The notes under the pieces were generated by a model that was not told the origin of the DNA, searched no databases, and saw only the letters and a list, made by a program, of their open reading frames with translations. This document shows, one piece after another, positions 1-40,607 of a stretch of 40,607 nucleotides of DNA. Source of the stretch: Planctomycetia bacterium. Lineage in GTDB: Bacteria > Planctomycetota > Planctomycetia > Pirellulales > JALHLM01. The stretch spans positions 1 through 40,607 of the forward strand of contig JAWXBP010000086.1 in NCBI GenBank assembly GCA_034440135.1, given 5' to 3'. A program made the position numbers and the translations under genes. Within the stretch, counting starts at the first letter, position 1, and every line of letters starts with the position of its first letter.

Positions 1-192
1 CGTTCAACTTCCTGAGAATGCTCGACCTCGTCCTCTCCCTCAGCACCGCCTAAAGCAACCGCTCCGGCCGCCAGGTCGCAGCAACCATCCGCAACACCAT
101 CAACCAGCAACTCTACTCAAACAGCCACACCCAAACAAAACCTCCCGCCACCACGAAAAAAACACCGCCCGATCACAAGCCACCGTCCGGCA
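1..192. other. Window edge, no confident gene
   Basis: Only a 16-codon open tail (positions 3-53, + strand, ending in TAA, reading NFLRMLDLVLSLSTA) could be the 3' end of a gene that starts outside the window. It is too short to assign. The rest (about 60-190) is C/A-rich, with runs such as AAAAAAACACCG, and shows no start, hairpin or coding signal that I can support. Confidence 0.2.
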
Positions 193-230
193 ATGGAATC
201 AACTCACAGCCTCTACGGGCTAGTGGGAGC

Positions 231-1163
231 TTATTCTCTCACCGTCGTCCGGTCCGACACCCTCACTTCCCTTCCGCCCCGCGTCGAGGCGGCGTCGTTG
301 CGGGCCAACGTCGCCTCGACGGCAATCCGGTCGCAGAGTTCCACGAGGTGCGCCTTCGCCAACGGCGGCACGCGCTCCAGGCGGCTGGTAATGCGATCGA
401 CCTTCGGTGGGTTCGAAGCCGCCGTGTACGATAGGCTGCCCATGAAGGCCGTGGTTTCCTTGAAATTGTGATCGGCAACTTTGCCGACGAGCGGTTGGAA
501 TGTTTTCGCCAACATCTCCACGCCCGCGTGTTCCAGCCGGACAAACACGTCCAGCGTGCAACGAATCCGCGGCGCCTCGCCGTCGGTATCCAGGTACTCG
601 CTGCGCAGTAGCAGTACGCTTTGTCCGCGCACCGCGCGGTGGAACATCGGGCCTTCGTAGCGCCCCGTGGCGTAGACCAGGTGCGTGCCGGCGCTGGCGT
701 GCAGTAATTCGACGCGGCCCTTGGTCCCTTCGCCATCGTTGGTCAGGAACGTGCCGCCCGGTTCGCGCTCCAGGGCGACGGAACTGATGCCCAGCGTCTC
801 CCACATCCGCACGACCAGGTCCGGATTTTCCACCAGGTGCAGGTAGAGGTCCGGATCGCACTCGATCGTTTGCGGGGCCAGGCGGCGGTAAATGGTGATA
901 TCGTCGATCACCGAGTTGATTTTCTCGGTAGCTTTTTTATCGAGCCGGTTCCAGGGGATCGCCTTCACGGCTTCCTGCCGGGCGGACCGACTGGACGTGG
1001 CCTGATTAGGATCCTTATTGCCGGCGAACGGCAGTAGCGAGAACTGGGCACGGGCGGCCTGCCCGGCGCAGAGGATTACGCAGGCGACGAACAGCCGTCC
1101 TAGCGCGCGCTGCGGCGTTTGAGCCGTGCGCGCAAAGGCAGCCGGGCAGTGGGTTTCCCGCAT
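231..1163 (-). CDS. Exported protein of unknown function
   Basis: This is a protein of about 310 residues. The chosen ATG at 1163 opens a signal peptide: a basic N-terminus (RALGR), a hydrophobic core around residues 24-34 (LFVACVILCAG) and a likely cleavage after ARA near residue 39. A longer frame reaches back to 1244 but adds 27 residues that do not look like a leader. The mature part is a mixed alpha/beta protein without membrane segments and with no motif that I recognise. It contains a 'PWNRLDKKATEKINSV' stretch and a segment of alternating beta character in the middle. It probably acts in the periplasm or at the cell surface. It stands alone on the minus strand, and the ECF sigma factor beyond the upstream repeat region is divergently transcribed. 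The reading frame is confident; the function is unknown. Confidence 0.75.
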   Translation of the reverse strand: MRETHCPAAFARTAQTPQRALGRLFVACVILCAGQAARAQFSLLPFAGNKDPNQATSSRSARQEAVKAIPWNRLDKKATEKINSVIDDITIYRRLAPQTIECDPDLYLHLVENPDLVVRMWETLGISSVALEREPGGTFLTNDGEGTKGRVELLHASAGTHLVYATGRYEGPMFHRAVRGQSVLLLRSEYLDTDGEAPRIRCTLDVFVRLEHAGVEMLAKTFQPLVGKVADHNFKETTAFMGSLSYTAASNPPKVDRITSRLERVPPLAKAHLVELCDRIAVEATLARNDAASTRGGREVRVSDRTTVRE

Positions 1164-1317
1164 GTGGCCTCCCGCAATGCATTCCTGACCGACCAGGCAG
1201 GAATGCCCCCCTGCGGACGGTCGGCGACTGTAACGGCCGGTCAAAATCTACCGGTCCTAGGGATTCTTCGGCCGGCGGATTAGGGTCGCATGAGGGAAGT
1301 CGGGCGAATTCGGGGTG

Positions 1318-1500
1318 CACCACGGAGGTCATGGAGAGCACGGAGGGGAGAAAGCCGGTTTGAACCGCGGAGGCGCCGAGACGCAGAGGGAGAGGAGGGA
1401 GGGGGACGGAGTGAAGCGATGGTGAAAGTGAGAGGCGAGGGACGGAAGAACTGAACACTGAAAACTGAAAACTTCAAACTCGGACTAAAAACTTCAAACT
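1318..1500. repeat. Low-complexity CACGGAG and AAAACTTCAAACT repeats
   Basis: The 418-bp gap between the exported protein and the sigma factor holds two imperfect copies of a purine-rich 'accacggaggtc..gag..cggagg' unit (1318-1345 and 1363-1391), then GA-rich sequence, then the exact 13-mer AAAACTTCAAACT at 1468-1480 and again at 1488-1500. Purine-rich spacers of this kind are familiar in planctomycete and other large bacterial genomes. No gene is supported here. The promoter of the sigma factor must lie in or beside this stretch, but I cannot point to it. Confidence 0.5.
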
Positions 1501-1581
1501 GCCCCGCATGCTTTCCCTCCGTCGCGACCATAGAACAGTAGGAACAGGGAACACACTGGCTTACTCGGAACCTTGCTTCGG

Positions 1582-2154
1582 ATGCCGGACCCGGATGCAC
1601 AACGCGATGAGGCGCAACTCCGCGCGGCGGTGCTGGAGGGGAATGCTTGGGCGTGGCGGACGTTGTTCGATCGGCATTTCGGCGCGCTGTACGGCTATGT
1701 GCTGCACAGGTCGGGGCGCGATCGAATGTGGGCGGAGGACGTGGTCCAGGAAACCTGGCTCAAGGCGGCGCGGGCGATCGGCGAATTCGATCCCACGCGC
1801 GGCAGCTTCGAGGGCTGGTTGAAGGGCATCGCCGAAAACCAGTTGCGAAACCAACGGCGGCGCGAAGCGTATCGCCGGACGGCGCCGCTGTCGGATGCGT
1901 CCGAGGTGACAGCCAAGGAAATCAGTCACGCCGCGGCCTATGAGTTAGAAGACGGCGTGGCGCTGACGTTTGCGGCGCTGTCGCCGGCGCATCAGGCGGT
2001 GTTGCGGGCGAAGTACGAAGAACAATTGCCGACGGCGGAGATCGCCGCGCAATGGGGCGCGACGCCGAAGAGCGTGGAATCGTTGTTGAGCCGCGCCCGG
2101 GCCGCCTTTCGCGACGCGTTCCGGCAGCTTTGCGGCGAGACCGAAGATCGTTGA
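1582..2154 (+). CDS. ECF RNA polymerase sigma factor
   Basis: This 190-residue protein has the usual size and two-domain layout of an extracytoplasmic-function sigma factor. Region 2 lies at about residues 12-85 and includes the typical 'AEDVVQETWLKAAR' core-binding and -10 reading helix and the 'FDPTRGSFEGWLKGIA' segment. Region 4 lies at about residues 130-185, with a helix-turn-helix reading 'LPTAEIAAQWGATPKSVES'. The ATG at 1582 (MPDPDAQ) is preferred over an in-frame TTG at 1573. It directs RNA polymerase to a dedicated promoter set. The next gene starts 10 bp downstream and encodes a single-pass membrane protein, the usual place for the controlling anti-sigma factor, so the pair is probably co-transcribed and coupled. 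Target promoters cannot be named from the window. Confidence 0.9.
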   Translation: MPDPDAQRDEAQLRAAVLEGNAWAWRTLFDRHFGALYGYVLHRSGRDRMWAEDVVQETWLKAARAIGEFDPTRGSFEGWLKGIAENQLRNQRRREAYRRTAPLSDASEVTAKEISHAAAYELEDGVALTFAALSPAHQAVLRAKYEEQLPTAEIAAQWGATPKSVESLLSRARAAFRDAFRQLCGETEDR

Positions 2155-2164
2155 GGAACCTGCC

Positions 2165-2728
2165 ATGCATCGAGAAGACTTAGAAAACGAAGAGCCGCTG
2201 GCGGAGGGCGTCGCCGCATCCGCGCACATGTTTGCCATGCCGGCCGACGTGGCGGCGTTCCGCGAACGATTGCTCGCCGAGACCACGCAAGTCGTGGTGA
2301 AGCGCACTCAACGCCGGCGCTGGACGCGCGCCGCCGGTTGGGGACTGGCCTACGCCGCAGGTATGGCCACGGCCTGGTTGGGATTCCGAACCTGGGATCA
2401 GTCGTCGAATCAAGCGCCACAGGTAGCGGTACAGACTGTTGCGCCGCCGCCGGTCGTGGAAAAAACGAAACCGTCGCCGCCACCCGTGGCGCGCCGCGTG
2501 ACGCCGGAGTTGTTGCGCTACCGCGTGGCCAGCGCCCCGCGTGACGAACAAATCAAGTTGTTGAAACAAGCCGGCGACTTGTACCTGCGCGAGCGCAACG
2601 ATCTGCGCTCCGCGGTGCAATGCTACCAACAAGTCTTGGAACTCGCCGACACCCCCGAGCAACTGGCCGTCGTGCCGGAAGATACGTGGTTGCTGGCGGA
2701 ATTGAAAAACGCCCGGCAGACGCCGTAG
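2165..2728 (+). CDS. Single-pass membrane protein, putative anti-sigma partner
   Basis: This 187-residue protein has an acidic cytoplasmic N-terminus (residues 1-45), a basic stop-transfer patch (VKRTQRRR), one membrane segment at about residues 56-74 (WGLAYAAGMATAWLGF), a Pro-rich linker (about 85-105) and a helical C-terminal part. That C-terminal part (AGDLYLRERNDLRSAVQCYQQ) resembles a single TPR-like helix pair. It lies 10 bp behind the ECF sigma gene, so it is likely translated from the same mRNA. Position and topology fit an anti-sigma or sigma-regulating sensor, but the zinc-binding HxxxCxxC motif of ZAS anti-sigma domains is absent. The role is therefore inferred from context only. 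Confidence 0.75.
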   Translation: MHREDLENEEPLAEGVAASAHMFAMPADVAAFRERLLAETTQVVVKRTQRRRWTRAAGWGLAYAAGMATAWLGFRTWDQSSNQAPQVAVQTVAPPPVVEKTKPSPPPVARRVTPELLRYRVASAPRDEQIKLLKQAGDLYLRERNDLRSAVQCYQQVLELADTPEQLAVVPEDTWLLAELKNARQTP

Positions 2729-2770
2729 GCATGGCGATACGGTTTGACACTCGGATCAACAGAAACCGCC

Positions 2771-2909
2771 GGTGCCTGGGGCTGGGGCATCGGAACAAGT
2801 GCTTTGACCTCTCCGGCTGGGGCATCGTTCGATTGACCAATCAAGTCGCACGAAGCCCCAGCGCGGTGGACGTTGATTCGCTCTTCGTTGTGCCCCTGCC
2901 CCAGGCACC
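2771..2909. repeat. 139-bp long inverted repeat (possible MITE or structured element)
   Basis: The outer arms of 19 bp (2771-2789 and 2891-2909) match at 18 of 19 positions: GGTGCCTGGGGCtGGGGCA against the reverse complement of the right arm. Inner arms GCTGGGGC (2816-2823) and GCCCCAGC (2855-2862) pair perfectly. The left arm also contains GGCTGGGGCATCG twice as a direct repeat. The element fills the gap between the sigma operon and the next exported gene. It could be a miniature inverted-repeat element or a large RNA hairpin acting as terminator or leader. I see no clear target-site duplication. Confidence 0.6.
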
Positions 2910-2962
2910 CACCGTTATTTCCAATTCACCTTTCATCACGGAACTCGAACGGAGTTAATCTC

Positions 2963-4147
2963 ATGAAGTACAGCAGCGCACTTGGTCTCGCCCTTACGCT
3001 ATTCGCCGCGCCGAGCGCCGTCGCACAAGTTGGCGGCGATGCAGGCGGCGGCACTTCCTCGGACGGCGGTACGGTTACCGGTGCCGGCGCTGATGCGTCC
3101 GGCGGCGGTAGCGGCGGACTCAGTGGCGGCCCAGCAGGCTCGCAAGGCGGCGGCAGTGTCGGCGACTTTCAAGTGCAGGGATCGTCGGGCGTTTATAGCA
3201 TTTTGCCGGATTCTACGAGAGCGGGCTCGTACGTCGCCGTCGCCGACGACGTCAATGCAATCATCAACGAAGGCACGCCGAATTCGTTGGAAGAAGCGCT
3301 GGAACGCGCCATCAAGCGGAACCCAGAGATTGCGCTCGCCGCGGCCAATCGCCGTCAGGCCGAGATGGCCGAGAACCTGACCAAGAACAAAGTGTTCGGC
3401 AGCGTCGTCGAGACTTACAAGCAGTGGCAGTTCGAACTGCAGGCGTTGAAGAGCGCCGAAGCCCGGCACCAGGCGGCAACGATCAGCGCCGAGGAACTGC
3501 TGACCGCGAAGCAGGCGGTGATGAAAAGCGAAACGTCGCTGCAATTCCTGCTCGGCGGTTACTCTGCGAGTTGGCCGGACACTGGCACCGGCGCAAGGTC
3601 GCACATCGATTTCTCAGCGAACTTCACGCCACAACCAGGCGGTGGCGGGCTCTCTGGCGGCGGGGGCCCTATGGGCATCAGCAGCGGCGGCGCGGGCATG
3701 ATGGCACCGGGCGGCGGCGCTATGGCCGTGGAAGGCGCAGTCGGCGGCACGGACCCAGAGGCAGCCGCTCCGGCCTCGAAATTCGATGAGCAACTCAAGC
3801 AACTGAGCGGGCCGGTAGCCTACGACGGAATGCCGGTAAATGATTTCGCGATGATCGTTACCGACCTGGCGACGGTGCCGGTGATCGTGGATCATCACTC
3901 GTTCGACGACGCCGGCGGCGAGATGAACTTTCAGATTACGCTGTCGCTCAAGAGCGACGCACTGACGTGGAAAGAAGTGCTCACGGCGGTCGCCGACACG
4001 CATGACATCGGCTTTATCATCCGCGACTACGGCATTCTCGTCACCACGAAGCAAAAGGCCGCCGCGCAAGGAATCGGCAACGGATTCTTCGGCAGCGGAT
4101 TGGGCGGCGCCGGTAGCGGAGGCGGTTTCGGCGGCGGCGGCTTCTAA
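2963..4147 (+). CDS. Gly-rich exported protein with STN-like C-terminal domain
   Basis: This protein has 394 residues. The ATG at 2963, with GGAG at 2951-2954, opens a clear signal peptide (MKYSSALGLALTLFAAPSAVA, cleavage near residue 21). After it come a Gly/Ser-rich segment (about 22-75), a helical coiled-coil-like region (about 105-200, rich in Ala, Glu and Lys), a second Gly-rich linker (about 225-265), and a beta/alpha domain (about 285-370) whose 'VPVIVDHHSFDDAG...' and 'ALTWKEVLTAVADTHDIGFIIRDYGILVTT' pattern resembles the secretin/TonB short N-terminal (STN) fold. A Gly-rich tail closes the protein. It lacks a secretin channel domain. The same STN-like pattern occurs in the gene at 19164-21002. 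It faces the large surface-protein gene tail to tail, 19 bp away. The function is unknown; an envelope or scaffold role is inferred. Confidence 0.75.
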   Translation: MKYSSALGLALTLFAAPSAVAQVGGDAGGGTSSDGGTVTGAGADASGGGSGGLSGGPAGSQGGGSVGDFQVQGSSGVYSILPDSTRAGSYVAVADDVNAIINEGTPNSLEEALERAIKRNPEIALAAANRRQAEMAENLTKNKVFGSVVETYKQWQFELQALKSAEARHQAATISAEELLTAKQAVMKSETSLQFLLGGYSASWPDTGTGARSHIDFSANFTPQPGGGGLSGGGGPMGISSGGAGMMAPGGGAMAVEGAVGGTDPEAAAPASKFDEQLKQLSGPVAYDGMPVNDFAMIVTDLATVPVIVDHHSFDDAGGEMNFQITLSLKSDALTWKEVLTAVADTHDIGFIIRDYGILVTTKQKAAAQGIGNGFFGSGLGGAGSGGGFGGGGF

Positions 4148-4166
4148 CGCCATCGCCGCGACGCGC

Positions 4167-7100
4167 TTAGTTGATATCGATTCGTTCCAACGCCTCGTCC
4201 CAAGCGGCGCGCCACGCGCGCAGCTTGCGGCGAGGCGTGATCGTTGATGCCGGCAACTCCCGCTGCGTTCCCACGCGGGCGAATAGTGCATCCGCAATTA
4301 TCGGCGCCGGGGCCGCGGGCGATCCGCCGCTACCAAAATTGTTGCGCACGGCGTTGAGATCCGCGATGTCCACGTCGCCGTCGCCGTCGGCGTCGCCTGG
4401 GCCTCCGGGCGTGCCGAACGAGTTGCGGACGTTATTCAAGTCTGCGATCGTGACTTGGTCGTCGCCGTCGGTATCGCCGGGAACGCCGCTCCCGCCGTTA
4501 GAGCGGTAATTGCCGAAGCTCAGTGCCGTACTTTGGCCGCCCGCGGCGACCGTAGTCAGGAAATAATTTACGTCGCGACTGAACACCGCCACCGCGTCGT
4601 CGTTCTGACCAGTGCCATAGATGTGGCGGCCATCAGGCGAAACGACCACCGCCCGGGCCGCATCGAGACCGTCGACGTTGGCCGTGCCTTCGGCTTGCAA
4701 TTCGACGAACGTGAGGTCGCCCGTAGCGCGATCGCGCGCGAAGACGACAATGGCATCGGAGAAGGCACTCGCCACGTAGACGTCGGTACCTTCCGGATTC
4801 GTCGCGATCGACGCCGCGCCGTCGAGGCCCGGCACTCCGTCGGCCTGCGAGAGCTTGCGTAGGAACGTCAGTAACCCCGTCGTGGGATCACGTCGGAAGA
4901 TCGCCACGGCGTCGTCCACATCGCCGGTGACGTAGACCTGCAAGCCGTCTGGGCTGACCAAAATGCCGCTCGCGCCGTCGATGCCGTTGACCGTGCTGAC
5001 GCCGTCGCGAACCGTTTGCAGGAACTTCAGTTCGCCCGTCGTTGCATTCCGCTCGAACACGCTCACGGCGTCGTCGACGTTCGCGGTTACATAGACATGC
5101 TTGTTGTCCGGTGAAACCGTCACGTTCCACGCGCCGAACAGCGCGTCCACCGGCTTGCCGTTGTTCTGATCGTTGTCCTTGATGCGTGCGAAGAAAGTCA
5201 GTTTTCCGTCCGCGGCGTTGCGGCTGAACACGGCCAAAGCGCTGTCGCCGTTGCCGGTGACGAAGACATGGAGTCCGTCAGGACTGATCGCCACGCCGAG
5301 CGGCGCGGCGACGCCGTCGATGCCCTGGGCGTTGTCGAGGTATTTTTGGACGAACGTCAGTGCGCCGTCGAAATCGCTGCGCGAGTAGAGCGTGACGGAG
5401 TTGTCCCCCACGCCGACGACGTAGATATGCTTGCCGTCGGGGCTGACGACGAGCCCGACGGCGCCGTCCAGGCCGTCCGCGCCGTCGATGGAGTCCGTCT
5501 TCTTTTCCAAGTAGGACAACTCGCCGGTCGCGGCGTTGCGGCGGAAGACCACGAGGGAATCGTCGATCACGCTCGTGGCGTAAACATTCTTGCCGTCGGG
5601 GCTGACGGCCACGCCCCAGGCGCCGTCGAGTCCTTCCACGCTGCTCACGCCGTCCCGTTGCTGCTGCACGAAGCGCAGCACTGACGTGGCGGAAATGTCC
5701 GGCGCACTCTGCGTCCAGCCGGGCTTGATCACTTCACTGATGCGATGCACGCCCGGCGTGAGGCCGATCAACGTAAACTGGCCGTTGCTGCCAGTGACGG
5801 CGCGAATCTCGGCGCCATCGAGTTGCCCGTTGCCATTGGCGTCGACATACACGGTCCAACCTTCGAGCCCCGGCTCGCCGTCGTCGCGGCGATGGTTGCT
5901 GTTGACGTCATCGTAAACGAGGCCCGACACGGCCGCGGAAGTGACCAGCGCCACGTCGTTGCCGTCGCCGCCGTGGTAGGTGATGTAAGCCGTGGCGCCG
6001 CCGACGTTGATCACCGTCCCTTCCGGCATGCCGGCGAACGTGCCGACAATCGGGTCGCCGCCGTCATTGTCCACCAGAACGTATTGATTCAGCGTGGCGG
6101 GCGTCGTGGCGATGATGGCCAACGAGCCGCCAGTGAGATTCACTGTGCCGGTGACCTGCAGACGATCCGCCGTCCCGCCGACGATCTCCAACTCCACGAC
6201 GCCCCCCGTCGCCACCGTCAGCGCGCCGGTCTTGAGCGTCGCCAGTGTCGGCGATGGGGCCAGCTTGCCGCCGGCTTCGACGGCGACGGCGCCGACCGTG
6301 CCATTGCCGGAAATGATGCCTGTCGTGCGCACTGTGACGGCGCTTCCGGCCGCAAGTGCACCTAGGACGTTGAGTTCTCCACCCTCGACGAACGTCGCGC
6401 CGGTGTAGGTTTGAATGCCCGAAAGGGTCATGATGCCGACGCCGGTCTTCGAAAAGCCGCCGGGGCCGCTGATTTGACCGCTGTACGTCAGGCCTTGCCC
6501 GCCGTTGACGACCAAGCGCGCTGCGCCCAACACGACACCGCCGCCACCGGTGAGTGCGCCGATCGTATCGCCGAAGCCGTTCAATTCCCAAGCGGTGTCG
6601 GTTTCAATGGTCAGCCGGCTCGTGTCGGGAATGACGTTCGATTGCCCGAGCCGCATCACGCCGTGGCCGGTGAACAACGTGGGGCCGCCGTAGTCGGAAG
6701 TGAACTTGAGCAGCAGCACCGTCGATTGTTGTTCGGCGGAGAATTGCAGCTCGCCATTGTCGTCGTTGATGACCGCGCCGCCGATCGTGAACAGCGTGTC
6801 GTCCGCCGTGGCCTCGAAGCGTGCGCCGGCGTCGAAGCTGATGATCGAGTTGAGCTGCGCCCCGTTCATGCCATGGATCAATCCGGCCAGGATCAGCGGC
6901 TCGTTGATGATCGCCGTGGTCAGCAAATGAAGCTCCGCGTTCTCGCCGATCATCGTGCCCACGGCGATATCGCCGAAGCGCCCGTCGCCGCGCAGCTCCA
7001 CGATGCCGTTTTCGAGCGTTGTCGTGCCGGAATAGATGTTGAGCGTGGCGAGCGTGCCATCGAGCACGAGCTTGCCCGTGCCTTGCTTGCGCAATCCGCC

Positions 7101-9536
7101 CGCGCCGACCACGCGCCCGCCGACCGTGGCGGATGTACCAAGTAATGTGTCAATGGTCCATTCGTAGCCGACCGTATCGGTCTGGCCGGTGAAGATCAGC
7201 GCGCCGGAATCGATCCGCGCCGCGACGTTGCCGCCCAGCGTCCAGGGAATTACCACGTTGTTCGTGCCAGCGATGTTGAGCCAGGCGAGCGTATCGAGCG
7301 GGCGCACGACGATGCGATTGCCGTTCAACTGAAAGCCGCTGGCGGCAAACGTGACCGATCCATACGTGATGCCGGCCGCCAGGTCGTTTTCGTTCGTCGG
7401 GCGGACGTCGCCGGCGAAGATCAAGCGGTCGCCCGGTTGCGGCGGCGTTTGCGAGGCCCAGTTGGCGCCGGTGCTCCAATTCGCGTTACCGCCGCCGCCG
7501 TCCCAGACCGGCGCGGCGACGAATTGACCGAAGTCGCGATTCGTTTCCGGCACGCCGCTCCGTGCGACGAGCCGGTAAACCGGCGGCACGCGGTACATGC
7601 TCACGGCGTGATCGAACGACGACGCCGTGTAGAGATGGCGCTGATCCGGAGTCAACACCACGCCGCGCACGCCGATCAGTCCGTCGGAACTCTCCTGGCC
7701 GTCGACCAGGGCTTGCGCGTATGTCAATTTGCCGGTATACGTGTCGCGCCGGAACACCCCGATCGCGTTGTCGTCGCTGGCCGCGGTGTAGAGATGCGTG
7801 CCGTCGCTGCTGATCGCGATCGCGGAGACAAAATCCAAACCATTTACACCCGCCTGGCCGTCGACGTGCATTTCCACCAGCGACAACTCGCCATTCGCGT
7901 CGTTCCGATTCAACACGGTGAGCGCGTTGTCAATCACGCTCGTGGCGTACAGGAATTTTCCATCGGCGGACATGGCCAACGTAAACACCCCCCCCAGCCC
8001 CACAAGATCGTCCTGACCGTCTTTGTACGTCGTGACGTGGGTGAGCTTGCCGTCGAGCGGATTGCGCGAGAAAACAACAATGGAATGCTCGTTGGAACCG
8101 GCGACGTAGACGTTTTCGCCATCGGGGCTGACCACGACGCCGCGCGGACCGTCGAGCCCGTCCAGGTAAATGGGAGTCGGCGGTGGTTGGCCCTCACCTG
8201 GCGGGTCCTGCGGAAGCTCGTCGCCGTCCTTCTTGCGTTCCACGAACTCGAACGCGCTATTTGCATCCTCGCGGTGGAACACAGCCAGCGCATCGTCATT
8301 CGTGCCGGTTGCATACAGGTCGAGCCCGTCGGGACTCATCGTGACAGACCACACGCCGTCGAGGCCATCGACGCCTTGCAGTCCATCGCGCACCTGGCCG
8401 CTGTAAGTGAGCAAACCAGTCGCCGAATTGCGGATAAAGCCAGCCACCGCGTCGTCATTCGAGCTGGCGACCAGCACCATGTTGCCGTCGGGGCTGACAA
8501 TCACGCTGCGTGCGCTGTCAAGTCCGTCGACGCCGTCGACGCCATCGGCAAGCGTTTGAATCGCGGAAAGATCGCCGGAGATCGGGTCGCGCCGGAAGAC
8601 GGTCAGGGAATCGTCGCCGGATGACGCTGCGTAAATGAATAGTCCGTCGATGCTCGATGTCACCGACCAGGCGCCTCCCAGTTTGTCAGTGCCGATGGAG
8701 CCGTCGGTGCGCGAACCTGCGTAAATCAATCCTTCGCCCAAGGATGCCGGCGCGGAAGGAATCCACGACGATTGAGGCACAAGGGAAACGTTGTAAGGGC
8801 CCGGCGTCAGGTTGGCAATCACGTACGAGCCGTCGCTCGCGGACGTGGCGTGTGGTTCGCTAGCGTGGTAGCGGCCGTCGCCGTTGGTGTCGAGGTAGAC
8901 CGTCCAGCCGACGAGCGGTTGTTCTTCCGGATCGCGCTTGCCGTCGCGATTGCCATCGATGTAGAGCTTGCCGCGCACTTCCGCAGCGCCGGTGGTGACT
9001 TGGACGTCGTCGACGAACCAATCATCGAACAGCACGTTTTCGCCAACATTCTTGAAGCGAAACTGAAACTGGCTGTGCAGCCCGTTGGTCGGTACGACGA
9101 ACGCGGCGAGTTCGAACGTCGTCATGTTCGGGCCGCCACCGAGTTGGCGCTGGGCCTCGATCCAGTTGCCGGCCGCGTCGCGGTATTCCAGGACCAGGTC
9201 CGCGCCGGGTCCGGGCGCGTCGCCGCCGCCGGTGCGCTGATGGAAGTAACTGACCGTAGCGCTGTCCGCGCCTTGCAGATTGATCAAGCGCGAAGTGATG
9301 AGGTCCGAGCCGCTGGGGTGACGGTCGAAGCGCAGCGAGTAGGGCGCGGTCGGCTCGGCCAGGCCGGCGGTATCGGCGGTCGGCCCTTGGATGATCGACC
9401 ATTTCGTGCCGTCGAGCGCGGCGTTCGGAAAATCGTCCGCGAAGGCCACCGCCATCACGCGGCGCCGCTCCAGGGACTCCAATTGGCAGCGACGTCGGCG
9501 GGTCGAATTGATGCGTTGGCGACGTTTGGCTTCCAT
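4167..9536 (-). CDS. Giant surface protein: twin SdrD/seven-bladed propeller modules, PATR block, dockerin
   Basis: This protein has about 1,789 residues. The ATG at 9536 gives a basic start (MEAKRRQRINSTRRRR) and the planctomycete LEPR-type leader 'LESLERRRVMA'. The domains in order (approximate) are: a beta-sandwich (25-180); an SdrD/Cna-B-like domain with Ca-binding 'DGNRDGKRDPEE' (185-260); seven propeller blades of about 50 residues, each reading DG..GLDG...V.VSPDG..VY......VF.R (265-655); an autotransporter-like block with 'TYTGATFVEGGELNVLG' repeats (665-1200); a second SdrD-like domain (1200-1280); seven more blades (1285-1665); and a dockerin pair (about 1685-1735). The propellers belong to the lactonase/YVTN type. 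The protein is probably secreted and attached to the cell surface or matrix, acting in adhesion or display; enzymatic activity is doubtful. It has no transmembrane barrel despite the passenger-like repeats. Confidence 0.9.
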   Translation of the reverse strand: MEAKRRQRINSTRRRRCQLESLERRRVMAVAFADDFPNAALDGTKWSIIQGPTADTAGLAEPTAPYSLRFDRHPSGSDLITSRLINLQGADSATVSYFHQRTGGGDAPGPGADLVLEYRDAAGNWIEAQRQLGGGPNMTTFELAAFVVPTNGLHSQFQFRFKNVGENVLFDDWFVDDVQVTTGAAEVRGKLYIDGNRDGKRDPEEQPLVGWTVYLDTNGDGRYHASEPHATSASDGSYVIANLTPGPYNVSLVPQSSWIPSAPASLGEGLIYAGSRTDGSIGTDKLGGAWSVTSSIDGLFIYAASSGDDSLTVFRRDPISGDLSAIQTLADGVDGVDGLDSARSVIVSPDGNMVLVASSNDDAVAGFIRNSATGLLTYSGQVRDGLQGVDGLDGVWSVTMSPDGLDLYATGTNDDALAVFHREDANSAFEFVERKKDGDELPQDPPGEGQPPPTPIYLDGLDGPRGVVVSPDGENVYVAGSNEHSIVVFSRNPLDGKLTHVTTYKDGQDDLVGLGGVFTLAMSADGKFLYATSVIDNALTVLNRNDANGELSLVEMHVDGQAGVNGLDFVSAIAISSDGTHLYTAASDDNAIGVFRRDTYTGKLTYAQALVDGQESSDGLIGVRGVVLTPDQRHLYTASSFDHAVSMYRVPPVYRLVARSGVPETNRDFGQFVAAPVWDGGGGNANWSTGANWASQTPPQPGDRLIFAGDVRPTNENDLAAGITYGSVTFAASGFQLNGNRIVVRPLDTLAWLNIAGTNNVVIPWTLGGNVAARIDSGALIFTGQTDTVGYEWTIDTLLGTSATVGGRVVGAGGLRKQGTGKLVLDGTLATLNIYSGTTTLENGIVELRGDGRFGDIAVGTMIGENAELHLLTTAIINEPLILAGLIHGMNGAQLNSIISFDAGARFEATADDTLFTIGGAVINDDNGELQFSAEQQSTVLLLKFTSDYGGPTLFTGHGVMRLGQSNVIPDTSRLTIETDTAWELNGFGDTIGALTGGGGVVLGAARLVVNGGQGLTYSGQISGPGGFSKTGVGIMTLSGIQTYTGATFVEGGELNVLGALAAGSAVTVRTTGIISGNGTVGAVAVEAGGKLAPSPTLATLKTGALTVATGGVVELEIVGGTADRLQVTGTVNLTGGSLAIIATTPATLNQYVLVDNDGGDPIVGTFAGMPEGTVINVGGATAYITYHGGDGNDVALVTSAAVSGLVYDDVNSNHRRDDGEPGLEGWTVYVDANGNGQLDGAEIRAVTGSNGQFTLIGLTPGVHRISEVIKPGWTQSAPDISATSVLRFVQQQRDGVSSVEGLDGAWGVAVSPDGKNVYATSVIDDSLVVFRRNAATGELSYLEKKTDSIDGADGLDGAVGLVVSPDGKHIYVVGVGDNSVTLYSRSDFDGALTFVQKYLDNAQGIDGVAAPLGVAISPDGLHVFVTGNGDSALAVFSRNAADGKLTFFARIKDNDQNNGKPVDALFGAWNVTVSPDNKHVYVTANVDDAVSVFERNATTGELKFLQTVRDGVSTVNGIDGASGILVSPDGLQVYVTGDVDDAVAIFRRDPTTGLLTFLRKLSQADGVPGLDGAASIATNPEGTDVYVASAFSDAIVVFARDRATGDLTFVELQAEGTANVDGLDAARAVVVSPDGRHIYGTGQNDDAVAVFSRDVNYFLTTVAAGGQSTALSFGNYRSNGGSGVPGDTDGDDQVTIADLNNVRNSFGTPGGPGDADGDGDVDIADLNAVRNNFGSGGSPAAPAPIIADALFARVGTQRELPASTITPRRKLRAWRAAWDEALERIDIN

Positions 9537-9693
9537 GCCGGGAATCCTCTCACTGCCAGGGGGCCAACCGCGCAATCTCAGCGCGGCCGCGAAGAAACGG
9601 ACTTTGGGGCATGCAGTGGTTATCAAAAAGCGATCCCCTGGGCCAGACCGCTTGGGAAATCTGCTGGCGTTGCTGGCGCAAAATTAGACGCCC

Positions 9694-9758
9694 AAGCCCA
9701 GGTAAGGTCCTCGAAGTCGTAGCTATCACCGACGACTATGGCGGCCTTCCCTGGGCTT
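9694..9758. repeat. 65-bp palindromic element, copy 1
   Basis: The outer arms are 'aagcccaggtaaggtcc' and GGCCTTCCCTGGGCTT, the left one slightly decayed. An inner stem AGTCGT/ACGACT lies between them. It sits in the 373-bp gap between the divergent surface-protein and matrixin genes. It has the same length and arms as the copies at 17487-17551 and 18914-18978. It is unlikely to be a simple terminator here because it lies upstream of both neighbours. I see no other gene or site in this gap. Confidence 0.75.
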
Positions 9759-9909
9759 ATTGCGCCGCACTGGCTTGTCACTTAGCGCCCTTCGCTCGAC
9801 TTTTTGCTTGACGGCCTCTCGGGCATACCGGATCATCGCCCTAGGGCGGTCTCGCGTGTTGCCCCGGGACTTCTCGTAGGCGATCCCCCCGGAAGGATGA
9901 GGCGCAGGC

Positions 9910-12774
9910 ATGAGAGGCAGGTCGCGACACGGTCGCCCCGTTCGCTTGGTCGAGCGTTTGGAGACGCGCTGGTTGTTCAGCATGACCTTGCCGACGACCG
10001 GCGCCGCCAACTCCGAGTCGTCCCCCGCCGCACACGCCGGCGGCTGCGGCTGCCCACTTTGCGGCGGGCTCTCCGGCTTCGTGCAGGCCGATTCGACGGT
10101 GCTGCCACCCTTGGGAACGGATTCCGCTGGGGATTCCTCAGCGCCCGCTAACTCCAGCCATGGCGGCGGATGTGGTTGCCCGCTCTGTCAGGCGGCGCTG
10201 GAGAGTTCCGCATATGGCGCCGACGCGCTCGTGGGCGGCGCATCGACGCAGTTCGTGAAATCCAACCTGAAATGGAGTCAGCCCGGCGGCCTGGGCAATC
10301 CGGTCAATATCACGTACAGCTTGAGCAACCTACTCACCAGCGATTTAGGGGGCACGCTCTCCCCCACGGCCGTTTACGACGCGGTAGAAGAGGCCCTCGG
10401 GCTGTGGGCCAGGTACGCTCCGCTTCAATTCACAGAGGTGCTCGATTCCGGGCCCGGCGTGGTCGACGCCGGCTATAGCGGTTTCAATCGCCCGAATATT
10501 CGTTTCGGACATCACGCCATCGACGGCCGTAACAACGTCCTGGCGCATGCCTATCTGCCTGATGGCTCCGGTCTGGCCGGCGACGTGCATCTCGATTCCG
10601 GCGACACTTGGTCGACGCAAGGCTCATTCAATTCGATCGACATCATCGAAGTCCTCACGCATGAGTTGGGCCATTCGCTCGGCCTCAATCACGAGGAAGA
10701 CAACGACGCAATCATGAATGCGTTCTACGGCTCGCGATATGACGGGCCGGGAACCGGTTTCTTGTTGCCGGACGATATCAACGGCATCCGCGCGATTTAT
10801 GGCATGGGCATCGGTTTTGTGACGCCGCTGCCGCGCGAGCCCGCGGGCGTCGCGGATGCATTCTCGCTGGATGAAGACGTTTCGCTGGCGGCCGCCGCGT
10901 CGGTGCTCGCCAATGATTCCGATCCCAATGGTCTCAATTTGGTCGCCGTGCTCGCGACGGGTCCCGTGCATGGCGCGTTGGCGCTCAACGCGGATGGAAC
11001 CTTCACGTACGCGCCTGACGACGATTTCTTCGGCGAAGATACGTTCACGTACCGCGCCAGCAACGGGACATTCGAATCATCGGTAATTCAGGTCACGCTC
11101 ACCGTGCGGCCGATCTTGGATTTACCTGTCGCCCTACCGGATGCCTATACGGTGCGGACGGGCGATGCGCTGCGGACGGGGATTCCCGCCGAAAGCGTCG
11201 TGGAAACCGGCTCGTCCTGGCGGTTCTTGGACGATGGCACGAATCAAGACCTGGCCTGGCGCGATCCGGACTTCGACGACAGTTCCTGGAGCGCCGGTAA
11301 CGCCCAATTGGGCTACGGCGACGGCGACGAGCAATCGTTGGTCGGTTTCGGCGGGAACTCGGCGCAAAAATTCATCACGACGTATTTCCGCCACGAGTTC
11401 GAACTCAAGGACGTGGCCCGCGTCGACGAACTGCGACTCGCGCTGTTGCGTGACGACGGCGCGGCGGTCTACTTGAATGGCACGCTGTTGCTGCGATCGA
11501 ATATGCCGGTCGCCTACGACTATCTGACTCCGGCCACCACCAGCATTTCGGGCTCTGCGGAAACCCGGTTTGTCAATTCCACGATCAACGCCGCGAATCT
11601 GAACGCGGGCACGCTGCGCGAAGGTCGGAATGTGCTCGCCGTCGAGATGCATCAGGCGAACGGCACGAGCGAGGATCTGAGCTTCGATCTCTCCCTTTCC
11701 GTCACGCGCGACGTGACGCCGAATCCGAATGCCAACGATCGAGACTCGGACCGTACTGGGCTCGACATTAACGTGCTCGTCGAACCGGCACATGGCACGT
11801 TGACGCTCGACGACTATGGCGCCATCGAATACGTGCCGCTGCCGGGATTCGTCGGCGAGGATACGTTCATCTATCGCGCCACGTCGCGCACCGCGGCGAC
11901 GTTCGTGGCGCCAGGCTCAAGTTGGAGCTACCTCGACACGGGTACGGACTTGGGCACGACCTGGTTCGAGCCGACGTTTGTCGAAGAGGGTTGGAAACTC
12001 GGTCGCGCCCAATTGGGTTATGGCGACGACGACGAAGGGACGACCGTCGAATCCGGCGAAGCGGAAGCGCGCATCGCCACGACGTATTTCCGCAAGACGT
12101 TCACCTTGGAAGATTCCGCCAGTGTCTTGAGCCTGGCGGCGGAAGTGCTACGCGACGACGCGGCGGCCATCTACTTGAACGGTGTGGAGATTTATCGCGA
12201 CGACAACCTGCAGAACGACGCCGCCCACGATGACTACGCCGCGGCCCAAGTCGACGATGAAAACGCGTTCGTCGTGTTCACGATCCCGGTGGAGTTGCTG
12301 GAGTCCGGCGAAAACGTATTGGCAGTGGAGATTCATCAGGCGTCCGCCACGGACGACGACTTGAGTTTCGATTTGCTGCTCGCTGGACATTTGGCATCGC
12401 AGTCGACTACGGTGACGATCGATGTGACGCCGACCCTCTCCGGCGACGTGAACTTTGACGGCAGCGTGGATGTCAGCGATCTCAACCTCGTGCGCAACAA
12501 CTTCGGCGGCGACGCGACTATCTTGCTGGGCGACTCGAACGGTGATGGGTCGATTGGCATCGCCGATCTCAACGCGGTGCGCAACAACTTTGGCGCATCC
12601 GCGCCGGCGCCGATGGCGGCGCGTTTGGCGTCATCGTCGGTGACACCGGGAACGATGGCCCGCGGCAGTGCGGTTTGGGATTTGGCGCTCGTCGAGTGGC
12701 TCGACGCCGCCGATCTGCCGTTGGCTCAGAGCACGCTTGTGGCGAAGAAGAAGCTCTTGGCGGTGCGGCTTTAA
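9910..12774 (+). CDS. Matrixin-type zinc metalloprotease with cadherin-like, galactose-binding-like and dockerin domains
   Basis: This 954-residue secreted protein begins with a basic leader and the LEPR-type motif VERLETRWLFS. Near the N-terminus the motif GCGCPLC occurs twice (about residues 45-51 and 92-98). A metzincin catalytic domain follows (about 110-300): HELGHSLGLNH places zinc ligands at H251, H255 and H261 with catalytic E252, and the 'AIMNAFY' turn fits the Met-turn. Next come a cadherin/VCBS-like repeat (about 310-400, 'LANDSDPNG', 'EDTFTYRASNG'), two homologous beta-sandwich domains (about 435-600 and 665-835, each with 'AQLGYGD' and 'TYFR..F.L'), a second short cadherin-like piece between them, and a dockerin pair (about 845-896). 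It probably degrades or remodels extracellular protein while anchored in the cell envelope or matrix. It is divergent from the giant surface protein. Confidence 0.9.
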   Translation: MRGRSRHGRPVRLVERLETRWLFSMTLPTTGAANSESSPAAHAGGCGCPLCGGLSGFVQADSTVLPPLGTDSAGDSSAPANSSHGGGCGCPLCQAALESSAYGADALVGGASTQFVKSNLKWSQPGGLGNPVNITYSLSNLLTSDLGGTLSPTAVYDAVEEALGLWARYAPLQFTEVLDSGPGVVDAGYSGFNRPNIRFGHHAIDGRNNVLAHAYLPDGSGLAGDVHLDSGDTWSTQGSFNSIDIIEVLTHELGHSLGLNHEEDNDAIMNAFYGSRYDGPGTGFLLPDDINGIRAIYGMGIGFVTPLPREPAGVADAFSLDEDVSLAAAASVLANDSDPNGLNLVAVLATGPVHGALALNADGTFTYAPDDDFFGEDTFTYRASNGTFESSVIQVTLTVRPILDLPVALPDAYTVRTGDALRTGIPAESVVETGSSWRFLDDGTNQDLAWRDPDFDDSSWSAGNAQLGYGDGDEQSLVGFGGNSAQKFITTYFRHEFELKDVARVDELRLALLRDDGAAVYLNGTLLLRSNMPVAYDYLTPATTSISGSAETRFVNSTINAANLNAGTLREGRNVLAVEMHQANGTSEDLSFDLSLSVTRDVTPNPNANDRDSDRTGLDINVLVEPAHGTLTLDDYGAIEYVPLPGFVGEDTFIYRATSRTAATFVAPGSSWSYLDTGTDLGTTWFEPTFVEEGWKLGRAQLGYGDDDEGTTVESGEAEARIATTYFRKTFTLEDSASVLSLAAEVLRDDAAAIYLNGVEIYRDDNLQNDAAHDDYAAAQVDDENAFVVFTIPVELLESGENVLAVEIHQASATDDDLSFDLLLAGHLASQSTTVTIDVTPTLSGDVNFDGSVDVSDLNLVRNNFGGDATILLGDSNGDGSIGIADLNAVRNNFGASAPAPMAARLASSSVTPGTMARGSAVWDLALVEWLDAADLPLAQSTLVAKKKLLAVRL

Positions 12775-12780
12775 GTATCT

Positions 12781-12837
12781 CCGCATCAAACTCTATGCGG
12801 GTGTACTTAGCGGCGAAGAGTAGACGCAGCCGCTAAG
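12781..12837. terminator. Two adjacent hairpins behind the metalloprotease gene
   Basis: CCGCAT...ATGCGG (12781-12800) and the perfect 9-bp dyad CTTAGCGGC/GCCGCTAAG (12806-12814 and 12829-12837) follow the stop codon directly. There is no T-run, so intrinsic termination is only likely. They could also protect the 3' end of the mRNA. Confidence 0.4.
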
Positions 12838-12901
12838 CTGGCGTTCATCTCCCTACCTCATCCTCTCCCCTAAGCTCGCGCTTCGGGTTAGGATGGCGGG
12901 C

Positions 12902-13228
12902 ATGTCGATGCCACGGCCTGAGAAACTCGAACTTGTCGGTCCGCAGTTGTTGCGGATTACCTGGAACGACGGGCACGCGCGCACTTATAGCGTGCGTGAA
13001 TTACGCGACGCCTGCCCGTGCGCCACGTGCCGCGAAAAGCGGCTGCAAGCGCCGGCGGCGGCGCCCCTGTTTCCGGTGCTCACGGCCGCCGAGACGCAGC
13101 CCTTGCGATTGCTCGGCATGGACCCGGTCGGCGACTATGCGTACTCGCTGCAATTCAGCGATGGCCACGATACGGGCATCTTCACGCTCGAGCATCTGCG
13201 CGAACTTGGCGTGGAAGTCTCCGCCTGA
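12902..13228 (+). CDS. DUF971 domain protein
   Basis: This 108-residue protein matches the DUF971 family, the small N-terminal-like domain also found in gamma-butyrobetaine hydroxylases. It opens with 'LELVGPQLLRITWNDGHART', then carries the pattern R.LRDACPCATCR (two conserved cysteines near residues 39 and 42) and ends with 'YSLQFSDGHDTGIFTLEHLRELG'. The family is linked by gene neighbourhood elsewhere to iron-sulfur cluster and Mrp/ApbC proteins, but no such neighbour is present here. Three in-frame ATGs exist (12893, 12902, 12908). I chose 12902 because the AGGA at 12890-12893 sits 8 bases upstream of it. It is cytoplasmic and apparently a single-gene unit. Confidence 0.85.
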   Translation: MSMPRPEKLELVGPQLLRITWNDGHARTYSVRELRDACPCATCREKRLQAPAAAPLFPVLTAAETQPLRLLGMDPVGDYAYSLQFSDGHDTGIFTLEHLRELGVEVSA

Positions 13229-13552
13229 TCGCGGCCGTATGTTCCGCGTGACCGGCTCACAGGGCGGGTGGCAACGATTGTGCCGCGCGTGCGTTGCGCC
13301 GAACCGAAGAGAAATGCCAAGTCCTGCGCTGGCATATGCTATGGTTTCCCACGTGCTTCGCGCGACTGCCTTGCCCCCAGTTTAGTTACGTGCTGGCGTG
13401 CCTCGGTCAATGGCGGACGATCGGGTCCACGCCGTGCCTTCTAAGCCAGTCTCGCAAAGTGCTCGCACCATCCTTGATGAACATCTATTTGCCGAGTCGG
13501 TCCGAGGCGTCGCGCGGCGACGATCGGGTTGTGTCGCAGGGAGTCCGCCACG
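13229..13552. other. 324-bp intergenic region, nothing identified
   Basis: I see no convincing gene, hairpin or repeat here. Short frames overlap it but lack coding character. It presumably holds the promoter of the hybrid kinase. An 'AGGGA' at 13539-13543 is a plausible ribosome site for the ATG at 13553. Confidence 0.4.
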
Positions 13553-16273
13553 ATGCCCCATCAAATCACGCCGGCACACTTGTTGATCGCGCTCGGTTGC
13601 GCGGCCAGCGTCGTGTTACTGCAGTTCGCTTTGAACCTGGCGCAACAGCAATTCGCTCGGCGGCGAGGTAAAGTCCGCGACGCGGAGCAGGCTTTGGACG
13701 TGATCATGCGGCGGCTGAAGTTGCCATCGGAGGACGACGCTTCGCTGCAGTCGGCCCTGCGCGGCGCGCAAGTGGAAAACGGTCGCATGGTGGCCGATTA
13801 CAACCGCGTGTTGCGCCGCGTCGAGTCGGAGATTCACTCGCGCGAGCAAGCGATCGTCGCCCTCCGCGAAGCAGAGCGGAAATACCGGCGAATCTTCGAG
13901 AACGCCGTAGAAGGCATCTTTCAGACGACGCCCGACGGCCGCTATCTGGCGGCGAATCCAGCCTTGGCGCGACTCTATGGCTATGACTCGTCGGAGCAGT
14001 TGATTCAGGAGATGAACGATATCGGCCGGCGGTTGTACGTCGATCCCGAATGCCGGCGGCGATTCATCGCGCAGATCGCGGAACATGGCATCGTCCGCGG
14101 CTTCGAGGCGCAGGTCTACGCGCGCGACGGCGGCGTGGTGTGGATTTCCGAAAACGCGCGGGCCGTCTACGACGAGTGTGGAAAACTATCGCACTATGAG
14201 GGCATGGTCGAGGACATTACGCAACGCAAGGAAGTCGAAGACCTGCAGCGCCGCGCCACGCATGCCTTGGCGGCCAGCGAAGCGAAAAGCGAATTCCTGG
14301 CCAAGATGAGCCACGAGATTCGCACACCGCTCAACGGCGTGATCGGCATGCTGGAATTGCTGGCGGCGACGAACCTTGATACGCGCCAGACCCGCTATGC
14401 TCGCGTGGGGCGATCGTCCGCCGAAGCGCTGTTGAGCGTGGTGAACGACATCCTCGATTTCTCCAAGATTGAAGCCGGCAAGATCGAACTGGCGCATTTG
14501 GACTTCAATCTCGTTAGCTTAATCGAGGACGTGGCGGAGATGTTTGCCGATCGCGCCGGCGCGAAAGGCTTGGAACTCGTCTGTTCCGTAGCACCGGACG
14601 TGCCGAGCGCCGTGCGAGGCGATCCCGACCGGCTGCGACAAGTGCTGGTCAACCTGATGAACAACGCCATCAAGTTCACGCAGCAAGGCGAAATCGTTTT
14701 GCAGGCCAACCTGGGCACATTGCGCGATGGCCGCGAAGCGGTCCGCTTCGCGGTCCGCGATACCGGCATCGGCATCCCGCCCGATCGTATGCACCGGCTG
14801 TTCAATGCCTTCACGCAGGTTGATGCCTCGACGACTCGGACTTATGGCGGCACTGGTCTGGGATTGGCGATCTGCCGAGATCTGATGGCGCTCATGCGAG
14901 GCGAAGTCGGCGTCGAGAGTCGCGTTGGCGAAGGGTCGACGTTCTGGTGCCTGGCGCCTTTCGAAGCGTCTCCCGCGCATGCGGAGCGCCGCACGATGCC
15001 GGTAGAACTTGCCGAGTTGCGCATCTTGGCTGTCGACGACAATCCGACCAATCTGGAAGTGCTGCGCGAGCAGTGCCAGGCGTGGGGCTTGGACGTCGAG
15101 TGCATTCAGTACCCGTTCGAGGCCCTGGGACGGCTCGATGTCGCCGACCGCTCCAATCGCCCGTACGGGATGATCGTCCTCGATCACAACATGCCAGGCA
15201 TGGACGGCTGTACGCTCGCCCGAGAGATTCGCCGCCGCGAAAGTTACCGGCAGACCCCGCTACTGATGCTCAGTTCGTCCGCGGTCCCGGAGGAAATGCA
15301 TGAGGACGACGACGCGCCGATTTCGTTATGCCTGACGAAGCCGGTGCGGCAATCGCGGCTGTTCGACGCGTTCGTGATGCTGGCCGCCGGGGGGCGCGCC
15401 GAGACGCCGCAACCCGCGGCGCCGGCATTTTTTGTTCCGCGTCTGGTGACCAAGGCCGGACAGCCGCCACGCGTGCTGGTGGTCGAAGACAACGAAATCA
15501 ATCAGATGGTGGTCCGCGAAATTCTCAATCGCTCCGGCTGTCGATGCGATGTCGCGGCCGATGGCGAAGCCGCGTTCAATCGACTCTTGGCGGGTGGCTA
15601 CGACGTCGTCTTGATGGACTGCCAGATCCCAATCCGCGACGGGTTTGACACGACCCGTGCGTGGCGCGCGCACGAGCAGGAACACGGAATCTCACGACAA
15701 CCGATCATCGCGCTGACTGCGAATGCGGTGGAAGGAGATCGACAACGTTGCCTGGACGCGGGCATGGATGACTACTTGACCAAGCCAGTCGATCCGCTGG
15801 CGCTTTCACGTGCCATCGAAATTGCCTTGGAGACAGCGCCGATGGACCCGGCGCCACGCGTGGAATGCGTGCCAACCCCGTCAGCGCAATCGCCGGTCGA
15901 TCCCATCGGATTGAACCCGATCGACTGGCAGGCCTTGATCGCACGCTGCTTGGGGAACGAGGTACTCGCGCGGGCGACGATCGAACGGTTTATCGCGCGC
16001 GCTCCTGAAGTCGTGAATCAAGCCCGGGAAGCGGTGGCGATGAACGACCGCAATCAACTCCGGCCGCTGTTGCATCACTTGAAAGGGATGGCGAGCAACG
16101 TCTCGGCCACGGAAATCGCGCGGGCGGCGGCGCTCTTGGAATCCGGCGCATTGACGGACACGCGAGAAGACCTCGCGGCCGGCATCGACGCCGTCGCAGT
16201 TCAACTGGAACGCGTCGGCCATTCCGCCGAGCGTTCGGTGAACGAATTGACGCCGTTTCAAGCGAGCCGTTAG
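13553..16273 (+). CDS. Hybrid sensor histidine kinase (PAS-HisKA-HATPase-REC-REC-HPt)
   Basis: This protein has 906 residues. One N-terminal membrane segment (about 8-25, [18 protein letters not shown]) is followed by a helical linker, a PAS/PAC domain (about 105-225), a HisKA dimerisation domain with phospho-acceptor H254 in [11 protein letters not shown], an HATPase_c domain (about 360-475; DTGIGIP and GTGLGLAI boxes), a first receiver (about 485-605; D544 in [15 protein letters not shown]), a second receiver (about 635-760; D689 in [15 protein letters not shown]) and a C-terminal HPt domain with H841 in HHLKGMAS. All relay residues are present, so a full His-Asp-His phosphorelay is expected. 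The output regulator is not encoded next to it, although a single-domain response regulator lies nearby on the other strand. The stop TAG is followed in the same frame by a radical SAM remnant. Confidence 0.92.
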
Positions 16274-16819
16274 TTTGGACTGTGGTGTACGTTTCACCCG
16301 GACGAAACCACGCTGGCCGCGTTTCTCGGCCAATGTCGTCGCCTCGACGAGCACGGCGTCCGTTACAGCGTGGGTTGCGTCGGCTTACGGGAACATCGCG
16401 CTGCGATCGAGCAGCTTCGCGCCGCTTTGCCTAGACACATTTATCTTTGGATCAACGCCTACAAATCGCAGGGGGACAACTATGACGAGGCGCTGGTCGA
16501 CGCCTTCCGGCAAATCGACCCGCTATTCCCGATCAACAACACGCGGCACGCGAGCCGGGGGCGCACCTGCCGCACGGGGCGCGACGTGTTTACTGTCGAT
16601 GGCGACGGCTGGATTCGCCGCTGCCACTTCGTCGATCGGGTCCTTGACAATCTGTACGCCGCCAATTTCGAACAGCACCTCGTCCCAGCGCCTTGCCCAA
16701 ACGAGACGTGCGGGTGCCACATCGGGCATGTGCATCTCGAGCACTTAAAGCTGTACCAGTCCTTCGGCGACGGCGTGTTGGAACGCGTGCCGGCAGGTTA
16801 CACCACCGCGGACGTTTGA
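16274..16819 (+). pseudogene. Truncated C-terminal half of an STM4011-type radical SAM protein
   Basis: The frame is open directly from the kinase stop codon and encodes about 181 residues (LWCTFHPDETTLAAFLGQC..., HIYLWINAYKSQ, IDPLFPINNTRHASRGRTCR, VDGDGWIRRCHF, CGCHIGHVHLEHLKLYQSFG). This matches, as I recall the family, the C-terminal half of STM4011-family radical SAM proteins, which end in a CxCHIG..HL motif. The N-terminal half with the CxxxCxxC cluster for the [4Fe-4S]/SAM centre is missing. The only starts are internal (for example GTG at 16370). It is in the same frame as the kinase, separated only by TAG, so the junction looks like a deletion. Its 3' end overlaps the convergent response regulator by 22 bp. 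It could not work as a radical SAM enzyme. Confidence 0.7.
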
Positions 16820-17253
16820 CGGCAGACGGCGAACCAATATTTTCCCAGTGATTTCATCATCGCCACCAGCGATTCGAAGGTCACCGGTTTGGCGATGAAG
16901 TGGTTCGCGCCGAGCGCGTAGCACGCCGCCCGGGTTTCGTCGGAACAGTTGCCGGTCAGCACGACGACCGGAATCCGCGCCAGTTCTGAGTGCTGCTTGA
17001 TCTCAGCGAGCGCCGCCAGGCCGTCCATTCCGGGCATTTTCAGGTCCAGGAGGATGAGTCCCGGACGGGGCGCCTGGAAGAAATCGGTGTAGGCCCCGCG
17101 GTGGAGGAGAAAATCGAGGAGCTCCTCGCCATGGGAGACACAGAAGATGTCGTTTTGGAGCCTGGCGTCGGCCAGTGCGGCCTGCGTCAAGTCTCGATCC
17201 CCTTGGTCGTCGTCGGCAATGAGGATGGAGATCGGTCGCCCGAACTCGTTCAT
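16798..17253 (-). CDS. Single-domain response regulator
   Basis: This protein of about 151 residues is almost only a receiver domain: acidic pocket D14-D16 (IADDDQGD), phospho-acceptor D70 in ILLDLKMPGMDG, the conserved Thr in VVVLTGN and the Lys in FIAKPV. The length and the long alpha-2/beta-3 loop (HRGAYTDFFQ) fit the Rcp1/CheY-like family that receives phosphate from bacteriophytochrome- or PAS-type kinases. ATG codons at 17253 and 17262 are both possible; an AGGTG sits just before 17253. It has no output domain, so it acts by protein contact or as a phosphate shuttle. The hybrid kinase at 13553-16273 is a possible partner by proximity only. Confidence 0.88.
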   Translation of the reverse strand: MNEFGRPISILIADDDQGDRDLTQAALADARLQNDIFCVSHGEELLDFLLHRGAYTDFFQAPRPGLILLDLKMPGMDGLAALAEIKQHSELARIPVVVLTGNCSDETRAACYALGANHFIAKPVTFESLVAMMKSLGKYWFAVCRQTSAVV

Positions 17254-17486
17254 CACCTGCATGCCAGTGTTGCGTCGCGCCACGAGTCTGCCCCCGCTCA
17301 AAAGTGTGCCGCTCTGCCTCAACGGTCATCCATGACTCTGCTTTCATTCTGGTCGGATGCCGCGAAGTGTCAAGCAATCGGCCCACTATGTTTCGGCGAT
17401 TACTCGTTTCTTAACCCCCAACGGGTGGATAGTTTACGGCAACAGTGTGGAGGTGACGGCCGCACCAACGGCCGCCGCGGCGCGCG

Positions 17487-17551
17487 AGGCCCAGGGAAGG
17501 CCCTCGGAGATTTCTCCATTGGCAAAGCCGATGGTGGCCTTCCCTGGGCTT
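17487..17551. repeat. 65-bp palindromic element, copy 2
   Basis: Arms AGGCCCAGGGAAGGCC and GGCCTTCCCTGGGCTT pair at 15 of 16 positions. The interior differs from the other copies and forms two small stems of its own, GGAGA-tt-TCTCC and CATTGGC-aaa-GCCGATG. The element lies in the gap between the divergent response regulator and sugar dehydrogenase genes. I identify nothing else in that gap of about 430 bp. Confidence 0.75.
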
Positions 17552-17689
17552 GGACACGTCCTGATTTCGATGGCGTCGTGGCTCACACGTTCGCCAGACT
17601 TCCGTTGGAAACGGGCTTGGCCACGTGGTATCCTACCCGTCTTCCCGAATCGTAACCGACTCACTTGCCGACCGGAGCCACGAGATTCC

Positions 17690-18883
17690 ATGCGTCTTTT
17701 TTCCACCCTGCTGATTCTGTTCGGCGTCGCGCTCTCGATGTGCGGCGCACAACCGTTACAGGCCGCCCCGCCGCAGGTCGTCTGTGCGCGGGCGTTTCCC
17801 AATCTGGACTTTGTCCGCCCGATCGTGTTGACCCACGCCGGCGACGGCACCAACCGCGTGTTCGTGGCTTCGCAATTGGGCAAGGTCTACGTGTTCGAGA
17901 ACGACCAGCAGGCCAAGGCGCCGAAGGTTTATCTCGATATCGAATCGCGCGTGGTCTACAAGAACAACGAGAACGAGGAAGGCCTCCTCGGCATGGCGTT
18001 TCATCCGAAGTACAAGGAGAACGGCCAGGTCATCGTCTATTACACCACGACCGATGCGCCGCACACCTCGGTGATCTCCCGGTTCACGGTTTCCAAGGAC
18101 GACCCGAACCAGGCGGACGCCGCGTCGGAGGAAGAAATCCTCCGCATCGAGCAGCCTTACTGGAATCACAACGGCGGCACGATCGTCTTCGGTCCGGACG
18201 GCTATCTCTACATCGGCATGGGCGACGGCGGCGCCGGCGGCGATCCGCACGGCAACGGCCAGAGCCTGGCGACGGTACTTGGCAAAGTGCTGCGGATCGA
18301 CGTCGATCACAAGGACGAAGGGCTCAACTACGCGATTCCGAAGGACAATCCCTTTGTCAACAAGCCCGACGCCCGTGGTGAGATTTGGGCCTACGGCATC
18401 CGCAACATCTGGCGGATGGCGTTCGATCCCGAAACCAACGCCCTTTGGGCGGCCGACGTGGGCCAGGACATCTGGGAAGAAATCGACATCATCGTCGGCG
18501 GCGGCAACTACGGATGGAGCGTGCGCGAAGGCCAGCATCCGTTCGGCAAGAAGGGCGTCGAAGCCCGGCCGGACTTGATCGACCCGATCTACGAGTACCA
18601 CCACGATCACGGCAAATCGATCACCGGCGGCAACGTCTATCGCGGCAAACTGGTTCCGGACCTGGTCGGCAAATACCTGTTTGCGGATTACGTCACCGGC
18701 AAGGTCTACGCGTTGGACTACGATCTGGCGGCCAACAAGTTGAACGGCAACCACGAAATCCCCGGCAATGTCTCTCCGGTGATGTCGTTCGGCGAAGACG
18801 AGCAAGGCGAAACGTACTACATGACCGTCCTGCCGGACAACCGCGGCGAGTTGTACTGGTTCGAGCAGGCGACGACGAAGTAG
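17690..18883 (+). CDS. Secreted PQQ-dependent sugar dehydrogenase (GSDH family)
   Basis: This protein has 397 residues. The ATG at 17690 starts a signal peptide (MRLFSTLLILFGVALSMCG, cleavage near residue 25). The rest is a six-bladed beta-propeller of the glucose/sorbosone dehydrogenase family. Typical segments are 'PIVLTHAGDGTNRVFVA', 'EEGLLGMAFHPKY', 'YWNHNGGTIVFGPDGYLY' with the conserved His, 'GMGDGGAGGDPHGNGQ', 'EIWAYGIRNIWRMAFDP' and 'ADVGQDIWEEID'. Such enzymes oxidise aldoses in the periplasm with PQQ and calcium. No cytochrome c domain is fused, so electrons must go to a separate acceptor. The substrate cannot be told from sequence. It is flanked on both sides by 65-bp palindromic elements and appears to be a single-gene unit. 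Confidence 0.9.
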   Translation: MRLFSTLLILFGVALSMCGAQPLQAAPPQVVCARAFPNLDFVRPIVLTHAGDGTNRVFVASQLGKVYVFENDQQAKAPKVYLDIESRVVYKNNENEEGLLGMAFHPKYKENGQVIVYYTTTDAPHTSVISRFTVSKDDPNQADAASEEEILRIEQPYWNHNGGTIVFGPDGYLYIGMGDGGAGGDPHGNGQSLATVLGKVLRIDVDHKDEGLNYAIPKDNPFVNKPDARGEIWAYGIRNIWRMAFDPETNALWAADVGQDIWEEIDIIVGGGNYGWSVREGQHPFGKKGVEARPDLIDPIYEYHHDHGKSITGGNVYRGKLVPDLVGKYLFADYVTGKVYALDYDLAANKLNGNHEIPGNVSPVMSFGEDEQGETYYMTVLPDNRGELYWFEQATTK

Positions 18884-18913
18884 TTCGACTGCGTTGTAAA
18901 CTGTGCTTACTCC

Positions 18914-18978
18914 AAGCCCAGGGAAGGCCTCAGCGAGTCGTACCATTACCGACGACTGCGCCGGCCTTCCCTGGGCTT
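18914..18978. repeat. 65-bp palindromic element, copy 3 (perfect arms)
   Basis: AAGCCCAGGGAAGGCC (18914-18929) and GGCCTTCCCTGGGCTT (18963-18978) form a perfect 16-bp dyad, and the inner AGTCGT/ACGACT forms a second stem, as in copy 1. It starts 30 bp after the dehydrogenase stop codon, where it could act as a factor-dependent terminator or mRNA 3' stabiliser. Confidence 0.8.
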
Positions 18979-19163
18979 ATCTACGCGTGCCGTCGCCATC
19001 TGCGGCCGTTCCGGGCGCGAAAAAGCTTGCTATTCCCTCCCGACGGGTGTTAGACTCACGCCCCAGAGAGGCGTTCGTTTCCCGGCCTAGGTTTGTTTGG
19101 TCCCTGGGCGGTTCTCGCCCGGGGCGAATCTAGGCGCACAGCTTGGAACACTGGAGGGAAGTG

Positions 19164-21002
19164 ATGATGGCACGCTCGTGGTATGGCTGCGCGCTCGTCG
19201 CGGCGATTTGTGTATCGACCGCTGGTCGATCATCCTTGGCTCAACAGCGCGGCGCTCCTCCGGCCGCGGAAGCGCCCCCCACCGCGGCGGCGCTCGAAGC
19301 GCGGATCGAAACGGCGTTGGGCGAAGTGACGAGCCTGGAGTTCACGGAATCGCCGCTGAGCGAAATCGTGGAATTCCTCAAAGAGCGGCACAAGCTGGCG
19401 ATTCAACTCGACACCGCGGCCCTCGACACGGCCGGCGTCACGACGGACACGCCGGTCACGATTGACGTGGAAGGGGTGACGCTGCGCTCCGCGCTGAACC
19501 TGATGCTTAAAAACATCGAGCTGACGTACTGCCTTCAGGACGGCGTGTTGTTGATTACGACGCCGGAGGAGGTGGATAGTCGCCTGGTGCGAGAAGTCTA
19601 TGACGCGCGGCATTTCATTTACGTCACCGACGGCTTTGGAAAACGCAGTCGTGACGCAGACGGCCTTGTGGAATTGGTGGTTACGCATGTCCAACCCACG
19701 ACCTGGACTGACGTGGGCGGGATGGGAGCGATTCAAATTCTCGATGAGGGCATGATCGTCGCCCAATCGTGGAGCATCCAGCAGGAAGTCGGCCAATTCA
19801 TGCAGTCGTTGGAGACCGCATACGCGAACCATCGCCAAGGCAAGTTTCAATCGCCGATCGACGTCGGCACGAACGAAACAAGTTCGACTAAGGCCGTCCG
19901 TCGGGCTCTTGCCGAAGCGACGTCGTTGCAATTCACGGAATCACCATTGTCCGACATCGTGGCCTATCTCAAGGAAAGCCACAAGCTGCCGGTGTTGCTC
20001 GACACGGCATCGCTCGATTCCGCTGGAGTAACGCACGACTCGCCGGTGACGATCGACGTCGAAGGCGTGCCGCTGACGAACGCGCTTAATCTCATGTTGA
20101 AAAGCATCGAGTTGACGTACGTCGTCCGCGACGAAGTGCTGCTGATCACGACGCCCGAGGAAGTGGACAGTCAACTCATCACGCGGATCTATCCGGTGAA
20201 AGATCTGGTCGAAGCCGAGGAACGCGCGGCGGGACTGCAGGCGAAGAAAGGACAAATTGCATCGGGCGTCGTGACAACGGCCACGGCTGTTGCCGGTACG
20301 ACCTCGTTCCTTGGCTCCCCGGAGTCTATCGCCGGCAACAAATCGCCGCGCACCGACGAGCGGCCGGCTGATGACGCAAGTAAGAAGGAAACGCCGAAGT
20401 CGCGAGGCGGAGCGAACGGAAAGCCAACGGCGGGAGGCGGCTATTTTCCGCCCACTCCAACGGAGGAAATCGTCGAGACCGTCACCTCGACCGTTGAATC
20501 TACAACTTGGGTCGACGTCGGCGGTACCGGATCAATCAGCTACGCTCCTGAGTTCCAGGGCCTCGTGATTTCCCAGACAGAAGCGGTTCACGCCAAGATC
20601 GACGACCTATTCGCACGCCTGCGGAACGTCAGCGCCGCGCAGAAAGCATCGCCTGAGGATCAGCCATTGGGCGACGCCGCCGTGGAGCTGAGCCTACGAC
20701 CCTACGAACTCACACTCAGCAACGGTGATCGAGTCAAAGATGTCCAAGTGGTAGCACAACTGCTACAACGCGTTGTCGAGCCAACGTCTTGGCAACGAAA
20801 GGACGGCCGCAACTTTGTCCAAGTTGTGGACAACGTTCTAATGATTCAAACGACAAACGCGATCCACGACCAAATCGAAGCGCTCTTGCAACAACTGGAG
20901 ATCAAACGCCCCGGCGGAATCGCCCAGGGCGGCGGCTTTTCCGGCGGTGCCCCGGCTGAATCGAAGCCAGTGCCGAAACCGCCTGTGAGCGAAGCAAAGT
21001 AA
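19164..21002 (+). CDS. Exported protein with tandem STN-like modules
   Basis: This protein has 612 residues. The ATG at 19164 has GGAGGG five bases upstream and opens a signal peptide (cleavage near SSLAQ, about residue 27). Two homologous modules follow (about 40-150 and 235-350). Each reads TSLxFTESPLSxIVxxLKExHKL, then a hydrophobic strand, 'SPVTIDVEGV' or 'TPVTIDVEGV', ALNLMLKxIELTY and LLITTPEEVDS. This is the STN-like pattern of secretin N-domains and of related planctomycete proteins. Each module is followed by a strand-rich part with 'TTWxDVGGxGxI'. A Lys/Gly-rich linker lies around 375-420 and a third, weaker domain around 500-585. No secretin pore domain is present, so it is probably periplasmic. 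It shares the STN-like element with the protein at 2963-4147. Confidence 0.8.
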   Translation: MMARSWYGCALVAAICVSTAGRSSLAQQRGAPPAAEAPPTAAALEARIETALGEVTSLEFTESPLSEIVEFLKERHKLAIQLDTAALDTAGVTTDTPVTIDVEGVTLRSALNLMLKNIELTYCLQDGVLLITTPEEVDSRLVREVYDARHFIYVTDGFGKRSRDADGLVELVVTHVQPTTWTDVGGMGAIQILDEGMIVAQSWSIQQEVGQFMQSLETAYANHRQGKFQSPIDVGTNETSSTKAVRRALAEATSLQFTESPLSDIVAYLKESHKLPVLLDTASLDSAGVTHDSPVTIDVEGVPLTNALNLMLKSIELTYVVRDEVLLITTPEEVDSQLITRIYPVKDLVEAEERAAGLQAKKGQIASGVVTTATAVAGTTSFLGSPESIAGNKSPRTDERPADDASKKETPKSRGGANGKPTAGGGYFPPTPTEEIVETVTSTVESTTWVDVGGTGSISYAPEFQGLVISQTEAVHAKIDDLFARLRNVSAAQKASPEDQPLGDAAVELSLRPYELTLSNGDRVKDVQVVAQLLQRVVEPTSWQRKDGRNFVQVVDNVLMIQTTNAIHDQIEALLQQLEIKRPGGIAQGGGFSGGAPAESKPVPKPPVSEAK

Positions 21003-21022
21003 CGAGCGATATCCTAGCGATA

Positions 21023-21102
21023 GAGCCGGGGGCGCAAGCGACCGGAGTGCGCGAGATTAGACGTCGTCTACCGCGAGCTCTAGGCGCGAACGCTTCCGGC
21101 TC
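21023..21102. terminator. Nested dyad between convergent genes
   Basis: GAGCCGG (21023-21029) pairs with CCGGCTC (21096-21102), and TAGACG-T-CGTCTA (21058-21070) forms an inner perfect stem. It fills the 113-bp gap between the convergent STN-like gene and floA and could end transcription from both sides. There is no T-run. Confidence 0.35.
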
Positions 21103-21115
21103 CAAGGTTGATGCG

Positions 21116-22144
21116 CTACCGCGCCCCGCCGTTATCCATCCCCGCGTTGTGCAGATTCCCTTTGCGGAACGCGTCGGCCATGGCCATGGGGATGCCGGCT
21201 TCGGCCTCCACCAGGATGGCGCGGTTTTCCAGCACCTTCGCCTTCATTTCCTGCTCCGACGCAATCGCGTTGGCGCGGCGAACTTCCGCCCTGGCGCGGG
21301 CGACCCGCATGTCGGCCTCCGCCTGATCGGCTTGCAGCCGGGCGCCGATGTTTTCGCCGACGTCAATATCGGCGATGTCGATCGAGACGATCTGAAACGC
21401 CGTCTGTGCGTCCAGTCCGCGGGCTAGCACCGCCTTGGAGATCACTTCCGGGCCTTCCATCACGTCGAGATGGCTCGTCGATGAGCCGATCGACGTGATG
21501 ATTCCTTCGCCGACGCGAGCGATGACCGTTTCCTCGGTCGCTCCGCCGATGAGTTGCTGCAAGTTGGTGCGGACGGTGACGCGCGCCCGGACTTTCAATT
21601 CCACGCCGTTCTTGGCGATGGCGCTCAGCGTACTTTTGCCGGAGCGGGGATCGGGGCAATCGATGACCTTCGGATTGACACTGGTCTGCACGGCTTCAAG
21701 CACGTCGCGGCCGGCCAGGTCGATCGCTGCGGCGCGGTCGAAATCAAGGTCCAAGTCCGCGCGGTGCGCGCCGATGAGCGCCCGGATCACGCCCATCACG
21801 TTGCCGCCTGCCAGGTAGTGAGCCTCCAACCGCCGTGTGGTGATGCCGGTGTCGGGATCACCCGCGATGCCGGCCTGCATGGCCATGATCTTCGTTTGCA
21901 CGATCAGCCGGGCGTTCACCTGCCGCAGGCTCATGCCGATCAAGCTGAGGAAGCTGATCCGGGCGTTCGACATATAGGCCTGAAACCAGATGCCGCCGTA
22001 AATCAGCAGCAGCAGGCAGAGGACAAACAACAAGAACGCGAGGATCGCCCCGCCCAGCAGATACCACAAGAAATTGCTGCCTTCCGCGACGGGAGCGTCC
22101 TGAGCCAACAGCACCAGCGAAACCTGTTGAGCGGCGGCGAGCAT
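21116..22144 (-). CDS. floA: Flotillin-like protein FloA
   Basis: This 342-residue protein matches the bacterial FloA (YqfA) family over its whole length. A hydrophobic N-terminal segment (about residues 25-50, [27 protein letters not shown]) inserts in the membrane as a hairpin. It is followed by the family core ([20 protein letters not shown], '[14 protein letters not shown]', '[20 protein letters not shown]'), an SPFH-like region ('[22 protein letters not shown]') and an Ala/Glu/Arg-rich coiled coil (about 265-325). FloA proteins organise membrane microdomains and assist membrane protein complexes. The ATG at 22144 is chosen because the extension to 22276 runs through repeat sequence and lacks coding character. 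It stands alone on the minus strand. Confidence 0.93.
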
Positions 22145-22200
22145 GAAAGTAGTCCTGCAATTGAATTTGATGTAACTATCGAGAGCGCGCCGAAATGCGT

Positions 22201-22250
22201 CACACCAGCCCGTAGCGCAAGCGAGGGGGAGAGAACGTTGGTGATCGCCT
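22201..22250 (+). repeat. 50-bp dispersed-type repeat, copy A
   Basis: It contains GCCCGTAGCGCAAGCGAGGG followed by gagaacgttggtgatcgcct. Copy B at 22333-22382 is the same sequence on the other strand, about 75-80% identical by eye. The pair lies upstream of floA. GCGCTACGGGC-type repeats are familiar in planctomycete genomes. Confidence 0.6.
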
Positions 22251-22332
22251 AATCGAATACGCCAAGCGGACCGCACGCTAACGATCGAGCGCGATCCTGG
22301 CGAAACGGAAGGCTGGCTTGGCGTTCACGTCA

Positions 22333-22382
22333 AGCGATTACCGACGTCAATTCTCCCTCGCTGGCGCTACGGGCAAGTGTGG
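22333..22382 (-). repeat. 50-bp dispersed-type repeat, copy B (inverted)
   Basis: Read on the minus strand it gives TTGCCCGTAGCGCCAGCGAG, then ggagaattgacgtcggtaatcgct, matching copy A. With copy A it forms a 182-bp structure with an 82-bp centre. The remaining sequence up to the FGE stop at 22503 shows nothing I can name. Confidence 0.6.
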
Positions 22383-22502
22383 TAACGCCGCGAACGTCGT
22401 CAGCATAGCGGTTTTTTCGCCACGGTTGGAGTAGGTCTCCGCCGTGAACCAGCGGATCGCATCCGAAAACGGTGGCAGGGAAGCTCAGTACGCGAATCTG
22501 CG

Positions 22503-23645
22503 CTACTTCGCCGTCGCGGAACGCACGCACCGAAAACCCACATGGGACATGCCCGTATCCGGCGCGCCGCCATGCCGCGCGCTGGGGCGATACCGCGAGC
22601 AGTATTGATCGCAGCAAAGAAACGAACCTCCCCGCTGGACACGTTGCGGGGCAAATGCCTGTGGGTTTGCCGGATCGGTCGGCGGCACAGCGGGCCCTTG
22701 AGGATTGTCGACGAGGCCGGATGCGGCGCGCTGCGAATACAGTTTTCGATCATACCAATCGGCACACCATTCCCAGACGTTACCCGCCATGTCATGCAAT
22801 CCGTATCCATTGGCGGGAAAGGACTTCACCGGCGCCGTGCGATAGTAGCCGTCAGCTTCGGCATTGGTGAACGGAAACTCGCCTTGCCAGATGTTCGCGT
22901 GGCGGGGAGTCAACAGCTCGTCGCCCCAGGTGAAGCGCTTCTTGCTTAACCCGCCGCGTGCTGCAAACTCCCATTCCGCTTCGGTCGGCAATCGCTTGCC
23001 AGCCCAATCGGCGTAAGCTTTCGCGTCGTCCCACGAGACTTGCACCACGGGATGAATTTCACGGCCCTTGAGATCGCTGCCCGGCCCTTCCGGCTGTCGC
23101 CAATTCGCGCCCGGCGTCCAGTTCCACCACTGCGTGTAGTCATCGAGAGGCACCGCGATTGCCGTCGGATGAAACACCAGCGAGCCCGGTACGAGCGTCT
23201 CGGGCGGCGGCGGCGGGACGCCGGGCGGCACCTGTTTCATGATTTCTTCCAGCACCGGCGCTCGTTCCGCGACGGTGACATAACTAGTCGCGTCGACGAA
23301 CTTGGCGAACTCCGCATTTGTCACCTCCGTCAGGTCCATCCAAAATCCGCCGACGCGTACGCGATGTTCCGGCCGCTCCTCGGGCCAAGCGTCCGCCCAA
23401 TTCGTCCCCATCGCGAACTCCCCGCCGGGCACCCAGACCATCCCCGGTGGCGCATCACCCGACGGCGTTCCGTCGCCCTCGAAGGATCGGACCGGCTCAT
23501 CGTCGGCGCGTGGCGAACCTTGATCGCTCGGCGCACTCCAATTGGAATAGCCATACACCACGGCGAACGCGGAGAAAAACAGCGCGAGTAGCCCAATTCG
23601 TTGTCGCACGGGTCGCCTAGCGAGGTTGGAAACGAACTGCGTCAA
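22503..23645 (-). CDS. Formylglycine-generating enzyme (FGE/SUMF1) family protein, membrane-anchored
   Basis: This 380-residue protein has an N-terminal membrane anchor (about 17-33, IGLLALFFSAFAVVYGY), then a complete FGE-sulfatase domain (about 65-375): MVWVPGGEFAMGTN, HRVRVGGFWMDLTEVTNAEF, PVVQVSWDDAKAYADWAGKR, LPTEAEWEFAARGG, 'GYGLHDMAGNVWEWCADWY' and a C-terminal 'HVGFRCV'. The pair C344/C349 in GGSFLCCDQYC has the spacing of the copper-binding catalytic cysteine pair of true aerobic FGEs. It may therefore convert the Cys or Ser of sulfatases to formylglycine at the outer face of the membrane. Many family members are not FGEs, but they usually lack these cysteines. No sulfatase gene lies in the window. 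Confidence 0.85.
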   Translation of the reverse strand: MTQFVSNLARRPVRQRIGLLALFFSAFAVVYGYSNWSAPSDQGSPRADDEPVRSFEGDGTPSGDAPPGMVWVPGGEFAMGTNWADAWPEERPEHRVRVGGFWMDLTEVTNAEFAKFVDATSYVTVAERAPVLEEIMKQVPPGVPPPPPETLVPGSLVFHPTAIAVPLDDYTQWWNWTPGANWRQPEGPGSDLKGREIHPVVQVSWDDAKAYADWAGKRLPTEAEWEFAARGGLSKKRFTWGDELLTPRHANIWQGEFPFTNAEADGYYRTAPVKSFPANGYGLHDMAGNVWEWCADWYDRKLYSQRAASGLVDNPQGPAVPPTDPANPQAFAPQRVQRGGSFLCCDQYCSRYRPSARHGGAPDTGMSHVGFRCVRSATAK

Positions 23646-23886
23646 GAAAATGCAAAACCGTTGGCAGCCATGATTTTGGCCGATATCCGTGCAAGTTGCT
23701 AGGCAATCGCTTCCGCGATCCGATTTCCGGCATGGCAGCCGAGCTCGCGGGATTTCGGCCGCGAGGCCCGTGCGATCGGCAGTCGCTCCGCCAGGGTCGG
23801 TCGCCCGCCGTCGGAGCCTCCCAACCGATTTTGGCCCGACCTTGCCGACGAGTAAATGAGGAGCTAAGATGTTGAATCTCTTTTGA
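23646..23886. other. 241-bp leader region before tRNA-Asn
   Basis: This region separates the divergent FGE gene from the tRNA. It is GC-rich, with short dyads around 23740-23830. I see no gene. The promoters of both neighbours should lie here but I cannot place them with confidence. Confidence 0.4.
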
Positions 23887-24021
<135 letters not shown>

Positions 24022-24036
24022 TGAAAGACTTTGATT

Positions 24037-24054
24037 GACGGTACATGTACCGTC
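24037..24054. promoter_or_regulatory. Perfect 18-bp palindrome upstream of integrase 1
   Basis: GACGGTACATGTACCGTC is self-complementary and ends 25 bp before the integrase ATG. The matching site at 39172-39189 has the same GTACATGTAC core and the same distance but different arms. A longer overlapping pair, GATTGACgGT (24033-24042) and ACgGTCAATC (24057-24066), would compete with it. It is probably an operator or an RNA hairpin controlling the integrase. Confidence 0.7.
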
Positions 24055-24079
24055 GAACGGTCAATCGAGGTTCCGCACC

Positions 24080-25300
24080 ATGCCGAAAGCCAAGTCTGTT
24101 CCGGCGTACCGTCGTCACAAGGCTCGCAATTGCGCCGTCGTGACCATTCACGGGCGCAATTTCTACCTGGGGCCATTCAATTCGCCCGAGTCTCGCGAAG
24201 TCTATGCCCGGCTTATTGCCGAGCACTTCGGCACCAGCCAACCGGACAGCGCGCCGTCGTCCAGCTTCATCGTTGGGCGCTCCGTAACAATCACGGAGTT
24301 AATTGCCACCTATTACGACCACGTACGGGGTTACTACCGGCGTGCGGATGGCAGCCCAACGGACGAAGTCAGCAACATCCGCCTGGCGTTGCGCCCAGTG
24401 CGCGAACTCTACGGCAGCACGTTGGCGGCAGAGTTTGGCCCATTGCGCTTGCAAGCGGTACGCCAAAGTCTGATTGACGGCCGCCCGCCTGCTGCGCCGG
24501 GTGATAACGGCCGTCGCCCATGGTGCCGAACCAGCGTCAATCGCGCCGTCGCCCGCATCAAGCAGCTATTCAAGTGGGGCGTGGCTCAGGAGTTGGTTCC
24601 GGCGGGCGTGTTTCACGGCCTGCAATCGGTCGCGGGACTTCGATTGGGCCGGAGCGGTGCGAGGGAAAGCGACCCGGTGAAGCCTGTGCCCCAAGCATTC
24701 GTCACGGCCGTACTTTCAATCGTGCGTCCGCACGTGGCCGCCATGATTCGGCTGCAACAACTCACGGGTGCGCGTCCCGGTGAGATTATCGCCATGCGTG
24801 GTCGCGACCTCGACGTGAGCGGTAAGGTCTGGGCGTATCGTCCGACTATGCACAAGACAGCGCACCGTGGGCATCGACGAGAAATCTTTATCGGACCCGC
24901 TGGGCAGGACGTGGTGCGGCCGTATCTGAAAACGGACTTGCAAGCCTACCTGTTTTCGCCGCGTGAAGCGGAAGCACTGCGGGACGCTGAGCGAGTAGCC
25001 AAACGTCGGCCCTCGACGCCGAAGCGAGTGAGAACTTGCAAGGCCAACCCGCAACGCGCACCACGGGACCACTATTCGGTGCATTCATATTGCCGAGCAA
25101 TCGCGCGGGCGTGCATCAAAGCTGGCGTACCGGCGTGGCATCCGCACCAATTGCGGCACAGTCGCGCCACCGAGTTGCGGCGAGACCATGGCGTGGAGTT
25201 GGCTCGAATCGTCCTGGGCCACGCTACGGCATTCACAACCGAGATCTATGCGGAAGCGGATCGACAGCAGGCTGTCGAGGTCATGGGACAAATTGGTTGA
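24080..25300 (+). CDS. Tyrosine recombinase / integrase of element 1
   Basis: This protein has 406 residues. An N-terminal basic beta-rich part ('NCAVVTIHGRNFYLG') leads into a SAM-like core-binding domain (about 75-185) and a catalytic domain (about 215-400). The active-site set is visible: R232 in TGARPGE, H356 and R359 in HPHQLRH, H381 in LGHAT and nucleophile Y390 in TEIYAE. A Lys/Arg-rich insertion (about 300-340) precedes the HxLRH box; this layout is shared with the second integrase at 39215. The ATG at 24080 is chosen over an upstream TTG because the aligned start of the second integrase is also MPKxxS. It recombines the tRNA-Asn att sites. It lies 58 bp inside the att repeat, as is usual for tRNA-targeted islands. 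Confidence 0.95.
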   Translation: MPKAKSVPAYRRHKARNCAVVTIHGRNFYLGPFNSPESREVYARLIAEHFGTSQPDSAPSSSFIVGRSVTITELIATYYDHVRGYYRRADGSPTDEVSNIRLALRPVRELYGSTLAAEFGPLRLQAVRQSLIDGRPPAAPGDNGRRPWCRTSVNRAVARIKQLFKWGVAQELVPAGVFHGLQSVAGLRLGRSGARESDPVKPVPQAFVTAVLSIVRPHVAAMIRLQQLTGARPGEIIAMRGRDLDVSGKVWAYRPTMHKTAHRGHRREIFIGPAGQDVVRPYLKTDLQAYLFSPREAEALRDAERVAKRRPSTPKRVRTCKANPQRAPRDHYSVHSYCRAIARACIKAGVPAWHPHQLRHSRATELRRDHGVELARIVLGHATAFTTEIYAEADRQQAVEVMGQIG

Positions 25301-25309
25301 GCCGAATAT

Positions 25310-25377
25310 TTGACTTTTGCACGGCGGAGGAGCATAACATTTCCGGCTTTCCTCGGTTGACCGTGTTTCAACGGTCA
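25310..25377 (+). promoter_or_regulatory. Sigma70-like promoter and operator-like dyad behind integrase 1
   Basis: TTGACT (25310-25315) and CATAAC (25333-25338) are separated by 17 bp. Downstream, TGACCGT-gtttca-ACGGTCA (25358-25377) is a perfect 7-bp dyad that would lie near the start of the transcript. The half-site ACGGTCA also occurs in the integrase leader (24057-24063), so one regulator may act on both. It would drive the gene at 25410. Confidence 0.45.
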
Positions 25378-25409
25378 GGGCAAGCGTTTGGGGCTGAAGG
25401 GAGACTCAG

Positions 25410-25754
25410 ATGGGTGACAAGAAGAAGATTGAAAAGTTCGAGAATGACATCAAGGCAAAGGAAACGCAAATCGAGTTGGCAGAGGATCTGCTGGCGAAAT
25501 GGAAAAACAACAACGCCAAGTCGCCCCTGACATCGGCCGACGAGCGAATCTTGGCAAGTGGAGCACACGGCGTTCATGGCAAAGCGAGTTACGGAGATGC
25601 ATTCGCCACGCTGAAGGCAAACATCAAGCAAGCAAATAAGGAACTCGTGCAACTGAGAAAAGAATTGAAGGAAGAGCAAGACAGACCGAAAGCGGAAAAG
25701 AAGCCTTCGAGAGTCGAGCAAAAAGCGAACATGGGCAAGGGAAAGCACAAGTAG
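25410..25754 (+). CDS. Small charged coiled-coil protein
   Basis: This 114-residue protein is very rich in Lys and Glu. Residues 1-36 and 68-95 form amphipathic helices with heptad character (IEKFENDIKAKETQIELAED; ANKELVQLRKELKEEQ), separated by a short 'SADERILASGAHGVHGK' segment. The tail (about 92-114) is basic. 'GAAGGGAGA' lies before the ATG as a ribosome site. I do not recognise a family. It is the first gene after the integrase, behind its own promoter candidate. A DNA- or protein-binding accessory role is possible but unsupported. Confidence 0.7.
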   Translation: MGDKKKIEKFENDIKAKETQIELAEDLLAKWKNNNAKSPLTSADERILASGAHGVHGKASYGDAFATLKANIKQANKELVQLRKELKEEQDRPKAEKKPSRVEQKANMGKGKHK

Positions 25755-25839
25755 CGATGTCGAGAATCGCGTCCTTGATCCCTGCCAATTGCCAATGAAT
25801 CGAATCTTGCCGTGCTAGGGGAAGTCATGATCCCCGTGG

Positions 25840-25883
25840 CCGATCGGCGCTGCGGAAACATCATCCGCCGTGGTGCCGATCGG
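25840..25883. promoter_or_regulatory. Hairpin upstream of the gene at 25914
   Basis: CCGATCGGC (25840-25848) and GCCGATCGG (25875-25883) form a perfect 9-bp dyad with an inner CGG/CCG. Both arms are themselves nearly palindromic. It could end transcription of the coiled-coil gene or act as an operator of the next one. There is no T-run. Confidence 0.4.
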
Positions 25884-25913
25884 TCGGCCGGTCCAACAAA
25901 GGGATGATGAACG

Positions 25914-26552
25914 ATGGGTTGGTATCGAAGCGACGAATGGAAAGAACTTCTTCGCGAACTTGGCGAATGGGATGAAATAGCCCGTGATTTCGCATGGTCA
26001 CCTGAGGAACACTCTCGCCCGCAACGATTCAGTTGGATTACCTTCAAGGCAATTGAGCTAGCGGCAAGGCTGGCCCCAGAAATCGATACTTCAGAACTGC
26101 ATGTCTTCAGTGAACTCTGGCATGCAAGAGACGATGCTTTTTTGACTCCGCCGACAGAACGCCTTTGGCCGCTCACTTCCGATAATTCATTGAAGATTCG
26201 ACTTTTGCGATGCAAGGGCCTTATTCTGCGATTAGAGGCCATCGGGACAGTTTCAGAGAAGCCCAATGACGCCCCCAAGGAAAGGCCCGAGTGGAAAAAA
26301 GGCAAATCGATCGGAGAGCTGACATTTCGTGGCGATGTCATTCGCAAGGTTAAGATCAGTGCGGCCAAACTGGTGCCCATTCTCGATGGCTTCCAAGAAC
26401 TTGGATGGCCAGACACAGCGCTAAGCCCGCTGTCCGACGACACCGACGGGGAACGGTTGCGAAGTGCCTTGAAACAACTCAACAACGGACTAACGCTAAT
26501 CAAGTTTCACGCGACGGGCGACAAACGTGGTGCCGGTTGGTATCCGCTCTAG
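25914..26552 (+). CDS. Uncharacterised element protein, possible C-terminal winged helix
   Basis: This 212-residue soluble protein is Trp-rich at the N-terminus ('MGWYRSDEWKELLRELGEWD'). The middle is helical and charged. The C-terminal 55 residues (ILDGFQELGWPD...RLRSALKQLNNGLTLIKFHATGDKRGAGWYPL) resemble a small winged-helix-like module that I associate with hypothetical proteins of planctomycetes, though I cannot name a family. AAAGG lies upstream as a ribosome site. The opposite strand also carries a long open frame here, but it is Ser/Arg-rich and not credible. A regulatory role in the element is an inference from its place between the integrase and DUF1580 genes. Confidence 0.7.
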   Translation: MGWYRSDEWKELLRELGEWDEIARDFAWSPEEHSRPQRFSWITFKAIELAARLAPEIDTSELHVFSELWHARDDAFLTPPTERLWPLTSDNSLKIRLLRCKGLILRLEAIGTVSEKPNDAPKERPEWKKGKSIGELTFRGDVIRKVKISAAKLVPILDGFQELGWPDTALSPLSDDTDGERLRSALKQLNNGLTLIKFHATGDKRGAGWYPL

Positions 26553-26662
26553 GCTACCCATACTTACCCAGCAACATACCCGTGCTTACTTAGACATTCC
26601 GAGAAATACTCGCACAATCGCATGTGTTGGCTCTTACTGTCATCCACTTGCGAGCGTGCGAC

Positions 26663-26950
26663 ATGGCAATCGACTTTTCCGCCGAGACCCCTCTCTCCAT
26701 CGCCGAAGCGGCGGCGATTATCCCCGGCCGACCCTCTCTGGCGTCGGTCTGGCGCTGGGTGCTCAAAGGCGTCCGTGGCAATCAGCTTGAATCGCTGATG
26801 ATCGCCGGTCGCCGATTCACCAGCCATGAAGCGATTGACCGCTTCATCCAGCGCAGCAACTCCACTCCCTCTTTGCCGGCCATCGTTACGGCAACCCGTC
26901 GCCGCGAGATCGCGGCTGCAACCAGTTACTGCGAAGCGGCTGGCATCTAG
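26663..26950 (+). CDS. DUF1580-type DNA-binding protein (excisionase/regulator-like)
   Basis: This 95-residue protein has the pattern TPLSIAEAAAIIPGRPS followed by 'SVWRWVLKGVRG', 'LESLMIAGRRFTSHEAIDRF'. It fits DUF1580, a small family of planctomycetes with a MerR/excisionase-like helix-turn-helix: an A-A-x-x-P helix, a W-R-W recognition helix and the wing 'GVRG'. The ATG at 26663 is chosen because it begins the conserved part; the upstream TTG at 26624 adds nothing recognisable. It sits just before the replication genes, where excisionase or replication regulators are usual. It probably binds DNA of the element; its target is unknown. Confidence 0.8.
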   Translation: MAIDFSAETPLSIAEAAAIIPGRPSLASVWRWVLKGVRGNQLESLMIAGRRFTSHEAIDRFIQRSNSTPSLPAIVTATRRREIAAATSYCEAAGI

Positions 26951-26962
26951 TCGGCGCTCAAC

Positions 26963-26987
26963 AAAAAACCCCGGCGGCTAACCGGGG
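26963..26987 (-). terminator. Intrinsic terminator on the minus strand
   Basis: On the minus strand the sequence reads CCCCGG-ttagccg-CCGGGG followed by TTTTTT (26968-26963). On the plus strand, where all neighbouring genes lie, the hairpin is not followed by T. It would therefore stop antisense transcripts rather than the operon itself. Confidence 0.55.
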
Positions 26988-27029
26988 CGTCACGATCCGT
27001 GTGTTTGCTTGAGAACTGGAGAACGAACC

Positions 27030-27314
27030 GTGCAAACAAAGTTTACCGAAACATACCCGCCCGAGCAACCAACGCGCTGTGTCATTCCCGCCGAACTGCG
27101 CATCACGCGCATCCTTTGGTTCCCCGGTGGCGGCATCATCACCGGCACCGTGGGCGACGTGGAGTTTTGTCTCGATCTGCCGACGGCTGTGATTCTTGAC
27201 CGCCGCAAGCTCGTTCAAAACGTCTGGCGATTCCGTCAACTGTTGGGCATCGTGCCGACCATCGAGGCTTGGAATTCGATGCTGGCGACGGCAGAGGAGG
27301 CGGGCCGGGCATGA
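27030..27314 (+). CDS. Small protein preceding the primase gene
   Basis: This 94-residue protein starts at GTG 27030, with GGAG 8 bases upstream; a TTG at 27009 is less likely. It is compact and beta-rich ('ILWFPGGGIITGTVGDVEFCLDL') with a helical C-terminus ending in EEAGRA. No family is recognised. Its stop overlaps the start of the primase-helicase (ATGA at 27311-27314), so the two are translationally coupled and probably work together in element replication. Confidence 0.7.
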   Translation: MQTKFTETYPPEQPTRCVIPAELRITRILWFPGGGIITGTVGDVEFCLDLPTAVILDRRKLVQNVWRFRQLLGIVPTIEAWNSMLATAEEAGRA

Positions 27315-29635
27315 TTGCAGCCACGAACGGACACACGACGAACGGCGCGACGCCGGACTGGCTTAAGGTCAACGGGGATTCCATCCCCGCCGAGTTGAAG
27401 CAACGCGAGCAATGGGTGGGCTGGCGGGCGCTGCCAGGCAAGAACGGCGCGAAGCCTCGCAAGATGCCATATGACCCAGTGAACCGGCGCAATGCAAGTT
27501 GTGACGATCCCGCCACGTGGCATCGCTTTGAAGAATGCTGGTATCCCTATCTTGCGGACCCGCAACGTTTCGCTGGTATCGGATTCGAGTTTTCGGCCGA
27601 CGATGAATACGCCGGCATCGACTTGGACAAGTGTCGCGACGCAGACACCGGAGAATTGCACCCGACGGCGCTGCAAATCTTGGCGACGATCAAGAGCTAC
27701 GCCGAGATTTCGCCATCCGGCACCGGCGTCAAGTTGATCGTCAAAGGCAAACTGCCCGAGGGCATCAAACACAAGGCCGCCGTCGATGGAATCGAAATTG
27801 AAACCTACGATCAGGGGCGATACTTCGCCCTGACAGGCCACGTCGTTGACGCCGAGCACGCCGAGATTATCGAGGCTCAGCAGCAACTCGACGCAATCGT
27901 TCAACAGATTCAGCACGCCCATAGTGCTAAAGCTCAGCCGCAACAAAGCCCCAAGCCCGGCACCGGTAGCGATGATCGCTTTCGCCGAGCGCTCAAACGG
28001 GCAATCAGCATCAAGACGGGCGAAGAAAACGACGGCAGCCGGCGTCTGCTGAAGGTCTGCATCATTGCCGTGGAAATGGACCTGCCCGACGGCGACGCGT
28101 TCCGTCTTGTGGCAGAAGTTCATCGGTTGGTGCCGTTCCCGAGTGAGTTCACCGAAGCGGAGATTCTGTTAAGGCTGCGTGATGCCGAGCAGAAAACAAT
28201 TCGCGGCAAGTCGCTTAATGATGCGCCGCAACAGCAAACGTCGACGGGCAGTTCAGACATCAAATTATCCCTCCACTTCGTCGATGCCCGCACGGAACTT
28301 GCGAACGCGAGACGATTCATCGCCAAATACGGAATGCGAGTCGTGTACTGTGATCCATGGAAAAGTTGGCTGGTATTCAATGGACGGCATTGGGAAACGG
28401 ACGAACGCCGCGTCATCGAGTCGCTGGCGAAGACGGAAGCCGCCGAGCAATGGGATGAAGTCGCCAAGATCAATAAGACGGAAGGTGCCGCCGAGCAACT
28501 CAAGCAGGCCGTCACGGCGTTCGCCAGAGCTAGCAATTCCGCGAACGGCATCCGCAACGCGCTGGCGCTTGCGAAGAGTGAGCCGGGCGTGCCAGTGCTC
28601 CCCAAGCAACTGGACGCGCAGCCGTGGTTGCTGAATGTCGAAAACGGCACCCTCGATTTGCGATCCGGAAAGCTACAGCCGCATCGTCGGGATGACCTGC
28701 TCACCAAGCTGGCCCCGGTGGTTTATGACCCGGCGGCCGAGTGTCCGCAATGGCTGCGGTTTCTTGATCGGATCATGGACAACAAGCAGTCTCTGGTGAG
28801 TTTCCTTCAGCGCTCCGTCGGCATGTCGATTACCGGCATCGTGCGGGATCACTGCTTGTTGTTTTGCTACGGCGTCGGTGCCAACGGCAAAAGCGTGTTT
28901 CTCAACACCATCAAGCGGTTGATGGGCGACGATTACGGACTGAACGCGCCGCCGGAGTTACTGCTCGTTAAACCGCAAGGCGGAGGGCATCCGGTGGAAA
29001 CGGCTAGCTTATTCGGCAAGCGATTCGTGTCCGCCATCGAGGTAGACGACGGCCGACGCTTCGCCGAGGCCACGATCAAGATGCTCACCGGCGGCGACCC
29101 AATCACGACCCGCCGCATGTATGAGAACTTTTGGACATTCTGGCCCCAGCACCACATCTGGGTGGCGGGCAATCATCGGCCCGTCATCCGTGGAAACGAT
29201 GTCGGCGTCTGGCGGCGCATCAAGTTGATTCCGTTCTCGGTCACGATCCCGCCAGAGGAACAAGACCAGGAGTTGCCGGAGAAGTTGCTCGGTGAGTTGA
29301 GCGGCATCCTCAATTGGGCGCTGCAAGGCGTTCGGGACTGGTTGGACTACGGCTTGCATGAGCCGGCGGAAGTGTTGGCGGCGACCAGCGAGTACCGGGC
29401 GGATATGGACGTGTTTGGGGATTACCTCGCTGAGCGGTGCGATCTAAACGCAACAAGCACGATCAAGGCCAGCGATTTGTACGCGGACTATAGGGCGTGG
29501 GGGGACGCATCTGGCGAGTATGTGATGAGTCAGCGCGGATTCGGCCGGAAGCTTACCGAACGCGGCATCGAGCGATACACGAACAACGGCACCCACTACC
29601 GAGGCGTCGACCTGCGGAGCCGGCTGGAATTCTGA
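27311..29635 (+). CDS. P4-type primase-helicase (D5-like) of element 1
   Basis: This protein has 774 residues. The N-terminal half is primase-like, with a prim-pol style region (about 20-190; 'WVGWRALPGKNGAKPRKMPYDP', 'GIGFEFSADDEYAGIDLDKC', 'EIETYDQGRYFALTGH'). The C-terminal half is a D5_N plus superfamily 3 helicase module: Walker A GVGANGKS at 521-528, a Walker B-like 'RFVSAIEVDDGRRF', a sensor segment 'HHIWVAGNHRPVIRG', and 'VWRRIKLIPF'. The ATG at 27311 overlaps the preceding stop. Phage/plasmid P4-family proteins of this size start and unwind replication from iteron-containing origins. Five CGGAACC heptamers lie just after its stop codon. It is likely the replication initiator of the excised element. 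Confidence 0.92.
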   Translation: MIAATNGHTTNGATPDWLKVNGDSIPAELKQREQWVGWRALPGKNGAKPRKMPYDPVNRRNASCDDPATWHRFEECWYPYLADPQRFAGIGFEFSADDEYAGIDLDKCRDADTGELHPTALQILATIKSYAEISPSGTGVKLIVKGKLPEGIKHKAAVDGIEIETYDQGRYFALTGHVVDAEHAEIIEAQQQLDAIVQQIQHAHSAKAQPQQSPKPGTGSDDRFRRALKRAISIKTGEENDGSRRLLKVCIIAVEMDLPDGDAFRLVAEVHRLVPFPSEFTEAEILLRLRDAEQKTIRGKSLNDAPQQQTSTGSSDIKLSLHFVDARTELANARRFIAKYGMRVVYCDPWKSWLVFNGRHWETDERRVIESLAKTEAAEQWDEVAKINKTEGAAEQLKQAVTAFARASNSANGIRNALALAKSEPGVPVLPKQLDAQPWLLNVENGTLDLRSGKLQPHRRDDLLTKLAPVVYDPAAECPQWLRFLDRIMDNKQSLVSFLQRSVGMSITGIVRDHCLLFCYGVGANGKSVFLNTIKRLMGDDYGLNAPPELLLVKPQGGGHPVETASLFGKRFVSAIEVDDGRRFAEATIKMLTGGDPITTRRMYENFWTFWPQHHIWVAGNHRPVIRGNDVGVWRRIKLIPFSVTIPPEEQDQELPEKLLGELSGILNWALQGVRDWLDYGLHEPAEVLAATSEYRADMDVFGDYLAERCDLNATSTIKASDLYADYRAWGDASGEYVMSQRGFGRKLTERGIERYTNNGTHYRGVDLRSRLEF

Positions 29636-29640
29636 GTGAA

Positions 29641-29773
29641 CGGAACCTTACGGAACCAGCGGAACCTTCTGACCCTATTTCTGAAAACTATTCCACACAC
29701 ACGCACATGGAACACTTTTCAAAAACACAATCAAAAGGTTCCGTTCCCTCCGTGACGGCACCGAAGCGGAACC
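29641..29773. other. Candidate replication origin: CGGAACC iterons with AT-rich core
   Basis: CGGAACC occurs at 29641-29647, 29651-29657 and 29660-29666 (spacing about one helix turn), then inverted (GGTTCCG) at 29737-29743, then direct again at 29767-29773. The segment between (about 29675-29736) is the most AT-rich stretch nearby. The site begins 5 bp after the primase-helicase stop. P4 alpha protein is known to use short iterons of similar size at its origin. Confidence 0.5.
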
Positions 29774-29913
29774 GGAAGCCGCCGGACCCTCGACGCCATG
29801 CAGTATGGCAGCCGTTGAGCGACCACGAAGTGGCGCTGGCGGCAGCGCTGGAAGCGGAAGCTCAGGCGCAGCATGTGAAGATGGGTAAAGGACGTTCAAT
29901 CTCTACAGCCTGA
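29707..29913 (+). CDS. Possible small basic protein
   Basis: This 68-residue frame starts at ATG 29707 and overlaps the right part of the iteron region. Its second half ('RRHAVWQPLSDHEVALAAALEAEAQAQHVKMGKG') has coding-like helical character, while the first half is basic and Pro-rich. No ribosome site is evident, and a longer version opening before 29707 would overlap the primase. The family is unknown. The gene is doubtful. Confidence 0.35.
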   Translation: MEHFSKTQSKGSVPSVTAPKRNRKPPDPRRHAVWQPLSDHEVALAAALEAEAQAQHVKMGKGRSISTA

Positions 29914-29980
29914 CGGCCTACATACGTCGGGGGAGGCGAGCGCATTTCACAGCCGCCCCGGTTCAAAAGGGAACTGATTA

Positions 29981-30322
29981 ATGACCAGACCAAGCAAAAC
30001 AGCCGATCCGCCGGCCCACCTGAGCCCCGAGGCGGCAGCCTGGTGGCGGAAGGTACTCGGCGACTTCGTATTTGAGGCGCATCACCTGAAGCTCTTGCAA
30101 GCCGCCTGTGAGGCATGGGACCGGTGCCAGCAAGCGCGGGAACAAATCGCCACCGAGGGGTTGACCTTCAACGACAAACACGGCCAACCCCGCGCACACC
30201 CTTGCGTCGGCATCGAGCGCGACGCCCGGATTGCGTTTGCCCGACTGGTTCGCGAATTGGTACTCGACTGCGAACCGCCGACGGAAGCCAGACCGCCACG
30301 ACTTGCAGGAGCGAGGGCCTAA
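29981..30322 (+). CDS. P27-family phage terminase small subunit
   Basis: This 113-residue protein has the P27-type pattern: 'LSPEAAAWWRKVLGDF', 'EAHHLKLLQAACEAWDRCQQAREQI', 'GLTFNDKHGQPRAHPCVGIERDARIAFARLVREL'. These are the helical DNA-recognition and oligomerisation parts of small terminases. It would choose the DNA to be packaged. No large terminase follows; the next genes are an unknown protein and the portal. A small terminase without its motor subunit is typical of satellites that redirect a helper phage packaging motor. Its stop overlaps the next start (TAATG). Confidence 0.85.
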   Translation: MTRPSKTADPPAHLSPEAAAWWRKVLGDFVFEAHHLKLLQAACEAWDRCQQAREQIATEGLTFNDKHGQPRAHPCVGIERDARIAFARLVRELVLDCEPPTEARPPRLAGARA

Positions 30323-30876
30323 TGCCATCCATTCGACGTCGCAACAAGCATCGCTCGCAGTACACGCAACTCGAATACTACGCGGTCGCCAGCGGCCACG
30401 ACTTCTTCGGTTCGTTCAAGACTGAAGACGACTGGCGCGAGGCGTGGCAGGCAATGAAAGACGAATTATTGCCGGCATTCATTCAGCAATGCCCGGGGCA
30501 ACGGCCGTGGGCGTGGTGGAAGTTTGAAGCGACGGAGCGCAGGCAACCGGCAGACGGCAAGCCACACCCATTCGACGACCCCGAGCGGCAAGCCCACTTG
30601 GACCGCATCGCAGCCAGCATGCCAGTGGAAGATCGTGAAGCGTACTACGCAAGTTGCAATGAGCTTTACTTCGGGCTGCCGAGATGCCTGTGCATCAAGG
30701 CGGACTTTGGCCGGCTGTACGAAGACCAGGCCACGTACCTCGAACGCTTGGGGCTGCTGACGGACGCCGAACGCGAGTTCATCGCAGCGCTGCCCGCTGA
30801 CTGGCAGGAACGGGAATTCGACGAAAAGAAGTTTGACGCCAAAGCGTGGGCGCGATCAACGAACGCACCGCTCTAA
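30322..30876 (+). CDS. Uncharacterised protein in the packaging module
   Basis: This 184-residue soluble protein starts at ATG 30322, overlapping the small terminase stop codon, so it is probably coupled to it. It contains 'EDDWREAWQAMKDELLPAFIQQCPGQRPWAWWKFEA', a segment with many Trp residues, and a helical C-terminal half ending 'QATYLERLGLLTDAEREFIAALP'. This Trp-rich pattern with 'GxRPWAWW' is often seen, as I recall, in small hypothetical proteins between phage terminase and portal genes. No catalytic motif is seen, and it is too short and lacks Walker motifs for a large terminase. Confidence 0.75.
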   Translation: MPSIRRRNKHRSQYTQLEYYAVASGHDFFGSFKTEDDWREAWQAMKDELLPAFIQQCPGQRPWAWWKFEATERRQPADGKPHPFDDPERQAHLDRIAASMPVEDREAYYASCNELYFGLPRCLCIKADFGRLYEDQATYLERLGLLTDAEREFIAALPADWQEREFDEKKFDAKAWARSTNAPL

Positions 30877-30907
30877 CAAACCTTCAATCAATCAGGAGAT
30901 AAACGCA

Positions 30908-32212
30908 ATGCTCAATTCGCTTCGCTCATGGTTCCGCCGACCGCCGGCCGTCGAGGAACGCAGCACACACGCCTTGAGATTGGGCGGCGGGAGTTGGTTT
31001 TACAACTTGCTGGGCGACTATTCCCGAGCAGCGAGCGGTGAGACGGTCACAACTTCTACGGCGCTGCAAACAAGCGCGGTTTACGCGGCCGTGAAGGTCA
31101 TCAGCGAATCGGTCGCGTCGATGCCGTTGCACGTATTTGAACGTCGCCCCGACGGCAGCCGGCAGCGCGTCTATGCTCCGACGTTGCGAGCCATCACCGA
31201 ACAACCGAACAGCCGTCAAACATTGTTTGAATGCATCGAACAATTGACCGCCCACGCCTTGCTACGGGGCGACGGGATTGCGGCGGTGCTTCGTGACCAG
31301 TTTGGCAATGCGGCCGCCATCGTGCCGATGCATCCAGACCATGTGACCATCGAGCAAGTGAATGGCGAGTCCGTGTACACGTTCCGCGACGCCCGCCAAA
31401 AGGTACACCGCTTCACATCGGACGAGGTCTTGCACTTGCGGGGCATGACCTGGGACGGCATTCGCGGCATGTCACTGGTGGCCATGGCCCGGGAAGCAAT
31501 CGGCGCGAACATCGCTCTCGACAAGTACGCTGGCAAGTTCTTTGCCAACAACGCGCGACCGAGCGGCATTCTGAGTTGCGACGGCCCCTTGAAGCCCGAG
31601 GCCGCCAGCCAAATGCGCACCAGTTGGAATGAAGTTCACGCCGGCGCAGACAGCGCCCATAAGGTGGCCGTGCTGACGGACGGGATGAAGTGGTCGCCGA
31701 TCAGTCTTTCGAATGAAGACTCGCAGTTCATTGAGTCCCGCCGCTTTGGCGTGGAGGAAATCTGCCGTGTGACGCGGATTCCGCCGCACCTGCTGGGCGA
31801 CTTGTCGCACGCCACATTCTCGAACGTCGAAAACTTGGGACTGCAATTCGTGACATTCACGCTTCTGCCGTGGATTCGCCGCTGGGAAGAAGTAATTCAA
31901 CGCGACTTGATTGCGGACCCGGACTTGTACTGCGAATTCAAGCAAGAAGTGCTGTTGCGCGGCGACATCAACTCACGCTACGCCGCGTACATGACGGGAC
32001 GACAGGGCGGCTGGTTGAGCGCCAACGACATTCGCACCCTTGAAAACATGGATGGTATCGGCACGCAAGGCGACGTGTATCTCACCCCCATGAACATGGA
32101 AGCAGCGGACGAAAGCAAGAAACCCAAAGTGATCGACAAACCGACTCGCCAGAATGGCCATTCGCATGGTGCGAACGGTCACGCGGCGAGCGCCATTTCC
32201 TGGAGGTCCTAA
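30908..32212 (+). CDS. HK97-family phage portal protein
   Basis: This protein has 434 residues. The ATG at 30908 has AGGAG upstream. It shows the family features: 'TALQTSAVYAAVKVISESVASMPLHVFER' near the N-terminus, 'HALLRGDGIAAVLRD', 'VLHLRGMTWDGIRGMSLVAMAREAIGANIALDKYAGKFFANNARPSGIL', 'FIESRRFGVEEICRVTRIPPHLLGD' and 'NVENLGLQFVTFTLLPWIRRWEEVIQRDL'. It is full length for the family. Portals form the dodecameric ring for DNA entry into the head. An intact portal with no capsid or large terminase gene nearby is unusual. The stop overlaps the next start (TAATG at 32210-32214). Confidence 0.93.
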   Translation: MLNSLRSWFRRPPAVEERSTHALRLGGGSWFYNLLGDYSRAASGETVTTSTALQTSAVYAAVKVISESVASMPLHVFERRPDGSRQRVYAPTLRAITEQPNSRQTLFECIEQLTAHALLRGDGIAAVLRDQFGNAAAIVPMHPDHVTIEQVNGESVYTFRDARQKVHRFTSDEVLHLRGMTWDGIRGMSLVAMAREAIGANIALDKYAGKFFANNARPSGILSCDGPLKPEAASQMRTSWNEVHAGADSAHKVAVLTDGMKWSPISLSNEDSQFIESRRFGVEEICRVTRIPPHLLGDLSHATFSNVENLGLQFVTFTLLPWIRRWEEVIQRDLIADPDLYCEFKQEVLLRGDINSRYAAYMTGRQGGWLSANDIRTLENMDGIGTQGDVYLTPMNMEAADESKKPKVIDKPTRQNGHSHGANGHAASAISWRS

Positions 32213-32754
32213 TGAGTCCCGCAACGAAGTCGACCGAAGCCGTCACGCAAGCCGTGCAATCGCGCCGTCAAGCACAACGACGTGAAGCCCTCGAAGCCTA
32301 TCGGAAATTTATTCAGCAAAGCCACGACGGCAAGAAGCTGAGCGAAGCCGACACGGCAAAAGTGGTCGACGCGATGAACCTGCTCGAAATTCCCACCGAG
32401 GCGATCGACGCCGACGTGGAGGCGTGGGGACGTCAGCGCTCGTATCGCCAGTCGTTGGCGGACGTGGCCGACCGCCGCAAGAAGCATCAAGCAGATTGCG
32501 AACGACTGACTACGCAGATCAACGAAACGCGGGACAAGTTGAGGGCGCTGGAGCGCGAACACCGGGTGACGGCGCACGAGGGGCAAATGATTGCTGCTTT
32601 GGAAGGCCAAGCCAACCAACATTCGGCCGCGAACCCGAGACTGTTTGCCGACGACATCGACCGGGCGTTGTCCCCTCCGCGCCCAGTACCGCAATTCTCT
32701 CGCGTGCCGCCGGACCCGGGTCAACCCGTCGTGCCCTACTTCCACATCACTTAG
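32212..32754 (+). CDS. Coiled-coil protein between portal and protease genes
   Basis: This 180-residue, highly charged, largely helical protein has a long coiled coil at about 80-135 ('DVADRRKKHQADCERLTTQI', 'RDKLRALEREH') and a Pro-rich C-terminal tail (about 155-178). It is coupled to the portal gene by a TAATG overlap and lies 9 bp before the protease gene. A scaffold- or adaptor-like role in head assembly would fit its place and composition. I recognise no family, and this is only inference. Confidence 0.75.
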   Translation: MSPATKSTEAVTQAVQSRRQAQRREALEAYRKFIQQSHDGKKLSEADTAKVVDAMNLLEIPTEAIDADVEAWGRQRSYRQSLADVADRRKKHQADCERLTTQINETRDKLRALEREHRVTAHEGQMIAALEGQANQHSAANPRLFADDIDRALSPPRPVPQFSRVPPDPGQPVVPYFHIT

Positions 32755-32763
32755 GAGACGCCC

Positions 32764-33420
32764 GTGGAAAAACTGTACTACAACTCCGCTCCGGAGACTC
32801 GCGGCATTTCCCCGAAGGCTCGCCCCGCTGGCGAGCCGGAGGGGGAGTTGCGGCCGATGACCCTCGACGGTCTGGCGACCTGCTATGACGTGATGATTCC
32901 CCGTACCAAGCACCAACTTCTCTTCCGCAAAGGCGCGTTCGCCGAATGCCTGCGCTCGAAGCGCTGCGACGCCGTGGCACTTCTGCAGCACGAAAGCGAT
33001 AAGCTTCTCGGGCGGCAGAGTGCCGAGACGCTCAAGTTGTGGGAATCCAGTCAGGGATTGTGTTGCTCCATCAAGCTGCCTAACACAGCGATCGGGCGTG
33101 ATACCTGGACGAGCGTCGAACGTGGCGACTTACGACAAATGTCCATCGGATTCGACTTCCTGGAAGACAGTTGGGAAGTCGTCAACGGCAAATCGACGCG
33201 CGTCATCAGCCGGGCCTGGATTGATGAGGTGTCGCTCGTGACGTGGCCAGCATGTCGCGAAACCTACGTTCGCCCCGCCAGGCGCACCACGCTCGCCATG
33301 GCGCGGGCGACAATTGCCAAACTCACGGGAAAGGTATATGCCCCAAGCAAGCCAACAAACACTGCAAAGTCTCAAGCGATCTATCGACGCGCGCCTGTCT
33401 CGGTTCCGTTCTTTGGCTGA
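32764..33420 (+). CDS. HK97-family prohead protease
   Basis: This protein has 218 residues. It starts at GTG 32764, with AGGAG 7 bases upstream. The herpesvirus-assemblin-like fold is indicated by 'PRTKHQLLFRKGAFAECL', catalytic H76 in LLQHESDKLLGR, nucleophile S127 in RQMSIGFDF and 'AWIDEVSLVTWPACRETYV'. Such proteases cut the scaffold (delta) region off the major capsid protein during head maturation. No major capsid gene follows; instead two very small genes do. The C-terminal 40 residues are basic and variable. Confidence 0.9.
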   Translation: MEKLYYNSAPETRGISPKARPAGEPEGELRPMTLDGLATCYDVMIPRTKHQLLFRKGAFAECLRSKRCDAVALLQHESDKLLGRQSAETLKLWESSQGLCCSIKLPNTAIGRDTWTSVERGDLRQMSIGFDFLEDSWEVVNGKSTRVISRAWIDEVSLVTWPACRETYVRPARRTTLAMARATIAKLTGKVYAPSKPTNTAKSQAIYRRAPVSVPFFG

Positions 33421-33532
33421 ACGGGCAGAGGCCGAGTATCGCGATTTGACCGATGCGGAATTCGCCAACGCTCGCCACCTACTCGACGAAGCGGAGGCGC
33501 TTCGGGTCACACTTCAGGAACTGATGCAATGA
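33338..33532 (+). CDS. 64-residue delta-domain-like protein
   Basis: It starts at ATG 33338 inside the protease gene (other frame), with GGGAAAGG upstream. It forms one long helix: 'LQSLKRSIDARLSRFRSLAERAEAEYRDLTDAEFANARHLLDEAEALRVTLQEL' in outline. The 'RDLT.AEF....LLDEAEAL' part resembles the N-terminal scaffold (delta) region of HK97-type major capsid proteins, which normally begins the gene directly after the protease. Here the frame stops at the end of that helix, so it is either a free scaffold fragment or the remains of a deleted capsid gene. Resemblance is by eye. Confidence 0.5.
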   Translation: MPQASQQTLQSLKRSIDARLSRFRSLAERAEAEYRDLTDAEFANARHLLDEAEALRVTLQELMQ

Positions 33533-33759
33533 TCGCCTTCTTGAAAGAGAGCGCAACGATGCCTCCGGAAAACCAGCGCGCCCGCAATTTACTCTTGATT
33601 GCTCGTGCGCGGCTATTGGAAGCGGAAGAATGGCTGCGCAAGCAAGATGAAATGTCCGACAAGCACCTGAGCGAAGACTACCACCGGGTGGCGCTCAATG
33701 AAACGCGCGGCGCTATCCAACTTGCCATTGACGCAGGACGAATGTTGATGAAGCGTTGA
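33529..33759 (+). CDS. Small helical protein at the end of the head module
   Basis: This 76-residue protein has its start ATG overlapping the previous stop (ATGA at 33529-33532), so it is translationally coupled. It is helical and charged ('RARNLLLIARARLLEAEEWL', 'NETRGAIQLAIDAGRMLMKR'), without signal peptide or motif. It is the last plus-strand gene of the module; the cargo gene downstream is convergent. Function unknown. Confidence 0.65.
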   Translation: MIAFLKESATMPPENQRARNLLLIARARLLEAEEWLRKQDEMSDKHLSEDYHRVALNETRGAIQLAIDAGRMLMKR

Positions 33760-33797
33760 CCTCCGTTGGGCTAAGTACATGCCACTCCCTGTCGATA

Positions 33798-35534
33798 CTA
33801 AGCATCTTCCGCATCGATCGGCAAAGGTGAAATGCCAAACTTACGAAAGTACTTTTTGGTGAGCAGTTTGTCCAGGTCGAGTTCATTCTTTAGATTACGA
33901 AGAACATATTGATAGAAAGTACCCGTGAAATTATCCGCTTCGGCCACCAGGTGCAATGAATAGTCCCAAAGCAGAGACTCGATTGGCCGTGCATGCGATA
34001 TCATCGTCAACAGTTCCAGATCGCCAATCGTCAACACAATCAGTTGTTGGATTCGGTGATCCGACGCATATTCTCCCATCGCCTCCGAAAATTTACTCTG
34101 TAGCCACCGTCGAACTGCGTTTGGCGACAATCTCTCTTCGAGACAAACGAGCACTGGAAAGATGCGCTGCACGGCCGTCAAATCGTACCCATCGTTTTGG
34201 ACTTGGATGAAATGCTCACCATCAAGAAGCCTACGGATATTTGCTGCAATCTGGACGACGCCCTTCTTGTCGGAACTCGATGTTCCAGCACCGATGGAGC
34301 CAATGCCCTGCAGCACTTCGGCTGTTGAGTTTGCCATACGTTGCCGAGTTGTCAGAAGCGACGCCTTGTATTCCATCACCGCGACTGAATGATGCCAAAG
34401 CAGCATTCCGTCAGCTGCTTCATCCTTTGAACCTTGAAAGCGCGGACGACGCAAAAACGTTCGTAGAGGCCCATCGCAGGGCAAGAACTCAGCGAGGACA
34501 CGCTCGACGTACGACTCAAAGATTACGCCGATGAACGCGCCAAACTGCTTTCCGTAGGCACGCTGCAGCAGGTAATAGACACGGTCGATGCATGCGTGGG
34601 CGAGTAGGTTTAAGTCCGGACAACAATACTTACCTGCCTCAACCTCGATCAGAGGACGTTCAGAAAGCGGTGTAACATCGTACGACCACGACTGCCTGCT
34701 TCGAAGCAGTTGAAGTGCAAGGTCGTCCGGGGTTTGCGATAACATCCCCAGGCTCTTGATCCATTCATCCTCCGATATGCCGGCGTCGCTCTCGTACTTG
34801 AACTCAAAGAGAATTGGCGAAGCTACTTTAGTCGCATGGTGCCCAGCAAACTTCGTGAAGACTGCGACAAGTGAACGAAGCAGAGCCGCCAATGAAAATG
34901 AAAACTCCTTTTGGAATACGTCATGCGCACTTGGCACTCCGAGTCGCTTGGCTCGCCGCATGAAGGCAGTATCGTTCAGGACTTCGTCCCAAAGCAGGCA
35001 GGCTCTGCCAACTACCTCAACATTGATGCGAGTACTCGAAAAATCAAGTAGCGGAACTACGACAGCAATCATCCATTCCAATGGAGGGACATCGATCAGC
35101 GACCTTTGAAAGCTTGCGTTAAGCTCATTCAACAGGTCGCTCGCCATGAACATAGCCTTCGCTACTTGCCGTTCTGCATCCGCTTTGTTTGGGAAGTCAG
35201 CGCCGTCGTCGCCGCAAAGGACGGACAGTTGCAAAACGAGCCACAACGCACGTCGATGAAAAATGATTGCATTCGACCGTGCCCCGCTTTCACGAAGCTT
35301 TATGATTTGATTTGCCCAGTCGGGCGGCAGCAGTTGGCGCGCCCAGCCAATTTGCTGATCAGCATCACTGGCTGCTGGCGAGTATAGGTAGCGTGACATC
35401 ACGCAGATAGCGCGAAGCAATTCACGACGAGGAACGGAACGAACGGTGCTTACGACGTCTCTCGTCGTTGCGCTTGTCTTGAATACTTCCGCATACGAAA
35501 GATATGGAGCAATTCGAAGATCAAGGTTGTTCAT
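33798..35534 (-). CDS. Candidate PD-(D/E)XK nuclease, possible defence protein
   Basis: This 578-residue protein starts at ATG 35534 (MNNLDLRIAPYLSYAEVF). Residues 1-300 are almost entirely helical, with no known motif. Residues 310-470 look like a restriction-endonuclease fold: 'GAFIGVIFESYVERVLAEFL' (helix with conserved Glu), then D375 in ADGMLL and E388-x-K390 in VAVMEYKAS, giving D-x12-ExK. The C-terminal part (480-578) is helical. No membrane segment or ATPase motif is present. Nucleases with a large helical N-terminal part are common among single-gene anti-phage systems, and the position at the variable end of an integrated element fits. The catalytic assignment rests on the motif only. 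The gene is more AT-rich than the chromosomal genes. Confidence 0.75.
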   Translation of the reverse strand: MNNLDLRIAPYLSYAEVFKTSATTRDVVSTVRSVPRRELLRAICVMSRYLYSPAASDADQQIGWARQLLPPDWANQIIKLRESGARSNAIIFHRRALWLVLQLSVLCGDDGADFPNKADAERQVAKAMFMASDLLNELNASFQRSLIDVPPLEWMIAVVVPLLDFSSTRINVEVVGRACLLWDEVLNDTAFMRRAKRLGVPSAHDVFQKEFSFSLAALLRSLVAVFTKFAGHHATKVASPILFEFKYESDAGISEDEWIKSLGMLSQTPDDLALQLLRSRQSWSYDVTPLSERPLIEVEAGKYCCPDLNLLAHACIDRVYYLLQRAYGKQFGAFIGVIFESYVERVLAEFLPCDGPLRTFLRRPRFQGSKDEAADGMLLWHHSVAVMEYKASLLTTRQRMANSTAEVLQGIGSIGAGTSSSDKKGVVQIAANIRRLLDGEHFIQVQNDGYDLTAVQRIFPVLVCLEERLSPNAVRRWLQSKFSEAMGEYASDHRIQQLIVLTIGDLELLTMISHARPIESLLWDYSLHLVAEADNFTGTFYQYVLRNLKNELDLDKLLTKKYFRKFGISPLPIDAEDA

Positions 35535-35716
35535 GGCAGATTGCACATTTGAGGGCCGGGTGGCGTAGTTGGCATTCGCCGATCGCGACTGCAAGTTAGT
35601 TGTGCTGCGAGTAGTTCCAGCTGGTATTGCGCAACAGCATGTTGTGAGGTCATTCGGTTCTGCTATATTGACGAATGAAGTAGCACTCTCCATTCGGTCA
35701 GCGCACCGCGAGACTT

Positions 35717-36214
35717 TCAGTCGCCGCGCAGTGGAACCAAGGGCATTATGTATTCGCTCGATAGCTGGCCCTCCACTTCCAGATATGCGAGGCCCCAATC
35801 GGGACGGCCGCAGTCATTTACTCGCATGTCGTGCCAGAATTGGCTGTAGAACGGATGCCCATCAACGAAGCCAGTGCCTTCCCATACCACACGAGTCGTG
35901 AAATCTCCATTCGCACTGCCGCGCATTGCGACTGTTGTCAGGGCGAGCGCCGTACGGCCCTCTGCGGCAAAAACCGGTTTCAACAGCATACGGCAAGCGG
36001 TGACTGCCTCAACTTGCCGCGCAGTGAGTTCGTCGAGCGAGAGGTGGCTGATGGGTGGACTGATATTAATCTCGTCTGTTGGCACCGTCACAGGCGGCGG
36101 ATTGCTCCTGTTGTCAGTGCATCCGGCCAGGCAGCACGCAACCAACATGGCGGCCGTCAGCTGCCGGAGCATTAGCGATAGCGACTTGTGAGTGCAGCGG
36201 ATGAGGCGGGTCAT
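35717..36214 (-). CDS. Lipoprotein of unknown function
   Basis: This 165-residue protein has a lipoprotein signal sequence with hydrophobic core 'LTAAMLVACCLAGC' and lipobox LAGC (lipidated Cys near residue 32, counting from the ATG at 36214). The mature part is polar, with 'VVWEGTGFVDGHPFYSQFW', and holds no recognised motif. The start overlaps the stop of the upstream gene (ATGA at 36211-36214), so the two envelope proteins are co-translated. The 182-bp gap down to the nuclease gene shows no clear site. A role at the membrane together with the next protein is likely; what they do is unknown. Confidence 0.7.
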   Translation of the reverse strand: MTRLIRCTHKSLSLMLRQLTAAMLVACCLAGCTDNRSNPPPVTVPTDEINISPPISHLSLDELTARQVEAVTACRMLLKPVFAAEGRTALALTTVAMRGSANGDFTTRVVWEGTGFVDGHPFYSQFWHDMRVNDCGRPDWGLAYLEVEGQLSSEYIMPLVPLRGD

Positions 36215-36828
36215 TTGTCGGCCTTTGCTGGCTCGATTGGTTTTACAACGAAGACCGTGCTAGTTCCACCGATTGCCGTGTCATACGTCTCGGTGCCCTC
36301 GACTCGATACGCGCCCCGAATCGGCTTGATTCTGTCGCCGTCGGTCCATTCATCAGTGTCAATTCCGCGCAACATGAATGGTTTGCCAACTACTTCTTTT
36401 TGGCGTGTAACGAAGTTTCCTTGCTGGGCTGGACCGGAGCCAATCACGTCAGCGTAAGTTTGCGTGCTAATGGGCGACAGCAGAGCCGATTGCTCGTCGA
36501 TGACCTGCTGCACTACAAGCGACAGATTAAGCACTCCCATTTTGCCCTTTTTGAGTGGTTTGTCATTCCACAAACTGGGCTCAACGTAGAAACTCTTGCG
36601 GGAGACTGCTTTAACTCGGCGTTTGAGTACTCTGAGTCGCTCGGCATATTCCTTGCTGCCTCGATTGCGCAGTGCTTCCGACGTCACGTCTTTGAGCTTC
36701 TGCTTTTCGCCCGCAACATACGCTTGCGTGTGAGCTTCGACACACTCGCGGTAGTCGTCCGGCCATTCGGACGGCTTCATCGACTGAGGCGATATGAGCA
36801 ACATTGCGCAGGCCACTACGGCTAACAT
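36211..36828 (-). CDS. Secreted protein of unknown function
   Basis: This 205-residue protein has an N-terminal signal peptide (MLAVVACAMLLISPQS). It has a helical, charged first half (about 25-80, 'KQKLKDVTSEALRNRGSKEYAERLRVLKRRVKAVSRKSF') and a beta-rich second half (about 90-200, 'GVLNLSLVVQQVIDEQ', 'DEWTDGDRIKPIRGAYRVEG', 'STVFVVKPIEP'). No family is recognised. It is the first gene of a two-gene unit with the lipoprotein. Its base composition differs from the backbone genes, in line with acquisition as cargo. Confidence 0.7.
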   Translation of the reverse strand: MLAVVACAMLLISPQSMKPSEWPDDYRECVEAHTQAYVAGEKQKLKDVTSEALRNRGSKEYAERLRVLKRRVKAVSRKSFYVEPSLWNDKPLKKGKMGVLNLSLVVQQVIDEQSALLSPISTQTYADVIGSGPAQQGNFVTRQKEVVGKPFMLRGIDTDEWTDGDRIKPIRGAYRVEGTETYDTAIGGTSTVFVVKPIEPAKADK

Positions 36829-36920
36829 GGCTTCTCCGTTCCGATAAGAGTTCCGAACATTCTGCGCTAATTCGCTGGCTGCGGCAAGGGAACGGTGAGA
36901 AACTAAAGTGTCTTAATCAA

Positions 36921-37544
36921 TCATTCGGCCGCCGCAATGTCGGTGCCGTCAATCCAACGTCGCCATTGATTGTCCTGAGGAAACTCTGCGCCGCATGCCT
37001 CAACGCAAAGGCCAACTACTTCTTCGCCAGGAAGCGTGCGCAATCCGTCACTATTTGGACGTGATTCGAGCAGCGCGTCCTTTACAGCATCAATGGCAGA
37101 TGCAATTCCATCAGTCTGAACAACTTCAGACGTCTTCTTACGTGCTTCTTGAACGAGTCTATTCACGTCTGGCATATGTGGTACGCTCCAGCGATCCTTT
37201 GGGTTCCATGAACTTGTGGTTAACCCAAGATGGACTCGCGCCGCGAACAGAATTTCAATCCAATCGTCACGAAACTCGGCATTGTCGGTGCTGTAACGAA
37301 TGTCGGACACTACGGCTCCTGCAAAGAGAACCAAGAGTCGACTTTTCACCACGGACGACTGTAGTAGTTCCGCACTTGTTGGAGGCGTCGCAAACATCCG
37401 AGGGTCTGACCCGAGTCCGCCAACGATCCTAATCTGAATCATTTCTAGTAGCGGTCCCCAACCCACGAACCATTGCATTGCACTGTGCCCCGCCTCATGG
37501 GTTGCTAGCCGTTCCGGATTGTCGTTCACTTGAATCGCTGTCAT
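36921..37544 (-). CDS. Free-standing M41 (FtsH-peptidase)-like zinc protein
   Basis: This 207-residue soluble protein opens with the zinc motif 'ATHEAGHSAMQWFVG' (H16, E17, H20), the HEAGH form typical of the M41 peptidase domain of FtsH. The later segment 'LVLFAGAVVSDIRYSTDNAEFRDDWIEILFAARVHLGL' matches the FtsH stretch 'LAGR.AEE...G...ND...AT..AR.MV...GM' and offers D93/D94 as the third zinc ligand. No AAA ATPase or membrane domain is present, so it would act on its own or with a host partner. It is a single gene in the cargo region; its substrate is unknown. It could also be a catalytically idle relative. Confidence 0.75.
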   Translation of the reverse strand: MTAIQVNDNPERLATHEAGHSAMQWFVGWGPLLEMIQIRIVGGLGSDPRMFATPPTSAELLQSSVVKSRLLVLFAGAVVSDIRYSTDNAEFRDDWIEILFAARVHLGLTTSSWNPKDRWSVPHMPDVNRLVQEARKKTSEVVQTDGIASAIDAVKDALLESRPNSDGLRTLPGEEVVGLCVEACGAEFPQDNQWRRWIDGTDIAAAE

Positions 37545-37626
37545 AAGGAACGCCTGAATCCTGGTTTAGTTTGCTTGCCGACCACAATTGCACCGCAATA
37601 TGCTCTCTGCACCGCCCAAAACCAAA

Positions 37627-37658
37627 GACTTATAACATGGTGGAAGAATGTTTGCAAA
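37627..37658 (+). repeat. 32-bp direct repeat, left copy (HNH cassette boundary)
   Basis: GACTTATAACATGGTG with GTTTGCAAA at its end matches 38950-38981 at 26 of 32 positions. GTTTGCAAAC here is itself a palindrome. It lies in the divergent gap upstream of the HNH gene and may contain its promoter (TATAAC) or be a recombination footprint. Confidence 0.55.
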
Positions 37659-37723
37659 CATTGGTCAGATGCCAATAGATTCCTCTCAGAATGGCTTTGG
37701 AAAAAACCAGGGGAGCACAAAAC

Positions 37724-38458
37724 ATGCAATTGCGAAAGGAGGACGAGCATCGGCTCGCATTACTCGCGGCATTGCTGCACATTGGTGGCAGTGGCACGAA
37801 GAAGGAAGTGCTCGACGCGGTTGCGGATCTTGAACTCATGAAGTTGACCAACCGACAGAAAGAACTAAAGCACAATCGCCCAGAAGTCGTATGGCGCAAT
37901 GAACTTGCGTACACAAAGCATCACCTTTCGCTGGAAGGATGTTGTGCAAAGGGAACGCGGAACCTATGGGCTATCACTGACAGTGGCCGCGAGTATGCAA
38001 TGCATCTTGCAGCTGGCGCGATCAACAGCAGCGACGGTCGGCATGTGCGGTTGAAAGATGCGGCGGCCGTCGTTCAAGTGAATCTTTACTCGTCAGCCAA
38101 TATTGAGAAGATGCCGCTGAGTTCCGTTGCGATCGAGGGCGAACACAAGTTGGTGTGGACGGTCACTTACGAGCGCAATCAGCAATTACGCGCCGCTGCA
38201 ATTCGAATTCATGGCGTGAATTGCATGGCATGTGGTTTTTCTTTCAGCGTTGCGTATGGCCAACTCGGAGAAGGGTATATCGAAGTTCATCATTTGAACC
38301 CGATTAGCCAGCTTGAATCCCCCAGACAGGTTGACGCAGCGACTGATTTGGTCGTGCTTTGTGCGAATTGTCATTCAATGGCACACCGGCGAAAGGGAAG
38401 ACCGTATTCATTGGACGAGCTTCGAGAGTCCTTGGCTCAAAGCAGATTGGCCGAATGA
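37724..38458 (+). CDS. wHTH-HNH endonuclease
   Basis: This protein has 244 residues. The ATG at 37724 has GGGGAG 8 bases upstream and is preferred over 37691. The N-terminal part (about 1-95) resembles the winged-helix domain found in front of restriction nucleases ('ALLAALLHIGGSGTKKEVLDAVAD', 'LEGCCAKGTRNLWAITDSGREYA'). The C-terminal HNH domain (about 160-235) has CMACGF, 'GYIEVHHLNPISQL' with H189/H190, and 'TDLVVLCANCHSMAHR', giving a four-cysteine zinc site around the HHxN catalytic motif. Similar wHTH-HNH proteins act as restriction or modification-dependent nucleases. No methyltransferase is encoded nearby. As cargo of an integrated element, a defence role is plausible. Confidence 0.85.
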   Translation: MQLRKEDEHRLALLAALLHIGGSGTKKEVLDAVADLELMKLTNRQKELKHNRPEVVWRNELAYTKHHLSLEGCCAKGTRNLWAITDSGREYAMHLAAGAINSSDGRHVRLKDAAAVVQVNLYSSANIEKMPLSSVAIEGEHKLVWTVTYERNQQLRAAAIRIHGVNCMACGFSFSVAYGQLGEGYIEVHHLNPISQLESPRQVDAATDLVVLCANCHSMAHRRKGRPYSLDELRESLAQSRLAE

Positions 38459-38462
38459 CTGG

Positions 38463-38669
38463 CTATAATCGCAAATCTTCATAGAGCCTCAATCGCCGCA
38501 CCGCCTCGCGATACATCCGCGCAAGGTCGGCTCGATCAAACTCGCCGCGTAGCTGCGTCAGTTGCTCTACCAGTAGCGCCGGAGGATCTGACGATTCTTG
38601 GCATCGGGCGATGATGGCTTCGAGCGGGTCGCGTACGTCGCGGTTGCGTTGGTCAACAGTCAAACTCAT
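38463..38669 (-). CDS. Small helical protein
   Basis: This 68-residue, soluble, charged, all-helical protein ('DPLEAIIARCQESSDPPALLVEQLTQLRG', 'ADLARMYREAVRRLRLYEDL') is convergent with the HNH gene, 4 bp from its stop codon. Its start overlaps the stop of the next upstream gene (ATGA at 38666-38669), so the two small proteins are coupled. No family is known to me. A two-gene small module is compatible with a regulator or toxin-antitoxin-like pair, but no motif supports that. Confidence 0.6.
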   Translation of the reverse strand: MSLTVDQRNRDVRDPLEAIIARCQESSDPPALLVEQLTQLRGEFDRADLARMYREAVRRLRLYEDLRL

Positions 38670-38893
38670 AAGCCCAGTTGCCGCTGATCGTCACTCTGTT
38701 TTAGCTCCACTTCAATTTCTTGCTTGAAGTTTTGCAACAGTCGAACGAGATCGTCGATCGCCGTGTAGTGGACAAGCAACCGTTGAGGACCGGAATCGGG
38801 CATGGTCTGGAGCATCACGACGTATTCGGGCCGCGTCGGATCGAGCCGCGACTCGATGTTCATTTGCTGCTTTCGAAGCGATTCGTCGTCCAT
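38666..38893 (-). CDS. Small protein coupled to the gene at 38463
   Basis: This 75-residue protein starts at ATG 38893 (MDDESLRKQQMNIESRL). The frame extends further upstream to 38980, but that part is not convincing. It contains 'EYVVMLQTMPDSGPQRLLVHYTAIDDLVRLLQNFKQEI', a strand-strand-helix pattern. No family is recognised. It shares an ATGA overlap with the following gene and is the rightmost gene of element 1. Confidence 0.6.
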   Translation of the reverse strand: MDDESLRKQQMNIESRLDPTRPEYVVMLQTMPDSGPQRLLVHYTAIDDLVRLLQNFKQEIEVELKQSDDQRQLGL

Positions 38894-38949
38894 TGGGCCA
38901 TGCTCCAGGAATGTACCGCGGTACGCCCTCCGTACCGCTATCGAATAAG

Positions 38950-38981
38950 GACTTATAACACGGTGCGAGCTGGTTTGCAAA
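38950..38981 (+). repeat. 32-bp direct repeat, right copy
   Basis: GACTTATAACACGGTG ending in GTTTGCAAA matches 37627-37658 at 26 of 32 positions, in the same orientation. It lies 70 bp left of the second att site. It could be an integrase arm site, a promoter or the trace of a cassette insertion. Confidence 0.55.
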
Positions 38982-39051
38982 AGGCGCTGATGTTGATAAA
39001 ATGCTTGAAATCAAGGTTCTTTCAGAGTTTTCGGCGCTCGTCAGAGTCTCC

Positions 39052-39155
<104 letters not shown>

Positions 39156-39171
39156 AAAACGACCGTGAATC

Positions 39172-39189
39172 AGTAGTACATGTACTACT
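39172..39189. promoter_or_regulatory. Perfect 18-bp palindrome upstream of integrase 2
   Basis: AGTAGTACATGTACTACT is self-complementary and ends 25 bp before the integrase ATG, exactly as at 24037-24054. Both share the core GTACATGTAC, while the outer four bases on each side differ and have changed together so that pairing is kept. It is probably an operator or hairpin. Confidence 0.7.
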
Positions 39190-39214
39190 TTGCGGTCCGA
39201 CGGAGTATGCACCC

Positions 39215-40405
39215 ATGCCGAAATCGTTCTCGCCGCCGAAATATCGGCACTTCAAGCCCCGCAATCTCGCGGTGGTCCGCATCAATGGGCGCGACCACTA
39301 CCTGGGGATGTACGACTCTCCCGAATCTTGGGAGCGTTACCACCGATTGCTGGCCGATCGAGCGCGCATCGGTACAGCGGTTCCATGCTCAGCGGACAAG
39401 CCTGACGAAGTGACCGTTACCGAGCTGGCGGCGCGGTTTTTCCGCCATGCCGAGACCTATTATCGCCGCTCGGATGGATCACCAACCCACGAAGTCAACA
39501 ACATCCGTCAGGCTCTCCGAGTCCTGCGCGAGCTTTTTGGCTCGACGAACGCCAACGACTTCGGGCCGCTCAAGCTGCAAGCCGTCCGACAGGCGATGAT
39601 TGAGCGCGGCTGGAGCCGGGGGAATATCAATCGAGCGGTGCGACGCGTCGTGCTCTGTTTTCAATGGGCGTGCCAGCACGAATTCGTCAAACCCAACATC
39701 TATCACGGACTAAAGTGCGTGAAAGGACTTCAAAAGGGACGTTCGGACGCAAAGGAAACGGGTGATGTAAAGCCCGTACCCGACGTCGACGTCGACGCCG
39801 TGTTGCCGCTCGTGCGCCCGCAAGTGGCAGCGATGATTCGTTTACAACGACTCACCGGCGCACGTCCTGGGGAAGTGCTGGCAATGCGCGGTACGGAGTT
39901 GGACCGTTCGGGGACGGTCTGGGTCTTTCGACCAGTTCAGCATAAGAATGCCTGGCGTGGGCACGCACGGGAAATTTATCTCGGTCCTCAGGCGCAAGAG
40001 ATCGTTCGTGCGTTTCTTAAAGGGGACGCCAATACCTATTTGTTTTCCCCGGCCGAAGCCGAAGTGCAGCGTGACGCGGAACGCCGAGCGGCCAGAGACG
40101 CCAGGCAGCGCGGCCGGACACCAAGTCAATTGGCGCGGAAACCAAAGGCGAATCCTAAGCGGCAGCCCGCGGACCACTACACAGTTCCGAGCTACGCTAA
40201 AGCGATTGCTCGGGCGTGTAAGAAAGCAACAGTTCCGCACTGGCATCCGCACCAACTTCGACATGCCGCGGCGACGGAGTACAAGCGGCTTTTCGGCACT
40301 GAGGTCGCCCGGGTGATCTTGGGACATCGATCGGTGTCAATGACGGAGCATTACGCAGAAACTGATGCCGCTCGCGCAATCAAGGTTGTCATGACAATCG
40401 GCTAG
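39215..40405 (+). CDS. Tyrosine recombinase / integrase of element 2
   Basis: This 396-residue protein is homologous over its whole length to the integrase at 24080, and visibly diverged from it. The catalytic set is R217 (TGARPGE), H346 and R349 (HPHQLRHAAAT), H371 (ILGHRS) and nucleophile Y380 (TEHYAE). The N-terminal 'NLAVVRINGRDHYLGMYDSPESWERY' and the core-binding 'YYRRSDGSPTHEVNNIRQALRVLRELFGS' are shared with the first enzyme. The ATG at 39215 (MPKSFSPPKYRH) is fixed by that alignment. It should recognise the same tRNA-Asn att core, since its own att repeat is nearly identical, but its regulatory palindrome differs. Confidence 0.95.
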   Translation: MPKSFSPPKYRHFKPRNLAVVRINGRDHYLGMYDSPESWERYHRLLADRARIGTAVPCSADKPDEVTVTELAARFFRHAETYYRRSDGSPTHEVNNIRQALRVLRELFGSTNANDFGPLKLQAVRQAMIERGWSRGNINRAVRRVVLCFQWACQHEFVKPNIYHGLKCVKGLQKGRSDAKETGDVKPVPDVDVDAVLPLVRPQVAAMIRLQRLTGARPGEVLAMRGTELDRSGTVWVFRPVQHKNAWRGHAREIYLGPQAQEIVRAFLKGDANTYLFSPAEAEVQRDAERRAARDARQRGRTPSQLARKPKANPKRQPADHYTVPSYAKAIARACKKATVPHWHPHQLRHAAATEYKRLFGTEVARVILGHRSVSMTEHYAETDAARAIKVVMTIG

Positions 40406-40430
40406 AATCACCAGAAGGGAGTGCAAACTC

Positions 40431-40556
40431 ATGGAACGATACCAACAACTAATGCTTGAAGCGAAACGGTGCATTTGGTTGGCAAGGCAGAATTGTAAAC
40501 GGCGCTCGAAGAGTGCAGCGCTTGGCGGGTTACCGATGGTCGGTCGAAAAGTGTAG
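40431..40556 (+). CDS. Possible small basic protein after integrase 2
   Basis: This 41-residue frame starts at ATG 40431, with a good GGGAG ribosome site 8-9 bases upstream, and begins 25 bp after the integrase stop. The sequence is basic (MERYQQLMLEAKRCIWLARQ, then KRRSKSAALGG). It has no counterpart directly behind integrase 1 and no family is known to me. It may be real because of its ribosome site, but it is very short. Confidence 0.35.
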   Translation: MERYQQLMLEAKRCIWLARQNCKRRSKSAALGGLPMVGRKV

Positions 40557-40607
40557 TGCTCATTTTCCCTTCCGCGGATTCGTGACCGAGACTTGCGACG
40601 GCAAGAC

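What the first reader, a model, noticed from the sequence alone, without database searches (positions are those of the whole stretch)
24080..33759. Satellite-like gene set: replication and packaging genes without large terminase, capsid or tail
Element 1 has an integrase, DUF1580 regulator, P4-type primase-helicase, P27 small terminase, HK97 portal and prohead protease, several joined by start/stop overlaps and apparently intact. The large terminase, major capsid and tail genes are missing. Known phage satellites (P4, PICI, cf-PICI) keep replication and packaging-redirection genes and borrow the rest. A set with small terminase plus portal plus protease but no capsid is not a pattern I know, and planctomycete satellites are hardly described.
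Basis: partly seen in the sequence, partly recalled or inferred. Interest (0 to 1): 0.85.

Follow-up and report, generated by a model that had tools for sequence, protein, structure and literature searches.

The report
Phage satellite lacking the packaging motor
This is a 15-kb parasite of bacterial viruses, integrated in a bacterium's chromosome, that carries its own DNA-packaging adaptor, portal and protease plus likely anti-virus weapons but must steal the packaging motor, shell and tail from a helper virus; it belongs to a little-described family spread across distant bacterial phyla whose members each carry a different subset of virus parts.

Summary
The gene set is real and intact. The element is longer than reported: it lies between two copies of a tRNA-Asn end (69 nt identical; 23918 and 39052), about 15.1 kb, with cargo on the right (a GapS1-like anti-phage protein and an Mrr_N-HNH nuclease). 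No large terminase, full capsid or tail gene is present. A short ORF after the protease (33338-33532) looks like only the N-terminal delta/scaffold domain of an HK97 capsid protein.

Its P27 small terminase and the next gene, an orphan protein ("partner"), recur together in at least 21 loci from Planctomycetota, Sphingomonadales and metagenomes. In ten att-bounded elements the large terminase is absent from all and the portal from all but this one. The virion genes after the module change from element to element; homology with the closest relative stops at the end of the partner gene, and dN/dS there is far below 1. So this is an integrative phage satellite, not a simple prophage wreck, although decay of its own capsid gene cannot be excluded.

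It fails the cf-PICI definition. It works like a partial-head satellite; mycobacterial phiRv1/phiRv2-type islands and the 11-kb record Alyssa1 are the nearest known things. The exact set (portal + protease, no capsid) was not found elsewhere.

The parts
23887..23960 (+). tRNA-Asn (gtt), integration target
   Evidence: ARAGORN
23918..24034 (.). attL region (tRNA-Asn 3' end)
   Evidence: 117-nt direct repeat with 39052-39168, 95%; 69 nt identical
24080..25300 (+). tyrosine integrase
   Evidence: PF00589 2.4e-12; relative in L043 2e-76
25410..25754 (+). small coiled-coil protein, unknown
   Evidence: ORF; weak matches only
25914..26552 (+). unknown protein (212 aa)
   Evidence: ORF; no family match
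26663..26950 (+). DUF1580 putative regulator/excisionase-like protein
   Evidence: PF07618 3.9e-16; also in L043
27009..27314 (+). unknown protein (101 aa)
   Evidence: ORF; no family match
27311..29635 (+). P4-type primase-helicase (D5_N)
   Evidence: PF08706 7e-35; TIGR01613 4e-91
29981..30322 (+). P27-family small terminase (TerS)
   Evidence: PF05119 3.8e-10; TIGR01558 6.6e-11, below its cut-off; 43-65% identical relatives in satellites
30322..30876 (+). partner of TerS (p186): orphan helical protein in the slot where TerL usually sits
   Evidence: conserved next to TerS; L085 homolog 69% aa; model pLDDT 80, no PDB/BFVD match
30908..32212 (+). HK97-type portal protein
   Evidence: PF04860 4e-107
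32212..32754 (+). predicted coiled-coil protein (p180); coiled-coil ORFs sit in similar places in relatives
   Evidence: ORF; only weak chance-level matches
32764..33420 (+). S78 prohead protease
   Evidence: PF04586 5e-26
33338..33532 (+). p72: probable free-standing HK97 capsid N-terminal delta/scaffold domain
   Evidence: delta-domain HMM E 0.008, best hit in the window
33529..33759 (+). p76, unknown, ATGA-coupled to p72
   Evidence: ORF
33798..35534 (-). cargo: GapS1-family putative anti-phage protein
   Evidence: NCBIfam NF047931 6.7e-11 over residues 202-398, below the curated cut-off; no PADLOC match
35717..36214 (-). cargo: unknown, lipoprotein-like N-terminus
   Evidence: ORF; no family match
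36211..36828 (-). cargo: unknown
   Evidence: ORF
36921..37544 (-). cargo: small HExxH protein, weakly like M41 peptidase
   Evidence: PF01434 0.05; L076 carries an HExxH ORF of similar size
37691..38458 (+). cargo: Mrr_N-HNH nuclease (restriction-like)
   Evidence: PF14338 6.7e-9, PF01844 9.7e-6; PADLOC mREase_IV 1.3e-5
38666..38980 (-). cargo: unknown small ORF
   Evidence: ORF
39052..39168 (.). attR region
   Evidence: direct repeat

Best explanation
Element 1 is an integrative phage satellite. Shown from sequence: it sits in a tRNA-Asn gene between att repeats, and has its own integrase, replication primase, TerS and partner, portal, S78 protease and likely defence cargo, but no TerL, full capsid or tail. 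It belongs to a TerL-less family defined by the TerS-partner pair, in which the virion genes behind the pair are interchangeable. Inferred: when a helper HK97-like phage grows in the cell, the element excises and replicates with its own primase. TerS and partner mark its DNA and dock the helper's TerL, so the partner supplies in trans the adaptor role needed because TerL is foreign. The element's portal, protease and free delta-domain/scaffold act on the helper's capsid protein, to seat its own portal and probably to make satellite-sized heads. Helper tails are added. The cargo defends the host against rival phages.
For: att repeats; gene content; TerS and partner found together in at least 21 loci, with partner profiles built from alphaproteobacterial and planctomycete members finding each other (1.7e-6, 3.7e-6). 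Of ten att-bounded elements with the pair, 0 have TerL and 1 (this one) has a portal. Real phages with related TerS and a nearby TerL exist and serve as positive controls (L061, L074, L077, L083). Module boundary: 72.7% nt identity to L085 over 733 nt, ending at the end of p186. dN/dS: TerS 0.083/1.14, p186 0.25/2.2. Capsid-less att-bounded relatives that keep an S78 protease: L075, L082. Alyssa1: an 11-kb GenBank phage record, submitted as complete, with TerS, capsid and tape measure but no annotated TerL or portal.
Against: No induction, excision or particle data. No helper in this assembly (no TerL_ATPase; the single capsid is in another island). The exact portal + protease set without capsid is unique here. 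The delta-domain call is weak (E 0.008). dN/dS covers only TerS and partner, and dS is near saturation. The adaptor role of the partner is inference; it has no known fold relative. TerL families other than PF03354 were screened only through Pfam/PHROGs scans of the window's own proteins.
Confidence: 0.7

Rival explanations
1. Decayed prophage: a complete HK97-type prophage lost TerL, most of the capsid gene and the tail genes, and cargo replaced them. p72 is then the stub of the lost capsid gene.
For: p72 looks like a truncated capsid N-terminus right behind the protease, where the capsid gene should start. The exact gene set is found in no other element. Such loss is common in bacterial genomes (general knowledge).
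Against: All ORFs are open with tight overlaps; the att repeat is 95% identical; TerS and partner are under purifying selection; relatives with the same module lack TerL in at least two bacterial phyla and carry different virion genes. Independent decay in each lineage would not give one shared TerL-less core.
Confidence: 0.17
2. Capsid-forming PICI (cf-PICI) that happens to be incomplete.
For: TerS, portal and S78 protease are cf-PICI genes; size and layout are similar (quoting PMC10690885).
Against: cf-PICIs encode TerL, capsid, connectors and HNH beside TerS; TerL and capsid were tested and are absent. The TerS-partner relatives lack TerL too.
Confidence: 0.04
3. A domesticated anti-phage island: portal, protease and delta-domain are kept because they poison assembly of invading HK97-like phages, together with the GapS1-like and Mrr_N-HNH proteins; packaging of the island itself is lost or secondary.
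For: Defence-like cargo; no helper in the genome; satellites are known to interfere with assembly (general knowledge).
Against: Intact integrase, primase, TerS-partner and att sites point to continuing mobility; selection on TerS-partner favours packaging.
Confidence: 0.09

Closest known systems
Mycobacterial phiRv1/phiRv2-type islands and other candidate mycobacterial PICIs (PMC10654092, PMC3986857)
   Same: About 10-kb att-bounded islands, often at tRNA genes, with integrase, primase and a partial virion set: phiBN42_1 is listed with prohead protease and capsid, phiMycsm_1 with terminase, portal and HNH but no capsid.
   Different: The TerS-partner pair was not tested there; they usually keep a capsid; published calls are 'prophage-like' or 'candidate PICI'.
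Mycolicibacterium phage Alyssa1 (OR387110, 11,078 bp)
   Same: Record with P27-like TerS, integrase, capsid and tape measure but no annotated TerL or portal: it works like one of the family.
   Different: Serine integrase; capsid and connectors present; the small gene after TerS was not shown to be the partner; no portal or protease.
Capsid-forming PICIs (cf-PICI)
   Same: Satellite-coded head proteins: portal, protease, TerS.
   Different: cf-PICIs also carry TerL, capsid and connectors (PMC10690885); absent here.
PICI / P4-like satellites
   Same: Integrase, P4-type primase, TerS-based packaging redirection, size class, cargo.
   Different: They do not carry portal or prohead protease; no Sid, CpmAB, Rpp or AlpA match was found in the family scans.

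Membership tests
phage satellite (general) | integrated element with att sites and own integrase | tested here: met
phage satellite (general) | own replication gene | tested here: met
   P4-type primase
phage satellite (general) | lacks genes needed to make a virion alone | tested here: met
   no TerL, full capsid or tail
phage satellite (general) | mobilised by a helper phage | not testable with these tools
   needs induction/transfer experiment; no helper found in the assembly
cf-PICI | large terminase | tested here: not met
cf-PICI | major capsid protein | tested here: not met
   only a delta-domain-like ORF; the genome's single PF05065 hit is elsewhere
cf-PICI | portal and prohead protease | tested here: met
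PICI (SaPI-like) | small terminase redirecting packaging | tested here: inconclusive
   TerS present; redirection not testable
PICI (SaPI-like) | capsid-size genes (CpmAB-like) or Rpp/AlpA | tested here: not met
   none in Pfam/PHROGs/NCBIfam scans
P4-like | P4-type primase | tested here: met
   TIGR01613 4e-91
P4-like | Sid/Psu/Delta | tested here: not met
   none
TerS-partner satellites (proposed here) | P27 TerS immediately followed by a partner homolog, no TerL inside the att sites | tested here: met
phiRv1/phiRv2-type islands | homologous TerS-partner module | not tested
   those genomes were not fetched

The most novel reading that the evidence does not exclude
A satellite family crossing phyla, defined by TerS plus a previously unnamed partner protein that lets it borrow foreign TerLs, with an exchangeable slot behind it in which each lineage carries a different virion part. 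In this member the slot holds portal, protease and a free capsid scaffold domain, so it would replace the helper's portal vertex and head-assembly factors while using the helper's coat protein.
Probability: 0.35. Interest if true: 0.8.

Novelty: new variant of a known kind. Interest (0 to 1): 0.63.

Why it matters
Known satellites either borrow the whole head or, like cf-PICIs, bring a complete head with its own packaging motor. This family brings single head or tail parts and an adaptor pair but never the motor, and it spans Planctomycetota and Alphaproteobacteria. If right, it fills the gap between PICIs and cf-PICIs, gives a gene pair by which such islands can be recognised (the cf-PICI gene set would miss them), and makes testable how a small terminase is matched to a foreign large terminase. 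It also points to mobile defence islands in planctomycetes, where satellites have hardly been described.

Tried and rejected
Single-protein scans with the portal in viral and genome contigs gave no relative, and the portal in planctomycete genomes only 24-45% relatives: the portal is not the family marker, TerS-partner is. A p186 search in 392 planctomycete genomes and in annotated phages found none. The claim 'partner never occurs with TerL' was softened: phage L083 has a small Arg-rich ORF between TerS and HNH-TerL (not a significant match), and the TerL of L074 has an N-terminal extension weakly like a second partner type (E 0.006). L057 first looked like a satellite with TerL, but its att repeat (7738/17180) puts TerL and portal outside, in a surrounding prophage; joining its flanks did not give one clean protease ORF. 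The TerS tree did not resolve satellites against phages. Folds: the partner has no relative in BFVD or PDB; the p605 model was too poor to use. The partner alignment was too diverse for a contig scan.
Full report
Observation. The finding's genes are all present: integrase, DUF1580, P4-type primase-helicase, P27 TerS, portal and S78 protease. TerL, full capsid and tail genes are absent from the element, and the TerL_ATPase family has no match in the whole 7.29-Mb assembly. A direct repeat that begins inside tRNA-Asn, 117 nt at 95% with 69 nt identical, occurs at 23918 and 39052. The element is therefore about 15.1 kb, and its right third is cargo: a GapS1-family protein (6.7e-11, below the curated cut-off), an Mrr_N-HNH nuclease, a small HExxH protein and unknowns. 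A second integrase, 58% identical to the first, starts just behind attR (39215-40405), so a second element follows in tandem and is cut by the contig end.

First, a gene of 184 codons (30322-30876) overlaps the TerS stop by one base and sits where TerL normally lies; no library knows it. Second, the ORF behind the protease (33338-33532) resembles the N-terminal delta (scaffold) domain of HK97 capsid proteins. It is the best hit in the whole window of a delta-domain HMM (E 0.008), and its few weak phmmer hits include capsid N-termini. It is ATGA-coupled to the next small ORF.

Relatives. Portal relatives are distant (24-45%) and mostly look like ordinary phage neighbourhoods. TerS was the useful marker: scans brought in relatives from Sphingomonadales, a Phycisphaerales MAG and IMG/VR contigs. 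In nearly all, the gene behind TerS is a homolog of the 184-codon protein, here called partner: it starts MPxxRR and has conserved G, W and F positions. A profile built only from alphaproteobacterial-type partners finds the Phycisphaerales one at 1.7e-6, and one built only from planctomycete-like ones finds L056 at 3.7e-6. It is a helical protein (model pLDDT 80) without fold relatives in BFVD or PDB.

Anatomy of the family. Ten elements with TerS and partner could be bounded by exact repeats, mostly of tRNA 3' ends: this one, L034 (11.4 kb), L043 (9.6), L044 (9.4), L056 (9.2; 19-nt repeat), L057 (9.4; 19-nt repeat, inside a prophage), L058 (9.4), L060 (10.3), L075 (14.8), L082 (17.2). TerL_ATPase lies in none of them and the portal family in this one only; the same searches ring in full phages and prophages (L061/G414, L074, L077, L083 and others), which serve as positive controls. 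Seven have a capsid gene: L034, L043, L044, L056, L057, L058, L060. L075 and L082 have an S78 protease, an HK97-gp10-like protein and a tape measure but no recognised capsid. Unbounded pieces show further sets: L035 protease + tape measure; L085 two proteases; L079 a ClpP-type protease; L076 capsid + protease + a tail-tip-like ORF.

The module boundary. The closest relative, L085, is 72.7% identical in DNA over TerS-partner; the match ends at the end of the partner gene, and what follows is unrelated. TerS and partner are under purifying selection (dN/dS 0.083/1.14 and 0.25/2.2). So TerS-partner is a fixed core and the virion genes are a swapped cassette. This argues against the decayed-prophage reading as a whole, but the cassette of this particular copy could still be damaged: p72 may be a capsid stub.

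Host. The only HK97 capsid gene in the assembly (C505:5146-6468) sits in another att-bounded island, at tRNA-Gln, with integrase but no recognised TerS. No helper prophage was recognised, so the helper is probably an infecting phage (inference), or it lies in unassembled sequence.

Mechanism (inferred). TerS and partner mark the element's DNA and recruit a helper TerL. The portal, protease and free delta domain act on the helper's capsid protein; tails come from the helper; cargo defends the host. The weak likeness between the N-terminal extension of the TerL of phage L074 and a second partner type (E 0.006) hints that the partner may be a detached TerL docking domain; this is only a lead.

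Comparison. cf-PICIs encode TerL, capsid and connectors as well (PMC10690885): not met. PICI and P4 lack portal and protease. Nearest in gene style are mycobacterial islands: phiBN42_1 with protease and capsid, phiMycsm_1 with terminase and portal (PMC3986857), phiRv1/phiRv2 named as PICI-like (PMC10654092), and the 11-kb record of Alyssa1 with TerS, capsid and tape measure. No description of a TerS-partner module was found in the papers searched; that search was limited to open-licence PMC text.

Verdict. Satellite reading well supported; exact member unusual; mechanism inferred. New variant of a known kind.

Noticed in passing
window 39215-40405: Second tyrosine integrase (58% identical to the first) directly behind attR: a tandem second element cut by the contig end.
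   Followed up: partly
L092 (own genome C29:486-1862 and 578-621): Small contig with 44 nt of a tRNA-Asn end overlapping an integrase gene and a primase end: possibly a third element of the tandem array or one at another tRNA-Asn.
   Followed up: partly
L093 (own genome C160:7342-7367): 26-nt identical match to the element's left end: possible remnant of a related element.
   Followed up: no
L091 (own genome C505), 4540-14338: Second satellite-like island in the same host at tRNA-Gln (47-nt repeat) with integrase and a lone HK97 capsid gene, without recognised TerS, TerL or portal.
   Followed up: partly
L057, 7738-17198: TerS-partner-capsid-tape measure element inserted in the head-gene region (portal/ClpP-type protease) of a prophage with TerL and portal; 19-nt repeat.
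   Followed up: partly
L081, L070, L073: TerS elements sharing a contig with a TerL- and portal-bearing prophage: candidate satellite-helper pairs.
   Followed up: no
L074, 4523-6550: TerL with an N-terminal extension weakly like a second type of partner (E 0.006): possible fusion hinting at a docking role.
   Followed up: partly
L046 (OR387110, Mycolicibacterium phage Alyssa1): 11-kb record submitted as a complete phage, lacking annotated TerL and portal: probably a satellite.
   Followed up: partly
window 36921-37544 and L076:6255-6926: Small HExxH (M41-like) putative peptidases in the cargo region of two elements; no shared function shown.
   Followed up: no
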